Shown here one piece after another: positions 1 through 64,000 of a stretch of DNA of 64,000 nucleotides. The position numbers and the translations under genes were made by a program. The notes beneath the pieces are model-generated. The model saw nothing but the letters and a program-made list of their open reading frames with translations, was not told the origin of the DNA and searched no databases. Source of the DNA: Pseudomaricurvus alkylphenolicus (GTDB lineage Bacteria; Pseudomonadota; Gammaproteobacteria; Pseudomonadales; Cellvibrionaceae); contig NZ_JAAQPI010000001.1 of the NCBI RefSeq assembly GCF_011683955.1, positions 558,001 to 622,000 on the forward strand, written 5' to 3'. Numbering within the stretch: position 1 is the first letter of the stretch; each line of letters opens with the position of its first letter.

Positions 1-1375
1 ACACCGCATCGGGTGAAAGCAGGGAGATATAGTCGAATTCCTTTTCGTCCTTCGAGTAACGACCACCCAGGGTAAGCTTGAGGTTCTCAGTAATGTTCCA
101 GGCCAGATCACCGTAGACCGCAACACTGGTATTGAGGGTATTGGCCTTGGTCGCGTTCTGCGCCGCACCGCTACAGGTCAGCAAGGTACAGAAATCGAAA
201 CCCAGTGCAAACAGGTCTATGGCGCCCAGGGTATTTTCGTCATAGGTATAGGTGGTGGCGGCGTCCATATTTTCGCGGAAGTAGCTCGCGCCAACAAACC
301 AGTCGAAATCACCACTGGCACCATTCAGGCGAAACTCCTGGCTGAACTGATCCATATGCTGGGGCTCTTCAAGATTCAGCAGAGGAATCGCCGCCAGATC
401 CGCGTCCACACCTAAGCTATAGTCGTTGGTGTAAAAGCCGGTGTTGGACACCAGGGTCAGTTGCTCGCTGATATCCCAGGTAGTGCGACTGCTGGCACGC
501 ACATAGTCATAGCCATTATTGCCGTCATACTCTGAAGCGCTGCGTTCAGAAAAGGCCAGCGGTGCACCAAAGGCATCGGCGTCGGCCTGATTCAGATAGC
601 CGACCCCATAGTTACCGCGGGACAGACCACGCTCTACGGCCAGGGTGGATTCCACCGTATCACTCCAGGCGTAGAGTGCACTGAGCCGAACATTGGTATC
701 GTCGACATTATTGAGTTCATTGCCTGTGACATCACTTTTCAGGGAGCCGTCCTTCTCTTCGTCCCGAACTGCCAGGCGCAAGGCCAGTTTGTCGCTCACT
801 GCCCAGTTCACAAAGCCTTCGACTTTTTTCTGCCCCCAGGTTCCCGCCCCCAGCAATACGGAAGCACTGTTTTCAGCCAGGTCGGGCTTATTGGTGACCA
901 CACTGATGGCACCGGCGGAGGTATTGCGGCCGAACAGAGTTCCCTGGGGTCCCTTTACCACTTCAACCCGCTCAACATCGAAAAAGGAACTGGCGGCAAT
1001 GGCCGGGCGTCCCAGGGCGATGTCATCGATAAATACACCCACACTGCTGTCCACACCGATGCCGAAGGCAGCGGTACCCACGCCGCGAACAGTAAACACA
1101 CTTTCCGTGTTGGAATAGGCGTTGCCGTTTAAACCGGGCGCGTGCGCGGTTAAGTCACCGACATTGGTGATGCCGGACTCCTGCACGAAATCACCGCCGA
1201 AAGCGCTAACCGCAATGGGGATATCCTGTACGCTTTCCGCGCGCTTCTGCGCGGTGACCACGATTTCTTCCAGCATAAAGCTATCAGCACTGTCGGCAAC
1301 AGCACTTTGCCCCATCACAATGCCCATTGAAGCAAACGCCACCGCTATCGCCAGCTTATTGTTGTCGTGTTTCAT
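1..1375 (-). CDS. TonB-dependent receptor, N-terminal part (runs off the window start)
   Basis: Outer-membrane active transporter for an unidentified ligand, driven by TonB. The visible 458 residues start with a signal peptide (MKHDNNKLAIAVAFASMG, cleaved after a small-residue stretch), then a TonB box-like EEIVVTAQKR near residue 34, a plug domain with the VKGPQGTLFGRN motif near residue 140, and the first barrel strands. The C-terminal half lies outside the window. The ATG at 1375 has a GGAGAGAG ribosome binding site. It is divergent from the amidase at 1748, with a tandem TGGCC operator and an extended -10 upstream. It resembles the truncated receptor at 26927-28147 in plug sequence, so the two look like paralogs. 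Family assignment is secure; the ligand is unknown. Confidence 0.95.
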   Translation of the reverse strand, partial: MKHDNNKLAIAVAFASMGIVMGQSAVADSADSFMLEEIVVTAQKRAESVQDIPIAVSAFGGDFVQESGITNVGDLTAHAPGLNGNAYSNTESVFTVRGVGTAAFGIGVDSSVGVFIDDIALGRPAIAASSFFDVERVEVVKGPQGTLFGRNTSAGAISVVTNKPDLAENSASVLLGAGTWGQKKVEGFVNWAVSDKLALRLAVRDEEKDGSLKSDVTGNELNNVDDTNVRLSALYAWSDTVESTLAVERGLSRGNYGVGYLNQADADAFGAPLAFSERSASEYDGNNGYDYVRASSRTTWDISEQLTLVSNTGFYTNDYSLGVDADLAAIPLLNLEEPQHMDQFSQEFRLNGASGDFDWFVGASYFRENMDAATTYTYDENTLGAIDLFALGFDFCTLLTCSGAAQNATKANTLNTSVAVYGDLAWNITENLKLTLGGRYSKDEKEFDYISLLSPDAV

Positions 1376-1451
1376 GAACTCTCTCCGCTTGTTTGTCGTT
1401 GTCATTCGAAATGATCACAAAAATCATATCTACCCTGAGGTCGATAGATTC

Positions 1452-1457
1452 AACATA
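1452..1457 (-). promoter_or_regulatory. -10 element of the receptor promoter
   Basis: TATGTT on the minus strand with TGC immediately upstream (extended -10). Its upstream edge is 49 nt from the start of the proximal TGGCC half-site; the same distance holds at the promoters near 11090 and 14308. The hexamer at the -35 position (GTTCCT) is poor, as expected for an activator-dependent promoter. Confidence 0.5.
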
Positions 1458-1485
1458 GCACTAGCGCGGACTTGAGGAACCCACT

Positions 1486-1527
1486 TCAGATTGACGGTAA
1501 TGGCCAACCCATTCACACCATTGGCCA
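1486..1527 (-). promoter_or_regulatory. Tandem AraC-type operator, site 1
   Basis: Minus strand: two TGGCCA half-sites exactly 21 nt apart (1527 and 1506 are their first bases), each with AA at half-site positions 15-16. The layout TGGCC-N9-AA-N5 repeated in tandem is that described for AraC-family ArgR/OruR-type regulators (known sites TGTCGC-N8-AA-N5). Likely bound by the AraC protein at 11248-12267; that link is inferred. Confidence 0.6.
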
Positions 1528-1747
1528 CCTTCAGCAGTTGCAGTATCTTTAACACTAGCACCATAACAACCACTCGCCAGCGGTCGGACAAACCGCCCAA
1601 AATTCAGTCACTTAGAATAAGGTAAACGGCAAGATTAGCTTCAGCGGTCAACCCTTACCCTGACAGGCCAAAGGACTGATCTCCTCTATCAAGGACCAAA
1701 GTCGGCAATCATAATGAAGATCTTCAGCGGTCTTAGAGGAAAGCCTT

Positions 1748-3199
1748 ATGCGACTGAATGAATACGCCGGTTACGATGCCATGGGGCTGGCGGAGCTGGT
1801 TAGAGGTCGGGACATTGATGCCGCGGAACTCGCTCGTCTGGCTCTGGCGGCCATGGAAAAACTCAACCCGTCACTCAACGCGGTAATTGAGACCTACCCG
1901 GAACGTGGAACATCCTCTCTGGCCACCCCAGTCGCAAACGTTCCTTTTGCCGGTGTTCCCTTTCTGTTAAAGGACACTGGCGCAACCGAAGCAGGAAAGG
2001 CGCAGAGTTGTGGTTCGCGCATCGGCAACGGCTATATAGCCGATACCGATGCGTATTTAACCGAACGCTATAAGGGAGCCGGTTTAAATATCCTTGGCCG
2101 CTCAACCCTGCCGGAATTCGCTCAGGCGGCCACCACCGAATCGATTTACTCCGGCGCCACCCGCAACCCCTGGAATGCCGATCGCTCTACAGGCGGTTCC
2201 AGCGGAGGTGCTGCCGCTGCCGTGGCCTCGGGCATGGTGCCCATGGCTCACGGTACTGACACCGGAGGATCCATTCGCATACCGGCGGCCTGCTGTGGTT
2301 TGGTGGGTTTAAAGCCCAGTCGCGGGCGCATCAGCAAGGGGCCATTGCTGGACGAAACCCTGTACGGGGGCCTCAATACCGAACACGTACTGACTCGCAG
2401 CGTGCGCGACACCGCCCTGGCGCTGGACATCAGCTGCCAGCCGGCACCCGGCGATCCTTTTATCATCCCCTCCCCCGCTCGCGCTTATGTTCAGGAGCTA
2501 CAACGAGATTGGGAACCCATGCGCATTGCCGTCACCTGGCAAACCCATACCGGAAAACCCGTATCGTCGGAAATGGCTGAGGCCACCCGCAAAATTGCCA
2601 ACCTTTGCAGCGACCTGGGCCATCGAGTGGTGGAAGCCGCCCCCGCGTTTGACGCTGAGGCCTACGCCAAAGCCGATACCGTGGTCTGGGCCTACAGCAC
2701 CGCCCACGAGGTCAAACGCCTGGCCGCGGCGACGGGCAAGCCCATCGATGCTCGTTATCTCGAACGCCCCACCCTTGAGGCCATGGGTATTGCCGAGCAG
2801 CTAACCCTGGACGACTGGTTTGCCGCCATGGCCACTTACAACCGTATGAATCGAGATATCGCCGGTTTCTTTGGTGACTACGATGTGTTGATCACCCCCA
2901 CGGTCGCCAGCACGGCACCGCCACTGGGTACCCTCAATTCCAATCGCGATATTTCCTTTCACGACTTTATGGAAATAACCGGTAATTTCTGCCCCCATAC
3001 GTCGATCTTTAATGTCAGCGGCCAACCGGCCATCTCCCTACCATTGGCGCTGAGTGACGACGGCTTGCCCATTGGCATTCAGTTTGTGGCCCGCTACGGC
3101 GACGAAGCCTGCCTGTTGCGTTTGGCGGCCTTCTTTGAACAGGCCCTGCCCTGGCGGGACCGGGTGCCCCCGATTTGTGCCAGTCGCTTAAAGGAGTAA
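1748..3199 (+). CDS. Amidase signature family hydrolase
   Basis: Hydrolyses a C-N amide bond, probably in the cytoplasm; substrate unknown. 483 residues, normal for the family. The Ser-cisSer-Lys triad is visible: Lys75 in FLLKDTG, the GGSSGG loop at 149-154, and Ser175 in [11 protein letters not shown]. The start is supported by AGAGG 8 nt upstream of the ATG. It is followed after 109 nt by the dimethylformamidase-like gene, and both end at a shared terminator at 4951-4982. The second amidase in the window (8479-9999) belongs to the same family but is clearly divergent, so these are two different amidases rather than a recent duplication. Confidence 0.93.
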
Positions 3200-3308
3200 C
3201 CGCTTGCCTCCAGAACCCATCGCCCAATTCGGTGACACCTCTCACTAAAAAGGCAAAATTGCCCACCATCCACTTTTTTGCTCTACCGTTGTGTTAAGGA
3301 GAAGAGAT

Positions 3309-4943
3309 ATGAGTAACCCACGTGTTCCCCGGGGTCAATGGCCCAGCTGGACTCTCGAAGATAAATCCGAATACCCCTCAGATGATCCCACTGTCGCCGA
3401 AGTGTGGGGCTACACCGGCAAGTTTTCCTACGCACCTGGAGAGGCGCTGGATCTGCACGTCAACTGCAGTGGCAGAAGCTATTCCATAGAAATTTTTCGC
3501 GACGGCGCCACCTGGGAAAGCGTGTACCGCAAAGAAAATATTCCCGCTGAAAAATTCGACACACCGCAAAACTCCTATGAGGTCGGCTGTGGCTGGCCGA
3601 CTACTCACAGCTTTATAATACCCTCCGACTGGAAATCCGGTGGTTATGTGGTGGTGCTCAGCACCGGTGATGGCGTCGAACAGGAAGCCTTTTTCGTCTT
3701 GCGCGCCGCCAAGCCGGCTGAAAAAGCCAAAATTGCACTGGTGGTCGCTACCTCTACCTGGGTCGCCTATAACACCTGGGGGGGCGCCAGCTCCTACACC
3801 AATGCCGATGCCAATATCGATTTTTCCGACCTTGAAGGGGCCCGCACTGAAGGCTTTAAGCCGGTGCTCAGTACCCAGCGACCATGGGCTCGCGGCCTGA
3901 TTCGGCTGCCTCAAAATTTCCCGCGCACTCCTTTGAAAACACCGCCACCTCCCGGATGGGCCATTAACTATCAAAGCCTGGAGTGGACCTGTACTAACGG
4001 CTACTCCCTGACGGCCACCTCAGCCGGTTGGGCCGCAATGGATTCGCCAACGGTACGCTGGCTGGAGCGCAATGGTTATGAGGTCGAGTATTTTAGTCAA
4101 CACGATCTGGAGCAGATTCCCGGTGTGCTGGACGGCTACGACTGCGTGATCACCACCGGACATGACGAGTACTGGTCGGGTCCCATGCGCCAGGCGCTGG
4201 ATGACTATATCGAAGCGGGTGGCAACTACCTGCGACTGGGGGGTAATATTTTCTGGCAGATTCGTCTGGAGAACGACGGCAAAACCCAGGTTTGCTACAA
4301 ATATATCGCCGACGACGCAGACCCGGTGCGCAATGACCCAGAGCTAAAACACACCATTTCCGCCTGCTGGGAAGCGAAGTCCCTGCAGCAACCGGCGGTG
4401 ACCACCTTCGGCGCCAACGGCACCCGTGGTGTCTACTCACGCTTTGGCGGTACCATGCCGCGCAGCTGCGGCGGTTTTACTGTCTACCGCCCCAACCACT
4501 GGTCCATGGAGGGCACCGATCTCTACTACGGCGACGTGTTTGGCAGGGAGGTGCCGGTGGTCGGCTATGAGGGCGATGGCATTGCCTACACCTTCCACCG
4601 GGGTCTGCCCTACCCCACCGGTGAGGACGGTACGCCGGATCATCTGGAAATCGTTGCTATGGCCCTGGCCACCTTCGAGGAGGAGGACCATGGCCACCAC
4701 GGTCAAACACTCCAGCACGGCGATGGTGATCTTTCCATTATCGCAACGGCCATGTTCGGCGATGACAGCGAGGAAAGCCGCGCTCAAATCCGCCACGGCA
4801 ATGTGGTGGTCACCAGCATGACCAAGGGCAAGGGCGAGGTATTCTGCGCCGGTACCACCGAGTGGGGCTACGCGCTGAGCCAGCGGGATTTCTTCTGCGA
4901 AAGAATCACCCATAACGCCTTAAAGCGTTTTACCAAACAGTGA
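3309..4943 (+). CDS. N,N-dimethylformamidase large-subunit-like protein
   Basis: 544 residues with the C-terminal domain of the dimethylformamidase beta subunit: the WVAYNTWGG motif near residue 160, ITTGHDEYWSGPMR near 285, GGNYLRLGGNIFWQIR near 305, and GTTEWGYAL near the end. In characterised dimethylformamidase this fold holds a mononuclear iron through two Tyr and one Glu; the conserved Tyr-rich motifs and the Glu of TTEWGY suggest the site is retained, but I cannot align it exactly. The start at the ATG is set by AAGGAG 7 nt upstream; an in-frame GTG at 3291 precedes that site and is unlikely. The substrate is probably an amide handled together with the upstream amidase. No separate small (alpha) subunit gene is seen. 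Confidence 0.85.
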   Translation: MSNPRVPRGQWPSWTLEDKSEYPSDDPTVAEVWGYTGKFSYAPGEALDLHVNCSGRSYSIEIFRDGATWESVYRKENIPAEKFDTPQNSYEVGCGWPTTHSFIIPSDWKSGGYVVVLSTGDGVEQEAFFVLRAAKPAEKAKIALVVATSTWVAYNTWGGASSYTNADANIDFSDLEGARTEGFKPVLSTQRPWARGLIRLPQNFPRTPLKTPPPPGWAINYQSLEWTCTNGYSLTATSAGWAAMDSPTVRWLERNGYEVEYFSQHDLEQIPGVLDGYDCVITTGHDEYWSGPMRQALDDYIEAGGNYLRLGGNIFWQIRLENDGKTQVCYKYIADDADPVRNDPELKHTISACWEAKSLQQPAVTTFGANGTRGVYSRFGGTMPRSCGGFTVYRPNHWSMEGTDLYYGDVFGREVPVVGYEGDGIAYTFHRGLPYPTGEDGTPDHLEIVAMALATFEEEDHGHHGQTLQHGDGDLSIIATAMFGDDSEESRAQIRHGNVVVTSMTKGKGEVFCAGTTEWGYALSQRDFFCERITHNALKRFTKQ

Positions 4944-4950
4944 ACGTCAT

Positions 4951-4982
4951 AAAAAAGGCCGCTTTAACACGCGGCCTTTTTT
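4951..4982. terminator. Bidirectional rho-independent terminator
   Basis: Perfect 12-bp stem (AAAAAAGGCCGC with GCGGCCTTTTTT) around an 8-nt loop, with an A-tract and a T-tract on opposite sides. It serves both the plus-strand amidase operon ending at 4943 and the minus-strand operon ending at 5042. Confidence 0.92.
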
Positions 4983-5041
4983 ATTATTGTAGTAGTACTC
5001 AGGGTTCTAAACAGGCTGTACCACCAGGATCATGGAACGAC

Positions 5042-5806
5042 TTAGCCGGTATGGGTCTTGCCGATAATACTCTCCATCAAGCGGGGCGTAGGCCCGGTAG
5101 TCCATCCACCATCAATCTGCATTATTTGGCCGGTATAGTAGCTGCTCTCATCGGCGGCCAAATAATGAAAGGCACCGACCAGGTCTTCCACCTGCCCCAT
5201 GCGCCCCAGTGGCGTCATCGCCTCGGCGAGCGCATAACTCTCGGCATCACCACTCATGGGCGTATCGATATAGCCGGGACACACGGCATTAACGCGGATA
5301 TTGCGTGCCGCCAGTTCCAGTGCCGACTGGCGAGTGAGATTTAACACTGCCCCTTTGGTGGCCGTATAAGCACCGGTGCCCGGAATGCAAATGTAGGCTG
5401 CCATGGACGAGGTGTTAATAATCGAGCCACCGTCATTCATGTGTTTGGGCGCATGCTTGAGCCCATAGAACACACCCCACTGGTTGATGCGGGTAATGTG
5501 CTCCAGCATCTGCTGCTCGGTCCCTTCGATCATCGAACCAATATCGCCCACACCGGCGTTATTGACCACAATATCCAGCTTGCCCAAAAGGCTCTCGGCC
5601 TGCGCCAGGGCTTCGCTCAGATTCTGTTCATCCCCCACATCGGCACGGATAAAAGCGGCGCCAATGCTGGCGGCGATCTCGCTGCCATCGCTGATATCGG
5701 AAATCACCACCTCGGCGCCGGCCTTAAGGTAGCGTTTGGCCACCGCCAGACCGATACCGGAGCTGCCACCGGTAATAAATGCCTTTTTTTCCTGTAGGTC
5801 AAACAT
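5042..5806 (-). CDS. SDR family NAD(P)-dependent oxidoreductase
   Basis: Classical short-chain dehydrogenase of 254 residues. Cofactor motif TGGSSGIG at 12-19, NNAG at 82-85, and the catalytic Ser134-Tyr147-Lys151. An Asp near position 37 at the end of the second strand suggests NAD preference (inference). The ATG at 5806 is chosen because the protein there begins with the usual MFDLQ(E)KKAFITGG; an upstream in-frame extension of 26 residues would overlap the preceding gene. Last gene of the operon that begins at 11043; it ends 60 nt before the shared terminator. Confidence 0.93.
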   Translation of the reverse strand: MFDLQEKKAFITGGSSGIGLAVAKRYLKAGAEVVISDISDGSEIAASIGAAFIRADVGDEQNLSEALAQAESLLGKLDIVVNNAGVGDIGSMIEGTEQQMLEHITRINQWGVFYGLKHAPKHMNDGGSIINTSSMAAYICIPGTGAYTATKGAVLNLTRQSALELAARNIRVNAVCPGYIDTPMSGDAESYALAEAMTPLGRMGQVEDLVGAFHYLAADESSYYTGQIMQIDGGWTTGPTPRLMESIIGKTHTG

Positions 5807-5884
5807 AAAACTTCTCTCTGTGTCAGCCAAATTTCCAGGGGTCACGATGCAGGGCCTGACCGGCTTCCCCGGGGTAAAACTCAA

Positions 5885-7069
5885 TCAGTTCATAACCTGT
5901 AAACGGCGACGTGGTGGCGTTTTTGCCCAAAATCCTATCAACCAGTAAGTGACCATCGCTGCAGCGCAGCAGCCCATGGCAAAAAAACAAGCCGGCGCCG
6001 TCGTCCCGTCGCCCACCAGTTTGCCACCCAGCAGGGACCCTGCAACCTGCCCGGCGGTGATAAAGGTTATCAACCAGGCGGTAAACCGGCCGCTGACATC
6101 GGCCCTTGCGATCAACCCCATCATATAGGGCAAGCCAATATTCCAGATAAAACTGAAGAGCAGTGCCGCGCCGATATAGACGACAGCATAGGTGTGCTGT
6201 AAAAACAGTGCCGCAATCAGGGCATGGCAAACAAAGCTGACAGGCGCTTGCCAGAGTCTGCCAAAGCGATCTCCCATCCAGGACGAAACCAGCGCTCCCA
6301 GAAACCCCATGCCCATGCCCAGCGAGAGCACCAAACCAATTTTCGTCTGCGCCAGACCGGTTTCGGCGCCGATACGTTCAGCAAAGGTCCATAAGGCATT
6401 AAGGCCCATAAACCACAGAAACAGAGTGACCAGTCCCAGCGCTACCGGCCAGGTGGATACCCTGCCGGAAGAATTCCTTGCCGTGACCGTCTCCCGATTA
6501 CGACCGCGCTCCGGCATCCATAGGCAAATGGGTAACAGCAGCAGGGGCACACTGGCTATAGCCATCAAGACGGCATTAAGCCCACCCCACTCGGCAATAT
6601 GAGGCATCAACATTAACCCCAGCATGCCCAACCCGGTTTGACCGGCGATGGAAAAGGCAAAGGCACGATCCGTATCGCGCACATCGCCAAACAGGGTGTA
6701 GGTTACCGTCAACATCACGCCATCGCCCAGCAGGCCAATCAGAAATCGCAATGCAACCAGCTGGGAAAAGTTGTCCGCTCCCATGCACAGCAGGTTACCC
6801 GCAGCCATCACCAGCAAGCCAGCTATGGATATCCATCGCCAGTTGACACGCCGAATCCACAGCACCGCTGAGGTACTCGTCAGGCAGATACCGCCTATTT
6901 CCGCCGCGGCCAACTGCCCCAGCTGCTCACCATTCAACTGCAGGGTCTCTGCGGCCACACCGAGGAAAACCGGCAGGGTGTTAAAAAACAGGGTTGCGGC
7001 AGCCGAGGCCATCACCGCCCAAAAGATCGCGCGTTTACTTTCGATATCTACCGGCATCATAGTGGACAA
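5885..7069 (-). CDS. MFS transporter
   Basis: 394-residue inner-membrane carrier with about 12 hydrophobic segments and the MFS loop signature SWMGDRFGRLW between helices 8 and 9. It resembles the two MFS proteins at 31386 and 44968 (shared layout with EIGxxxLL or EIGSIAG near the start of helix 2), so the window holds three members of one subfamily. It probably moves the cluster substrate or a product across the inner membrane. The TTG at 7069 has AGAGG 8 nt upstream; the ATG codons at 7060 and 7057 are the alternatives. Confidence 0.88.
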   Translation of the reverse strand: MSTMMPVDIESKRAIFWAVMASAAATLFFNTLPVFLGVAAETLQLNGEQLGQLAAAEIGGICLTSTSAVLWIRRVNWRWISIAGLLVMAAGNLLCMGADNFSQLVALRFLIGLLGDGVMLTVTYTLFGDVRDTDRAFAFSIAGQTGLGMLGLMLMPHIAEWGGLNAVLMAIASVPLLLLPICLWMPERGRNRETVTARNSSGRVSTWPVALGLVTLFLWFMGLNALWTFAERIGAETGLAQTKIGLVLSLGMGMGFLGALVSSWMGDRFGRLWQAPVSFVCHALIAALFLQHTYAVVYIGAALLFSFIWNIGLPYMMGLIARADVSGRFTAWLITFITAGQVAGSLLGGKLVGDGTTAPACFFAMGCCAAAMVTYWLIGFWAKTPPRRRLQVMN

Positions 7070-7136
7070 AACTGCAGCCTCTTGGCAAATTGAGCGCCCC
7101 CTGCCGTTGCAAGAGGCAAGTTACAAGTGGCAGGTT

Positions 7137-7940
7137 TTATAAGCCGGGGTTGGCTCCGCCACATACCAGCAACGCCTGACCGGAAACATAGCTGGACATA
7201 TCGCTGGCAAAGTACACCATGGCGTCGGCGACTTCCCCAGGTTGTGCGCTGCGCCCCAAGGCGCAGCGTTCGGCGTCTTTCCAGGCTTCTTCGAGAGTAA
7301 TGTCAAACCACTCGGCAAACTGCTTCAGCCCTTCTTCCTGCATCTGCGTGGCAACCGAACCGGGACACACCGCATTGCAGCGAATATTATCCTTGCCAAA
7401 TTCCGCAGCAATGGTTTTGGTCAGCCCCACCACGCCAAACTTGGTGGCGGTGTAGGCAGCGGTGTGAGATTCCGCCGCGACCCCAAGCATGGAGGCGTTA
7501 TTGACGATGGCGCCGCCGCCCTGAGCCTGCATAAATGGAATCACCGCCTGGCAGAAATACAACGTACCTTTCAGGTGCACGTTGTAACTGATGTCCCACT
7601 GGGCATCGGTCTGCTCCAAAAAAGGGCCGGCACCAATAGCGGTGCCGGCGTTATTGACCATCACATCAACGCGGCCAAACGTTTCGATGACCTGCTCAAC
7701 GCAGCTGGCGACCTGCTCGCGGTTTGACACATCAACGCCAATGGCCAGGGCTTCGGCACCGAGATCTCGCGCTTGCTGTGCCACACGCTCAATATTGGCC
7801 TGCTCCTGCTCATTGCGGACCAGGTCGGTCACCACCACCCTGGCGCCGTGCTCGGCAAATTTGTGCACCGCCGCCTGGCCCATACCTTGTTCACGCCCTG
7901 CTCCGGTAATAATCACCACCTTATCCTGCATTAATTGCAT
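7137..7940 (-). CDS. SDR family oxidoreductase
   Basis: 267-residue classical SDR. The glycine motif is slightly unusual (TGAGREQGMG at 12-21), followed by Asp39 at the end of strand 2, NNAG at 96-99, and catalytic Ser150, Tyr163, Lys167. GGGAG precedes the ATG by 8 nt. It lies 18 nt after the small VOC gene, inside the operon starting at 11043, and probably oxidises or reduces an alcohol/ketone intermediate. It differs clearly from the second SDR at 5042, so two separate redox steps are likely. Confidence 0.93.
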   Translation of the reverse strand: MQLMQDKVVIITGAGREQGMGQAAVHKFAEHGARVVVTDLVRNEQEQANIERVAQQARDLGAEALAIGVDVSNREQVASCVEQVIETFGRVDVMVNNAGTAIGAGPFLEQTDAQWDISYNVHLKGTLYFCQAVIPFMQAQGGGAIVNNASMLGVAAESHTAAYTATKFGVVGLTKTIAAEFGKDNIRCNAVCPGSVATQMQEEGLKQFAEWFDITLEEAWKDAERCALGRSAQPGEVADAMVYFASDMSSYVSGQALLVCGGANPGL

Positions 7941-7958
7941 GGCTCTATCTCCCAGATA

Positions 7959-8462
7959 TTATTGGATTTTCTGTCTGATCTTCACCGGCAGCATATCGGC
8001 TTCGATCAAATCAAAATCCGGCTCGTCACTGCCTAGCTGCATCAGTTCGATGATATTGCCGAAGGGATCACGGGCATAGGTCGAGCACGCCTCCCCCACC
8101 TGCACAGGCTCGTTGTGCACCACGCCGCCGGCGGCGACAAATTTCTCATATGCTTCGCGAATATCCAGCACCTGAAACGCCAAGTGGGCAATGCCGTAGT
8201 CACAGGCGCGGCGCTGGTGCGGATCGCCCTCAGGCTGCGGGGTCAAATACTGGAACAGTTCAAGAAAACAGTTGCCGCATTTCATCAGCACACAGCGGGT
8301 GGTGGTGCCCGCCACACCGATCGCCTGTTCGGCCAGCTCACTGGCCGACGCATCCCAACCGTATTCGCGGATATATTCAAAACCCAACGCCTCGGCGTAA
8401 AATTTTTTGGCCGCCTCCAGGTCTGGAACCACCAGGCCCGGATGATGAAATCCTACAATCAC
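7959..8462 (-). CDS. VOC (glyoxalase/extradiol-dioxygenase fold) protein, single unit
   Basis: 167 residues with paired beta-alpha-beta-beta-beta modules: FHHPGLVVPDLEAAKKFY at the N-terminus gives a candidate metal His, and DPFGNIIELMQ near residue 140 gives the closing Glu. The start is GTG with TAGGAGAAG 7 nt upstream. It sits 16 nt downstream of the amidase gene. The closing motif DPFGNIIEL is the same as in the tandem VOC protein at 10036, so the two are probably related and act on related substrates. Reaction unknown (lyase, isomerase or dioxygenase). Confidence 0.87.
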   Translation of the reverse strand: MIVGFHHPGLVVPDLEAAKKFYAEALGFEYIREYGWDASASELAEQAIGVAGTTTRCVLMKCGNCFLELFQYLTPQPEGDPHQRRACDYGIAHLAFQVLDIREAYEKFVAAGGVVHNEPVQVGEACSTYARDPFGNIIELMQLGSDEPDFDLIEADMLPVKIRQKIQ

Positions 8463-8478
8463 CTATCGACTTCTCCTA

Positions 8479-9999
8479 TCAGTTGGTTACGTGTACCGCG
8501 GGACGGTGTTTGAACGGATAAGCCTCTTCCACCTGTCGCATCAAGTTAAACAGTGTGGCGTCGTCACCGATTTTGGCATAAGCCTGCACCGCTACCGGCA
8601 AACCATCTTTCATAAACAGCGGAATAATACAGGCCGGCTGACCCGTGGCGTTGGCCACCGGGCTATAGGGAATCGCACCCCACACCAGATCCATATACTC
8701 GTAGACGCCGAGGTCCTTGCGCCCCAGATCATAGATGCCCAACTCAGGCGTGAAATGACTGAAAAAAGGTGTCAGTAATACATCGTATTGTTCGTGCAGC
8801 CGCCCCATAGCGCGGGCAGTTTGATTAAAAGTGGCGTAGTAACCCAAGGCATCGTCAGCCGTCTTGCGCAAAGATTCCTCCACCATTTTCACATGGACAG
8901 GCTCTATCCAGTCATCGGTCATGGGTCGACCGGAGCGCGCCGACATTCCCTTGGGATGCGTGGAGGTGCCGATAATAAAACAATCGGTCATGGCCTTGTA
9001 ATAGGCCTCCTCGTCATAGGGCATGGAACCGATCTCTTCCACATCATGCCCCAACTCCACCAACATCTCGGCGGCGCGCAGTACATAGTTTTGCATCTCG
9101 GGATCAATCGGGAATTGGCCATTGCGAGCATCACCAACCCGCACGGCAATTCTAAATTTACGTGGTGAAAATCCTTCGGTCACGGTGTGCAATAAGCTCG
9201 GATAATCCTTGCTGGGCACAAACTCACCGGGCAATTGACCCTTAGTGCCATCGAGCCCCGCCGCCAGGTCGCGCACGCTGTGACCGTTAAACATGGCCTC
9301 GGAGATTACCAGGGCCAGCCCATCGTTCATCTCTGGCCCGAGAGATTGAAATCCGCGGGAGGTTTTAAAACCGTAGAGTCCGCAGGCCGCCGCCGGCACC
9401 CGCGCCGAGCCCCCGCCATCGCCGGCCTGTGCCACAGGCACAATGCCCGCGGCTACAGCAGCACCGGTACCTCCGGAGGAACCACCGGAGCTGTAGCCGA
9501 GTTTATAGGGATTGTGGGTTTTACCATGGAGCGTAGATTCAGTGGACAGCGAAGTGCCAAACTCCGGTGCGGTGGTAGTGGCAATAATATTAAAGCCACA
9601 CTGCTGCTTCATCATTTTCACCAGATGGCCGCTCTCTTCGGGCACATAATCCTGTGCCATACGCGAGCCGTCGGTCAGCAGTTTGTCCTTATCCGGCATG
9701 GCCATATCTTTCAACAGGGTCGGCACACCGGCAAAGGGGCCGTTGAGATCTGTTTCCGCATCCACTTCGGCCACGCGATCGGGGTGGTAGGCCACTATGG
9801 CGTTTAGCTGCGGGTTGACCTTGCCGATACCGGCCGCAGCAATTTCCGCCAACTCGGTAGGCGTCACCTCCCCCTTGCGCACCAGCTCCGCCAAGCCCAG
9901 GCCGTCATGACGAGTGTATTCCTCGAAAGACATGGCCAGCTTGTCGGCCGATGGCAAGTCTTCGAATATCTTGCCGGGAAGCATTTCGTTTTCGCTCAT
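8479..9999 (-). CDS. Amidase signature family hydrolase
   Basis: 506 residues. Triad residues visible: Lys97 in TLLKDMA, the SGGSSGG loop at 171-177, and Ser198 in GDGGGSARVPAAACGLYG. No signal peptide, so cytoplasmic. ATG at 9999 with AGGA upstream. Second gene of the operon from 11043, lying between two VOC proteins. It hydrolyses an amide; substrate unknown. Confidence 0.93.
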   Translation of the reverse strand: MSENEMLPGKIFEDLPSADKLAMSFEEYTRHDGLGLAELVRKGEVTPTELAEIAAAGIGKVNPQLNAIVAYHPDRVAEVDAETDLNGPFAGVPTLLKDMAMPDKDKLLTDGSRMAQDYVPEESGHLVKMMKQQCGFNIIATTTAPEFGTSLSTESTLHGKTHNPYKLGYSSGGSSGGTGAAVAAGIVPVAQAGDGGGSARVPAAACGLYGFKTSRGFQSLGPEMNDGLALVISEAMFNGHSVRDLAAGLDGTKGQLPGEFVPSKDYPSLLHTVTEGFSPRKFRIAVRVGDARNGQFPIDPEMQNYVLRAAEMLVELGHDVEEIGSMPYDEEAYYKAMTDCFIIGTSTHPKGMSARSGRPMTDDWIEPVHVKMVEESLRKTADDALGYYATFNQTARAMGRLHEQYDVLLTPFFSHFTPELGIYDLGRKDLGVYEYMDLVWGAIPYSPVANATGQPACIIPLFMKDGLPVAVQAYAKIGDDATLFNLMRQVEEAYPFKHRPAVHVTN

Positions 10000-10035
10000 G
10001 AATTGTTCCTACATAATTTTGTACGCTAACCCACC

Positions 10036-11043
10036 CTACTTACCATAAGGATAGACGGCTGGCTCGAACGGCTGCGGATCGCTTTCCCCCAGTTGCCATA
10101 TTTCGAGCAGGTTGCCGTAAAGGTCGCGACCTATGGCCACCCAGCCATCGCCCAGGCGTACTGGTGCGGTGTTGAATTTCACCTTGTCTCTTAAGCGCTC
10201 GTACTCTGCCTGGCAGTCGTCCACCATGAAAGTGGTACTGACCATGCCCAGCTTGTTGTAGGGACGAATGGGGTCCTGAGGTTCCGGATGCACCGGATTT
10301 TTGAACTCCCAGACTTCCAGGTAGGACCAGCCACTGCGCAGCTCCCAGCCAATGGCTTCCACTTTCGGCAGCTGGCACAAGCGCTCGGCATACTCAGAGG
10401 GTTCAATAGGGCCGTACTGTGCCTTCTCCAGACCAAATAGCTCGCAATAGAACTTAGTGCCCTCTTCCAGATCGGGGAATACCAGGGCCCCGTGATGCAA
10501 GCCGTAGACTTCATTTTCAACATCGGCCTGCAGCTCGGCTCCAGCGCCGGCAACGCCCGGGTGTGGATAGACATCCGGTGCGTGCGGCTGGGGATCTTTG
10601 GGGCCCTGGCTCCAGAGTTCAATGATATTACCGAAGGGGTCACGGCCGTAGTCTGCCCAGGCTTCGTTACCCTCTTCTACGGTATGGCCCACAGGCTCAC
10701 CGTGCCAGAGGATATCGTTCTTGGTACGCTCATAGAAACGCTGTGCATCACCGGTATACAAACTAATGTGACGCCATCCCAGCTTGTTGGGTGTCGTCCA
10801 GAAATACTGATGTTCGGGGTGTGGCGTGGTGAACTGAAGCAGCTTGAGGTAACCCCAACCCGCCTTGAGGAAGACGCCTTTTGCTTCCGGTTTTACCAAC
10901 CCGGTCAGCTCGGCCATCTCGGCAGTGTTCTCTAAAACCACTTCCTGAGCAACCACAAATCCCAGCACCCGGGTATAGAAATCAATGGCCTTTTCCAGAT
11001 CCGGCACGGCGATGGTGGTGTGGTGAATTCCTAGAACAGCCAT
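10036..11043 (-). CDS. Tandem VOC-domain protein (extradiol dioxygenase-like)
   Basis: 335 residues made of two VOC units: the first begins GIHHTTIAVPDLEKAIDFY and closes with DPFGNIIELW near 140; the second begins GLHHGALVFPDLEEGTKFY near 177 and closes with LYGNLLEIWQLG near 310. Two-domain VOC proteins include type I extradiol dioxygenases, which place one Fe(II) in the second domain through two His and a Glu; the second unit keeps plausible ligands. First gene of a six-gene operon, with GGAG before the ATG, TATAAT at 11088-11093, and an AraC-type operator upstream. No catechol-pathway gene is nearby, so ring cleavage is not supported by context. Confidence 0.87.
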   Translation of the reverse strand: MAVLGIHHTTIAVPDLEKAIDFYTRVLGFVVAQEVVLENTAEMAELTGLVKPEAKGVFLKAGWGYLKLLQFTTPHPEHQYFWTTPNKLGWRHISLYTGDAQRFYERTKNDILWHGEPVGHTVEEGNEAWADYGRDPFGNIIELWSQGPKDPQPHAPDVYPHPGVAGAGAELQADVENEVYGLHHGALVFPDLEEGTKFYCELFGLEKAQYGPIEPSEYAERLCQLPKVEAIGWELRSGWSYLEVWEFKNPVHPEPQDPIRPYNKLGMVSTTFMVDDCQAEYERLRDKVKFNTAPVRLGDGWVAIGRDLYGNLLEIWQLGESDPQPFEPAVYPYGK

Positions 11044-11087
11044 AGTTTAATCTCCAACAGTAATCAGCGTTTCAATGTCTGAATTTG

Positions 11088-11093
11088 ATTATA
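11088..11093 (-). promoter_or_regulatory. -10 element of the six-gene operon
   Basis: Perfect TATAAT on the minus strand, 45 nt before the start of the tandem VOC gene. The -35 position (TCCGCT) does not match consensus, and the upstream edge of the -10 lies 49 nt from the proximal TGGCC half-site, the same geometry as near 1455 and 14308. Confidence 0.6.
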
Positions 11094-11121
11094 GGGAGAT
11101 CGACTCCACAAGCGGACCCTT

Positions 11122-11163
11122 GCAGCTCCTCAATAGGGGCCATTAAGTTAGCCCTGTTGGCCA
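11122..11163 (-). promoter_or_regulatory. Tandem AraC-type operator, site 2
   Basis: Minus strand half-sites TGGCCA (from 11163) and TGGCCC (from 11142), 21 nt apart. The distal half-site has AA at positions 15-16. It lies between the AraC gene and the operon it probably activates. Confidence 0.58.
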
Positions 11164-11247
11164 ATAGAAAAGCACTGGCAAGAACCGCGGAAACTTGCGC
11201 TTTACGAGAAAGCAACAGATCAAATTTATGACTCCCGGAAGAGTCCC

Positions 11248-12267
11248 TCAAGAATATTGAGCTCGGTAATCCGCAGGTGTCAGCTCGTACTGGTTCTTAA
11301 ACGCCCGGTGAAAAGACGTCACGCCGGAATACCCCAGCAAATAGGCAATTTGCTTTGGAGCCATACGGGTACTGCGCAGGTACTCAGCGGCCAGGCCCAG
11401 GCGTACGCCACTCAGAATATCCTTATAGGAGGTGCCAGCGTCGTGTAATCGTCGACGCAGGGTACGGGCACTGATATGCAGAAAATCCGCTACGGACGCC
11501 AGAGTCGGTGTAATACCCGGCTGCCCCAATAACACTCGCCTGACCGCGTCCACCACCGGGTCCTCTTCCGACATATTTTTTAACACTTCCGCGCATTGCC
11601 GAATACACAGCTCAGCCACAGCTTCGTCGGCCATATTAAAGGGCTTTTCAAGCAGTGCAGCCGGGAAACGAATTTGATTGCCTTCTTGCTCAAACAGAAT
11701 CGGGCACTGGAACAGATCCCTATACATCTGGGCGTGTGCAGGCTCCGGATAGGCCAGGCGAACTTCGGTAAATTTCATCTCGACAATATCAAAACGCTCA
11801 AACGCTTCGCGGGTTTCTGCCAGAAACTCTTCGTAAGCGAATAGATGAAGATCACCGAGCGGATAATTTTCTACAGCACTAATCACACCGCAGCCGTCCT
11901 CTTCCATACAGTAAACATTCACCATAGGGCCATTCAACCGCTGATAGGTGGAAAAGGCTTCAAACGCCCTGCGCATGTTGGGGCTGCTGACGTAGGCGTA
12001 GCCCAAAATCCCCCAATCCATCAGTGAGACCTTTTGGCCTACCAACAAACCGAACCCCGGTTTGTCGACCTTACGCACGATAGCCTCGATCAATTCCTGC
12101 TGCTGTTGATTGGTAATATGGCCGTTTTTATTGGCCAATTTTTCTCGATCGAGCCCCAGCTGATCCAAACAGGGCTCAATATCCACCCCCAGACCTTCTG
12201 CAACCGTAAGCATCCGATTACAAAAAGCCGAAGGCACATCATCGTATTTGGTCGGCAGATCTTCCAT
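11248..12267 (-). CDS. AraC-family transcriptional regulator (ArgR/OruR type)
   Basis: 339 residues. The N-terminal ~200 residues form the arabinose-binding-like effector domain typical of the OruR/ArgR branch; the C-terminal ~85 residues are the double helix-turn-helix (ARTLRRRL in the first, PKQIAYLLGYSGVTSFHRAFK in the second, about 258-330). Probably the activator of the four TGGCC sites. Its start at ATG 12267 has GGGA upstream, and a good promoter lies at 12370-12399. It is transcribed in the same direction as its neighbours but separated from them by gaps, so it looks like its own unit. Confidence 0.92.
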   Translation of the reverse strand: MEDLPTKYDDVPSAFCNRMLTVAEGLGVDIEPCLDQLGLDREKLANKNGHITNQQQQELIEAIVRKVDKPGFGLLVGQKVSLMDWGILGYAYVSSPNMRRAFEAFSTYQRLNGPMVNVYCMEEDGCGVISAVENYPLGDLHLFAYEEFLAETREAFERFDIVEMKFTEVRLAYPEPAHAQMYRDLFQCPILFEQEGNQIRFPAALLEKPFNMADEAVAELCIRQCAEVLKNMSEEDPVVDAVRRVLLGQPGITPTLASVADFLHISARTLRRRLHDAGTSYKDILSGVRLGLAAEYLRSTRMAPKQIAYLLGYSGVTSFHRAFKNQYELTPADYRAQYS

Positions 12268-12369
12268 AGCATCCCGTATCTCTGGTGAAACGCGCAGCTA
12301 GTGGGCCTATACAAGCAGCCACCGTCACAGACCGCTACTGTCAGGAATAATAATTAAACCATCAAATTC

Positions 12370-12399
12370 AGCATAGCTTAACCCAAATAGTTTTTTCAA
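12370..12399 (-). promoter_or_regulatory. Sigma-70 promoter of the AraC regulator
   Basis: TTGAAA (12394-12399) and TATGCT (12370-12375) on the minus strand with an 18-nt spacer, giving a leader of about 95 nt. Unlike the presumed target promoters it has a good -35, consistent with constitutive expression. Confidence 0.5.
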
Positions 12400-12489
12400 A
12401 ATTTACTCTTAGTCCGACAAATTATAAAAAAATCTCGTGACAATAAAGGGCCGTTGCTTGCGAATGGCCTGAAGCAGGCGCAAAGTCTG

Positions 12490-14238
12490 CTAGGTTAAAT
12501 CCTCGAAGTGACCATAGCCCTGCTCACCGTCGAGATTATAAAACGTCAATATCTGAGCTAACTCCGGCATAGCCACAGTATTGGCATTAATATTGAAGTC
12601 CGTCATTAACTGAATCACCGCAGGCTTGCCCGAGGCCAAAGAGCGATCCACCGCCGCCGCAATATCATCGGCTCGTTCCACGAATTCCCCGTGGCCACCA
12701 ATCGCCCTGGCCATCTCGTCGTAACACACCGGCGCCATCATCACCCCTGGGCAATTCTCCTCCGAGCCCTTGCCGTCGTAAAAATCCATCAACTCCATAC
12801 CCCAGCAGGAGTCGCAGTTGACCACTACAAGGACGGGAAGAGATTCACGTACCGCGGTTTCAAATTCCATCCACTGGAAGCCCACGGCACCGTCACCGGT
12901 AATCAGCAACACCGGGCGAGTGTTATCCACCAGGGCGGCGCCGTTAGCGTAGGGCAGGCCGCAGCCGAGCTGGGCGATATGGGAGTTCCACAAGAAGTCC
13001 TTGGAACGCTGCTCGAACAGCATCAGCTCCCAGATAGCAGTGCAGCCGCCATCGCGCACCAGGATGGCCTCATCGGGCACCGCCTCGCGCAGTTTCTGGA
13101 ACGCGAAGCCGGGATCCATGGGTGAGACGTCCTGACTGCGTTCAGCCAGAGCACTGCGCCAGCTGAGCTGCTTTTGCTTCAGTTCCACCAGGCGAGGGCG
13201 CTCGTCGAAAACGCCTCGCTGTTGCAGCCGCTCGGTCAACTGCGGCAGTACTGCTTTCAGGTCCCCCACCAGGGGGCAGTCGGCCAAGCGGTTGGTGTGC
13301 AGACGCGCGGGGTTGCGCTCAACGTGAATCCACTTCTGCTTGCCCGGTTCACCCCAGCGCGGCGCCTCACCGAAAAATACGGGCTCACCAATGGACGTGC
13401 CCACCGCCAGCACCACATCAGCATCGGCACAGGCTTCTATGGAGCCTTCAAAACCGAAAATCAGGGTTTGCGGATCGTTTTCCGGTAACACCCCCTTGGC
13501 GCCAAAGGTGGGGATCACAGCGCACTTCAGGGTCCGGGCGAGGGCCTCCAGCTCATCGTGACCCCGGGCGGTATGGATACCCTGCCCAGCCAGAATCACC
13601 GGAAACTCGGCATTAGCCAGTAAATCTGCCGCCTGCGCCAGCTGCGCCTCGGGCACTTGCTGTAGCTCGACGCTGCGGTAGGCGCCAGCTGGCAAGGCCG
13701 GAGGAAAGTCCGCCTCGCCCCACATCACATCGATATTGACTTCCAGGTACACCGGGCCCGGAGTGCCGGAGGTGGCCTGGCGGAAACACGCCCGCACGGC
13801 TTCATCGAGGCGATCGAGCGTGTTGACCACGGCCTGATATTTGGTGATGGGGCGCATGACTTCCAATTGGTCCCAATACTGGTAGATGCCGTTGCGCACC
13901 GCCCCCTGGCAGTTCTTGCTGCGCTGGGTGGCCAGTACGATCAGCGGCACATTTTCCTCCCGCGCCACCACTACCCCACCCACCATATTGGCCACACCGG
14001 GGCCGTAGGCGGCCATGCAGACTTGGGGCTTGCCAGTCATACGGCTGGCCGCTTCGGCCATATTGACGGTAGCCACTTCGTGGTGGGTGCCGACCATTTT
14101 CATGCCCGCGGCCTTGGCCCGTTGGTGAAAATGCATAAAGTGAACATCGACGATGCCACTGATCACCTCCACGCCTTCGGCCTCGAACAGCTCGATCAAT
14201 CGCTCTTGACCCTTAATGCGGTTGCTTGAAGTGGTCAT
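12490..14238 (-). CDS. Thiamine-diphosphate-dependent enzyme (acetolactate-synthase-like family)
   Basis: 582 residues with the three-domain layout of this family: N-terminal Pyr domain with the activating Glu54 in GTHHEVATVNMAEA and YGPGVANM near 78-85; central domain (AGQGIH near 217); C-terminal PP domain with GDG at 448-450 and Asn474 giving the GDG-x24-N Mg-ThDP motif. It could be a decarboxylase, carboligase or 2-hydroxyacyl lyase; the sequence does not let me choose. The ATG at 14238 follows GAGGTAGAG. It is single-gene in its unit, driven by the AraC-type site at 14340-14381 and divergent from the deiminase-fold gene. Confidence 0.9.
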   Translation of the reverse strand: MTTSSNRIKGQERLIELFEAEGVEVISGIVDVHFMHFHQRAKAAGMKMVGTHHEVATVNMAEAASRMTGKPQVCMAAYGPGVANMVGGVVVAREENVPLIVLATQRSKNCQGAVRNGIYQYWDQLEVMRPITKYQAVVNTLDRLDEAVRACFRQATSGTPGPVYLEVNIDVMWGEADFPPALPAGAYRSVELQQVPEAQLAQAADLLANAEFPVILAGQGIHTARGHDELEALARTLKCAVIPTFGAKGVLPENDPQTLIFGFEGSIEACADADVVLAVGTSIGEPVFFGEAPRWGEPGKQKWIHVERNPARLHTNRLADCPLVGDLKAVLPQLTERLQQRGVFDERPRLVELKQKQLSWRSALAERSQDVSPMDPGFAFQKLREAVPDEAILVRDGGCTAIWELMLFEQRSKDFLWNSHIAQLGCGLPYANGAALVDNTRPVLLITGDGAVGFQWMEFETAVRESLPVLVVVNCDSCWGMELMDFYDGKGSEENCPGVMMAPVCYDEMARAIGGHGEFVERADDIAAAVDRSLASGKPAVIQLMTDFNINANTVAMPELAQILTFYNLDGEQGYGHFEDLT

Positions 14239-14305
14239 ACTCTACCTCGAATCAATTAATATCAGTTTGGCCGCACCCATTGGCGGCGGGAAAAGACTGA
14301 TGATC

Positions 14306-14311
14306 AGATTA
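14306..14311 (-). promoter_or_regulatory. -10 element of the ThDP-enzyme promoter
   Basis: TAATCT on the minus strand, upstream edge 49 nt from the proximal TGGCC half-site, as at sites 1 and 2. No recognisable -35. Confidence 0.42.
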
Positions 14312-14339
14312 CGCCGAATCCGGCTGCTGATCTGCCCTC

Positions 14340-14381
14340 ACGGCATCGCAACCGGGGCCAATGTATTAACCCCAAAGGCCA
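14340..14381 (-). promoter_or_regulatory. Tandem AraC-type operator, site 3
   Basis: Minus strand half-sites TGGCCT (from 14381) and TGGCCC (from 14360), 21 nt apart; the distal one has AA at positions 15-16. A further TGGCCA lies just outside at 14385-14390, out of register. Confidence 0.5.
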
Positions 14382-14561
14382 CTGTGGCCATGCAGATCAA
14401 CCTGGCGCATGTTTAACATTTTCGGCCCCTGTCTTAGCTTCAGCCGTCCCCCCCATTGCGGCGACAACAGCTGCCGATACACTGACCTCCTCAATACCCA
14501 CAGACAGGCCAATCGCGCCCCTTACCGACACGGTTGGCTGAGTAAACCTGGAGAGAACGCA

Positions 14562-15479
14562 ATGACCGACACTTTTTCCCTGCGCACCCGCCGCGACGAC
14601 GGCAATACTCCGGTACTGACCCAATGGGGAGCAGACTCCGAAACCGGCGTTCTCCGCGATGTACTGATTGGCCCCGTGGATCACTTCAAAAACATCCTGC
14701 CCACCAACTCCGTCAATCGCAAAATGATCCGCGAGGGCGTAACCCTGGATGTCGAGGGCGCACGTCTGCAGTACCAGGAGATGCTGGACTGCTATCGCCA
14801 CGCCGACGTCAACGTCCATATCACCCCTGCCGATCCTGACCTGCCGCTGCAGATCTGGGCCCGCGATGGCAGCTTTATGACCCCCTGGGGGATGGTTATC
14901 GGGCAGATGGCCCAGTGGTGGCGTCGCGGCGAAGGCATGCCGGTAATCGATATGTGTTTCGACAAGCAGATACCCATCTACGAAAAAATCACCGCCGGCT
15001 GCGCTGAGGGCGGTGACTTTATGATGATAAAACCCGGTCACGCACTGATGGGATACTCCGGCGAACGCAGTCAGGAAGTGGGCGCCACACAGATTCAACG
15101 CTGGCTGGAGGCCGAGGGCTGGGAGTGCTACCTGTACGAATTCGATCCCTTCTTTGTACATATGGATGTGATGACCGTGATGTTGACCGATAACCTGGCC
15201 GCGGTGTGTTCGGAGATTCTCGATCCAAGGGTTATTGAGTGGTACAAGAGCCTGGGTATCGATACCGTCGAGGTCCCCTACCGGCACGCCCTGAAGATGG
15301 GCTGTAACGTAGTGTCACTGGGTAACGACCGGGTGTTGCTGCCAAAAGAAAGCACCTTTCTGGTGGATCGCTGTAAGGCCCTTGGGCTGACCGTCTACGA
15401 CCCCGACATCTCCAAGATCTCCATTTGTGGCGGTGGCGTGCACTGCATGAGCCAGCCACTGCGTCGGGATCCGGCTTAA
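14562..15479 (+). CDS. Deiminase/amidinotransferase-fold hydrolase
   Basis: 305 residues of the guanidine-modifying superfamily (arginine deiminase, dimethylarginine hydrolase, amidinotransferase). Visible active-site residues: RDGSFM at 101-106, the EGGD motif at 149-152, HMD at 200-202, and the nucleophile Cys295 in GGGVHCMSQPLRR. It should attack the carbon of a guanidino or amidino group through a covalent Cys intermediate. The start is set by GGAGAG 6 nt before the ATG. It is followed after 32 nt by an M20 N-carbamoyl hydrolase, which fits a two-step route guanidino to ureido to amine (inference). Confidence 0.88.
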   Translation: MTDTFSLRTRRDDGNTPVLTQWGADSETGVLRDVLIGPVDHFKNILPTNSVNRKMIREGVTLDVEGARLQYQEMLDCYRHADVNVHITPADPDLPLQIWARDGSFMTPWGMVIGQMAQWWRRGEGMPVIDMCFDKQIPIYEKITAGCAEGGDFMMIKPGHALMGYSGERSQEVGATQIQRWLEAEGWECYLYEFDPFFVHMDVMTVMLTDNLAAVCSEILDPRVIEWYKSLGIDTVEVPYRHALKMGCNVVSLGNDRVLLPKESTFLVDRCKALGLTVYDPDISKISICGGGVHCMSQPLRRDPA

Positions 15480-15511
15480 ACACGACTTCAAGCGGTAGAG
15501 GAGATATCTCA

Positions 15512-16747
15512 GTGAACGAACAGTATCGTGTAAATGGAGAGCGCCTCTGGTCGCGCTTGATGGCCATGGGCAAGGTGGGCGCCACCGCCAAGGGCGGTTG
15601 TAACCGCCAGGCACTGACCGATGCCGACAGGGACGGTCGCGAGCTTTTTATGCAGTGGTGCACAGAGGCCGGCTGCGAACTTCGAATCGACGCCATCGGT
15701 AATATTTTTGCCCGCCGGCGCGGCCGCAACAACGACCTGCCACCGGTCATCACCGGCAGCCACCTCGATACCCAACCCACCGGAGGCAAGTACGACGGTA
15801 TCTACGGCGTGCTGGCGGGCCTGGAGGTGATCGAAGCTCTCAACGACGCCAATGTGCAAACCGAGCACCCCATAGAAGCGGTGGTGTGGACCAACGAAGA
15901 AGGGTGTCGTTTTAATGTCGCCATGATGGGCTCGGCAGTGTGGTCCGGGAAGATGCCATTGCAGGACGCCTATGATCTGACTGACAGCGCCGGCAAGACG
16001 GTGTTGCAGGAACTGGAACGCACGGGTTTTCGCGGAACCACCGCTGCCACACACACACCCGTCAAAGCAGCCTTTGAAGCCCATATCGAACAGGGCCCGG
16101 TGCTGGAAGTCGAGGGCAAAACCATAGGAGTGGTTACCGGTGTGCAGCACATGAGTCGCCATGAGATTCATATCGACGGTGTCGAAGCCCACGCTGGCCC
16201 CACTCCCATGGCCATGCGCAGAGACCCAATGATGGCAGTGGCGGACTTCCTGCCCAAGCTCTACAGCCTGGCGGAGCAACAGGGGCCGCAATCACGAATG
16301 ACCTTTGGTGTGATTGAAGCTTCACCAGCCTCCAACAACACAGTGCCCGGCCACCTGATGATGACCGTGGACATTCGCCATCCCGACCACCACTGTTACC
16401 ACACCTTGGTGGAGGAGACCTATCGGCTGGTGCAGCAGGCCTGCGACAGGCTGCAACTGCCCTGCAACCTGCACTGTTTCTGGGAAGCTCCAGGGGTGGA
16501 ATTTGATCCCGATTGCGTCAACGCTGTTCGCCGGGCTGTGAAGACCGGCGGCTATGAGCATATGGAGATGGTCAGCGGCGCCGGTCACGACGCCTGTAAC
16601 CTGGCTGACGTGGTGCCTACCAGCATGATCTTTATCCCCTGTGAGGGCGGATTGAGTCACAATGAAGCTGAGGCCACTACATCGGAGCAGGCAACCGCGG
16701 GCGCGAATGTCCTGCTTCAGGCCATGCTGGAAAGTGCCGCTAATTGA
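15512..16747 (+). CDS. M20-family Zn hydrolase (N-carbamoyl-L-amino acid hydrolase / ureidohydrolase type)
   Basis: 411 residues, the usual size for N-carbamoylase, ureidoglycolate/allantoate amidohydrolase relatives. Binuclear metal motifs are visible: GSHLDTQPTGGKYDG at 82-96 (His84, Asp95), NEEGCRF at 128-134, HIEQGPVLE near 195, and PCEGGLSHNEAE near the C-terminus. It removes a carbamoyl or ureido group, releasing CO2 and ammonia. The start is GTG with GAGGAG 8 nt upstream. Operon partner of the deiminase-fold gene. Converges on the cysteine-synthase-like gene. Confidence 0.92.
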   Translation: MNEQYRVNGERLWSRLMAMGKVGATAKGGCNRQALTDADRDGRELFMQWCTEAGCELRIDAIGNIFARRRGRNNDLPPVITGSHLDTQPTGGKYDGIYGVLAGLEVIEALNDANVQTEHPIEAVVWTNEEGCRFNVAMMGSAVWSGKMPLQDAYDLTDSAGKTVLQELERTGFRGTTAATHTPVKAAFEAHIEQGPVLEVEGKTIGVVTGVQHMSRHEIHIDGVEAHAGPTPMAMRRDPMMAVADFLPKLYSLAEQQGPQSRMTFGVIEASPASNNTVPGHLMMTVDIRHPDHHCYHTLVEETYRLVQQACDRLQLPCNLHCFWEAPGVEFDPDCVNAVRRAVKTGGYEHMEMVSGAGHDACNLADVVPTSMIFIPCEGGLSHNEAEATTSEQATAGANVLLQAMLESAAN

Positions 16748-16912
16748 GCTAATGCCGCCTTGCGATAGAGCCAGGCACGCCACCGGTGGTACCAGCGTTG
16801 ACGAATGCTATTTTTGCCGGCACAGGCAAGCGGATTCGGGAGCTGCCGCTTAACGGGCATATTGACTTTGTCTGAAGTCATTATGCCTGTGTCTGGACTG
16901 GTCCCTCCAATG

Positions 16913-17890
16913 TTATGTCCAAAGATCAGTCGACAGGTACTTTAGTCCCGAATCGCAAACCACAATGGCGATGGTAGCGCCACTGAGTGGCCCTCTCAAT
17001 AGTTGTACGGCCGCAGCCAAATTTGCACCTGAAGAGTAGCCAGCAAAAATGCCCTCCTCTCTTGCAAGGCGTTGAGTGTAATCTTTCGCCTCTGCGCCGC
17101 AGACCTCAATATGGCCGTCTACAGCAGCGTCCTGCATAAACAGCAAATCATTCCTGGCGTAGCCGCCTCCCTGAATAGGGTGCCGGGAGGATGTGATATC
17201 CCTACCCGAAATCGCAGCCGCCCCACGGGGCTCGACCACGTAGCATTGAATACTCGGATCTTGTTCTTTCAAATAGCGCGTCACACCGGCGTAAGTACCA
17301 CCCGATCCGACGAAGTCGCAGAAAGCCGTGATGGTGCCATTAGATTGTTGCCAGAACTCTGGTCCGGTGTAGAGGTAGTGGGCCCTCAAATTTCCCGACA
17401 ATTGAAACTGATCTGCTCTGAACGCGTTGCGCTCTACAACAATACGCTGAGCCGCTTCTTCCACGAGGGCCAGATCTTCGCCGCTTACTTCACCGGGAAC
17501 GGAATCCGGAAGTTGATCGATGAGGATCACTTCCGCACCAAGCGCAGCCATCATGCGCGCACGCTCTTCGGAATTGCCCTTCGACATGACTGCGACAAAA
17601 GGGTAGTTGCGATTGGCGCAGACGATTGCCAGACCGCTTCCCATATTGCCACTGGTCAATTCTACTACCGTTTGTCCCGGCCTTAACATTCCACTTTGTT
17701 CAGCGTCATCAATGATCTGGCGTGCGGCTCGGTCTTTTTTCGAGAATCCGGGGTTCAACATCTCCAGCTTTGCCAGAATGCGCCCGTTCAATCCCCGGGT
17801 GAATCGTCGCAGCTCCACCAATGGAGTATTGCCGATTGCTTCGCTGGCAGATGCTAGTGTATGGTTAGATTTCTCTTGAATGAAATTCAT
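16913..17890 (-). CDS. Cysteine-synthase-like PLP enzyme (fold type II)
   Basis: 325 residues of the CysK/CBS family: IGNTPLVEL near 20, the PLP Lys region NPGFSKKDRAA near 50, TSGNMGSGLA near 80, and the phosphate-binding GSGGT near 185. It performs a beta-replacement or beta-elimination on an amino acid; substrate not determined. The first Lys/Lys pair (SKKDR) replaces the usual SVKDR, so the PLP Lys is one of those two. ATG at 17890 is chosen from family length, because the upstream in-frame extension (to 17956) adds no domain; no strong ribosome binding site is visible. It lies 153 nt downstream of the amidohydrolase gene and may be a separate unit. Confidence 0.85.
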   Translation of the reverse strand: MNFIQEKSNHTLASASEAIGNTPLVELRRFTRGLNGRILAKLEMLNPGFSKKDRAARQIIDDAEQSGMLRPGQTVVELTSGNMGSGLAIVCANRNYPFVAVMSKGNSEERARMMAALGAEVILIDQLPDSVPGEVSGEDLALVEEAAQRIVVERNAFRADQFQLSGNLRAHYLYTGPEFWQQSNGTITAFCDFVGSGGTYAGVTRYLKEQDPSIQCYVVEPRGAAAISGRDITSSRHPIQGGGYARNDLLFMQDAAVDGHIEVCGAEAKDYTQRLAREEGIFAGYSSGANLAAAVQLLRGPLSGATIAIVVCDSGLKYLSTDLWT

Positions 17891-18043
17891 CAATATGGTC
17901 CAAAGTTCCTGAACGTTGTTGCGATTGCAGCTGGCAGATTTTCTATAGTCTAGCAAATTGAGCTAACAACGCCTCTGGCAGTTTGATGTCCGATCGAGAT
18001 ATTTTCGACGAGACCATTGGGGGATGGGCCGTTTCCAATTTTA

Positions 18044-19384
18044 TTACCTTTCCTTCGGCGCGCGAACAACCATACCATCCTTCATCACAAAGCTAACGGC
18101 CTCAATGTTCGTCATATCCTCAATCGGACTATGTCTTGTCGCCACAATATCCGCCTGTTTGCCAATCTTCAAACTACCAATCTGGTCATCCAATCCCAGC
18201 ATCTCCGCGCTGGAAATCGTGCCAGCCCGGAGCACATACCAATTGTCGTTTAACCGACGATTCATGGCGCCAAATTCTTTGATTGCCAGCTCGACGGGGA
18301 AGATGCAATCGGAACCCAGAGCCATTTTCACACCATGTTTGTAGGCCATTAGCGCAGATTGCTGGTGTTTGCTCTCCACAAGTCTGGCCTTAGCAAGATT
18401 ATCGGGGGTTATTCCTGCACTCTCGCCCATTGCGAGAATCCAGTCCAGTACATAGAAAGTAGGAATATAGTAGGTGCCCTTCTTCGCCATGAGCTTTGCG
18501 GTTTTTTCACTCATCATGGTCGCATGCTCAATGGAGTCGAAACCGGCTTTCACCGCAGCATAGACACCAGCATCACCGTGGGCATGTGCGGTGATTTTCT
18601 TCTTATGGCGGTGCGTTTCTTCAACCATTACCCGCAATTCTTCGTCGCTGTATGGAGCGACTTCCGGGTCGTCATGCTGACTCATGACACCGCCTGACGC
18701 CATGACCTTAATCCAGTCGCCACCATATTTAAACTCCTTGCGAATGGCTTTTCGAATCTCATCTACGCCATCAACGATCATGGGGCCCTGTACCTTGGGG
18801 CCGTCTGGCGCAAAGGAATTAAAATCCGCGTGGCCACCCAGGGCCGATAGATAATGTGGTGCCACCAACATCCGTGGCCCCACAAATTCACCTCGATTGA
18901 TGGCATTGCGGATTTCAATATTCGCGTACTGATAGTCCATATCACCGGGAATGCGGACGGTGGTAAAACCCATTTTGAGGAGTTTCTGGCTCAAACGCAG
19001 CCCCTGTAGCGCATTAAAGGCGCTGGACTGAGTGGTTCCCAGCACATCTACCGTTCCCTTGGTACTCTGCGTGAACAGGTGCACGTGCATGTCCATGAGC
19101 CCCGGCATGCAGACATGATCAGCCAAGTCGATCTTTTCTGCATTTTCAGGGGCTTTGACACTGGAATCCATATCCGTGATAACGCCGTTTTTCACCAGAA
19201 TATGCTGATCGACCAGCGTTTTCTTTTCTTCCACATCAAGCAGCTTTCCGCAATGAATGATTTGATATTGATCGGACTTCTCGCGTAAAGGATTCTCAGA
19301 GGAGGCCCAAACAGAGGGTGATGCTATTAGGGCTGCATACAGCCCAACCGCCAATCGAGTCATTTTCAATCTGGTTGCCTTCAT
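18044..19384 (-). CDS. Secreted amidohydrolase (imidazolonepropionase/prolidase-like)
   Basis: 446 residues with a signal peptide (positive start, hydrophobic core, cut after VWAS near residue 28). Metal-dependent amidohydrolase barrel: HVH at 100-102, Lys226 in WIKVMASGG, HAH at 267-269, His287 in SIEHATM, and Asp359 in GSD. Relatives hydrolyse N-acyl or Xaa-Pro-type peptides. GAGGAG precedes the ATG, which overlaps the stop of the DUF885 gene by 4 nt (ATGA). The second such amidohydrolase in the window is at 54331-55602. Confidence 0.92.
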   Translation of the reverse strand: MKATRLKMTRLAVGLYAALIASPSVWASSENPLREKSDQYQIIHCGKLLDVEEKKTLVDQHILVKNGVITDMDSSVKAPENAEKIDLADHVCMPGLMDMHVHLFTQSTKGTVDVLGTTQSSAFNALQGLRLSQKLLKMGFTTVRIPGDMDYQYANIEIRNAINRGEFVGPRMLVAPHYLSALGGHADFNSFAPDGPKVQGPMIVDGVDEIRKAIRKEFKYGGDWIKVMASGGVMSQHDDPEVAPYSDEELRVMVEETHRHKKKITAHAHGDAGVYAAVKAGFDSIEHATMMSEKTAKLMAKKGTYYIPTFYVLDWILAMGESAGITPDNLAKARLVESKHQQSALMAYKHGVKMALGSDCIFPVELAIKEFGAMNRRLNDNWYVLRAGTISSAEMLGLDDQIGSLKIGKQADIVATRHSPIEDMTNIEAVSFVMKDGMVVRAPKER

Positions 19385-21261
19385 TGCTTGCTCCTCGTGT
19401 TATTGACATTTTCCTGGTCGCCATTTTTCATGTACCAATCCACATGATGCCCCAGCATCGGCAGTGGCATGCCTCCGCTCCCAACTGTCGCTGCGTGAAA
19501 CTTTCTGATGTCAAACTGATCGCCCCACTTTTGTTCCTGAAACGTTCGAATTTCTCGAATTTTTTCGTAACCCAGTTTGTATGCTAAGGATTGGGCGGGC
19601 ATATCGGTTGAGTAGCGCAGTGTTTCCGTATCAGCTTCCTCTCTGCTGGAGAAGGTATTGGCCATCATGTACACACGCGCTTTCTCCAAAGACCAGCCAA
19701 GATAGTTCATACCTGTATCCACCACCAGACGGTTGGTAATGAAGGCATCGAACAACAACCAGCCGTAGCGGTCCCAAGGGTCATTCATAATGCCCATTTC
19801 ATACGCAAGGCTGGCTCCGTAGTTGGCCCAGCCTTCGGTAAAGGCCGCGTACAGCAAAGGGACGGATCTACGAAAGTCCGAAGCCTGCTCATTCTCTCTC
19901 GCCAGGGCGATGTGGAAATGATGCCCCGGGACCAGCTCGTGATAAACCAGAGCGCCGCTCCACACCATGGGTCGGCTCTCCAGTTTGGAGCCGTTAAAGC
20001 GGTAGTTTCCGACAGGATTGACGGCACTCGGTGCCTGGTAATAACCAAATGTCATGCCGGGCTCTGCGGCTGGGTCCAGTCGCTTAACTCCGAAGGGAGC
20101 CGCGGGCAGCAGAGCAAAGTAGTTTTTAATATGCGGTTCGATGCGACGAATATAGTCTTGATAACGTTCGGCGACCTCTTCCGGTGTCTTGGCATAGAAG
20201 CGCGGGTCATCTCGCATCTGCTGATGAAATTCCGCAGCCGTTCCCTTAAAGCCCAGCTGCCGGCGAATATCGGCCATTTTCTGTTGTATGTCTTCCATAT
20301 AGCGTAAGCCGCGGTGATGAATATCCGCCGGATCCAGATCCATGGTTGTTTGCTGGCGTATAGCAAAACGATAGGCTTCTTCGCCACCTGGATATTGTCG
20401 CAGCCCTACAGATCTTGGTGCCCTGGCAATATAGGCATCACCCAGAAACGCCAGCAACGAATTGACCGCTGATGTGAGACGTCCCTGCACGGCGTCTTCA
20501 ATACCCCAGGCAAGTCGACTGCGCTCGGCCGGGCTCAATGCCGATACCCGTTCCTGATCAAGTGTCGTCAGCCTGACGACGGTCTGTCGAATACCATCAA
20601 TAGCGGCGCGCGCACCTAGCACGGCGGCCATCGGCAGTAGAATACCACGCGACTCCTGCGCTTTGAGCCGATTGAGGTCATCCTCAAGGTAACGCCCGAG
20701 ATCTTGCAAAAAGCTCAGGTAGTTATCGATATCGGCATCAGCGTTGAACATCGTCCCCGCCAGTACGCCGGGCAACAGAATGCTTACACCATTATTGACC
20801 GCATAGGGGGTAACATTAAAGCTGTGCCAGAAGTACTTCTCTTGTTCACGGGTAAGTTCAAGCTGCCCCTTGAACATGGCGTAGGTCAATTGATCATCAT
20901 GGGTCAACTGAGACGGATCAATGGCCGTTAGCTTTTGCAGCAGTATCTGAGCTTTGTGCGCTCGCTTTTTTGCCCCGGCAAAGCTATTGTCATTGAGGCC
21001 CGTTAGTTTATCCCCAGCCATCATCTGCAGATACGGCGAGCTCTTCAGCAGTTGATCCATATAATGGTCGGTTAACGCACGCAATTCGGCAGCTGGATCT
21101 TTCTGTTCCGCAATTCCCGTTATGGGAGGTGCGTTGACCTGTTGGACTCGCCTCTTATTCAGATCAACAGCGGCTTTCGCAGCTTCAGAATCAGTTCCCC
21201 GATCAAAGCAGGCCGACAGGACCACAACCATTAACAACAGAAGCCGACTCGAGGTCTTCAT
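19381..21261 (-). CDS. DUF885-family lipoprotein, probable metallopeptidase
   Basis: 626 residues. Signal peptide with lipobox LSAC (Cys18), so it is anchored in a membrane on the periplasmic side. The DUF885 domain fills the rest; HELVPGHH at 441-448 is a zinc-peptidase-like helix with two His and a Glu. DUF885 proteins are related to M3-like metallopeptidases, though most are not characterised. It overlaps both neighbours by 4 nt (ATGA at 19381-19384 and 21258-21261), so the three genes are translationally coupled. Confidence 0.92.
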   Translation of the reverse strand: MKTSSRLLLLMVVVLSACFDRGTDSEAAKAAVDLNKRRVQQVNAPPITGIAEQKDPAAELRALTDHYMDQLLKSSPYLQMMAGDKLTGLNDNSFAGAKKRAHKAQILLQKLTAIDPSQLTHDDQLTYAMFKGQLELTREQEKYFWHSFNVTPYAVNNGVSILLPGVLAGTMFNADADIDNYLSFLQDLGRYLEDDLNRLKAQESRGILLPMAAVLGARAAIDGIRQTVVRLTTLDQERVSALSPAERSRLAWGIEDAVQGRLTSAVNSLLAFLGDAYIARAPRSVGLRQYPGGEEAYRFAIRQQTTMDLDPADIHHRGLRYMEDIQQKMADIRRQLGFKGTAAEFHQQMRDDPRFYAKTPEEVAERYQDYIRRIEPHIKNYFALLPAAPFGVKRLDPAAEPGMTFGYYQAPSAVNPVGNYRFNGSKLESRPMVWSGALVYHELVPGHHFHIALARENEQASDFRRSVPLLYAAFTEGWANYGASLAYEMGIMNDPWDRYGWLLFDAFITNRLVVDTGMNYLGWSLEKARVYMMANTFSSREEADTETLRYSTDMPAQSLAYKLGYEKIREIRTFQEQKWGDQFDIRKFHAATVGSGGMPLPMLGHHVDWYMKNGDQENVNNTRSKQ

Positions 21262-22133
21262 CGGTAGCCTCGCAGATTGTTGCGATAGACCAGATTTTTC
21301 TTGTCTCGATTTTGGTCCTCATCTGGCCTGGCGAAGAACATCTTGCGGTTGAAGAATACAACCACGACGGCGATTACGGCAAGCAAGACACAATACAGCA
21401 CAGAAAGTTCTGTCGAATCCAACAAGCGCATTGTGGCGTTGTTGGCGGCATGATAGACCATCGCGATAACAATGCTTGCACAGGTATAGTTAGCCACCCA
21501 GGTTAATAAAAAACCAATCGTAACCGTGATGGTAGTACGGGACACAGCGGACAAAAAAGCCTCGCCAGCGTCTCCACTGATGCCATATTCCAGGCCAAAC
21601 CAGACCGGGTAGTGCCATACCCCCCATAGAACACCCAGGATCAATGAGGCCATAAACGGTGTCATATGGGCCTGCAAGCCCGGCAGAGCGTAACCACGCC
21701 AACCCAACTCTTCGCCGATAATGATAGCGAACAGAAATAGAAAACTGTTTAACCAAATCACAAACAGATCAGCGATATCCTTCTGAGCGATGTTATCTTC
21801 AATCATTGCGGGAACGAGAATAGTCGCCGGAGGCAGCAATAACACCACCAGCCACCATTTCAGACCGACGTTCCAGATTGCCAGGCGCTTTAAAATCTCC
21901 AAAGTCGCCGCCATTCCCCGAAGCAAAATCACCGTCAGTAAAGCGAACAACATGGGCGCCCAGATGATCACTTTTGCCTTTTCCCGATACCATGACAGCG
22001 CCTTGTCGTAACCAACACCTGGACTTACCATGGGCCCGGACAGTAAAACATAGGCCGCAGAGAGTATCAGGGTGACAGTGAAAAAGGTGACCAACTCCCG
22101 TATGCTCACCTGCCGATCACTAACGATCCGCAT
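21258..22133 (-). CDS. CPBP-family intramembrane metalloprotease
   Basis: 291 residues, about eight hydrophobic segments. The signature motifs are EELGWRGYALPGL (Glu141, Glu142, Arg146), His174 in GVWHYPV, and HAANN at 228-232. CPBP (Abi) proteins cleave within membranes or act in bacteriocin self-immunity. AGGAG precedes the ATG. First gene of the coupled trio CPBP, DUF885, amidohydrolase, 64 nt downstream of the receptor gene; all four may be one operon. Confidence 0.9.
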   Translation of the reverse strand: MRIVSDRQVSIRELVTFFTVTLILSAAYVLLSGPMVSPGVGYDKALSWYREKAKVIIWAPMLFALLTVILLRGMAATLEILKRLAIWNVGLKWWLVVLLLPPATILVPAMIEDNIAQKDIADLFVIWLNSFLFLFAIIIGEELGWRGYALPGLQAHMTPFMASLILGVLWGVWHYPVWFGLEYGISGDAGEAFLSAVSRTTITVTIGFLLTWVANYTCASIVIAMVYHAANNATMRLLDSTELSVLYCVLLAVIAVVVVFFNRKMFFARPDEDQNRDKKNLVYRNNLRGYR

Positions 22134-22197
22134 ATCAGTCTCCTGTAATGACGCGTGGCCATCCCGCCACGCGTGTTGTTACCCGTTCAGTGTCAGT

Positions 22198-24438
22198 TCA
22201 ATAGTCAGCGGAAATCTCCAAACCCAGGGTTCTTGGGTAATCCAGGGTGACGATACCAGAGCCATCATTGATGGGCCCGTCCTCGTTCAGCAGATTAGCG
22301 CCCACCAAGTAGACTCCGAGTTTTTCGGTCTTGACACCGATCCTGGCACGTAGCAGATCACGTTTATCGCCAAAGCCTTTACTGCCGGCCACAAAGGCCA
22401 AGTCGCCGAAACCGCTGCGCTGCTCCTCGATATGACTAAAGGACGTATTGACGTGCAGCGTTAAGTTATCGGCGATCTCTCTCTGGTAATCAACCCCCAG
22501 CGTAAACGTCCAGTCAGGAACGAAAGACACCTTGTCGCCTTCGGCTGCACCATTGTCGATAGCGATTTGCTCCAGATTTTTCAACTCGGAGCTGTTCCAG
22601 TTGCCCACCATGTTCAGCGTCAGGCCAGGAATTGCTTGAGGCCTGGCTGTCAGGGAGAAGTCAACCCCATAGATCTCTGCATCGCCGGCACCGATCTGTG
22701 CATTGACCGTAACAAAGTTGACAAATTCACGAACGCCCTGCCAGTCCATGTAATAAAGTGCGGCATCCCAAGTGACTTGGCCGGACAACCAGGATTGCTT
22801 GGTGCCCACTTCATAGCTCCATAACTTGTCTGAGGGCACTGAGGCGGGACAGCCAGTGGTAATTGGACATAGCGCACTGGTATTGGCGTTACCCCCACGA
22901 AAGCCTTTGGCAATATTGACATAGTAGGTCGAGCCATCCGTCGGATAATAGGCAAGATTGAAACGTGGATTGGTGCTGTTAAAGCGTAATTCACCAGAGT
23001 CTTCCGAATTCGGGATACTGCCCAAAGGCAGCGCCGGGTCATGCAGTATTGCGCCATTCCCCATGCTCGACACCGAAATATTGGTGATTGAGTCGGTCGT
23101 TGAGCGGAAGTCTTCCTCGTAGTAACGCAGGCCAAACAGAGGAACCAACTTGCCCTCCATCAGTTCATAAGATATTTCTCCGAATACAGCAATGGTTTGC
23201 CTTTCTGTCGCGGCCAATGAGCTGACATCAGCGATCACCGTATTGCCGTCAGCATCGGCGCCAAATGGCAGCAGGTTTTCCGCCACCGAGGCTTCCTTGA
23301 TATCCAGCGTGTCATCTGAGTAGAACAGCCCGAAAACCCAGCCCAACGGACCCTCACCAGCCGATGCCAGCCTGGTCTCATTACCAATATAGGAACGCTC
23401 CTCCAGCGTCTGCTGATTAAGTGCCGCGAAACCGGCAATTTCGACATCCAGTAAGCCCCTTTCCTCCCACTCGATGGAGGTCGTGACTGTGGTCAACTCA
23501 GCAAATCCGAGGTCATAATTTATGGTACCCGCTAGCATCAGATACTCGTCTTCTCTGACATCATCCGGCCCACCATTGACGAAACCGTTATTGGCCAAGG
23601 TAAAGCTGCCAACCGTACCAAATTCAGACTTGTTGTATTGGGCCAATAGACTCGCCGATAGATCGGAGGCCGATTCATAGCCGAGAACGGCTCGCACACT
23701 TTTGATCTTGCCGCCATCCTGGTTTTTACCCGTAACCGCACCTGGTGCACCGGTATCACCAAAACCGCCAACTTCCTCATAGCCGCCGGCCACGCGCAAG
23801 GCCAGACTTTCGTTAATCAGGGGTACATTTATCGCGCCATATGCGTGGTGGTTATTAGCCCCTCCCTCGGTCTCAGACCATCCACCAAAGCCACTGACTT
23901 CAAACTCCGATAGATTGGGAGCATTGGGAATAAACCGTACAACGCCCCCCATGGCACCATTACCATAGAGTGTCGACTGCGGCCCGCGAAGCACCTCTAC
24001 CCGCTCCATATCATACAAACGGGAAGTCGGCGCTTGAGGCGCGCTGAAAAAGGCAGCATCCCCGAGATAGTATCCTGTTGTGCCTTCCGAGATATTAACG
24101 TTTTGTGCGATACTGCGAATATTAATGATTTTTTGAGCGCGAGAGCCTGAACTCAATCCCTCAGATACCCCTGGCACCAGCTGAACAGCTTCAGCCAAAT
24201 CAAGCATTCCAGAATCTTTCAGACTGTCACCACTGATAGCAGAAATAGCAAGCGGAACGTCGGAGAGTGCCATAGCCCCCTTCTTAGTAGCTGTAACGAC
24301 TATTTCCTCTATTTCGAAATTATTGTCTTTGGTTGGTTCACTGACTTCGTTTGCTTGCACGCCATTACCGGTAACAGCGATCAATGCGATAGCTGTTGTC
24401 AGTATTTTATTGTCTCTTCTCTTTACAGTGATAGACAC
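22198..24438 (-). CDS. TonB-dependent receptor
   Basis: 746 residues. Starts at GTG with GAGGAG 7 nt upstream; this start places the signal peptide (KRRDNKILTTAIALIAVTG) at the N-terminus, whereas a longer in-frame reading to 24582 adds 48 residues before it and is rejected. TonB box region EIEEIVVTATKKG near 42-54, plug domain with VEVLRGPQSTLYGNGAMGG, and a full barrel ending in the aromatic C-terminus (LEISADY). Controlled by the TetR operator at 24631-24646, which fills the spacer of its promoter. Probably imports the substrate of the downstream protease and amidohydrolase genes. Confidence 0.94.
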   Translation of the reverse strand: MSITVKRRDNKILTTAIALIAVTGNGVQANEVSEPTKDNNFEIEEIVVTATKKGAMALSDVPLAISAISGDSLKDSGMLDLAEAVQLVPGVSEGLSSGSRAQKIINIRSIAQNVNISEGTTGYYLGDAAFFSAPQAPTSRLYDMERVEVLRGPQSTLYGNGAMGGVVRFIPNAPNLSEFEVSGFGGWSETEGGANNHHAYGAINVPLINESLALRVAGGYEEVGGFGDTGAPGAVTGKNQDGGKIKSVRAVLGYESASDLSASLLAQYNKSEFGTVGSFTLANNGFVNGGPDDVREDEYLMLAGTINYDLGFAELTTVTTSIEWEERGLLDVEIAGFAALNQQTLEERSYIGNETRLASAGEGPLGWVFGLFYSDDTLDIKEASVAENLLPFGADADGNTVIADVSSLAATERQTIAVFGEISYELMEGKLVPLFGLRYYEEDFRSTTDSITNISVSSMGNGAILHDPALPLGSIPNSEDSGELRFNSTNPRFNLAYYPTDGSTYYVNIAKGFRGGNANTSALCPITTGCPASVPSDKLWSYEVGTKQSWLSGQVTWDAALYYMDWQGVREFVNFVTVNAQIGAGDAEIYGVDFSLTARPQAIPGLTLNMVGNWNSSELKNLEQIAIDNGAAEGDKVSFVPDWTFTLGVDYQREIADNLTLHVNTSFSHIEEQRSGFGDLAFVAGSKGFGDKRDLLRARIGVKTEKLGVYLVGANLLNEDGPINDGSGIVTLDYPRTLGLEISADY

Positions 24439-24889
24439 ACTCTTTCTCCTCAAATGTTTGGCCAGCTGCAGTAGTATTGTATGTAAGCCAAGGTAATACG
24501 CTGAATACGCAGGCATGATGCGTAGCAACCTGGCGATGTATCGATATTGGAAGAGCGTGTTCTTCAAATCACGCATTTTCAAATCGTCGCCATTTTTATA
24601 ATCCGATGGGATTATCTGTTAAATAGATTACTACACGATCGTGTAGCCGACAAGGGTGAGGAACTTACTTTTTTATTTCTGCCAGGGTGCTTCTTATTTC
24701 TTTCCGAAATATCTCAACAAGAGAACAAGCCTGTAATCACGGCTAACGATACGCGGACGATGTCTTATCGTAGTGTTTAGAGGTAGGGGAAACGAATGGC
24801 ATACTGGCTGCTGACTAGCAGCCCAGGAAAGGTATCAGAGCATGTTTGCTGCGTACTGAAGTGCCGAGCAACATTAAATGCAAGACAGA
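24439..24889. other. Intergenic region between receptor and TetR gene
   Basis: 451 bp without a gene. It holds the receptor promoter with its TetR operator (24625-24653). The remainder, up to the TetR stop codon at 24890, shows nothing I can name; the short readings on the plus strand have no homology I recognise. Confidence 0.6.
24625..24653 (-). promoter_or_regulatory. Receptor promoter with TetR operator in its spacer
   Basis: Minus strand -35 TTGTCG (24648-24653), 17-nt spacer, -10 TAATCT (24625-24630). The spacer contains a perfect 16-bp palindrome CTACACGATCGTGTAG at 24631-24646, so a bound repressor would block RNA polymerase directly. A near copy lies at the TetR promoter. Confidence 0.82.
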
Positions 24890-25459
24890 TTAGCTGTCTT
24901 TAAAGCCGTGTTCCAGAATACGCATAGTCGCTGCAAACGAGGCATTTCGCGTATCCAGGTCGTAAGGGGATTTTCCCAGCTTCCTTTCAATAAAATCATC
25001 AAATAGATGGCTCGCAGAGGCAATAAGCAGCAACAGGACTTTTAACCAGAAACGGTCTACGTCCTCGGCAATCTCCCCAGCCTCCTCCATATTTTCGACC
25101 ATTTTTTCGATAGCGGTCCAGGTACGCTCCAAATTAATGGCCGCAGCTTCAGGCCGCTCAACGGTCACCCACTTATCGTACTTTCGAAATAACGGTACAT
25201 TCTCAGGTCGTTCAGCTGTGCGGCTCCAGATCTCACGGGAGTCTTTACCATCGAGAACCCACTCAACCCAATCCTGAGTTTGTTCGACAATGTAATCGTC
25301 AATGGCCTGAAAGAAGTTATCCTTGGAGCCAAAGTAATGGCGCATCAGGCCGGAAGAAACGCCGGCTGCGTCGGTGACATCACGCACCGAAACGCTGGCA
25401 AAGCCCTTTTCTGCCACCAGTTTCAGGCCGGTAACAATCATGTGTTCCCTGGTATCCAC
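24890..25459 (-). CDS. TetR-family transcriptional regulator
   Basis: 189 residues. N-terminal helix-turn-helix: LVAEKGFASVSVRDVTDAAGVSSGLMRHYFGSK spans about residues 14-46; helical ligand domain follows. Start GTG at 25459 with GGAG 9 nt upstream; ATG 25441 is the alternative. Operators at 25492-25507 (own promoter) and 24631-24646 (receptor promoter) suggest self-repression and repression of the receptor operon until a ligand binds. It is transcribed in the same direction as the receptor and upstream of it. Confidence 0.93.
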   Translation of the reverse strand: MDTREHMIVTGLKLVAEKGFASVSVRDVTDAAGVSSGLMRHYFGSKDNFFQAIDDYIVEQTQDWVEWVLDGKDSREIWSRTAERPENVPLFRKYDKWVTVERPEAAAINLERTWTAIEKMVENMEEAGEIAEDVDRFWLKVLLLLIASASHLFDDFIERKLGKSPYDLDTRNASFAATMRILEHGFKDS

Positions 25460-25491
25460 TCAAGCTTGCTCCGGCGGTTCTTTTACTCCTA

Positions 25492-25507
25492 TTACACAGT
25501 CGTGTAG
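25492..25507 (-). promoter_or_regulatory. TetR operator at the TetR promoter
   Basis: TTACACAGTCGTGTAG on the plus strand, 14 of 16 positions identical to the operator at 24631-24646. It overlaps the -10 by two bases and runs downstream of it, 33 nt before the TetR start. Confidence 0.8.
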
Positions 25508-25534
25508 TATGCTGCCATATGGGCGCCTTGTCAA
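25506..25534 (-). promoter_or_regulatory. Sigma-70 promoter of the TetR gene
   Basis: Consensus -35 TTGACA (25529-25534), 17-nt spacer, -10 CATACT (25506-25511), minus strand. Confidence 0.7.
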
Positions 25535-26052
25535 TACCTGCTTCTATAATTAGCACGATACTTTGCGAGTACGCACAACAACCCGAAGATTCACTCATAG
25601 TGGCTCTCACAACGATTGTTCCGGTTACTGCATCAGCTATGCTCTGCGCAAGATCGATCGCTACTTTCGCTATTCTTTGGAAACCACTGGTAAACAACTG
25701 CAATGGTTGCGTGTGTTCAGGGAGATGCTTTGGTGCTCACTCACCTAACAGTTTCCAATATTATGTTGGCGACCTGGAATCTTCAGTTTCAGGAGTCTAA
25801 TCTGGAATAGTTTTGGTTGCTCGCATCCCTTTAGGTTTCCCCGACTTAAGCTTGTATTTTGACCCAAGGTTAGATTGACTTCAAAAAAGAACTGAATCCC
25901 GCAAAGTGCTGTTATTAACTGACCGCTCCTTTAGCCCTGTTTCCTTCCGATGGACAGACTGGCATCCTAAGTCATATTTCTTGACTTGAATATCGCCTGG
26001 TGGAGTGAAGAATAGAACAACGCCAATTACGGGATTTGCCAGTATTTCCTCA
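25535..26052. other. Gene-poor stretch left of repeat A
   Basis: About 520 bp between the TetR promoter and repeat A without a credible gene. A short plus-strand reading at 25563-25748 ends in a basic, aromatic stretch but has no ribosome binding site and no family I can name. It looks like decayed sequence. Confidence 0.4.
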
Positions 26053-26390
26053 TTGGTTCCACTGTCAACAGGAATCTACTCTCCCGCCGCTCGTCTATTG
26101 TAAAACTACTCCGCTGTCGGAGGGAGTTTTCTCTGTTGGATCTCAGAATAATCACTAAACTACCCCCATGTGAATTCCAATCTAGCAGTCTCCTTTATCC
26201 TAACCATTAGAATGTACAAACAGGGGTATGTTTCTATGAATTAGAATGTTACCAGCTTTAGCGGAACTGTTATTTTTCGACGTTATTCGAAGACCCGGAG
26301 GGGAAAGTGTGTGTTTCGTTTACCGGAGGCCGGATTTGAAGGCCGTTGATTTATAAGGGTTTTTCGGGCTGTGTCGTTGATTTGTCGCGC
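26053..26390 (+). repeat. Repeat A (left copy, diverged ~340-bp direct repeat)
   Basis: Shares both ends with repeat B at 46255-46599: TTGGTTCCACTGTCAACAGG at the left end, and at the right end a ~70-bp block with ACCGGAGGCCGG, CCGTTGATTTATAAG and GTGTCGTTGATTTGTCGCGC. The middle is only loosely similar (for example TGTTGGATCTCAGA against TGTTGAATTTCAGA). No open reading frame spans it. Same orientation as B, 20.2 kb away. Confidence 0.72.
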
Positions 26391-26564
26391 GAGGGTTCGC
26401 TTCCTCAATTTAACCACTACACCATTCATCGTCGCAAATTCTTCCAAGCAAGCACAACCGTCCCTTTTGAATCACAACTAAATCTAGACTTCGATCATCA
26501 GTATTGGCCAGCCTTCTTGGTCAATTTTTGAGCAACATCCATGCACTGAATATCAGAAGTCCCC

Positions 26565-26822
26565 TCAGATAATCAAAACAGTGGTACATCTCGATAAAAC
26601 GCTCAACAGAGTATTCGGAGACAGGCGCTGGAGATCGTCAACGGTCAGCCAGTTATCATCTTTAGATGCGTCAAAATAGAGCGCGGGCAGGGGAGAGCGA
26701 AGCAATGTTGATTCGATTAGAAGGCTCATTTTACGGTTGTCCCACGGGTCATCATGGCGCTGAAAATCGGTATTCATCTCGATTTCTTCATGATATAGGT
26801 ATTCAAATCCAGATTGCAGAGT
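26565..26822 (-). pseudogene. DUF262-family remnant
   Basis: The minus-strand reading contains NTDFQRHDDPWDNRK, LLIESTLLRSPLPALYFD and LTVDDLQRL, matching the conserved N-terminal core of DUF262 proteins (FQR..W, LIES.L...P+P, +DG.QRL, in which the DG is DD here). It then loses the pattern and stops after about 20 residues; upstream the frame is closed by a TGA. Only about 75 of the usual 350-600 residues remain. DUF262 proteins include GmrSD-like nucleases. No ribosome binding site. Lies between repeat A and the truncated receptor. Confidence 0.6.
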
Positions 26823-26926
26823 TCAACATGGAGGGAGAGGTAAAGCAAATTCCATCGGGGATGCTGCTCATATATGCGCCTTACGAGACTGCTGAGGAAC
26901 TTGATCGTAACCCAAGGCGACGGACA

Positions 26927-28147
26927 TTATCCCAAACTACTGGCAGATCTGGCAAGAGTGAAGGCCCACGCCATATGAAGGCCCATTGTATCCTTTATAT
27001 AGATAAAGGTTTCATTACTAATATCTTCATTAAAATAGCTGGCACCAACAAACCAGTCGACGCTGTCCGTACTGCCGTTTAAGCGAAACTCCTGGGAGAT
27101 ACTGCTCTGCTCCGTGGGCCCAATATCGAGCTGGATTGTGGCACCACCATAGAAATCACCATCATCGATAATTGCATCATTGGTTGAGCCCTCGATATCC
27201 TGATCGTAAGTATTGGTATAACTGCGCGCATCGGTAATGGACGTCAAGGTCAGGTCGTCATTCAGGTCCCAGGTGATGCGCAGATTGGCGCCATCGGTCT
27301 GGTTGGTTTCCCGCTCTTTGGGGGTCACGGATATCTTGTCCGGAAACTCCTCCCCGGGCTCAACAGTAGAAAGACCAGGGTTGTAGACACCGTGCATATT
27401 GGTATCGGCTTCGCTATAGCTCAACGTCAGCAGCGCTTCCAGTGTGTCACTGGGCGCCCAGAGGGCCATCAGACGAACACTGTCGTTATCACTAAAGCCC
27501 TCTTCACCGGAGGCGACATTCTTCCACACCCCCTCCATCCGGGAGCCGTAATAGGCGGCACGCAGAGCGAGCTGGTCACTGACCGCCAGGTTGGCCACGG
27601 CATTGTACTCGCGCTGACCTTCATTACCGAGCCCCACACCGACACTGAAGCTGGTTTCATCTTCCGGTTTATTGGAGACAATGCTGATCGCCCCCACAGA
27701 GGCGTTGCGACCAAACAGTGTACCCTGAGGCCCCTTTACCACTTCGATGCGGTTAACATCGAAGAAGGCACCGGTGGCCAGGCCATTGCGGCCGATATAG
27801 GCGTCGTCGAAAAACACGCCAACGCTGGGCTCGGAGCCAGTGCTCCAGTCATTGGTACTGATACCGCGAATAGCCCACGTGTTGGTGGCAATGCCGTAGG
27901 TAGAGCCAGTCAGGCCTGGGATCATGGGAATAATATCGGTGAGGGTATCAACACCGGTATTGACAACCATATCCTCGCTGAAGGCCGAAATGGCCACCGG
28001 CACATCCTGGGCACTTTCTGCACGTTTTTGGGCGGTGACCACAATTTCTTCAATGGCAAAGCTATCTACCGCCAGGACAGAAGGGGCCAATAACACAGCT
28101 GCGGACACAGCGGCTATTTCACGGGCAAGTTGTTTCTTGGAATACAT
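26927..28147 (-). pseudogene. TonB-dependent receptor, truncated after the plug and first strands
   Basis: 406 residues against about 750 for the family. Intact signal peptide (ends near SVLA), TonB box region EEIVVTAQKRAES, plug with VKGPQGTLFGRNASVG near 130, and barrel strands up to VDWFVGASYFNEDISN; then about 25 unrelated residues and a stop. The C-terminal half of the barrel, including the last aromatic strand, is missing, so it cannot form a normal porin. The plug is close to the receptor at 1-1375. GGAGGAG lies before the ATG. It keeps an AraC-type operator upstream (28277-28318). The break lies next to the DUF262 remnant and repeat A. Confidence 0.82.
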
Positions 28148-28245
28148 CGCTCTCTCCTCCCTAAAGGGACAGATTTAGTCTTATTTTGTACAGAGTGCTT
28201 ATAAGGGAGGTGGGGACCGACGTCACTGGAATCGGCCCACCTCAC

Positions 28246-28251
28246 CTTATC
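28246..28251 (-). promoter_or_regulatory. Possible -10 for the truncated receptor
   Basis: GATAAG, 46 nt from the proximal TGGCC half-site; sites 1 to 3 have 49 nt, so this assignment is weaker than the other three. Confidence 0.3.
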
Positions 28252-28276
28252 AAATAGACTACTGCCCCCCGCTGCA

Positions 28277-28318
28277 CTACATTAACCACCCTGGCCAATG
28301 CGCTGACATTTCTGGCCA
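28277..28318 (-). promoter_or_regulatory. Tandem AraC-type operator, site 4
   Basis: Two TGGCCA half-sites 21 nt apart (28318 and 28297 are their first bases on the minus strand). The proximal half-site has AA at positions 15-16, the distal one AG. It is 130 nt before the start of the truncated receptor and 16 kb from the AraC gene. Confidence 0.55.
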
Positions 28319-28679
28319 AAGTGGCGCTCACAGAAAAGGGGTCAAGCAGAATCACCAAGATACAGCCAATTGCGCAATGAAAGCCCCCTCTATAACGCGA
28401 TTCTTGAGATTTTCGGCATTCTCAAACGCCATCTGAAAACAGATTTCCAGCAATCTGCTTTCCGGGCCAGCCATATTAGCGGTTTAGAACGATTGGAGAA
28501 GAAACAAAACCCATTGAAAGTGGCAGACCAGGCAGACTACAGCTGAAGGGTTCGAAGCCCAATAATCTACAGACATTATTGTGAAATTCGGGCATAATTC
28601 GCGGCCGTTTATAGTGCGATATGAGAAGTCAATCTATATAGACGATTTAGCTACAAGAAACGTTGCAGAAAGCAATATT

Positions 28680-28717
28680 GGCGAATGCCAAACCGATTAA
28701 CCGGCCTGGCATTCGCC
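28680..28717 (-). terminator. Hairpin after the receptor gene at 28754
   Basis: GGCGAATGCC pairs with GGCATTCGCC (10 bp) across an 18-nt spacer that itself contains a CCGGTTAATCGG inner stem. No U-tract follows on the minus strand, so it may be a processing or attenuating hairpin rather than an intrinsic terminator. Confidence 0.45.
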
Positions 28718-28753
28718 TGTGCTGGCACAGGCCGGCACTGCTTTTTCAAGACT

Positions 28754-31153
28754 TTACTCAAATCGGTAGGTCGCTGAAATACCAAGGGTACGGGGTCGCA
28801 TTACGTAGGCAAAACCAGACTCTGCCAATGCACCAGCAAGCTCAGTACTCGTTGCCGTCACACCTTCCTCGTTAGTCAGGTTGTTGATGTAACCGCCAAC
28901 AGTAAACTTCTCCGTAATCCAGTTAACCGCTACATTGACCACTTCATAACCGTCGAGCTTGGCATAATTACCAAACGACGAGTTAAAACTGGTTTCAAAA
29001 TCACTGCGGTAACTGGCATCTGCGTGGAAGATGATCTCACTGTCGCTCAGCGGCAGAGTATAGTCAGCAAAGAGGGATATACCCTGCTTTGATACGCCGG
29101 GAATACCATCCCCTTTCTCTGCGGTGACGCCGGCCAGTACGGCGTCATCGGTAAGTTCAGCATCGGTATATGTATAACCGACACTGACCACCAGGTTCTC
29201 AGACAGATTGGCTTTTACATCCAACTCCAAACCCTGGCTGCGGGCACCCTCACCATTGAGCGCGGCCGGCGTCAACAGAGGCCCGACAAACGCATCGAGC
29301 TGAATATCGTCCCAGTTTGAGCGGAATAAAGACAGTGTATAGGACACGCTATTGTCCGCCAGATAACCTTTCAGTCCGACTTCATAGTTGTCCAGCGTGT
29401 CTGCATCATAAGCATTCAGAGAGGCATCCTCGTTGAATGGAATCGCGTTGGCACCGCCATGACGGAAGCCCTGACTCCATGTGAAGTAAGCCATGTGATC
29501 TTCAGTCATCTGATACGAGGTGTTTATCTTGAAAATGGAGTCCTGAAAGTCCTTTTGTGAAGAAGATGTTGAAGTACCCAATAGGTCTTCACCATCGTCA
29601 GCACACCAAACACTACAGTAGGGCAAGCGCACTCGAACGTCCTGCTCGAAATCCTGCTTGAAGAAGCGGGCACCTCCGGTCAACTGCCATTGATCGGTGA
29701 TGTGGTAAGTCAGCTCACCAAAGAGAGCCATGTCCTTAAAGCTTACCGAACGGGCAATTTCAATGGGGATATCCACATAGGAAGGATTGGAAACGGGGGC
29801 GTAGCCGAAGGGATCCGCTGCCGCTCCACCCGCGATCAGCCAATCATTAAATCCCACCATCTCATCAGCAAACAGGGAACCGCGCTCCTGATCCTTATGA
29901 AAGGCGCCCACAACCCAGTCGATGTTTGATTCCCCCTGGGAGACCAGGCGGAACTCCTGGGTGAACACCTCATCGGTAGCAATGACTGTGGAAATCGTGG
30001 AGATACGCGGATAGCCAGAGTAAAAACCGGTATCCTGCTCAATACCAACATAGATTTCTGTGCTGTTGATGCTGTTGTCTACTTCAATCTCGGTATGTGC
30101 TGTTGAGGAGGTCAGGGTGGCGAAACCCAGATCGAAAGAGAGTTCGAGACTGACAAGATCAGACTCCGCTTCGCCAAAGGAGAGGCTGTCGATATCATGG
30201 ACATACTCCGGCCCATTATTGCTCTCAAGATCAGTAATCCTGCGAATGGAGTCCCCGTCAAAGGTGTCCTCCTGATGTGCGACAGTCAGCAGCGCTGAAG
30301 AGCTGTCACTCAAGTCGACATGCAGCGCAGCACGAACGTTCCAGCTGTCAGAACCATCGGTGTCCTCCTTTTTCGGCCCTATAACAGGACCCGATGTCAA
30401 GTAATCACCGGATGGCGTCGGTGAGCCGTCACTCTCGCGAGCATAGAGGTGACGTGCATCGATAAATCCACCCAGTTCCTCGTACCCACCTACAAGACGC
30501 AACGCAACGCCATCAGCCAGCGGTGCATTCAGTATAAAGTTCGTTTCATAGCTCACATCATCGGACTCTTCACTCGTAGATACACGCCCGGAAATGCTGG
30601 AAGAGAACGCTTCAACGTCCGGTTTGTTAAAGATGTAGCGAACTGCACCGCCAACAGAACCCGAACCGTAGAGTGTTCCCTGTGGGCCACGCAGCATTTC
30701 AACTCGCTCAACATCTGACAAGCTGATGTTGATAAACATCGGTGTATCGTTTACATAAGTTGAGACTGATGATTCCGTCAGGTTTTGAACGATACTGTTA
30801 TTACCCGGATTATTAGCATTAATACCGCGTATGGAGATATTGCTGTTTATACTGCTTCGACCACCAACATCGCTTACAAAAATACCTGGTACCTGTTGCA
30901 ACAGATCGCTGCCGTTGGTAATACCGGTGTTCTCCAGATCTTCACCACCGATAGCGGCAATATTATAAGGAATCTCCTGGGCCGATTGAGCGCGACGCGT
31001 CGCAGTAACAATTACCTCCTCCAGCTGGAAAGATTCTGCTTGGGAAAATCCCGCCGGGGACGCCGCCAGAATTCCAACCACTAACGGATTAATGATGGAA
31101 GGCAACAGCGTCATACCACCTTTTGAAACACTATTTCTTTCTATTATTTTCAT
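28754..31153 (-). CDS. TonB-dependent receptor
   Basis: 799 residues. Signal peptide ending near FSQA, then ESFQLEEVIVTATRRAQS as TonB box and plug start, plug motif VEMLRGPQGTLYGSGSVGG near 150, and a complete barrel ending in LGISATYRFE with a C-terminal aromatic. GAGGAG precedes the ATG by 7 nt. It belongs to the same broad group as the receptor at 22198 (LRGPQ(S/G)TLYGxG) rather than to those at 1 and 26927. In the minus-strand run with MFS, GNAT and MBL genes; probably imports the substrate used by the F420-associated genes (inference). Confidence 0.95.
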   Translation of the reverse strand: MKIIERNSVSKGGMTLLPSIINPLVVGILAASPAGFSQAESFQLEEVIVTATRRAQSAQEIPYNIAAIGGEDLENTGITNGSDLLQQVPGIFVSDVGGRSSINSNISIRGINANNPGNNSIVQNLTESSVSTYVNDTPMFINISLSDVERVEMLRGPQGTLYGSGSVGGAVRYIFNKPDVEAFSSSISGRVSTSEESDDVSYETNFILNAPLADGVALRLVGGYEELGGFIDARHLYARESDGSPTPSGDYLTSGPVIGPKKEDTDGSDSWNVRAALHVDLSDSSSALLTVAHQEDTFDGDSIRRITDLESNNGPEYVHDIDSLSFGEAESDLVSLELSFDLGFATLTSSTAHTEIEVDNSINSTEIYVGIEQDTGFYSGYPRISTISTVIATDEVFTQEFRLVSQGESNIDWVVGAFHKDQERGSLFADEMVGFNDWLIAGGAAADPFGYAPVSNPSYVDIPIEIARSVSFKDMALFGELTYHITDQWQLTGGARFFKQDFEQDVRVRLPYCSVWCADDGEDLLGTSTSSSQKDFQDSIFKINTSYQMTEDHMAYFTWSQGFRHGGANAIPFNEDASLNAYDADTLDNYEVGLKGYLADNSVSYTLSLFRSNWDDIQLDAFVGPLLTPAALNGEGARSQGLELDVKANLSENLVVSVGYTYTDAELTDDAVLAGVTAEKGDGIPGVSKQGISLFADYTLPLSDSEIIFHADASYRSDFETSFNSSFGNYAKLDGYEVVNVAVNWITEKFTVGGYINNLTNEEGVTATSTELAGALAESGFAYVMRPRTLGISATYRFE

Positions 31154-31385
31154 GCTCTATCTCCTCATAGTTTCAGCGAAACTCATCTCTCTAATCACAT
31201 CCACCGGAAACAATTACGATTATGACGAAATTGTCCCTGCTTGATAACCAACATTAGATTCTCACAGGGTTATCGATAGTTACATATTCAAAGTTTGAAC
31301 TACTACATTCATCATTGTTAACTACTTATCATCCTCTGCTGACAATTATGATAAAGCTAATCAATCATGCCAGCCAATTCCGTGA

Positions 31386-32558
31386 TCAGCCTATCTCAAC
31401 CACGGCCCTTAATGTCTTGCGTCCATTTAGAAGGTCAAAGACCATAGACATACCCAGGCAAATTGCAGCAAGGACTAAACAAAATGTTCCTAATGAATGG
31501 TAATTATATGAACTGACAATATTCGCCGCGACCAATGGTGCGGTGGCTGCCCCGAGCATATTGATGCCATTCGCCCTGGCTGCCCAACGACCGTGTTTGT
31601 CCAATCTGGCACAAGCACCGACAAGATAAGGGAAAGAAAGGAAAAAACCGAAACTGAAAATGCACAGGCTGGCGGCATATACGAGCTGAAACGTGGTCTG
31701 GTAAATGGTCATACCAGCACTGCCAATTAACAGGATACCAACAACAACGGGATAACGGCGAGAAATACGATCCCCATAAAAAGCTGCCGCAGCCGCCCCC
31801 AACAAACCCGATGCCTGTGCCAGGGCGAGAAGCAGGCCATTTTCGCCATCACTTATGCCAAGATTGGTGCCACTGCGTTCACTGAATGACCAAATGCTTC
31901 CCTCTATCAAACAGAACACAAACAATAAGCTAACACCCAAGACACCCAACATTCGATTACTGTGCAAACCAGCACTCACTTGATCGCCAATCGGGGATAG
32001 AGTAATAGACTGTTTTGGCAGAAAGAATATTAGCGGCAGAGACAGTAACACCACCACAGTGAACAGAAGGATAAATCCACCAAACATCCAATGCGCCTTG
32101 GCGTAGCCCATCAGTGTCAGGGCGATGACCATCAATACCGTATTGATCATCAGCATCATACCCATTACCCGATCCGGGTCTGCCATTCGGCTTAGCAGTG
32201 CACTGGTAGCCGCCAGGCATGCACCCGCGCCAACACCGGCTATGATTCGGATGATCAGTATTGAAAGATAGCTATCAAGGAGCAATGTCACCAAATTAGC
32301 CGCCAGGATCAGCACAGCGCCAGTCATTGCCAGATAACGCAGAGGTATGCGGCTAAGAGTTCCGGACAATAACAGGCATACCCCTGCTATAGATCCAATT
32401 TCAACGGTACTGATCGAACCCGCCTGCCGCTCGCTAAAACCAAATCCATCCATCAGACCGCCGATATACAGTGGTGCACTGAATATCGCAAAATTGCTGA
32501 GGCTGATTCCCACCAGGGCCCCCAGCATCAGTTTAACTTGATTTCGATCGAGAGACAC
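31386..32558 (-). CDS. MFS transporter
   Basis: 390 residues, 12 hydrophobic segments. Start GTG is chosen because AAGGAG lies 6 nt upstream; the ATG at 32576 would place that ribosome site inside the coding sequence. Helix 1 contains LGALVGISLSNFAIF, helix 2 region SISTVEIGSIAG; the loop YGDRISRRYP is the MFS signature between helices 8 and 9 in its central position. Same subfamily as those at 5885 and 44968. Confidence 0.88.
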   Translation of the reverse strand: MSLDRNQVKLMLGALVGISLSNFAIFSAPLYIGGLMDGFGFSERQAGSISTVEIGSIAGVCLLLSGTLSRIPLRYLAMTGAVLILAANLVTLLLDSYLSILIIRIIAGVGAGACLAATSALLSRMADPDRVMGMMLMINTVLMVIALTLMGYAKAHWMFGGFILLFTVVVLLSLPLIFFLPKQSITLSPIGDQVSAGLHSNRMLGVLGVSLLFVFCLIEGSIWSFSERSGTNLGISDGENGLLLALAQASGLLGAAAAAFYGDRISRRYPVVVGILLIGSAGMTIYQTTFQLVYAASLCIFSFGFFLSFPYLVGACARLDKHGRWAARANGINMLGAATAPLVAANIVSSYNYHSLGTFCLVLAAICLGMSMVFDLLNGRKTLRAVVEIG

Positions 32559-32706
32559 GTAGCACTCCTTACCCATGTGTGCACTATGGCTTCACACATG
32601 AGAAGCAAAGATGAAAATACTTAATTAACAAGCGATTTTGGTCGAAGATCGACACGGGGCTTCTTCGGTACCGGAACGCTTCTCGGATACCGCCTCGAGT
32701 TGCGGC

Positions 32707-33462
32707 TTATGCATCGTCGCCGGAAAGTCTATACCAGACGTGGGGTTCGCAGTGACGTCCAATATTATTCTCCAGGTCAATCGTCAGGGTTGAAAGTCCT
32801 CCCGGCAACCAGTATTCACCGCTTGCGGGAAACTTCATTCCGGTCCACCGCTCCCAATCGGCAATCGCCCCTTCGATGACCGTAGATGCTGCCACGGGTT
32901 TGATCATTTCACTACCAATCCTCTCTTGAGCCCGAAGCCAGGGATCAAATAGCTGTCCATCCGATCGTCGCCAACGGGCATACTCCTCAATTGGTACCAG
33001 AGGGTATTGATCTTTCAGAGTTGGCCTTACTGCTACCATCACCGAAGTCATTCTTTGTGCTCTCGACAAGCGCGCGGCCTCGGCAAATATAAGTTGTGAT
33101 ACACCCTGCCCTCGGTAGACTGGGTTGATAATAGCCTGCACGGGAGAAAGTGTGTTAGCTTGCCTTCCGGCGCGCCAGTCTTTGAGTGCATCCGTGAGCA
33201 TCTGATGATAGCTGGGCAGCTGATCCGGATCGCCGCTCCAATTAAAGGGCACGCAGTTGCAAACTCCTACCAGCTGATGATTGGTCTCATCAACCACAAA
33301 AAACTGGAAATCTGCGAATTCATCATAGAAGTGAGGGGATATATCAGCCCAAACAGCGTCCTCTTCAATATACTTGGGAAAGCTTTCAGCCTCAAAGCTG
33401 AGTGCTTGGGAGACGTACTGCGGATGTTCGCGGTAGGGTACTATTCGAAATTTTTCGTGCAT
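32707..33462 (-). CDS. GNAT-family N-acetyltransferase-like protein
   Basis: 251 residues from ATG 33462. Acetyl-CoA-binding motif A is visible as NPVYRGQGVSQLIF near residue 95-108 (the R/QxxGxG/A pattern). The N-terminal ~90 residues and C-terminal ~100 residues have no match I recognise. The start is uncertain: a TTG at 33510, 5 nt after the MBL stop codon, is the alternative. It follows the MBL gene in the same direction and is likely co-transcribed. Substrate unknown. Confidence 0.7.
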   Translation of the reverse strand: MHEKFRIVPYREHPQYVSQALSFEAESFPKYIEEDAVWADISPHFYDEFADFQFFVVDETNHQLVGVCNCVPFNWSGDPDQLPSYHQMLTDALKDWRAGRQANTLSPVQAIINPVYRGQGVSQLIFAEAARLSRAQRMTSVMVAVRPTLKDQYPLVPIEEYARWRRSDGQLFDPWLRAQERIGSEMIKPVAASTVIEGAIADWERWTGMKFPASGEYWLPGGLSTLTIDLENNIGRHCEPHVWYRLSGDDA

Positions 33463-33515
33463 GGATAGGTTTTCCAAATTCCAGTAGAAATAACTCGGTT
33501 GTATCTTCAACTCGT

Positions 33516-34295
33516 CTAGGCGTACTGACCGTGCCTGGTCATAAAACTGTCAATCAATGTCAGAAAACGCTCACGACCAAAACTCTGCCCATGGCCTCCA
33601 TGCACCACACTAACCTTCAGCTTTCGCAACGCCTCCATCGTATTCAAATAATCTTCAATATTGGAGCCGGGAATATTGTCCAGTAAAGGTCCATCGTAGA
33701 TAGCATCTCCCGAAAACAGGGTTCCGGAGCTTTCCTCCCATAAGCCAATACTGCCGGGGGAATGTCCAGGTAGATGCATTACCTGAAAATGGCGGTCGCC
33801 AGTGTCAATGATGTCACCATCTTCCAACAACCACTTTGGTTTTGCCCCTTTGATTTGGAAACTGGCGATATCAAACTTCTGATGAGGAAGTGCCAAGATC
33901 AGCTCATCGCGATCAAAGACATAACCCGCTTCGACCATACTCTCCAGCTCATCGGTAGAAAAGCCACTGCTGAGCAAAGTGGCGTCTTCCGGGCGTACCA
34001 GGGAGTGTGCTTCACACCGATGCACCGCACAGGATTCAAACTCGTGAAACCCTCCGATATGGTCATAATGTGTATGGGTGGCAATCGCTAGAATATCCTT
34101 GGCAAACAAGTCCTTGGCGGCCTCCCGCAGGCTACAGACACCCAGTCCGGTATCGATCAGAAGATCGCGGTCCCGTCCTTTAATATGCCAGATATTACAC
34201 CTCAGGAGCGGTACGACATGGGGCTCCCAAAGCAGCGTAATATCGTCATCTATACGCTTCCTGGAAAACCATCGATCCGCGATAACTAAGCTCAT
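33516..34295 (-). CDS. MBL-fold metallo-hydrolase
   Basis: 259 residues. The dinuclear metal motif HTHYDH is at 74-79, with further His in LPGHSPGSIGL and the Asp of FSGDAIYDG. No signal peptide, so cytoplasmic. ATG 34295 with AGAGG 5 nt upstream. Could be a lactonase, thioesterase or glyoxalase-II-like hydrolase. Confidence 0.88.
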   Translation of the reverse strand: MSLVIADRWFSRKRIDDDITLLWEPHVVPLLRCNIWHIKGRDRDLLIDTGLGVCSLREAAKDLFAKDILAIATHTHYDHIGGFHEFESCAVHRCEAHSLVRPEDATLLSSGFSTDELESMVEAGYVFDRDELILALPHQKFDIASFQIKGAKPKWLLEDGDIIDTGDRHFQVMHLPGHSPGSIGLWEESSGTLFSGDAIYDGPLLDNIPGSNIEDYLNTMEALRKLKVSVVHGGHGQSFGRERFLTLIDSFMTRHGQYA

Positions 34296-34483
34296 AAGAC
34301 CTCTTGCTGCTAACGTTTTCTGACTATCAAACCCTGAGCTTATGCTCCTAGGAAACAGGTCAAAGGTAAATATCGGAAACCTGATGAGCACCTAAGAGAA
34401 ACCTTATGAGATTTAACCTCTTGATATCTATGGAAATTTATAAAAATGGGCTGCTGGTTTGAGCCTCCTGCCGGCAGAAGGGA

Positions 34484-35422
34484 TTATGCCCCGTCTTCAT
34501 TCGAATTTTTTCTCGACACAGGGTAAAACCTGTTAATACTCTCCAGAAGCGCCTGAATCATCGACTCTTTACTGCGACTGGATTTGTAAATGACTTCAAT
34601 ATCGACCGACAGCTCGACCTCTTGCCGGTCAATAACGCGAATCATGTCTCTTTCACACCAATATTGCGCAAAGCCCTCTGGCAACAACCCTATATAATTG
34701 CCCGTTAATATAAGTGCCAGAACACCTTCACTGGTTCTGGAATAGGAATCCAGCTTCCCAAGCACCGGCATCATCTCTCGAACCTCCTCTTCGCCCAAGT
34801 CATCATAGCCGGCTACCCGGTAGGATTTCAGGGTCAAACTACTGATCTCGCTGTCGGGCTTCTGGAACAATTCATGTTCGCGACTGCAATAGCACAGGTG
34901 TCGCTCAGAATAGAGATAACGTGACCGAAAGGAGGACGACAGGTTTTCGAAATAGCCAAATGCGCAGTGCAGGTCTCCCTCGGCCACTCGATCTTTCAAC
35001 CTTACCGCCGGCTCAAACTCCAGGTGAAAACATATGCCAGGGAACAAGGTTTCAAGATCTCTCAGAATGTCCGAAATTCGCATATTCACATCAACGATGG
35101 TTTCCGATAATACGCCGATGCGAACGACCTCGTGCTCACCTTCTGCGACCAGCTGCAGTTGATCCTGAAACTTCCGCATCGCACCGTAGAATTCGTCGCT
35201 TGCATCGAGAACCTGCTGCCCCTGCTTGGTCAAGCGAAATCCCTTTACACCTCTTTCACAGAGGCGCATCTGTAATCGCGATTCCAACTGCGCCATATTC
35301 ATGCTGATATTGGAAGGACTGGTATTCAGTTCATCCGCAGCCAACGAAAAGCTTTGTCTTTTTGCAACGGTACGGAATATTCTCAGAAGCTTGATGTCAA
35401 TATTATGGAAAGCGTCTTGCAT
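34484..35422 (-). CDS. LysR-family transcriptional regulator
   Basis: 312 residues: winged HTH about 9-68 (LLRIFRTVAKRQSFSLAADELNTSPSNISMNMAQLESRLQ is spread over 12-51) and a type-2 periplasmic-binding-like effector domain. TGAGG precedes the ATG. Divergent from the Rieske-like gene at 35821; LysR regulators usually control the divergent neighbour, so that is the likely target. Confidence 0.93.
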   Translation of the reverse strand: MQDAFHNIDIKLLRIFRTVAKRQSFSLAADELNTSPSNISMNMAQLESRLQMRLCERGVKGFRLTKQGQQVLDASDEFYGAMRKFQDQLQLVAEGEHEVVRIGVLSETIVDVNMRISDILRDLETLFPGICFHLEFEPAVRLKDRVAEGDLHCAFGYFENLSSSFRSRYLYSERHLCYCSREHELFQKPDSEISSLTLKSYRVAGYDDLGEEEVREMMPVLGKLDSYSRTSEGVLALILTGNYIGLLPEGFAQYWCERDMIRVIDRQEVELSVDIEVIYKSSRSKESMIQALLESINRFYPVSRKNSNEDGA

Positions 35423-35820
35423 TCCTCACCTCAACGATAAATGTGAAACTCACGATAGTTAGAAACTGATCTGAGTATTTTCCAAGTCGATGCACTTGCC
35501 TCAACTCATATATTGAGCCAATATCTGACTAGGCACCAACTTGACCCAAATCAAATACTTAGATTATAGCCACGTTCTCCGATACCGGACCTGTTAGCAG
35601 GCAACGGCGAATAACTTACTGTTTTTGTTGGATTATTCCAACCCCGAACGATACCTTCTTTCCATTACTTCAGACTAAGCTTAACTATAGGTAACAATAA
35701 TGCTATTTAGTCCGAAAGAGCCTCCTGATTACACTTTCCAGTGCCACATATACAAAGGGCATACATCAAACAGCATAATTCGTATTCTTATGAATTTTAT
35801 GTCTCAAAAGGAAATATTTC
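35423..35820. other. Divergent regulatory region, LysR / Rieske-like gene
   Basis: 398 bp without a gene. It holds a good plus-strand promoter at 35541-35569, and TTGACCCAAATCAA at 35541-35554 matches an FNR/Anr box (TTGAT-N4-ATCAA) in 9 of 10 positions. I could not single out a LysR T-N11-A box among the AT-rich candidates. Confidence 0.5.
35541..35569 (+). promoter_or_regulatory. Candidate promoter of the Rieske-like gene, overlapping an FNR-like box
   Basis: TTGACC (35541-35546), 17-nt spacer, TTATAG (35564-35569). The leader would be about 245 nt long. The -35 is also half of an FNR-like palindrome, so an oxygen-responsive regulator could activate or block here; this is inferred from sequence only. 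Confidence 0.4.
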
Positions 35821-37023
35821 ATGGCTAAATCGATAAATGACTTACTGAATAGCGAGCAAATCAACAGCGTTCGTCGCCCGATAGAGAGTGCATTGACCCT
35901 TCCCGCGGAGGCATTTGTTAATGAAGACTTCTATCAGCTGGAAATTGACAAAATCTATATGCGACACTGGGTGGCAGCTCTTTTTCAGTTTGATGTAAAC
36001 AGCCCCGGCGATATCAAGCCCTTTGAAATTTGCGAAATCCCACTGCTGGCGGTTAGAGGGCTGGATAACACTCTTCGGGTGTTCCACAACATCTGCCCCT
36101 ACGATGGCTGCCAGGCGGCAATTGACCCTGCAAAGAACTGCCAGGAAATTGTAACGCCCTATCACGGCTGGACTTACGACCTGGAAGGCAAACTGATTAA
36201 GACCCCTTATTGGGACGGCTCTCGAGAAGGTAACCTGGATGTGCTGGCCGACAAGCAGGTCGATCTGGTTCCTGTTCACTGTGAGGTATTCCTGGATACA
36301 GTCTTCGTTAATCTGTCAGACAATCCCGAGCCCTTCGAAAAATATATTGCCCCGATTCTTCGCTGTGCAGAAGAATATGACCTGGAGGGCAGCGAAGTAG
36401 GGTTGGACGAAAATGGAAATCCTACAGTGTTAACAGCAGACGTAAAGAGCAACTGGAAGACCTTTTATGAGAATGCGTGTCTCAACGTACTTCATGAGAA
36501 CTTCGTACACGAGCTTTATAACGCTTCACCTGAAGTTCCGCGCATCAAGGAGGATGGTGTCGCCAGTTTTAAGAACATTATTGACGGAAAATTTATGGCC
36601 CTCGGCTATAACCGCCTTGACTTTCAGCAAACCTATCCTCCGGTAGAGGCTCCCCACCTGGGAAAACATGCCCAACAGGAGCCCGAAAACGAGACTTTTG
36701 GAACACTCTACCCCAACTTCTATTTCTGCAGCTCCTCCCAATACCTTGAGGTGGCGTTTACACTTCCAAATGGTGCGTCAAAAGTTCGCCAGCATTCTAC
36801 CTATCGCTTTCAAAAAGAGCTCGCCACCAGCAAAGAGACACTTGCTGACAGGCAGATTGCAATGAAGATGTTTGCGGGCGCGTTCAAAGAAGACGGAAGG
36901 ATCTGTGAATCTGTACAAAAAGCCAGAAAATCCCCAGTCTACAACCAGAAGTTCTATGCGCCTTTCTGGGACGAAATGCATTATCGCTTCACCAACATGA
37001 TTGTTGACGACCTTGAAAAATAG
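35821..37023 (+). CDS. Rieske-oxygenase-like protein with a degraded Fe-S site
   Basis: 400 residues with the overall layout of ring-hydroxylating oxygenase alpha subunits. In the Rieske domain the CxH...CxxH ligands read Cys92-Pro-Tyr94 and Thr112-Pro-Tyr-His115: one His is Tyr and one Cys is Thr, so a normal [2Fe-2S] cluster cannot form. In the catalytic domain the two iron His are present (His225, His230) and a later EDGRICE motif can supply the acidic ligand, but the bridging Asp that couples the two centres is Asn222. The changes fit a protein that no longer passes electrons from its own Rieske centre. AAAAGGAAA precedes the ATG. Confidence 0.85.
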   Translation: MAKSINDLLNSEQINSVRRPIESALTLPAEAFVNEDFYQLEIDKIYMRHWVAALFQFDVNSPGDIKPFEICEIPLLAVRGLDNTLRVFHNICPYDGCQAAIDPAKNCQEIVTPYHGWTYDLEGKLIKTPYWDGSREGNLDVLADKQVDLVPVHCEVFLDTVFVNLSDNPEPFEKYIAPILRCAEEYDLEGSEVGLDENGNPTVLTADVKSNWKTFYENACLNVLHENFVHELYNASPEVPRIKEDGVASFKNIIDGKFMALGYNRLDFQQTYPPVEAPHLGKHAQQEPENETFGTLYPNFYFCSSSQYLEVAFTLPNGASKVRQHSTYRFQKELATSKETLADRQIAMKMFAGAFKEDGRICESVQKARKSPVYNQKFYAPFWDEMHYRFTNMIVDDLEK

Positions 37024-37052
37024 CTGATCATCCACAATCCCTGATCATCCAT

Positions 37053-37084
37053 AAGCACCGGTTGAATCCTGTTAGCCGGTGCTT
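37053..37084 (+). terminator. Hairpin after the Rieske-like gene
   Basis: 9-bp stem AAGCACCGG with CCGGTGCTT around a 14-nt loop. No T-tract follows. Just before it, CTGATCATCCA occurs twice, 17 nt apart. Confidence 0.45.
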
Positions 37085-37203
37085 ACTGATGCCTCCGTTC
37101 TGACCAGTTATCGAACCATTCTCACAAACCGACAACTAGCATTTTGAGTGGGTTTTCATTTAAAATACGTCCTTGGAAAATCAAAAAAAGGATGTCCAAC
37201 AGA

Positions 37204-37683
37204 ATGTCAAAAAAAGCCAGCCAACCTCGTGATCAATATTCTATCGACGATATTGACAAGGAGATCATTCGACAGCTTCGGGGCGATGGACGAATGTCCT
37301 ATCGTATTCTTGGACAAAATGTTGGTCTTTCTGAAGCAGCTGTCAGACAGCGAGTTAACCGCCTGCGGGAGAACAACATCTTTACGATTTCCGTCGTAGT
37401 CAATCAGGAAGCATTTGGCATCAATAGCAGCGCGACCATTGGCATCAATGCTCAAGGCGACCTAAGGAAGGTAGCCCGAAAATTGGCCGACATACCCGAA
37501 ACCGAGTATGTCAATATTACCGCCGGAAAATTCGACATTATCGTCGATGTTCTCGCCGCCGACAATAAAGAACTTTCAAGAATTATTATTGAGGAAATTA
37601 AGCCAATCAAGGAGATCACGGAAATATCCACCAACATTATCATGGAGAATTATAAGATCGCCTATGGCGCTGGCCCGAGCTGA
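37204..37683 (+). CDS. Lrp/AsnC-family transcriptional regulator
   Basis: 159 residues from ATG 37204: winged HTH in the first ~65 residues (IDKEIIRQLRGDGRMSYR, then VGLSEAAVRQRVNRL), followed by a RAM-type ligand domain that forms octamers in relatives. AAGGA lies 11 nt before this ATG; the ATG at 37192 and an earlier TTG at 37144 are alternatives. It converges on the F420 biosynthesis fusion gene, with 42 nt between stops, and an 8-bp hairpin overlaps its last codons. Confidence 0.85.
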   Translation: MSKKASQPRDQYSIDDIDKEIIRQLRGDGRMSYRILGQNVGLSEAAVRQRVNRLRENNIFTISVVVNQEAFGINSSATIGINAQGDLRKVARKLADIPETEYVNITAGKFDIIVDVLAADNKELSRIIIEEIKPIKEITEISTNIIMENYKIAYGAGPS

Positions 37684-37696
37684 ACTCAGGGCCAGC
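37669..37696. terminator. Hairpin between convergent Lrp and F420 genes
   Basis: GCTGGCCC and GGGCCAGC (8 bp) around a 12-nt loop, the left arm inside the last codons of the Lrp gene. It lacks a U-tract. A 12-nt sequence ACAGCAATACCG is repeated shortly downstream. Confidence 0.4.
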
Positions 37697-37725
37697 TTGA
37701 TAGCCACAGCAATACCGAAGAATAG

Positions 37726-40700
37726 CTACAGCAATACCGCAGAGATAACGCTCTCGTCACAGCTTTGAGCACTTGCTTCTAACACCTCATACAAGGTAGT
37801 TCTTTGGGCCGGCAGTCTGCCTGCAGCTCGAATAAGGTTAGCGAGCACAGATGCCGTCATTTGCTGACCGTGGCTGGCTCCAGCAGCTCGAGTAATACTC
37901 TCATTCATCAGCACCCCTCCCATATCATTGACACCAGCCGACAGCGCTAATCTCGCCCCTTGTGGCCCCAGTTTCACCCAGGATGCCTGTATGTTGGTAA
38001 TGTAGGGATTGAGAACCAAACGTGAGACAGCGTGCATTAGAAGTGACTCCCGTAAACTCGGCCCTCTACGGGACAGACCACGCTTATAAATGGGCGCCTC
38101 ATGGGCCACAAACGGCAGAGGCACAAACTCGGTAAACCCCATTGTCTCCTTCTGAAGGTCCAGAATAGCCAACAAATGCCGGGCCCAATGGGAATAATTA
38201 TCCACGTGACCGAACATAATGGTGGCGGTAGTGGGTATACCTAGTGCATGGGCTTCGCGCATCACCGTTAGCCACTGCTGAGTATTGATTTTGTCGGGAC
38301 AGAGAATTTCACGTACATCATCACACAATATCTCTGCGGCAGTGCCAGGAAGAGACTTCAGCCCCTTGCTTTTTAATTCCGACAGGAAGGTGTTCAGATC
38401 CAACCCCAGGGATTGCGCCCCATGCATTACTTCCAAAGGCGAAAATGCGTGGATATGCAGATCGGGTGCAACCTGGTGAATGGCGTTACAAATATTGATG
38501 TAGGTGTGTCCATCGTAGGAAGGGTGAATCCCCCCCTGCAAGCAGACCTCCGTTGCGCCCTGCGACTTTGCGTCTAATGCTCTGGTCTGGATTTCCTCCA
38601 AACTCAGGTTATAGGGCTTTTCCCTGAGTTCTTCTTGCACTTTACCCTTGGAAAATGCGCAAAATGTACAGTGATAACCACAAATATTGGTATAGTTAAT
38701 ATTTCGGTTAACGACGTAGGTAACCTGTTCGCCATTTGTGGTTCTACGCAACTTATCAGCGGCCGAACAGACAGCCTGAAAGTCCTTACCGCGGGCCGAG
38801 AAGAGTGTCACAATCTCAGCTTGCGTCAGCGTATCCCCCTGCTTTTCGACTTTCTCAAGAACCCGCTGAACTTCAACGGTAACGGCTAGATTTCCCAGTT
38901 CCGCGGCACCATCGAGCAACCGATAAAGCTCTGTGGGAACTATATCGCTTACTCCACTCAACCAGTCGTACTCGGAAGCGTAACCTTCACCATCAGCATA
39001 GCGCAGAATACCTGGACGCATGTTGTTGTCGCACCACTGATCCATTACCCGAACATAGTCCGGATAAACAGTCAATCGCTCGTGAAGCCACTTGCCCGCA
39101 GCGGCCGTTTTGTTTGCCAAAGAAGAAAGCTGAGGCCAGGGCGCCTCGGGATTCACAAAATCCGGGGTCAAGGGGGAGAGCCCCCCCCAATCGTTTATGC
39201 CTGCATTGATAAGGCTGGCCAGTGAATCGCGGTTCAGATTGGGAGGCACCTGAATACTCATTCCAGCGCCAAAAATAAGTCGAGCTACTGCTATAGTCCA
39301 TAACAACTCGTTATCATCAGGCTCTACACTTATGGCCATTTTGGTGCCGGGCTTGGCACGGAAATTTTGAACAATGACCTCTTGAATATGACCGTACTGC
39401 TGATGCAGTTGACGAATACTCAGTAGCGATTCGATTCGTTCATAGCGGGTTTCGCCAATACCTATCAGGATACCTGTCGTAAAAGGCACCCTCTTCTTTC
39501 CCGCACGCTCAATCGACTGCAGGCGAACTGAGGGTTCTTTGTCCGGCGATCCGTAATGAGGCATGCCTTTTTCGCACAGCCGCTCCGATGCGGACTCGAG
39601 CATAATGCCCATCGATGCGGAGACCCGCCTGAGCATATCAACCTCTTCCTCATCCATGCAGCCTGCATTGATGTGTGGTAGTAAGCCGGTTTCCTGATGA
39701 ATCCGTTTCGCCATATGGGCCACATATTCCAAGGTGGTCTTAAAGCCCATTTCCGCTAACGCCTTGCGAGCCGCGCTATAGCGCAACTCCGGCTTTTCGC
39801 CCAAGGTCAAGAGCGCCTCCTTACACCCCAGGTCCGCCCCCTGGCGAGCCACTTCCAGAACCTGTTCCTCACTCATGTAGAGGTAGCTGCTCTGGTTAGG
39901 TACTTTGGCAAAGGTACAATAGTGGCAGACATCGCGACATAGATGGGTCAACGGAATAAAGACTTTTTTCGAGTAGGTCACATAATTGCCAAAGCCCTGG
40001 TCCCGCAATCGACCCGCGACAGCCATCAAGGACTGCGTATCAATGGCTGTTGCCAACGACAGCGACTGCTCGTCGCTGATCACGTCACCAGCTTCAGCGG
40101 CAAGGATAACGTCCTTAACCTCTGCTGCCAGGCTATACTTTTCTAATAACTGATAGGTCGATCGATTATGGTATTGGCTATCATTAACCAACACCTTAAT
40201 CAATTTCTCCAATTGCTCAGGCGTATCAATGTCGACACCCAGAGCTTTTGAGCGTATCACCTTGACTCTGAGACCAACCGCAGTGGCCGCCTCCAAATGA
40301 CATTGAAAACTGTTCCTGCCATAAGACGGACTAAATCCACAACCAGTATCAACCAGTATCGCATTGGTCCCTTCATTGTCGGCACAGGGTACTAACACCA
40401 ACTCGGCTCCTTCAGCCTCGTGAACAATGGCAGATAGCTCTCGGGAATCAATCAATGGCAAATCAGCATGAACAACCATTGCGCGCTCAACTCCAGCAGA
40501 CGCGGCATCTTCGAGAGCGGCAGAGATTGCGCTATTGAGGTCCCTATCCTGCGGCAAGGCGAGCAACTCGCACCCCTCCGGTAAAGGTAGTTGAAAGAAG
40601 TCGCTATTGGAGCAGACCACTTTCACTCGATCAACAAATTCAAGAGCGTTCAGCTCATCGACCACATCCTTACACATGGCCTGCATAAACTCCCTTCTCT

Positions 40701-40773
40701 GATCTTCAGACAACACGCTTGACAACCGCGTTTTGTAGCTACCGAAGGATTTAACCGGTACTATTGCCCACAT
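37726..40773 (-). CDS. cofC-cofG-cofH: Trifunctional F420 biosynthesis protein: CofC-CofG-CofH fusion
   Basis: 1015 residues in one reading frame. Residues 1-200 are a CofC/FbiD-like guanylyltransferase (WAIVPVKSFGSYKTRL, MVVHADLPL, GLRVKVIRSKALGVDIDTPEQ) that makes the guanylylated 3-carbon linker of F420. Residues ~255-600 are CofG, a radical SAM enzyme with CxxxCxxC at 279, 283, 286 (VFIPLTHLCRDVCHYCTFA). Residues ~660-1015 are CofH, with CxxxCxxC at 698, 702, 705 (NYTNICGYHCTFCAFSKG). CofG and CofH together make the FO chromophore; in actinobacteria they are fused as FbiC. The additional CofC is unusual. TGAGG precedes the ATG. Fourth gene of a minus-strand run starting near 42481. CofD and CofE, needed to finish F420, are not in the window. 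Confidence 0.93.
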   Translation of the reverse strand: MWAIVPVKSFGSYKTRLSSVLSEDQRREFMQAMCKDVVDELNALEFVDRVKVVCSNSDFFQLPLPEGCELLALPQDRDLNSAISAALEDAASAGVERAMVVHADLPLIDSRELSAIVHEAEGAELVLVPCADNEGTNAILVDTGCGFSPSYGRNSFQCHLEAATAVGLRVKVIRSKALGVDIDTPEQLEKLIKVLVNDSQYHNRSTYQLLEKYSLAAEVKDVILAAEAGDVISDEQSLSLATAIDTQSLMAVAGRLRDQGFGNYVTYSKKVFIPLTHLCRDVCHYCTFAKVPNQSSYLYMSEEQVLEVARQGADLGCKEALLTLGEKPELRYSAARKALAEMGFKTTLEYVAHMAKRIHQETGLLPHINAGCMDEEEVDMLRRVSASMGIMLESASERLCEKGMPHYGSPDKEPSVRLQSIERAGKKRVPFTTGILIGIGETRYERIESLLSIRQLHQQYGHIQEVIVQNFRAKPGTKMAISVEPDDNELLWTIAVARLIFGAGMSIQVPPNLNRDSLASLINAGINDWGGLSPLTPDFVNPEAPWPQLSSLANKTAAAGKWLHERLTVYPDYVRVMDQWCDNNMRPGILRYADGEGYASEYDWLSGVSDIVPTELYRLLDGAAELGNLAVTVEVQRVLEKVEKQGDTLTQAEIVTLFSARGKDFQAVCSAADKLRRTTNGEQVTYVVNRNINYTNICGYHCTFCAFSKGKVQEELREKPYNLSLEEIQTRALDAKSQGATEVCLQGGIHPSYDGHTYINICNAIHQVAPDLHIHAFSPLEVMHGAQSLGLDLNTFLSELKSKGLKSLPGTAAEILCDDVREILCPDKINTQQWLTVMREAHALGIPTTATIMFGHVDNYSHWARHLLAILDLQKETMGFTEFVPLPFVAHEAPIYKRGLSRRGPSLRESLLMHAVSRLVLNPYITNIQASWVKLGPQGARLALSAGVNDMGGVLMNESITRAAGASHGQQMTASVLANLIRAAGRLPAQRTTLYEVLEASAQSCDESVISAVLL

Positions 40774-40852
40774 TTATATAACCTCAACCACTTTTTCTTC
40801 ACACAAATATTCTCGCAAGCAACATCTGGATAGACTTAACTCTGTTGCCGCC

Positions 40853-41509
40853 CTATTTTCCCGTAGTTACAACAATACCTGCACCGGGAATCTTGTATGC
40901 CTTATTTAGTGTTATAAGAATCGACGTCATACCTTCTACCGCAATGCTGTTGTTGATATTGCCAGCGTGCCAGGCATTCATTCCCGCGTCCCGGGCGAGC
41001 TCTATCACCAACGAGCGCGCTTCTTTATCGTTACCACACACCAAGACATCACACTGAATTTTGTGATCACTATTCAAATGTGCCGCAGCAATATTTTGAA
41101 ACGCTGAAACCACTTTTACATTTTCACCCAGTGTATCTTGCGCAATCATTCCCGCACTACCTGCTTCTGGAATACTGACAGTGCCCACTTTGGGCGGTGC
41201 AAGGCACACAGTCGTATCAATCACAATCTTGCCTTGCACCGCCGCCCTAACCTCTGCCAGCAAGGCAGCCTGGTGTGAGAAAGGCACAGAGACGACCACT
41301 ACGTCACCCTCAGCAGCAGCGGCCAGATTATCGCAGCCCTTTACTTCGGCTTCGGGTAAACGCTGCCTCACGGCGTTTGCCGCTTCAATGGCTCTATCCT
41401 CTATCCTCGAGCCAATAATAATCTTGTAACCGGCTTTAGCCCAACGGTATACCAGCCCGCCACCGAGATCCCCCGTTCCACCCAACACCGAAATAACGCT
41501 CTTATTCAT
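40853..41509 (-). CDS. npdG: F420:NADP oxidoreductase-like protein
   Basis: 218 residues. NADP-binding Rossmann motif GGTGDLGGG at 10-18, IIGSR near 31-35, and the C-terminal part that shapes the F420 pocket in Fno/NpdG (GNDKEAR, WHAGNINNS). It exchanges hydride between F420 and NADP and so feeds reduced F420 to the LLM enzymes. The fold also includes ketol-acid and 6-phosphogluconate reductases, but the length and the neighbour at 37726 favour Fno. AGG lies 9 nt before the ATG. Confidence 0.88.
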   Translation of the reverse strand: MNKSVISVLGGTGDLGGGLVYRWAKAGYKIIIGSRIEDRAIEAANAVRQRLPEAEVKGCDNLAAAAEGDVVVVSVPFSHQAALLAEVRAAVQGKIVIDTTVCLAPPKVGTVSIPEAGSAGMIAQDTLGENVKVVSAFQNIAAAHLNSDHKIQCDVLVCGNDKEARSLVIELARDAGMNAWHAGNINNSIAVEGMTSILITLNKAYKIPGAGIVVTTGK

Positions 41510-41563
41510 GCTTAGATACCTGCTAATTTTGCCAACTGAAGATTATGTCGATAAACCGGCGAC

Positions 41564-41995
41564 CTAGGTTAATAGCGCATCGTCAACAGCGCCCAATGAC
41601 TTGGCCATCTCCAGCGTGTCGCTGGCATACCACATATGTGTGACTTTCCCATTTTCGACGGCGAACATGTCTCGCATTTTCCAGGCGACATTCTTACCGT
41701 GGGCAGCAATGCCTTTGTAATCTGCTACAAATCTGGCCTTGAATATCGCGTCCAAGACCACCATGCCATTATCACCCGCGAACATAGCTTTGATATCAAA
41801 CTCACCATCGGCAAAAGCTATGTCTGAAGGTCTCAAAATCTTTTCCATAAGCTCCTCTTTCCCATGGACCTCGGCACGCATGGTCCAGTCATAGACAACG
41901 ACATCATCCGCGACAATCTCAAAGCCTTGCTCCAGTGTTTCCGCACTGAACATACTTTTGACAATTTCCAAGGCATCTTTATTTAAATTTGTCAT
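41564..41995 (-). CDS. SnoaL/NTF2-like protein
   Basis: 143 residues with the cone-shaped NTF2 pattern: N-terminal helices, then the long curved sheet (DVVVYDWTMRAEVHG, FDIKAMFAGDNGMVVLDAIFKARF, WKMRDMFAVENGKVTHMWYA). Relatives are small hydratases, isomerases or cyclases. ATG 41995 is chosen over a GTG at 42010; neither has a strong ribosome binding site. Between the GFA-like and F420 reductase genes, same strand, so probably co-transcribed with the F420 genes. Confidence 0.75.
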   Translation of the reverse strand: MTNLNKDALEIVKSMFSAETLEQGFEIVADDVVVYDWTMRAEVHGKEELMEKILRPSDIAFADGEFDIKAMFAGDNGMVVLDAIFKARFVADYKGIAAHGKNVAWKMRDMFAVENGKVTHMWYASDTLEMAKSLGAVDDALLT

Positions 41996-42067
41996 AAATT
42001 TATTACTCACTTATAAGAAAAGTGCATTTGCACTACCGCTGATCCGTTGACTGAATCAGCACCGAAA

Positions 42068-42481
42068 TCAATCTTCCGCCGGCCACCCCTTGTATTGAAG
42101 CAGGTTGTCCGCTATGTCATACCACGGCGCCTGGCTACCCACGAAAATATGCTCAGCCGGGCGTACACCGGGGTCTTGGGAAACGCTTCCCAGGAAGACA
42201 AAACTGACCTTTTCACCCTCCATAACCGCCAGGCTTGAGCCACACTGACGACAAAAAAGGCGGTAGGCTTCGGGCGAAGAGTGATAACGAGACAACAGAC
42301 CCTCACCGCTAAGCCACTGAAAACTATCGGAATTTACCCTTGCAGAAGTAGAAAAAGCAGAGCCTGAAAACTTACGACACATGGAACAATGACAGTTCCC
42401 TGCATCAAAAAGAGGTTCGCTGACCTCATAACGGACGCCACCACACAGGCACCCTCCAGTAATACTCTTATCTTGAGTCAT
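42068..42481 (-). CDS. GFA-family (glutathione-dependent formaldehyde-activating-like) zinc protein
   Basis: 137 residues from the ATG, with GGAGGGA 6 nt upstream. The zinc ligands are in GGCLCGGVRYE, CHCSMCRK and FCRQCGSSL, the pattern of Gfa/CENP-V proteins. Known members bind glutathione adducts of formaldehyde, but many relatives are not characterised. First gene of the minus-strand run GFA, SnoaL, F420 reductase, CofC-G-H fusion; divergent from the LLM operon at 42689. Confidence 0.87.
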   Translation of the reverse strand: MTQDKSITGGCLCGGVRYEVSEPLFDAGNCHCSMCRKFSGSAFSTSARVNSDSFQWLSGEGLLSRYHSSPEAYRLFCRQCGSSLAVMEGEKVSFVFLGSVSQDPGVRPAEHIFVGSQAPWYDIADNLLQYKGWPAED

Positions 42482-42594
42482 TAAATCCCTCCAAGCGCCA
42501 CAACGGCCAACGAATCCAGAAACTATTTTCAATCGTGAGACTCACCTTATAACGCTATATTAGTTTCTTCAAGTCATTTAGTTAACTTTTTCAG

Positions 42595-42623
42595 TTGAAG
42601 GAATACATTATTAGTGCCAATAT
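42595..42623 (+). promoter_or_regulatory. Candidate promoter of the LLM operon
   Basis: TTGAAG (42595-42600), 17-nt spacer, CAATAT (42618-42623), giving a leader of about 60 nt before the first LLM gene. Confidence 0.35.
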
Positions 42624-42688
42624 CGTTTCCACAAAGACAGAGATTCATCAATCAACTCTTTTAACAACGGATATCAGAGGAAACAGAC

Positions 42689-43714
42689 ATGAAAGTAGGC
42701 GTCTACCAACACGGTATTAACTGGAGCTGGGAGAAGGTAAAAGAATATTGGCTAACCGTGGATAAACTCGGTTTTGATGCCGGATGGATGATGGACAACG
42801 GCGTCTATCCCGATATGGATGGCAATATGCTTGATGTGTGGGAAACCTGGACGGTACTATCCATTTTGGCCGAAATCACCGACAACATCAGAATGGGCCC
42901 GATGGTCACCCCCTGCCGACGCAGAAATCCCGGATTGTTGGCTAAAATGACCGCCTGTATTGATCAGATCAGCAAGGGGCGACTTGATCTTGCTATAGGG
43001 TCTGGCGACGATCCCATCTACTTTGTTCCCTGGGGACAGACCTACCCCAAAGCGTCTGAGCGCGTAAAATACCTGAGTGAGGAAATCGAGATCCTCAAGC
43101 GGATGTGGACTGAAAAGGCTGTCAATTTCGAGGGTGAGTACTATACACTTGCCGAAGCCACGGCTGATCCCAAACCGCACCAGAATCCCCATATCCCTGT
43201 ATGGGTCGGTCTGGTGATGGGCAGAAAAGTCATGCCAAAATTGGCCGCTGAACAAGCAGATGCGATCAACGTGTACAACGCCAGTGATCGGGCTTCTGCC
43301 GAACTCTTGGCGCTGGTCGAGGAACACTGCGCGGAAATTGGAAGAGATTACCACGCTATACCCAAGTCGCGCAGCGTCAATGTCATCATGACCGATGGAA
43401 CGTTCAATCCATCTTCATTACCCACGCAAGCGGACGGATCATTCCCTCACGTTATAGGCAGCCCTGAAGAGCTCGCACAGGAAAGGGCAGCCACGCTGGA
43501 CATGCAGCATCAACGAGTCAAAGCCAGTGATGACAAACACAGCATCTATTCAAGAGTAACTGAACGCCATGTGATTGGCACGCCCGATGAGATTGTCGAC
43601 GAACTGAAAGAGATTGCCGGCAACACCTATGAACAGGTCATCATTCACGGCTTGAATACCATGGAAGACGTGCAAAGGTTTGCCTCCGACATATTGCCCA
43701 AGTTAAAAGACTAG
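42689..43714 (+). CDS. LLM-class F420/flavin-dependent oxidoreductase
   Basis: 341 residues of the luciferase-like TIM-barrel class. N-terminal strand MKVGVYQHG, cofactor-region motifs MVTPCRRRNPGLLAKMTACIDQISKGRLDLAIGSGD split over about 70-108, and ERVKYLSEEIEILKRMW near 122-138. The GRLDLAIGSG pattern is typical for F420-using members (Mer, Fgd, MSMEG-like), and the adjacent F420 genes make F420 the likely cofactor. Use of FMN cannot be excluded from sequence. AGAGGAAAC precedes the ATG. Co-transcribed with the next LLM gene (53 nt gap). Confidence 0.88.
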   Translation: MKVGVYQHGINWSWEKVKEYWLTVDKLGFDAGWMMDNGVYPDMDGNMLDVWETWTVLSILAEITDNIRMGPMVTPCRRRNPGLLAKMTACIDQISKGRLDLAIGSGDDPIYFVPWGQTYPKASERVKYLSEEIEILKRMWTEKAVNFEGEYYTLAEATADPKPHQNPHIPVWVGLVMGRKVMPKLAAEQADAINVYNASDRASAELLALVEEHCAEIGRDYHAIPKSRSVNVIMTDGTFNPSSLPTQADGSFPHVIGSPEELAQERAATLDMQHQRVKASDDKHSIYSRVTERHVIGTPDEIVDELKEIAGNTYEQVIIHGLNTMEDVQRFASDILPKLKD

Positions 43715-43767
43715 CGACTGTCAGGAAACAATCCATATATCACCAAATTGTTTATGAGGATGCCTTA

Positions 43768-44772
43768 ATGGAAGTATCTACTTTAATGGTCGGTTGGGGC
43801 TGGAGCTTTGAGCAGCTGAAAGCGGGCTGGAAGGAAATTGAGGAGTTGGGATTCGATGCGTGCTATATGGGGGACGACCTCTTCCCTCACTATTTTGACG
43901 ACGATGTTGAAAACGCGCAGAGCCAGGTTGAGGTTTACGACCCCTGGACGATTCTACCCATCATGGCGGATTCAACCAGCCGAATGCGCATCGGCTCCCT
44001 GGTATCACCGGCGGGCCGGCGTCACCCCGCGCTGTTCGCCAAAATGACCAGCATCGTTGACACCATATCCAAGGGCCGCCTGACCGTCAGTATGGGTGCC
44101 GGGAATTCACCTGACCAGAGAGCGGCGTTAGGAGAGCCCAATTTATCCGGCATGGGGCGGGCGGCAAGGTTGGAGGAGGAGGTTCGCATCCTGGACTCCC
44201 TCTGGAAAAATGAGCGAAGCAGCCTAGAAGGCCAGTACTACACCGTCAACAAGATGGTGAACTACCCGAAACCCGTCAGCAAACCCAGGCCAGAAATCCA
44301 AATTGCCTTCAAGAGTAAAAAGTTCCTCACCCGCTTGTCTGCAGAGTTTGCCGATCGCGTCAACTTGATCGGCGGGGACGACTCAATTGCACAGGGCGCG
44401 CTCGATGCGCTGAAGAGTCACTGTGAGGACCTTGGCCGCGACTATAATCAGATCAAAAAAGGTAGGTTGTGTGCCATTATGTTTACGGACGAAGAAGTCG
44501 GACCAGATCAGCTGGACAGGGTTCTGGAAGAGCGCGCCCGCCAGATTGGAAAGAAAACCGAGGATATGCTTGATGAACACAAGGACTTGGTTCTGTCCTA
44601 TGTCGGTCCGGCCAGCGGTTGTGTCGAGGCCCTCAAAAAGCGCACGCTGGATATGGGGATTGATGAAATCGTCATGTGTCCCGATACTATCAGCGAGAAT
44701 AGTTATGAGAACACAATGAAGGGGCTGCGGTTTTTTGCCAAAGAAGTGATGCCAGGGCTAAAGGCTCTTTAA
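43768..44772 (+). CDS. LLM-class F420/flavin-dependent oxidoreductase (paralog)
   Basis: 334 residues, the same class as the preceding gene, with parallel motifs: VSPAGRRHPALFAKMTSIVD, SKGRLTVSMGAGNS, and EEEVRILDSLWKNERSS. Sequence is diverged enough that it should act on a different substrate or as the partner subunit of a heterodimer, as in bacterial luciferase. GAGG precedes the ATG. Followed after 195 nt by an MFS transporter. Confidence 0.88.
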   Translation: MEVSTLMVGWGWSFEQLKAGWKEIEELGFDACYMGDDLFPHYFDDDVENAQSQVEVYDPWTILPIMADSTSRMRIGSLVSPAGRRHPALFAKMTSIVDTISKGRLTVSMGAGNSPDQRAALGEPNLSGMGRAARLEEEVRILDSLWKNERSSLEGQYYTVNKMVNYPKPVSKPRPEIQIAFKSKKFLTRLSAEFADRVNLIGGDDSIAQGALDALKSHCEDLGRDYNQIKKGRLCAIMFTDEEVGPDQLDRVLEERARQIGKKTEDMLDEHKDLVLSYVGPASGCVEALKKRTLDMGIDEIVMCPDTISENSYENTMKGLRFFAKEVMPGLKAL

Positions 44773-44967
44773 ACAGCATTCTCTTGTGAACGCCTTGCTG
44801 TAATGTTATTCGGCAGCCGTCACGCTGAGATTGCAATATGGAGTAAGACCCGAGGTATTCCAAAGCATCTGATTATTGATGCCGTCATTAATTGGGCGCT
44901 TTGGGCATTACATCTTAATTACGCGAACGCTTTGTACTGCATTTCAACAATGAGGTAGACTCCTAAA

Positions 44968-46143
44968 ATGGCATTATCGAAAGATCGCAGCCTCTATGCC
45001 CCGGTATCTGCTAGCTACGTATTAGGCTATATTTCAGCATTTACCATGCCAATGCTTGTTGGCTCCATCATGGCAGGCTTGAACGTTTCAGAAACCGAGA
45101 TAGGACTTATTATCAGTATGGAGCTGGTCGGCATAGCCGCTTCCTCCATTCTACTTTCCGGTAAAGTCGGTGTGCTCAACCTACGGCATATTGCACTGCT
45201 GGGTTGTGTCACAGCGGTGCTGGGACATGGGCTTTCCATCGCCACCGATTCACTTTGGCTATTCATATTCGCCCGCACACTCGCCGGGGTTGGAGAAGGG
45301 GCTACGCTCGCTGCGGGTAATGCACTGGCGGCGCATGCACAGAAACCCGACCGGATATTTGCAGTGGCGCAAATTGCAGTGAGCGTTTTTACCATGCTGC
45401 TGGTTGCCTCGTTACCCTATCTAACAGACGCTTGGGGCTATAAAGCGGGAATATTGAGCGTAATAGCAGTGATTCTTTTATGGTTTCCGGCGGTTTCCTA
45501 TTTCCCAGTCCAACCAAGCACAGGGCCAACGAACAGTACCGAGACAAGGAAAATCCGATTTCCCAATTTTTACCTTGGCATAATGGCACTGACGGCCTTT
45601 GCCCTTATGTCCACGTCCGACATCGCCATGTGGGTATTTACTGAGAGGATCGGGGTAAGCATCGGTGTGTCATCGGAAACCATCGGCCTACTGCTCAGCG
45701 CGTCTACCGGAATGGGGCTGTTAGGGGCTCTTCTAGCAGCGATAATCAGCGATCGCTTCGGGAGACTTCTTCCCATGACGATTGTCCTACTGTTATTGGC
45801 GGCATCCAATATTGGCCTCAGCTACGCAGAAACCGTTACCGTATACAGTGTGAGCTTGCTGCCATTGAATATGGCTATTCTGTTTTTGACGCCTTATTTC
45901 CTTGGCACTCTCTCAACGCTGGACGAACAGGGTTCTTGGACCACCTTGTCAGGAGTGGTAGGCCCTCTGGCTTTTGCTGCTGGACCTCTCCTGGCAGGCA
46001 TGATCATAGTTGACGGGTCATACACCGCCGTGGGCTGGATGACCGGCGGTTTCGCCTTTGCCGCCTTACTGCTGATGATCTATGTGCTAAAGGCACTGAA
46101 GTCGAGTGATCAGACAGGCCCCAGCCCTGCTGCCGCCTGTTAG
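44968..46143 (+). CDS. MFS transporter
   Basis: 391 residues, 12 hydrophobic segments. GRLLPM near 255 with ISDR gives the MFS loop between helices 8 and 9. Related to the MFS proteins at 5885 and 31386. TGAGG is 12 nt before the ATG. Followed by a strong terminator at 46165-46187, so it closes the LLM operon. Confidence 0.88.
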   Translation: MALSKDRSLYAPVSASYVLGYISAFTMPMLVGSIMAGLNVSETEIGLIISMELVGIAASSILLSGKVGVLNLRHIALLGCVTAVLGHGLSIATDSLWLFIFARTLAGVGEGATLAAGNALAAHAQKPDRIFAVAQIAVSVFTMLLVASLPYLTDAWGYKAGILSVIAVILLWFPAVSYFPVQPSTGPTNSTETRKIRFPNFYLGIMALTAFALMSTSDIAMWVFTERIGVSIGVSSETIGLLLSASTGMGLLGALLAAIISDRFGRLLPMTIVLLLLAASNIGLSYAETVTVYSVSLLPLNMAILFLTPYFLGTLSTLDEQGSWTTLSGVVGPLAFAAGPLLAGMIIVDGSYTAVGWMTGGFAFAALLLMIYVLKALKSSDQTGPSPAAAC

Positions 46144-46164
46144 TTTCTTGTAACTGTGAGCTTT

Positions 46165-46187
46165 GGGGCTCTTACGAGCCCTTTTTT
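46165..46187 (+). terminator. Rho-independent terminator of the LLM operon
   Basis: GGGCTC and GAGCCC (6 bp, extended by a G) around TTAC, followed by six T. Confidence 0.9.
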
Positions 46188-46254
46188 GTGCAACGGAAAG
46201 GCGCTGAACTGTGAAGCCCACGTGCTAATTACAAGCCTTGTATTTATGACCGCG

Positions 46255-46599
46255 TTGGTTCCACTGTCAACAGGAATTTGCTTTTCCTAATATTCCGCAA
46301 TGACAGAATTCCCTTCCATTCGGAAAACATTATCCCTGTTGAATTTCAGAGGAATCTTTAGACTTGCTCCATATGAACCCAACCAGTAGCACCAGGTACC
46401 GCTTGCACACGGGGGATATGCAGAAAAAGGGAGTAGTTCCATAAGCTATGGATGTGATCGATTTTTGCCAGAAAACCCATATTTCACAGTGTATTTCGAG
46501 TCTTCGAAGTGGTAAGTGTGGGCGTTTGGTACCGGAGGCCGGACTTGAAGACCGTTGATTTATAAGCGATTTTGGGTCTGTGTCGTTGATTTGTCGCGC
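46255..46599 (+). repeat. Repeat B (right copy, diverged ~340-bp direct repeat)
   Basis: Same orientation and same two conserved ends as repeat A at 26053-26390. The right block contains, on the minus strand at 46549-46527, a tRNA 3'-end-like sequence: TTCAAGT as T-loop, then CCGGCCTCCGGTACCA with a CCA end. The 5' strand of a T-stem does not pair, so it is a 3' remnant, not a gene. With A it bounds the F420 region. No integrase is present. Confidence 0.72.
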
Positions 46600-46745
46600 A
46601 GAATTTGTCTCCTCGATTCAGCCGTTTTTACCATACTCCATAATAACTAACCTCAAATCTCCCCAAAGCACCTTATTTCAACCGAAGAACTGACACGCCA
46701 CTCAAGATCGAAATTCACCTGTCTCACCACCACAGACATTACCAT

Positions 46746-48974
46746 CTACCTTTGCAGCCAGCTATAGATAAATTGCCCGTGCATGGCCTCAGCGATTTCA
46801 CGCAGCTGATAGCTGAACTTGGTATTACCATAGCGGGCTGACAGGTGGCTCGCCAAAAGTCCCAAACTGTTGCCGCGAATGGATAGTAGATCGGGTTGTT
46901 GCTTATAGATATTCAGATAAGCATTTTTAGCCTGTTCGAAGTGCCCGTTGACCAACAATTCCAGTGGCTTCTGCTGTTGCTCACTGAGTGGCTTAAGAAC
47001 CCGAATAGGACTGCCCAATTGATGCCACTCTAACATCTTGTCTTCACGAAGCCGGAGTTTAACGCCAGACATGTCCGTTAGCACTTCTCTATCATCAACA
47101 GGATAAAGCGATGAAAACACCGTTTCGGTAACCTCCATCTGCAACTGCCCATCGGCCAGATAAATCTTAAGGGCTTTGTCCGGGCTGAAATCGTAACGAC
47201 CAATCCAGCCATGTGCCGCAGTTTCCGACAGGGTAATGCCAGATTGAGGTGTTGTTTTATAAGCAAGCACTGCTTCTAGAACTGGATCCCTCCCCTCCAG
47301 GATATCTTGCATTGCAGTGGTGACGGGAATATCCAAAGCAATGGCGTCGCGCCCGTCGTTATCGTAGGTGCTGATCCACTCAGAGAACGATAAGCTAACG
47401 ATGGTACGTGAATTGGGTAAAAGGTATTTCGCCTGTGGACCGGCCTCGCCAGCAAAAGAGGCTCTGTCTCCCACCTTCTCTCCCGCAAATAGCGTCCGGG
47501 TTTTGATCTCCATATTCCCCGAGAAATTGATTGCCGCGGAGAATGTGTTTCGACCTGTAATAACAAACAGTTTCCCGCGCTGGTTTATACTCTTGCGTTC
47601 AGCGATACCGTTGATCAACAGGGCATTAAGATGGGAATTCCCACCTCCGTTATTACGGACATCGACAATCAGTTTTTGAGGGTAAAACTCATCTATCGCT
47701 TGTAATACCTGACCACTGAATGTCGCGATTTCCCCCTTGGTCCGCTCTAAAGCTGACCCGTAGTAAACATAGAGCGTTTTGTCCTTATCCAGGTATTCAA
47801 ACCATCGGGACTTCCCCGAATTTAGCAGATAGAGTGGCTTGGGTCCCTTCAGATCCTGGAGAGTTTTAAAGTTCACTTCACCGATTGACCGCTGTTCTTT
47901 TTGAAAACGATGGCTTGTACGTTCACCGTCCGACAAAATTAGAGACAGGGTTACTTGTTTGTCCGATTCCGCTATACCAACCGCCTTCAGCAATCCAGCG
48001 TAGTGGTATACGAACCTGGAGTGATTCCTGTAGCCGGATTCATTGACGGCTGGAATTTGCCTGGCCATTCGGCGAGCCGCTTCTGCCACGGGCATTGCGT
48101 CAAACGCCGTAATCTTCGCCCCCAACAGGTGTTCATACTGTTCATCCACGCGAGTCAGAAACAGGCCATTTTCAAACCACTCGACGCCAAAAGAATAGAA
48201 TCCAAAACGTTCTCGATTATTGACTATGTAGGAATGCCCGTCGTTAATATAAGCAACCAGTGCATTGAAGTAGCTGTTCACGACGTGGGGGTCAACAGCC
48301 CCCGTTGATTCGATGTAGTCTTCAACCTCATCGACAAGTGACCTATAGCCGGACTCGCCCCTGGACCAGAATGGATTGACATGATCGTTGCGAATGAAAG
48401 AATCCAATTGCCGCAGGTCTTGCAACCATTGCTCTTTGGTTAGATCAGATCTTACCCTGTTAGGTGTGAGTGAATTCAGATATTTTTGGTAGCGAGTTTT
48501 TATCCTGGGAGAAATAAAGGATATCTTCATCGGAAACCGGTGCAGGGCAACACCTGCTTTGGAAAAATAGTCCAGTGTGTCGGTGCTGATGTCGCCATTG
48601 CCCAACGCGTTCAAGCCTCCATATTCAGTCTCAAGACGGTGTTTCAAATCGGGAAATGGCTTGCGAATATTGAAAATGTGAACCAGATCCAAACGATCAT
48701 CACTGAATATCAATTGGACAGATCGCTTTTGCCCCAGGTACAGAAAGCCCGAGCATTCCAATTGTCGCTCTGTAGCGGCGCTTTCATCGATTCTGTTTTG
48801 ATTGGTCTGAATTCTTAGGTGGTCGCATCTCCCGAACAGTTTGCTTTTGACATTATCTATACTTGCGCCAAATGGTGCTATGTTGTGAGCCAGCTGCTGT
48901 GCACCAGCCGGGGTTGTACACAGAAGCGCAAAGCAGAGCAGAAGGTGCCTCAAAAAAGGCTTTTGAGCAGTCAT
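46746..48974 (-). CDS. Secreted S41-like (C-terminal processing) peptidase
   Basis: 742 residues with a signal peptide (QKPFLRHLLLCFALLCTTPAGA, which ends near residue 26). The S41 core is in the middle: LIVDVRNNGGGNSHLNALLIN, then FVITGRNTFSAAINFSG, where the Ser of NTFSAA matches the S41 nucleophile position. The N-terminal 300 residues and the C-terminal 200 residues have no family I recognise. ATG 48974 is chosen for the signal peptide; ATG 48995 is the alternative. Substrate unknown. Confidence 0.78.
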   Translation of the reverse strand: MTAQKPFLRHLLLCFALLCTTPAGAQQLAHNIAPFGASIDNVKSKLFGRCDHLRIQTNQNRIDESAATERQLECSGFLYLGQKRSVQLIFSDDRLDLVHIFNIRKPFPDLKHRLETEYGGLNALGNGDISTDTLDYFSKAGVALHRFPMKISFISPRIKTRYQKYLNSLTPNRVRSDLTKEQWLQDLRQLDSFIRNDHVNPFWSRGESGYRSLVDEVEDYIESTGAVDPHVVNSYFNALVAYINDGHSYIVNNRERFGFYSFGVEWFENGLFLTRVDEQYEHLLGAKITAFDAMPVAEAARRMARQIPAVNESGYRNHSRFVYHYAGLLKAVGIAESDKQVTLSLILSDGERTSHRFQKEQRSIGEVNFKTLQDLKGPKPLYLLNSGKSRWFEYLDKDKTLYVYYGSALERTKGEIATFSGQVLQAIDEFYPQKLIVDVRNNGGGNSHLNALLINGIAERKSINQRGKLFVITGRNTFSAAINFSGNMEIKTRTLFAGEKVGDRASFAGEAGPQAKYLLPNSRTIVSLSFSEWISTYDNDGRDAIALDIPVTTAMQDILEGRDPVLEAVLAYKTTPQSGITLSETAAHGWIGRYDFSPDKALKIYLADGQLQMEVTETVFSSLYPVDDREVLTDMSGVKLRLREDKMLEWHQLGSPIRVLKPLSEQQQKPLELLVNGHFEQAKNAYLNIYKQQPDLLSIRGNSLGLLASHLSARYGNTKFSYQLREIAEAMHGQFIYSWLQR

Positions 48975-49042
48975 CTTTGCTTGATCATCCACCATCCAAC
49001 AGTCACGTTAACTGACTAGAGTGCATAAAGCTGTCTTTTGTT

Positions 49043-50839
49043 TTAGTAGGCAAATTCTTCGCTTTCCAATGCCATCAGATTGGCCGAGCCAGAGTGCATC
49101 ATCTTGAGGTGCGCACACGTCCTTGGCAAGATCCGCTCGAAGTAGAATTTCGCCGTTAACAACTTGGCTCGGTAAAATCCAGCCTCACTGTTTCCTGACG
49201 CCAGCTTTTCGCTGGCTACCGCCGCTGCCTTTGCCCAGAAATAGGCGAGCACCACATAGCCCGAGAACATCAGGTAGTCAACCGAGGCGGCCCCTAACTC
49301 ATCCGGGTTTCCGGCGGATCTCTCCGAGATAGCGGTTGATACACTCTCCCACTCATGAATGGAACATTCGAGCGGTTCAACAAACTCAGTGAGGTTCTCA
49401 TTGTCCGCATGGCGATTACAGAACTGCTTTGCCAGCTGGGTAAACTGCATCAGATTCTCGAGCCCGCTGCCCACCACCTTACGCCCCAAGAGATCCAGGG
49501 CCTGGATGCCGGTAGTGCCCTCGTAAATTGTTGCAATGCGGCTGTCCCGGACATTTTGCTCCACGCCCCACTCTTGAATATAGCCGTGGCCACCAAAACA
49601 CTGCAGCGCCAAGTTGGCCGCTTCAAACCCTGCCTCCGTCAGAAATCCTTTACCTATGGGAGTCAGCAACGCCAACAGTGCTTCTGCATTGAGGCTATCG
49701 CCCTTGTTGTTGCTGCGCTTGAGAATATCAGCCTGCTGCGCACAGAAAGCGACCAGCATTCTGCCCCCTTCGGCAAATGCTTTTTGCGTCAGCAACATTC
49801 TGCGTACATCGGGGTGAACGATAATCGGGTCCGCTGCTGTATCGGGGCTCTTGACTCCCGACAATGAACGCATCTGCAGTCGCTCTCGTGCATAGCCGAG
49901 TGACTTTTGATAGCCCAGTTCAGCATGCATGACCCCTTGTAAGGCGGTGCCCAATCGCATGATCCCCATAAAGGTGAACATGCATTTGAGTCCCTTGTGA
50001 GGTTGACCGATCAGGAAACCTGTGGCGCCGTCAAAGTTCATAACGCAGGTCGCACTCCCTTTGAGCCCCATCTTGTGTTCCAGCGAACCACAACTCAGGC
50101 GATTGCGCTGCCCCGGGTTACCGTCAGCGTCCGGCAGGAACTTGGGTACCACAAACAACGATATGCCCCTCGAGCCTTCCGGTGCATCCGGCAGACGAGC
50201 CAGAGCGACGTGAACAATATTGTTCGCCATATCGTGCTCACCGGCAGAAATGAATATTTTGGTTCCCTGAATATTATAGGAGCCGTCGCCATTGGGAGAT
50301 GCCTGACTGCGCAGCAGCCCCAGATCCGTGCCGCAATGGGGCTCCGTCAGGCACATGGTGCCTGTCCAGCTTCCTTCAACCAGCTTGGGCAGATAGATTG
50401 ACTTGACGGCTTCACTGGCGTGGGCTTGTATGGTGTGGGCGGCCCCGTGCGACAATGAGGCATACATGCTCCAGGAGAAGTTTGCGGTACCGATAAATTC
50501 ATTGAGCACGGAGTGAAGAGATTGTGGCAACCCCTGACCACCCAGCGACGGATCATGGTCCATTGCCGGCCACCCGGCAGCCACGTATTGTTGATAAGCG
50601 TCTCGGAAGCCCTCGGGGGTGGTGACTTCTCCGTCACTCCACTGACAGCCCTGTTGATCCCCCACGCTGTTGAGAGGTGCCAGCACCCGTTCGGCGAACT
50701 TGGCGCCCTCTTCCAGAATTGCGGTTACCAGTTCCGCAGTGGCCTCTTCGTAACCCATTGCCTGATAGTGTTGTTCAAAATCCAGGAGATCGTTCATGAC
50801 GAACTCTATATCTCGAAGGGGCGCTTTGTAGTCGGTCAT
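49043..50839 (-). CDS. Acyl-CoA dehydrogenase
   Basis: 598 residues, the long form with an extra C-terminal helical domain. FAD-binding motifs MCLTEPHCGTDLGLL and KIFISAGEHD near 160-210, and the base region IATIYEGTTGIQALDLLGRK near 425-445. It oxidises an acyl-CoA to the 2,3-enoyl-CoA. No partner ETF gene is in view. Start ATG 50839 has only a weak purine-rich site. Confidence 0.93.
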   Translation of the reverse strand: MTDYKAPLRDIEFVMNDLLDFEQHYQAMGYEEATAELVTAILEEGAKFAERVLAPLNSVGDQQGCQWSDGEVTTPEGFRDAYQQYVAAGWPAMDHDPSLGGQGLPQSLHSVLNEFIGTANFSWSMYASLSHGAAHTIQAHASEAVKSIYLPKLVEGSWTGTMCLTEPHCGTDLGLLRSQASPNGDGSYNIQGTKIFISAGEHDMANNIVHVALARLPDAPEGSRGISLFVVPKFLPDADGNPGQRNRLSCGSLEHKMGLKGSATCVMNFDGATGFLIGQPHKGLKCMFTFMGIMRLGTALQGVMHAELGYQKSLGYARERLQMRSLSGVKSPDTAADPIIVHPDVRRMLLTQKAFAEGGRMLVAFCAQQADILKRSNNKGDSLNAEALLALLTPIGKGFLTEAGFEAANLALQCFGGHGYIQEWGVEQNVRDSRIATIYEGTTGIQALDLLGRKVVGSGLENLMQFTQLAKQFCNRHADNENLTEFVEPLECSIHEWESVSTAISERSAGNPDELGAASVDYLMFSGYVVLAYFWAKAAAVASEKLASGNSEAGFYRAKLLTAKFYFERILPRTCAHLKMMHSGSANLMALESEEFAY

Positions 50840-50903
50840 TGCAATTTGCTCGCTCTGAGGGCAGGGTTTATGCAGTCAATTTACCGGCCATCCTGCGAGA
50901 CAT

Positions 50904-50922
50904 CCCCCCCTAATAGCAGGGG
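50904..50922. repeat. Poly-C/poly-G hairpin 1
   Basis: C7, loop TAATAGCA, G4. First of seven similar hairpins at 50904, 50957, 54193, 54243, 58263, 62704 and 62748. Confidence 0.6.
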
Positions 50923-50956
50923 AAGGGCAATGTATCTCGTTAAAAAGATGACCATT

Positions 50957-50984
50957 CCCCCCTCCCCCCCCATTTTTGAGGGGG
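50957..50984. repeat. Poly-C/poly-G hairpin 2
   Basis: C6-T-C8, loop ATTTTTGA, G5, then CAAAAAAG. Confidence 0.65.
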
Positions 50985-51052
50985 CAAAAAAGTATCACTC
51001 CTCTAAGCTACACGGAAATGCGACGTTACTGACGCAAGAGGCGATATCCGTG

Positions 51053-51187
51053 ATGACTACATTTAAGCAAGCCGCAGCGATTGTTGCCATTTCCCTGGTT
51101 GGGGCGCTTCTATGGGCCGTTCAAGAAGCGCAGGCCGGCCCCCCTGGTTTTATGGCATTCACCTCATTCAATACCTTGCTGATGTAG
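51053..51187 (+). CDS. Possible small secreted peptide
   Basis: 44 residues: a charged start, a hydrophobic stretch (AAAIVAISLVGALLWA) and a short Gly/Phe-rich tail ending NTLLM. It reads like a signal peptide followed by a few residues. AGAGG lies 11 nt before the ATG. No homolog recognised; it may be decayed sequence. Confidence 0.25.
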   Translation: MTTFKQAAAIVAISLVGALLWAVQEAQAGPPGFMAFTSFNTLLM

Positions 51188-51198
51188 CCGCGTCGATA

Positions 51199-52710
51199 TC
51201 AGTTCGCCACTGGCTGCGTACGACGAATGGGTAAACCGGGATATACCTTTTCCAGCAGCTGATAGTCAGCAACAACCGGTGTGCCATTGACGATAACATG
51301 AGAAATACCTGCAGAAGGCAGGTCTGCCTTTATATAGTCCGCCTTGCCCGCTATCCGCTGGGTATCAAAGATCGTGATATCGGCAATCATTCCTTCCTGA
51401 AGCCGGCCACGAAGTCTCATTTGAGGAACGGATTTTTGCAGACGCTGTGCTGGTAGCAATGACATTTTGCGCAGCGCCTGCATAAGGGTCAGGCTCCCGT
51501 TTTCCCGCACGTAGTGCCCCAGTATATGCGCGTAGGTCGCCGCGCCGCGCGGATGCCCCTTGCCATTGCTGAGATCCACGCTGTCACTGGCAATCATGAC
51601 CATGGGGTGAGCAACCGCCATATCTACATTATCCTGAGACATGATATGGGCGATCACCTCGGTTTCCGGTTTGTTGCGCTTGAGTTCCATAAAGCTCGCC
51701 TGCGTTAGTCGTTCCCCGCTTTCAAGCAGCTCCAGATCGCTGTAGTCGATGCGGAATATCGCCAGGCCACCTTCGCGGGTAATCCGCGGATCTGTAAGGT
51801 TGGAGGGTGCGGCATTGTATGGATAGACTTCGGTGGACACATCGACCCCATTCTTTTGGGCTTCGGACAAAATGTTCAGCAGCTCCCTGGTCTCCCACAG
51901 GCCACTGCTGTTGATATGCACCACATGAATCGAAGCGCCGGTTGTGGCTGCCGCGTGTACGATCTCGTGACCTGACTGGATCGGAGATACCTGCCCCAGA
52001 GATCGAATATGAACGAAATTGGTCACCTGCTGCCGGGCAGAAAATTCGTACAAATCCAGCATTTCCGCTACATTCGAACCCGGGGTATAGACCAGGTGAT
52101 AGCCGATTCCCAAGCCTCCTTCTTTCAGTCCCTGGTGAAGCAGTTGCTTTACCTTCGCATGCTGCTCCGGTGTCGCGTTAGCGACTGACCATTGTTTTTG
52201 GTCTCGTACGGACTGCAGATCATGCTCGGAGGCACCCGTCAACGCTGCAGGGTCTATGGCATCAAACGCCAGTGCCCTCACCAGGGGATGGCTGACGGAA
52301 GCCCCATAGTTGATCGGCGCCTGGTGAGTTCGCTGTTGATACCACCGAGCCACCGGAAACACGCCAACCTCCAACTCCAGGGAAGTGGTCACCCCGTCCT
52401 GGACAGATCGTCGATAGCCATCGGCATTCTGGCTGTGATTATGCAGATCGATAAAACCGGGGGCGACCACCAAACCTTGGGCGTCAATGGTCTGGTTGCC
52501 TTTGAGAGCCCGGGAAGTGATAGCAGCGATTTTTCCATCTCGCACCGCCACATTTTTAACAGCATCATGCCCTGTTTCCGGGTCCATAACACGACCGTTG
52601 AGAATAACAAGATCAAACGCCGAAGGCGCTTGTGCACTTACAAGAGCTGAGCACAATAATGTACCAACAATGCCGATAATGGCTGTCTTTGTTAACCGTT
52701 TGTATCTCAT
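51199..52710 (-). CDS. Secreted D-aminoacylase (N-acyl-D-amino-acid deacylase) family amidohydrolase
   Basis: 503 residues with signal peptide (cut near VSAQA). The metal motif HNH is at 90-92 in FIDLHNHSQN, with VVHINSSG and the SDSVDL acid later. The C-terminal half matches D-aminoacylase/dihydroorotase-like proteins that release D-amino acids from N-acyl forms. A carboxylated Lys is not expected in this subtype. GGA lies before the ATG. Followed downstream (108 nt earlier on the strand) by a serine hydrolase; D-specific context supports the call. Confidence 0.86.
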   Translation of the reverse strand: MRYKRLTKTAIIGIVGTLLCSALVSAQAPSAFDLVILNGRVMDPETGHDAVKNVAVRDGKIAAITSRALKGNQTIDAQGLVVAPGFIDLHNHSQNADGYRRSVQDGVTTSLELEVGVFPVARWYQQRTHQAPINYGASVSHPLVRALAFDAIDPAALTGASEHDLQSVRDQKQWSVANATPEQHAKVKQLLHQGLKEGGLGIGYHLVYTPGSNVAEMLDLYEFSARQQVTNFVHIRSLGQVSPIQSGHEIVHAAATTGASIHVVHINSSGLWETRELLNILSEAQKNGVDVSTEVYPYNAAPSNLTDPRITREGGLAIFRIDYSDLELLESGERLTQASFMELKRNKPETEVIAHIMSQDNVDMAVAHPMVMIASDSVDLSNGKGHPRGAATYAHILGHYVRENGSLTLMQALRKMSLLPAQRLQKSVPQMRLRGRLQEGMIADITIFDTQRIAGKADYIKADLPSAGISHVIVNGTPVVADYQLLEKVYPGLPIRRTQPVAN

Positions 52711-52818
52711 TCGTAACTTTCCGCCGCAGGAATTGAAACCAGGTACTAATTCCTGACTGTAATTCTTGACTGATCAATACCTGTTGCTGATCGCAACCGG
52801 GGTAATTTGAGGGTCATC

Positions 52819-54090
52819 TCAAAACACAGACGCAACCAGCTTGGACAACTTATCTGCCCTGGCCATGGAGCTGTTGGTCAACACCACCACCACAAGCTCT
52901 TTTTCCGGGACGACAAAGTACTGCAGTGCGTAACCCGGCCCACCACCTCCGTGACCCACCAGTTCCACCCCTTGATCAACCCAGGTTTTGGTGCCATAGC
53001 CCAGGGCGAGATCCCTTTTACCCGCCCTGACTTCCTCTTTGTAGCCGGGCAATCGGCCTCCATAGATCACATTTTTGGCGTTTTCTTTGGACAGGATGCG
53101 GACGCCATCAAGCTCTCCCTGGTTCAACAGCATTTGACCAAACCGGCTCATGTCCGCGCCGGTACCGATCAATGAGGTTGAGGCCGCATAGTCGGTGTAC
53201 ATATACTTCAACCAGTGTCTGTCGTCGATTCGCTTTTGCGTGATGCCGTCGAGACCACCGGCAGGGCCCATGAGTTCGACCATTGCCGTGTAGAAACTGT
53301 AGTGGGTCTGGGTTCCCACGGCCGCCTTGTCCAGCATGTCCGCTCGATAAACAAAGTCGGTAGTTTCCATCTTCAGTGGTCCGAGAATTTCCTGCCGCAC
53401 ATAGTCCTCATAAGTCCCGCCGGTCACCGCCTCAATAATCGCTCCCAGAAGCACATAATTGATGTTGGTGTACTCACTCTGGCTGCCCGGTTCCCAGGCC
53501 ACGGTGCGATAATCCTGCAGCCGTTCATTGACCATACGGGTTTCACCCACGCGGGGCTCACCCGGATAATGCAGCCATTTATACATATCGAAGAAGAAAT
53601 CGGGCAGTCCGGAGCTGTGACTAAGAACGTGGTCGACCGTGACCTCTACCGGATTTCCGGATTGATCAATCGGCACAAAACCCGGCAAATAGGTGGTAAT
53701 CGGGTCGTGCAGTGACAGCTTGCCCGCTTCAATCAGTTGGAAGATGGCTACTGCCGTAAAACTCTTGGTCATGGACCAGAAGTGATAGACATGCTCGGAG
53801 GTCGCCGCAGCGCCAGTGATGCCATCTGCCAGGCCATACGCCTTGGCAAATACCGTCTTGCCACCTTGCAGAACCGTTACATCCATCGCCGGTGGCTGCT
53901 GTTCTTCCACCATGGCTGCGAAGTAGCGATCCAATTGCTCGATAGAGTCTACGTTCTGGGGAGGCTCGAGCGGCTCGGGCCCCAGCACAAAGAATGGAGT
54001 CAGATAGCCTCCAATCATGAGTATCACAGCGATCAACAATATGGCGCCCCATTTAGCGCCTTTTCTTGCAACGGTTATAAAAGTCGACAC
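52819..54090 (-). CDS. Serine hydrolase of the beta-lactamase / DD-peptidase family
   Basis: 423 residues. One N-terminal membrane segment (AILLIAVILMIGGYLTPFF) places the domain outside the membrane. SxxK is Ser106-Met-Thr-Lys109, YxN is Tyr207-Thr-Asn209, and the third element HGGGG replaces KTG. Relatives are D-aminopeptidases, esterases and EstB-like enzymes rather than true beta-lactamases. Start GTG with TGGAG 8 nt upstream. It lies between two amidohydrolases. Confidence 0.9.
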   Translation of the reverse strand: MSTFITVARKGAKWGAILLIAVILMIGGYLTPFFVLGPEPLEPPQNVDSIEQLDRYFAAMVEEQQPPAMDVTVLQGGKTVFAKAYGLADGITGAAATSEHVYHFWSMTKSFTAVAIFQLIEAGKLSLHDPITTYLPGFVPIDQSGNPVEVTVDHVLSHSSGLPDFFFDMYKWLHYPGEPRVGETRMVNERLQDYRTVAWEPGSQSEYTNINYVLLGAIIEAVTGGTYEDYVRQEILGPLKMETTDFVYRADMLDKAAVGTQTHYSFYTAMVELMGPAGGLDGITQKRIDDRHWLKYMYTDYAASTSLIGTGADMSRFGQMLLNQGELDGVRILSKENAKNVIYGGRLPGYKEEVRAGKRDLALGYGTKTWVDQGVELVGHGGGGPGYALQYFVVPEKELVVVVLTNSSMARADKLSKLVASVF

Positions 54091-54192
54091 TTATTAGTCT
54101 CCAGGGTTCTAACCATCATCCCGTCAGGGGCCAGCCGCAAGTCAACATAACCTGCGTGTTGTGCGTTACTTTAACAACCTGCCGTATGGCTT

Positions 54193-54213
54193 CCCCCCCG
54201 GTTCTAGGGGGGG
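54193..54213. repeat. Poly-C/poly-G hairpin 3
   Basis: C7, loop GGTTCTA, G7, followed by CTTTCTCTTCC. In the gap between divergent genes starting at 54090 and 54331. Confidence 0.65.
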
Positions 54214-54242
54214 CTTTCTCTTCCTCCCTACATAGCATCTAG

Positions 54243-54262
54243 CCCCCCACGATCGGGGGGGG
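54243..54262. repeat. Poly-C/poly-G hairpin 4
   Basis: C6, loop ACGATC, G8. 50 nt after hairpin 3. Confidence 0.6.
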
Positions 54263-54330
54263 CGTCTGCTGAACGAACGGGGCAGTATGGATACCAGTAC
54301 CAATTTTTGACAAACATGAGAGCAGAATCA

Positions 54331-55602
54331 ATGAAGGCATTCCATCGAATGTTAAGTTTCATCCTCGCCGCGACGCTGTCCGCCGCTGTTAGCAGTGCCA
54401 ACAACACACTGGTACTGACGGCCGACCGGCTGCTGGATGTCGAAACCGGCAAGTTGCTCAGCCCCGGCGTGGTTGTGGTCAAGGACAAGCAAATCGTCGC
54501 CGTTAATCCCGATCAACTCCCGGAATCCGCCGAGATCGTGGCACTGGGTGATGCCACCCTGCTGCCGGGATTAATCGATATGCATACCCATATTACCCAG
54601 GAAATGATGGACGATTGGGGCCATGCACCGGTTACCCAGGCACCTACCGACGCCGCCCTGCGCGGCGCCCGCAATGCTCAAAAAACGCTGCACGCCGGCT
54701 TTACCACCATTCGCGACCTGGGGGCTGGTGGTTTTGCGGATGTTGCTGTCATGCGGGCCATCAACAGCGGTATTATCGAAGGGCCAGACATTTTTCCCTC
54801 AGCTCACGCCGTTGGTATTACCGGTGGCCATTGCGATGTTACGGGTCTGGTTCCCGAAGTTGCGGAGAAGGGACCGGAACAAGGCGTCGCGGACGGCAAA
54901 GAAGCTATACTCAGGGCGATTCGCTACCAGATTAAACATGGTGCCAAGGTGATCAAAACCTGTGCCACAGCGGGTGTCATGTCCAGGGGAGCCTCGGTCG
55001 GCAACCAGCAGTACAGCGATGAAGAGCTTCACACTATCGTGGCCGAAGCAAGTCGCCAGGGCGTCAAAGTAGCCGCCCATGCTCATGGCATCAACGGTAT
55101 TCTGGCTGCTGTAGAGGCCGGAGTGGACTCCATTGAGCATGGCACGATCATGACCCGCAAGATCGCCCGCGCTATGAAAAAGAACGGCACTTTCCTGGTG
55201 CCTACCGTTTATCTGATTGAGACTTTTGATCTGACCAGCGTGCCCGACGACATTCGCAAGAAAGCGGCCGTTATTGGACGGGAAGCCTATGCCGGCCTGG
55301 AGCTGGCCATACGCGAGCAGGTACCCATCGCCTACGGTACTGATACCGGAGTCATCCCCCATGGAGACAATGGCAAACAGTTCGCCGTTCTGGTAAACCA
55401 CGGCATGTCCCCCATCAACGCTATTCGCTCCGCTACGTTGAACGCGGCAAAGTTGCTGGGTGTCGAAGACCGAGGTCGACTGGCCCCTGGCTTGAGGGCA
55501 GACATCATCGCTGTTACAGGCAACCCGCTGAAGGATATCCAGGCGATGGAAAGTGCCCAATTCGTGATGAAAGAGGGAAGGATCTACTTGCCCCTCAGAT
55601 AG
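54331..55602 (+). CDS. Secreted amidohydrolase (imidazolonepropionase-like)
   Basis: 423 residues with a signal peptide (MLSFILAATLSAAVSSA). HTH at 85-87 in LIDMHTHIT, HAH at 250-252, His270 in SIEHGTIM, GTD in AYGTDTG near 345, and Lys in KVIKTCATAG near 208. Same family as the protein at 18044, to which it is similar in every motif. GAGAG lies 8 nt before the ATG; two earlier in-frame starts (54307 TTG, 54316 ATG) exist. Followed after 32 nt by an acyltransferase. Confidence 0.91.
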   Translation: MKAFHRMLSFILAATLSAAVSSANNTLVLTADRLLDVETGKLLSPGVVVVKDKQIVAVNPDQLPESAEIVALGDATLLPGLIDMHTHITQEMMDDWGHAPVTQAPTDAALRGARNAQKTLHAGFTTIRDLGAGGFADVAVMRAINSGIIEGPDIFPSAHAVGITGGHCDVTGLVPEVAEKGPEQGVADGKEAILRAIRYQIKHGAKVIKTCATAGVMSRGASVGNQQYSDEELHTIVAEASRQGVKVAAHAHGINGILAAVEAGVDSIEHGTIMTRKIARAMKKNGTFLVPTVYLIETFDLTSVPDDIRKKAAVIGREAYAGLELAIREQVPIAYGTDTGVIPHGDNGKQFAVLVNHGMSPINAIRSATLNAAKLLGVEDRGRLAPGLRADIIAVTGNPLKDIQAMESAQFVMKEGRIYLPLR

Positions 55603-55634
55603 TACTCAACATGATATAGAGAGGTATGAATGCA

Positions 55635-56885
55635 ATGACAACGCACGCCGACACGTCTGGCAGACGCCATGAACTTGATGCGATAAGAGTACTGGCCTTT
55701 GGCCTGCTGATTTTTTATCACATAGGCATGATGTATGTCGCCGCAAGCGATCAGGGTTGGCACTGGCATATCAAGAGCAGCTACACCTCGGAATGGCTGC
55801 AGAATCTTATGTTGTTCAGCTCACAGTGGCGCATGTCATTGCTGTTTTTTATCAGCGGTGCGGTGCTGTCGTTTGTGTTGCCAAACATACAGGGCTGGCG
55901 TTTTCTGTTACGCCGTATAAAGCAGCTGGGGGCGCCGCTGTTATTAGGCGTACTGGTACTGGTTCCCCCCCAACTCTATTTCCAGATGGCGTTTGAATCT
56001 GATCTGGCGACAACCGACTATATAAGCTGGTGGCAGGCCTATTTGCAACCCACTCATGAATGGTTCGCGAATCAGCGAATTGTCGGTGACATGCACTACA
56101 CGTGGAACCACCTGTGGTACTTGCCTTACCTGCTGGTCTATACCCTTCTGTTGCTAATCTTACAACGGGGATACCGGCAACTTCATTACTACTCCGGCGC
56201 AGTCGGCCCAACCTCAACCAGATCCTGGCACGCCGGCCACTTCCTGCTGCTGATACTGATACCCGTGGTGGTCTTCACCGCCTTCGGTGTCGTCTTCAGG
56301 GGCTACGAAGGTTTTCAAGGATCCCTGTTCGACGATTGGCACAGACACGCCAACTACTTTAGTGTCTTTGCACTGGGATATTTGCTGGTGCAATGGCACT
56401 CGGCCTGGTCCGCAATAGAGCGCTACCGGCGACTGAGCCTGATTATGGCCGCAGGGTGTTTTGCAGCGGTGCTTGCCAACTATCATGGGCATGCACTGTT
56501 TGGTTCACACAGCATTGTCGCCGACCTGGCTTCGTTATCAATCTGGAAACTTAATCGCTGGATTTGGATGCTGGCGCTGCTGGGTTACGCCATTCACTAT
56601 CTTAAGCGTCCGTCAACGCCCATCAAATACCTGAACCAGGGTGTATTTTGCTACTATATCCTGCACCAGAGCGTGATCATTGCGGTGGGTTATCCGCTCA
56701 GCCAACTGGGGTTAGGACCCGTTCTGGAGCCCCTGATGGTGGTGACCGCAACCCTCCTGATCTGTGCCTGCGGTTACGAACTGTTGCGCCGTGTGTCGCC
56801 ACTGAAATTGTGGTTTGGTATCGCCGACAGCGATAGAGCGAAACCCCTGGTTTCACTCCGTCGCGGTGGTTTTCCGGCGCATTGA
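55635..56885 (+). CDS. Membrane acyltransferase (acyltransferase-3 type)
   Basis: 416 residues, about ten membrane segments. The conserved N-terminal RxHELDAIRVLAF motif (Arg and His near 10-11, Asp-Arg in the first helix) and the FYHIGM His are typical of acyltransferase-3/OafA-like proteins, which move acyl groups onto sugars or lipids at the membrane. GAGG is 10 nt before the ATG at 55635; the ATG at 55626 sits too close to that site. Converges on the diaminopropionate ammonia-lyase gene. Confidence 0.87.
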   Translation: MTTHADTSGRRHELDAIRVLAFGLLIFYHIGMMYVAASDQGWHWHIKSSYTSEWLQNLMLFSSQWRMSLLFFISGAVLSFVLPNIQGWRFLLRRIKQLGAPLLLGVLVLVPPQLYFQMAFESDLATTDYISWWQAYLQPTHEWFANQRIVGDMHYTWNHLWYLPYLLVYTLLLLILQRGYRQLHYYSGAVGPTSTRSWHAGHFLLLILIPVVVFTAFGVVFRGYEGFQGSLFDDWHRHANYFSVFALGYLLVQWHSAWSAIERYRRLSLIMAAGCFAAVLANYHGHALFGSHSIVADLASLSIWKLNRWIWMLALLGYAIHYLKRPSTPIKYLNQGVFCYYILHQSVIIAVGYPLSQLGLGPVLEPLMVVTATLLICACGYELLRRVSPLKLWFGIADSDRAKPLVSLRRGGFPAH

Positions 56886-56910
56886 GTTAATCACCAGGCC
56901 ATTGCGGGAT

Positions 56911-58110
56911 TCAATCCGCTGCGGCCATCAGTGATTGGTAGAGTTCCGGATCTGTAGCACCTTCGGTGCCGATGACAAGGATTTTGGAATTGCCATCCAG
57001 CCCAAGCGCCTTCGCCATATTCTGGCACTGTGACGCGGCCAGCGCAGCGCCAAAGCCTGCTACCGCGGACTCTCCGGCGACGATTTTGGGATCCCCGTAC
57101 TCTCCACTGCCCAACAAGCGCATGCAGGGAGCAACCGAATCTTCGTCCAAGGTCATAAAGTCATCAATCCCCAACGACAGGATCTCCCAGGCCAGCAGAG
57201 ACACCTCGCCGCAGGCCAGTCCTGCCATCCAGGTTCCCAGATCTCCCAGCACCGTCACCGGTCGTTCGGCACGCGCGCTTTCCTGCAGGCAGTTGGCCGC
57301 TTCTGGTTCAACAATAATCATACGCGGACGCCGCTCCTCCCAGTACTGCCACAAATACCCGCAAGCCGCTGATGCCAGGCCGCCAACACCCCCTTGAAGA
57401 AAAACATGTGTGGGGATCTCGCCGTTCAACTGGTCCACTATTTCCTTCATCATCACCGTATAGCCCAGGGCGACGTACTTTGGAATCTCCATGTAACCTT
57501 CGTAGCTGGTATCGGAGACAATAATCCGGCCAAACGCTTTGGCATCGACATCGGCCTGCCGTACGGAATCGTCATAATTACCCTCAATTCTGACCACCTT
57601 TGCCCCATAGCCTGCTATGGCAGACTCCCGACCAGCGGAAACATCGCGGTGTATATAGATAACACATTGGCAGCCAAACAGCTGCGCTCCCCAAGCGACG
57701 GAGCGGCCATGATTGCCATCCGTCGCACAGCTGACGACAACCTCGGAAAGCAGATCCCCATAGCGACTGCCGATAATGTCCTCAATAGAAGCCTGTTCTC
57801 CGGTTTTTTCCTGGATGACCTTTTTCAGCTGTACAAAAACGGCGTAAGCCCCCCCAAGAGCCTTGAAGCTGCCAAGCCCGAAACGCTGCCCCTCATCCTT
57901 ATACCAGAGGTTGGCGACGCCAATATTTTTCGCGATACCTTTGAGGTCATGGAGTTCGGTGACTGCATAACCCGGCCAGTTGGAAATCTCCCGGTAAGTC
58001 TCTTGAGCCGTAGAAATACTCAAGATACCCTCAAGCCTTCTTGGATAAATTCGATCCCTGTCCGCCTGCGGATTGGGAAAATGAGTGAGCTTTGAGTTAA
58101 ATGCGGTCAT
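56911..58110 (-). CDS. dpaL: Diaminopropionate ammonia-lyase (YgeX-like)
   Basis: 399 residues of fold type II PLP enzymes. The PLP Lys is Lys83 in GLGSFKALGGAYAV; TDGNHGRSVAWGAQ near 160 and QGGVGGLA near 255 bind the cofactor phosphate. These and the length match DpaL, which converts D- or L-2,3-diaminopropionate to pyruvate and two ammonia. AAGG precedes the ATG at 58110; a longer reading to 58200 adds 30 residues before the normal start. Stops converge with the acyltransferase with 25 nt between them. Confidence 0.9.
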   Translation of the reverse strand: MTAFNSKLTHFPNPQADRDRIYPRRLEGILSISTAQETYREISNWPGYAVTELHDLKGIAKNIGVANLWYKDEGQRFGLGSFKALGGAYAVFVQLKKVIQEKTGEQASIEDIIGSRYGDLLSEVVVSCATDGNHGRSVAWGAQLFGCQCVIYIHRDVSAGRESAIAGYGAKVVRIEGNYDDSVRQADVDAKAFGRIIVSDTSYEGYMEIPKYVALGYTVMMKEIVDQLNGEIPTHVFLQGGVGGLASAACGYLWQYWEERRPRMIIVEPEAANCLQESARAERPVTVLGDLGTWMAGLACGEVSLLAWEILSLGIDDFMTLDEDSVAPCMRLLGSGEYGDPKIVAGESAVAGFGAALAASQCQNMAKALGLDGNSKILVIGTEGATDPELYQSLMAAAD

Positions 58111-58262
58111 GTTTGTACCTTTTTTGAAATACTGAAAGGCGCCCATTGAGATGAAATTCGAGCAAAAAAGTGGCCGCCACAGGGGGCGGCCTAGATGCAT
58201 GACAGATACAGAGAGAAAGAGATGTCATGAGAAAACAATTATGAAGAAACCTGGGCTACTTG

Positions 58263-58281
58263 CCCCCCCTGCTTTGGGGGG
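58263..58281. repeat. Poly-C/poly-G hairpin 5
   Basis: C7, loop TGCTTT, G6, between the start of the ammonia-lyase gene and the stop of the serine hydrolase gene. It could end transcription of the latter. Confidence 0.6.
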
Positions 58282-58296
58282 ATTGATCGCCTTGTG

Positions 58297-60135
58297 TTAT
58301 AGCTTCTTCATCAAGTAGCCCGAAAAGAAGAGGTGTTCTTCGCCCTCTACATCCACGAAGCTGACGGTTTCACCTGCAATTCGCTGCCCCAAACCGAGAA
58401 TAATGGCGTCGACATCTGAAGTGGGACCAATGGGGAATACCACGCGCTCGCATTCGATCGCACATACGAAGTCCAGCAAAAGGAAGCCATCCTCATGCTT
58501 CAACTCTGCACGAGCAAAGAACTCAGTAAAACCAGGCTTGCCATTGCTGATCTGGTAGGTGCCTAATCGATCCATCCATACCTGAGAAACAGGAGACGGC
58601 TCAATACGTTCACCGTATACCAGACCACCAACGGCCCCACCCATGATCTTTATCGCGGTGCGGCCATCCACCGTCCTGATGGTGATATGAGCCTCGCTCC
58701 AGGGGAGTCCCTCGACCGAAAATCGGCCATCGGAGTGAGGAATCAATTTGAACGAGGTTCCGAGTAAGTCGACGTAAAGGTGGTCACCGTCAACCCGAAT
58801 ATCCATTGGGCCTGCGTCTGTGGTGTATCTGCCCTTATAGCTGACCGCTTGATCGCTTGTCAGTGAGATAACCTCTGGGATCTTTGTCTCCGGTTTTTCC
58901 AGACCCGCCTTGACGGCCAGCGCCTGCGCCAACACCTCAACAGCAATCTGGAATCCGGGACCCGCCGCTTCCGCTGAATTGCTCAGTACCACCACACCGA
59001 GTTTATGGTCCGGGAGAGTGTACAGCATGCTGTTCCACATCCCCTCCCCTCCCGAGTGCCAGGCGCTCCTGCCGGCGTATTCAAGACCAACGGGAAGCAG
59101 CCACCAACCCAAGCCCCATTCAATATCCAGATCCAATGGCACGTTACTGTTCTGAGGTGTCAACATCTCCATCAGCGTTTCAGCTTTCAGGCTGCGCTCC
59201 CCTTCACTGAAGACCATCATCATAAATCGGCTCAGATCCTCAACGTTGGTATTTAGCGCTCCGGCGGGAAGATCCCGACCCCATATGGGTTCTACTTCCT
59301 CGCCATTTCGATACTCCTTCGACCTCAGGCGCTCAATCTCCGGGGTAAGGGAAAACGACGAGGACTTCATACCCAGCGGCTGCAGGAGCATCTGATCCAT
59401 ATAGTCGATAAAGCCCTTGCCGGACGCTTGTTTCACCGCGTGTCCCAACAAGCTGAAGCCGAGGTTGGAATAGGAGAATGTGGTATTCGCTGGATTGCCA
59501 ACATAGGCCGTATCAATCTCCTTCAACAATCCATCGAATGCACTTTCGGTCAACGCGACCTTGTCATCGCCGTTAGCAAAGCCGCCATTAAGCAGGTCTG
59601 AAGGCAGACCTGAGTGATGCGTCATGACGTTGCGTGCCGTAATCAAACCCGAGTCCGCAAAACGACTCTTGATTGAAAACTCCGGTATATAGGTTTGCAA
59701 AGGTTGATCAATATCAATTTTTCCTTTTTCGGCTAATTGCATGATGGCCGTTGCGGTGAATAATTTTGAGACAGAGGCGACTCCGTAAACGGTTTCCGCA
59801 GTGGCTTTGATGCCGTTTTCCTTGTCGGCAAACCCAAACCCCTGTGACCAGACAACGTCCTGATCATCGACAAGAGCGATACTGAGACCGGTGATGCCAG
59901 TGGTATCCACAACGCCCTGTACCTGCTGAGAGAGTTCGGAAATCATCGAGGAGTAGTCGCTCGAAGCTGCTAACGGCGCCTGCGAGGATTGGGGAGACGA
60001 GGTAGTGGCGGTTGCAACGACAAGCGCCACGAGTAGGGTCATTGCGGTGAAGGCGATTGTTGATTTGGCTTTCGGACGCTTCAAGGACTTGATGCGGTCA
60101 GTCAATCGTCTTGGTTCTCTGGAGTCACTACTCAT
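58297..60135 (-). CDS. Serine hydrolase of the beta-lactamase / DD-peptidase family
   Basis: 612 residues. An N-terminal membrane segment (STIAFTAMTLLVALVVATA near 25-43) and an external hydrolase domain: SxxK is Ser121-Val-Ser-Lys124, YxN is Tyr222-Ser-Asn224, and HSGGEGMWNSM gives the third element. The C-terminal ~200 residues are a beta-rich domain with no name I can give. Related to, but different from, the one at 52819. AAGGAG precedes the ATG. Confidence 0.9.
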   Translation of the reverse strand: MSSDSREPRRLTDRIKSLKRPKAKSTIAFTAMTLLVALVVATATTSSPQSSQAPLAASSDYSSMISELSQQVQGVVDTTGITGLSIALVDDQDVVWSQGFGFADKENGIKATAETVYGVASVSKLFTATAIMQLAEKGKIDIDQPLQTYIPEFSIKSRFADSGLITARNVMTHHSGLPSDLLNGGFANGDDKVALTESAFDGLLKEIDTAYVGNPANTTFSYSNLGFSLLGHAVKQASGKGFIDYMDQMLLQPLGMKSSSFSLTPEIERLRSKEYRNGEEVEPIWGRDLPAGALNTNVEDLSRFMMMVFSEGERSLKAETLMEMLTPQNSNVPLDLDIEWGLGWWLLPVGLEYAGRSAWHSGGEGMWNSMLYTLPDHKLGVVVLSNSAEAAGPGFQIAVEVLAQALAVKAGLEKPETKIPEVISLTSDQAVSYKGRYTTDAGPMDIRVDGDHLYVDLLGTSFKLIPHSDGRFSVEGLPWSEAHITIRTVDGRTAIKIMGGAVGGLVYGERIEPSPVSQVWMDRLGTYQISNGKPGFTEFFARAELKHEDGFLLLDFVCAIECERVVFPIGPTSDVDAIILGLGQRIAGETVSFVDVEGEEHLFFSGYLMKKL

Positions 60136-60205
60136 GAAAAGCTCTCCTTTTCAATTTAGTTAATGCTAACGTTGATCCGATACCCACCTGGGTGCTTTTG
60201 GGAGA

Positions 60206-61564
60206 TCAAAGCGTGTGTTTATGCGGTTGCGAAGTTTGTGCACAGAGTGCCTCTCCGCGCTGATGAAATTGCTGATATTCGGTAGCGGGCACAAATCGCC
60301 CGCCAGTGCTCCATACCACGTGATTTGCCTGGTGCATGCTTTCCTCTAAACCATTGGCCCGAAGGTAGTTTCTCCCTTGCTCGGACGAAAGCAGACAGCC
60401 GGGGCCGTCAAATCCCGCCGCGGCCGATGGTTCTATGCGCACAGATTCGCTGACCTCAAGACGATAGAGGTGTCGAAACAATTGATTGTCTTTCACCGTA
60501 AAGATGCCTGAAAGGACGGGAGCCATCAGCTTTGCTACCAGCTCTGACGCCTGGGAAACCGCCAGTCCGTCTGCCTCGGTATCCACCTGAAGTCCTACGT
60601 CGTAAACGCTGAGATTGTCTTTGAAGCCCGCTGCCATACCCAGTAACATACAGGGGGCCTGTGTGGGTTCGGCGAAAAAACAATGAACGGCATTACCAAA
60701 GATCTGCTTCAAACCAAAGGCGATCCCGCCCGGTGCTCCACCGACGCCGCAGGGGATATACACAAACAGGGGATGATCTGCATCGACAGTGATTGCGGCC
60801 TCGCGCAACTGTCGCTGCAGGCGCAAAGCGGCAACACTGTATCCCATAAAGAGCGTCAATGAGTTCTCGTCGTCGACAAAATAGGCGAACGCATCCTGTT
60901 TTGCGGCTTCACGACCCGCCGCAACCGCTTTGGAATAGTCTTCGCTATGCTCAATAACCTCCACTCCTCGCCTTCTCAGGCGCTCCTTTTTCCACCGCTT
61001 CGCCTCCACAGACATATGCACACAGGCCTTGAACCCCAGCGCGGCTGCCGTTACGCCGATACTGAGTCCCAAATTGCCAGTACTGCCCACGGAAACCGTG
61101 TATTGCTCAAAAAGTTGACGGGCGGTGGGCGTTGCCAGCACACGGTAGTCGCCGTCGGCTTGTAATAGCCCTTCTTTTTTCGCCAGCTCCTCGGCGAAAC
61201 ACAGAACCTCGTATATGCCACCACGCGCCTTGACGGAACCGGCCACTGGCAGATTGTGGTCCGCCTTCAGCCACAGGTGACCACCCCCGAAATCGGTGTG
61301 CGTCTGTTCCAATAATGCCTGCATGGAAGGAATTTTCAGCAGCTCGGACTCAATCAACCCGCCCGTTTGCCGAAGTTCGGGAAATAAAACCTGCAACAGA
61401 GGTGCGAATTTTTGCAAACGTTGCTCAGCCGCCTCTACGTCGGCCAATGACAACGTTGATACCGCGCCAGTGCCCGCTCCCTTGTCCCTGATGGGATTCA
61501 ACCAAAGAAAAGGTCTGTTCGACGCCAGTGAATGCAACACATCACCGTCATTGTGGTCAATCAC
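60206..61564 (-). CDS. dsdA: D-serine dehydratase
   Basis: 452 residues, fold type II PLP. Family signature PVAGSVKARGGIYEV with the PLP Lys112, VGSTGNLGLSIGV near 175, and CGVGGAPGGIAFGL near 280. DsdA turns D-serine into pyruvate and ammonia and can use D-threonine. Start GTG overlaps the stop of the hydrolase gene (GTGA) and has AGGAG upstream, so the two are translationally coupled. Confidence 0.93.
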   Translation of the reverse strand: MIDHNDGDVLHSLASNRPFLWLNPIRDKGAGTGAVSTLSLADVEAAEQRLQKFAPLLQVLFPELRQTGGLIESELLKIPSMQALLEQTHTDFGGGHLWLKADHNLPVAGSVKARGGIYEVLCFAEELAKKEGLLQADGDYRVLATPTARQLFEQYTVSVGSTGNLGLSIGVTAAALGFKACVHMSVEAKRWKKERLRRRGVEVIEHSEDYSKAVAAGREAAKQDAFAYFVDDENSLTLFMGYSVAALRLQRQLREAAITVDADHPLFVYIPCGVGGAPGGIAFGLKQIFGNAVHCFFAEPTQAPCMLLGMAAGFKDNLSVYDVGLQVDTEADGLAVSQASELVAKLMAPVLSGIFTVKDNQLFRHLYRLEVSESVRIEPSAAAGFDGPGCLLSSEQGRNYLRANGLEESMHQANHVVWSTGGRFVPATEYQQFHQRGEALCAQTSQPHKHTL

Positions 61565-62652
61565 TTCAGAGTCTCCTGTGCAATCTTGATCAGCTCTCTT
61601 GTCATCTTGTCAGGCTCTTCAAAAATCATGGTATGAGCGGAGTTTTCAAACCAAATAAACGCCTTCTTCGGTGCCTTCAGAAAAGAGTAATACTCCTCCG
61701 CCAGGGTCGCGGGCGTCGAATAGTCGTAACGTCCGGCAAAGAAATAGACCGGGATGGACACTTCGGGCAGTTGCTTGAACAGGGAGTAATTCGATGCTGC
61801 GGCTTCTACATCCGCCGTCCGCGAGGACCAATCCAGCCCCTTCATAAATTTTTCTACATCAGCAGCTGTGTATTCGCTGCCCTTGCCAAGTTGGCTGCGG
61901 ATCCTTTGGTACACCGCTTTCTGGTGATGGTGACCACCAAATTCCGATACCCATTTGTCCTTTACCGACACCGCTTCGATATCGCTGTAATCAAACGGCG
62001 CCAGACGTTCCAGCTCCGTAATGGCCACCTTCTGATTGCGCTCACGCGCCTGCTCGAGTGCCCACTCATAGGATATAGTCTGCCTTCTGTTCCAGTCCGC
62101 GGCCTCTCCGGCACCAATATAGGCGTGGTAGAGTTCCGGCGTTTGGGCGATGGTCAGGAACCCCATTGCACTGCCCCAGGAATGACCCAGCATAAAGATC
62201 TTTTCCTGATTAAAGCGGGAACGAAGATAATTGGTCAAATCCCTGATGTCTGAAAGATATTTATCCACTCTCATATCCTCCCTGGTGAGTCGGTCAGAAT
62301 AGGACTTGCCGGCGCCCCTCTGATCCCATTGCACCACCACGAAATTTTGCTCCAGCTCGGGGGTTTGAAACTCCCGGTAGAAAGGAATATGCGCCCCACC
62401 GGGACCACCGTGCAAAAACAGCAATACGGGTTTGCTGGCATCTTCGCCACGAATCAGGATCGTCTGCTCTACCCCTCCCAGGTTCAGCGTCTCAAGCGAG
62501 GCGATACTGCCCGCCACTGTGTTTCCCTGACTATCGGTAATGGCTGGCGTATGGGCTGTGGTTTGGTCAAATTCCCAAGAGGAGCAGCCCGCCATTGCGC
62601 TCATTGCAAACAGGATCAGCCAACAGAGATAGGACAACTTTTTCATAATCAT
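61561..62652 (-). CDS. Alpha/beta-hydrolase lipoprotein (prolyl aminopeptidase-like)
   Basis: 363 residues. Signal peptide with lipobox (MAGC, Cys23), so membrane-anchored outside the cytoplasm. HGGPGG at 81-86 forms the oxyanion hole, WDQRGAGKS follows, and the nucleophile is Ser158 in GHSWGS; the catalytic His is near the C-terminus (NSAHTM). The pattern matches S33 prolyl aminopeptidases. Coupled to dsdA. Confidence 0.91.
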   Translation of the reverse strand: MIMKKLSYLCWLILFAMSAMAGCSSWEFDQTTAHTPAITDSQGNTVAGSIASLETLNLGGVEQTILIRGEDASKPVLLFLHGGPGGAHIPFYREFQTPELEQNFVVVQWDQRGAGKSYSDRLTREDMRVDKYLSDIRDLTNYLRSRFNQEKIFMLGHSWGSAMGFLTIAQTPELYHAYIGAGEAADWNRRQTISYEWALEQARERNQKVAITELERLAPFDYSDIEAVSVKDKWVSEFGGHHHQKAVYQRIRSQLGKGSEYTAADVEKFMKGLDWSSRTADVEAAASNYSLFKQLPEVSIPVYFFAGRYDYSTPATLAEEYYSFLKAPKKAFIWFENSAHTMIFEEPDKMTRELIKIAQETLK

Positions 62653-62703
62653 TAATTTCCACGTTGCAGGTGAGGCTCAAAGTATCATCTGGTCGGCTAC
62701 AGT

Positions 62704-62723
62704 CCCCCCCCCGATTCAAGGGG
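62704..62723. repeat. Poly-C/poly-G hairpin 6
   Basis: C9, loop GATTCAA, G4. Between the hydrolase start and the aldolase-like start. Confidence 0.6.
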
Positions 62724-62747
62724 TGCGCTCCGAACTGTGCAATCATG

Positions 62748-62768
62748 CCCCCCCATTTCATGGGGGGG
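62748..62768. repeat. Poly-C/poly-G hairpin 7
   Basis: C7, loop ATTTCAT, G7; paired with hairpin 6 at 44 nt. Confidence 0.65.
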
Positions 62769-62833
62769 CATCATGGGGTAACACGCGTATTCTGATGTAA
62801 TGCACTACCTCTGACAGCGGAGCCGCTTTAACT

Positions 62834-63997
62834 ATGACACTCGCGGAAAAAACGATTAAATTCAAGGAATTAGGACCCAATGCCAGCCTCATAGGATGTT
62901 CAGATGCGAGGCACAACCTGAACACACCGGCGCTGCTGCTGGACCTGAATGCACTGGATCGCAATATCCAGAAAATGGCGCTCTTTGCCTGCAAAGAGAA
63001 GATCGCACTTCGCCCCCATGGCAAGTGCCACAAATCGGTGGCTATCGCCAGGCGACAACTGAATGCAGGCGCTGTAGGTCTGTGCTGCGCCAGCGTTGGT
63101 GAAGCTGAGGTAATGGCGGCGGCCGGAATCTCTGACCTCTTGATCACCGGCCCCCTGGTCACCCAGGCCAAAATAAAGCGCCTCTGCGCTCTCGCCAGTC
63201 GGGGTCACGACGTCAAGGTCGTTGTCGACAATCCCGACAATGTTCAGACACTGTCGGTGGCAGCGCAAAGTACCGATGTGGAACTCGGAATACTGGTGGA
63301 TATCGATCCCGGTCTGAATCGCACCGGCGTCCTCGACCACTGCGCAACGGTTGAGCTGGCCAAATCGGTCAATAACACCCCCCATCTAAAGTACTGCGGC
63401 CTGCAATGTTACGCCGGCAATGCCCAGCACATCGACGATTTTGAATTGCGCATGGAGAAGTCTCTGCAGGCCCTGAAAAAAGTGGCGACCGTACGCGACC
63501 TCCTTGCCTCCGAGGGAATTGAATCAGCCATATTGAGCGGAGGCGGTACCGGAACCTTTGACATCGATGCCGCCGCCGAAGTGCTGACCGAACTGCAGGT
63601 GGGATCCTATGTGTTTATGGACTCACAGTACAACGATGTGTGGCTCAACTATGGAGAGCTGCCGCCATTCGAACCGGCTCTATTCGTGCAGTCCAGCGTG
63701 ATCAGCGCCAATCAGCCCGGTTTCGTCACCACCGATGCGGGACTTAAACAATTTGCTGTCGACGGAGGTGAACCGATACCCCTTAAGGGAGCACCCAGCG
63801 GATCACGATACCACTACTTCGGTGATGAACACGGTCGCCTGGAGCTGCCGGATGCCACCGGCAGCTTGCCTCTCGGTGCCCGTATCGAGTGCATGGCCAC
63901 TCACTGCGATCCCACGGTTAACCTGTACAATGTCGTGCACTGTTTTCGTGGCGACACACTGGTCGATATCTGGCCGATCGATGCGCGAGGCGCCTAG
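62834..63997 (+). CDS. D-threonine aldolase / D-serine deaminase-like fold III PLP enzyme
   Basis: 387 residues, complete at 63997. The N-terminal NTPALLLDLNALDRNIQKM and RPHGKCHKS (PLP Lys64 in the usual H-x-K-x-H-K setting) mark the alanine-racemase-like fold. The C-terminal MATHCDPTVNL gives the His and the Asp of the metal site seen in D-threonine aldolases and DSD1-type D-serine dehydratases. Which of those two reactions it performs cannot be read from sequence. Divergent from the hydrolase-dsdA operon. Start ATG 62834 has GGAG 12 nt upstream. Confidence 0.88.
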   Translation: MTLAEKTIKFKELGPNASLIGCSDARHNLNTPALLLDLNALDRNIQKMALFACKEKIALRPHGKCHKSVAIARRQLNAGAVGLCCASVGEAEVMAAAGISDLLITGPLVTQAKIKRLCALASRGHDVKVVVDNPDNVQTLSVAAQSTDVELGILVDIDPGLNRTGVLDHCATVELAKSVNNTPHLKYCGLQCYAGNAQHIDDFELRMEKSLQALKKVATVRDLLASEGIESAILSGGGTGTFDIDAAAEVLTELQVGSYVFMDSQYNDVWLNYGELPPFEPALFVQSSVISANQPGFVTTDAGLKQFAVDGGEPIPLKGAPSGSRYHYFGDEHGRLELPDATGSLPLGARIECMATHCDPTVNLYNVVHCFRGDTLVDIWPIDARGA

Positions 63998-64000
63998 CGT

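Follow-up and report, generated by a model that had tools for sequence, protein, structure and literature searches.

Does a single gene of Pseudomaricurvus alkylphenolicus encode CofC, CofG and CofH, three enzymes of F420 biosynthesis, and, if so, how did it arise and what would its product do? The question concerns positions 37726-40773 of the window, the whole 64,000-nucleotide stretch of DNA analysed, for which an unbroken frame of 1015 residues had been predicted, with no strand stated.

The fusion gene and its domains

The frame was confirmed on the minus strand, where it runs from an ATG to a TAG stop; the plus-strand translation of the same positions is interrupted by stops. As predicted, the three domains lie on one chain, in the order CofC-CofG-CofH according to both Pfam and NCBIfam. 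The Pfam matches comprise CofC (108 bits, cut-off 22), two Radical_SAM stretches and CofH_C at residues 878-1001. The NCBIfam equivalog cut-offs were exceeded for CofC (TIGR03552; 149.6 bits, cut-off 105), CofG (515.3 bits, cut-off 213.35), CofH (562.2 bits, cut-off 374.1) and CofGH (1100.1 bits, cut-off 1018), and 23 NCBIfam models gave a match without any one of them covering all three domains. Both CxxxCxxC motifs occupy the residues originally assigned to them (Table 1) and are invariant in the 28 aligned fused proteins, window included.

With CofG followed by CofH, a CxxxCxxC motif in each and the CofGH cut-off exceeded, this part of the chain resembles FbiC, the CofG-CofH FO synthase of actinobacteria and proteobacteria, and is predicted to be such an enzyme. 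The protein differs from the two-domain FbiC in carrying an additional N-terminal CofC of about 195 residues, followed by a short linker that is partly helical. FbiD/CofC, the 2-phospholactate or PEP guanylyltransferase (PDB 6BWH, 2I5E and 7P97), is normally free-standing, whereas the version in the window is the N-terminal part of a longer chain. FbiB, composed of CofE and a nitroreductase domain, is likewise a fusion of F420 enzymes in the available text of PMC8498797 and PMC6450877, but it joins other domains, for other steps, and the cofE of this genome is free-standing (256 aa). Internal GTG and TTG codons (194 and 195) lie 12 and 15 bases downstream of a GGAG, so that a separate CofGH product could also be translated.

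Table 1. Positions of the fusion gene, its domains, its neighbours and the four modules of the genome (window positions unless a locus is named)
Feature	Position	Strand	Remarks
cofC-cofG-cofH fusion gene	37726..40773	-	1015 aa; ATG start, TAG stop
CofC (phospho-acid guanylyltransferase) domain	40198..40773	-	Residues 1-192; Pfam and NCBIfam
Linker	40078..40182	-	Residues ~198-232; modelled helices 205-213 and 216-227
CofG radical SAM domain	39013..39978	-	Residues 266-587; CxxxCxxC 279/283/286
CofH radical SAM domain	37783..38826	-	Residues 650-997; CxxxCxxC 698/702/705
npdG, NADPH-dependent F420 reductase	40853..41509	-	203.9 bits, cut-off 149.8; immediately upstream of the fusion, same strand
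SnoaL-like protein	41564..42010	-	Upstream of the fusion, same strand; Pfam match
Luciferase-like (LLM) oxidoreductase	42689..43714	+	Best match TIGR03560 (F420-dependent), below its cut-off
Second LLM oxidoreductase	43768..44772	+	Best match TIGR03560, below its cut-off
Lrp/AsnC-family regulator	37144..37683	+	Convergent with the fusion gene
Module 1 (fused)	37726-41509	-	npdG + cofC-cofG-cofH
Module 2 (fused)	L087 7589-11399		Second fusion at L087 7589-10708, 1039 aa; true start probably a later ATG
Modules 3 and 4 (split)	L089 6354-10221; L090 8110-11875		Genes within each set overlapping

The CofC domain was aligned with HMMER to FbiD of Mycobacterium tuberculosis, using the residue list in the available text of Hasan et al. 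2022 (PMC8764529). Residues K8, L79, D104, G152, S155, D181 and D183 correspond to FbiD K17, L92, D116, G163, S166, D188 and D190; these seven positions do not include the equivalent of FbiD T148, which falls in an alignment gap. T148 aside, the phospho-acid-binding residues and the Asp residues predicted to hold two Mg ions are present. The absence of key binding residues from CofC, which the original prediction had named as evidence against it, was thus not found, all seven mapped metal- and substrate-binding residues being kept. Across the 29 fused proteins, the positions of D104, G152, S155, D181 and D183 are invariant. At L79, one protein has M and the other 28 have L; at K8, 23 have K, five have R and one has N. 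CofC enzymes of the 3-phosphoglycerate (3PG) type carry Ser or Thr at the position of FbiD G163, as given in the available text of PMC8764529. The occurrence of G152 where these enzymes carry S argues for a 2PL/PEP-type CofC in the window, on alignment evidence, and the 3PG-F420 type was rejected, G being present in 29 of 29 fused proteins. Among unfused CofC sequences, D or N replaces G at this position, which governs substrate choice in 3PG enzymes, in 25 of 103 (including L031, L034, L045 and L060).

An AlphaFold2 model of the chain (28-row alignment) had a mean pLDDT of 85.5 and a pTM of 0.79, the relative placement of the domains carrying no confidence measure. In Foldseek comparisons, the model has the fold of known CofC structures (TM by target 0.80-0.89 for 7P97 and 2I5E, and 0.78-0.84 for 6BWG/6BWH), and a radical SAM part of it matches MqnE (6XI9 and 6XIG). 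The linker was modelled to include two helices, with block pLDDT values of 67-90. In the four of seven fused pairs with unsaturated dS, three of them from a single clade and none including the window, dN/dS was 0.08-0.29 for CofC and 0.06-0.10 for CofGH, and the CofC parts of these four pairs are under purifying selection.

Distribution and origin of the fusion

The proposed search for the same three-domain order in other genomes was successful. The 145 CofGH rows assembled (137 distinct, window included) comprise 29 fused forms (28 distinct), 96 with cofC adjacent, seven with cofC elsewhere and 13 without cofC. In a contig scan, the best 80 of 586 confirmed relatives included 10 fused and 59 adjacent loci, two with cofC elsewhere and nine with no cofC in the stretch examined, shares that are biased because the ranking favours same-frame loci. 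Of 293 genomes sampled evenly from the order, 94 matched at E ≤ 0.001, weak and incomplete matches counted. A full CofGH frame is present in 65 of those listed, 18 of them fused, by a hand count that omits contig-end fragments and two genomes with stops inside the match (G249 and G138). Classification of the 65 was by direct ORF reading for 39 and by frame lengths, all under 1000 aa, for 26; split pairs displayed as a single long frame in the order scan (e.g. G166) were resolved by direct ORF reading. At C2:131737-133926 of G249, from the same genus, the CofG-CofH match is divergent, at 49% identity, and contains a single TAA.

No fusion was found in the 12 loci with full-length CofGH examined outside the own genome in a class sample of 369 genomes, of which 47 had a match of some kind. 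In a phylum sample of 398 genomes, 23 of them with a match, the sole other full-length CofGH, that of G769, is unfused, and none of the 10 plasmid loci examined, from 76 records with a match, was fused. The long open frames of L134, L041 and L072 contained no extra Pfam domains. The gammaproteobacterial context anticipated for the gene was borne out, and the order also includes Spongiibacter, Zhongshania and Seongchinamella, as judged from loci of those named strains whose CofGH also occurs, identical, in same-order genomes. The accompanying statement that F420 is rare in such hosts did not hold at the level of the order, given the 94 and 65 genomes above, but F420 genes are uncommon in the family, occurring in three of its 13 genomes listed in the order sample, own genome included. 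The CofC-CofG-CofH fusion is a genuine arrangement of known enzymes that recurs in other genomes. We found no description of it, or of multiple FO synthases, in the literature searched, and the text consulted of PMC8498797, PMC6450877, PMC8764529, PMC8571402, PMC11104420 and PMC11237513 does not mention the fusion; Ney et al. 2017 may contain an earlier mention.

In the CofGH tree (LG+G4, quick search, 145 rows), the fused label required 10 changes, at least eight of them forced by well-supported branches, and 10 changes were also obtained with a mixture model on 71 rows, at least five being forced. The CofC tree, based on a shorter alignment (132 rows), gave 11 changes, only three of them forced by well-supported branches. 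Monophyly of the fusions was rejected on the CofGH tree (AU test, p-AU 1.8e-11). The 71 rows used, out of 145, were 26 fused ones (of 29, three close relatives having been dropped) and 45 others hand-picked for spread. CofC and CofGH tree distances were correlated over 132 rows (Spearman 0.57, with none of 300 permutations as high), supporting overall the view that the two parts mostly travel together. The phylogeny recommended for establishing whether the domains share a history thus supports a common history in general, but the free CofC tree separates the CofC of the window from that of the second fusion in the same genome.

The arrangement of unfused genes suggests how fusions may have arisen. 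In the 96 rows mentioned above, cofC lies directly upstream of cofGH, often overlapping it: counted from the start codon closest to the cofC stop, 26 pairs overlap by four bases (ATGA), seven by one and six by more, and gaps of 0-10, 11-40 and more bases separate 26, 21 and 10 pairs, respectively. Paraburkholderia provides an annotated operon, npdG-cofE-cofD-cofC-cofGH. In 25 of the 96 pairs the two genes share a reading frame and are separated by one stop, 19 of these 25 coming from the set biased by ranking. As candidate readthrough sites, the in-frame junction stops are of all three kinds, TAA, TAG and TGA, in loci ranked towards the same frame. The one-stop loci from the best 80 of 586, a ranking that favours them, include L002, L003, L005 and L013. 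The distance from the CofC DxD to the CofG cysteines ranges from 53 to 134 residues among the fused proteins (automatic motif search, which may have picked a neighbouring DxD in some rows), and linker length differs between fused clades. Because unfused cofC usually abuts cofGH, loss of the intervening stop, sometimes with a small indel, could fuse them repeatedly, and the fusion most likely arose in this manner several times in proteobacteria, as judged from gene order and trees. Early fusion followed by repeated splitting is an alternative that change counts on the tree cannot separate from repeated fusion.

Copies of the F420 genes in the genome

CofGH genes and CofC matches each number four in this 8.9-Mb genome (99.6% complete, 2.1% contamination). 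They form four modules of npdG, cofC and cofGH (Table 1), two of them fused and all with an npdG above the cut-off. Three modules, including both fusions, are carried by a single 1.39-Mb contig. The genome has one cofD and one cofE match, adjoining and above cut-off, about 365 kb from the fusion on the same contig. Among 54 genomes selected for having CofGH, only this one has four copies, 52 having one and another two, the second of which lies near a contig end; a single CofD was found in 52 genomes, a CofD in two pieces in another and none in the remaining one.

The two fusions of the genome are sisters in the CofGH tree (SH-aLRT 99 with 145 rows and 98 with 71 rows). The copy at L089 clusters with Exilibacterium and a genome from the same family; the one at L090 branches elsewhere. 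These positions suggest that the four modules consist of one inherited set plus acquired ones. The two fusions share only 29% identity in their CofC parts, which are kept apart in the free CofC tree; a separate origin is nonetheless unsupported, since the CofGH parts are sisters and holding the CofC parts together gave the better likelihood (p-AU 0.82).

Two rival readings were weighed. One is that an assembly or sequencing error joined two genes: a lone stop separates the frames in 19 of the best 80 of 586 relatives, and one wrong base could imitate a fusion there. We consider this extremely unlikely, because a second, different fusion, of 1039 aa, lies on the same contig and other genomes also carry fused frames, among them that of the isolate Seongchinamella unica (L007), with the same architecture. 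The other is that the CofC part is a relic and that CofD is supplied by a separate cofC gene, of which the genome has two, both encoding proteins above the cut-off (148.4 and 140.3 bits). This too is very unlikely: the CofC of the window scores slightly higher than either, retains all seven mapped residues, and has fused counterparts under purifying selection in two other lineages.

Proposed function of the fused protein

The fusion had been suggested as a possible means of passing unstable intermediates from one domain to another. This part of the proposal needs revision: in the available text of the review PMC8498797, the unstable product of CofC and FO are the two substrates of CofD, so that the activities form converging arms rather than successive steps. 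Channelling from CofC to CofG/CofH was rejected by this pathway logic, neither product being a substrate of the other domain. The same text describes the two domains of FbiC as working by diffusion, so fusion need not imply channelling.

The best explanation, and a probable one, is that the fusion is a trifunctional enzyme of F420 biosynthesis making both CofD substrates, born by repeated stop loss. It is favoured by the scores of all three parts above equivalog cut-offs, the invariant CofC residues and the presence of cofD and cofE in the genome. We infer that all three activities operate and that F420 is made. The CofG and CofH domains are predicted to convert tyrosine and a riboflavin intermediate into the deazaflavin FO, and the CofC domain to activate a phospho-acid, of 2-phospholactate or PEP type, in a GTP-dependent manner. 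One chain would thus supply both substrates to the distantly encoded CofD. On our preferred reading, fusion would set a 1:1 supply of the two arms, and CofD may collect both products at one place. The available text of Hasan et al. (PMC8764529) describes the CofC product as tightly bound and suggests its direct transfer to CofD.

Whether the fusion brings any benefit is a separate matter. Abutting frames may simply have been joined by stop losses that only equalise amounts, recurrence reflecting gene proximity, and we give this somewhat less than an even chance. The ATGA overlaps, the same-frame pairs with one stop (mostly ranking-favoured) and the varying linker lengths of fused clades are all consistent with it, as is the dN/dS of 0.34 for the linker in the L007-L104 pair, above that of the domains (0.29 and 0.09). 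The persistence of fused forms through several whole clades and the partly helical linker modelled for the window point the other way, but neither is strong evidence of benefit. A bolder possibility, which we regard as rather unlikely, is recurrent adaptation: both CofD substrates would be brought onto one scaffold, with the labile activated linker set free by CofD docking on CofC only at the site of FO synthesis, and the entry pair with npdG would be a portable F420 supply kit, present here in four copies in differing neighbourhoods and served by a single CofD-CofE.

According to PMC8764529, measurements of CofC activity have all had CofD present, and the product of CofC is labile. For the question of how the two arms are matched, a natural chain that holds both and recurs in several lineages is a ready tool, as it is for F420 production in E. 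coli. The combination of four entry modules with one exit module would also allow tests of which step is limiting for F420 supply and of why a bacterium carries additional copies.

In the window, the npdG product and the two LLM proteins, the latter below the TIGR03560 cut-off, are plausible F420 users, and the fusion gene may serve these neighbouring oxidoreductases. From its position, the Lrp/AsnC protein is a possible regulator of the fusion gene. The regions 8479-24582 and 46746-60135 contain several genes for amidohydrolases, together with those for an amidase, beta-lactamase-family hydrolases, TonB receptors and an acyl-CoA dehydrogenase, a content that suggests a catabolic region.
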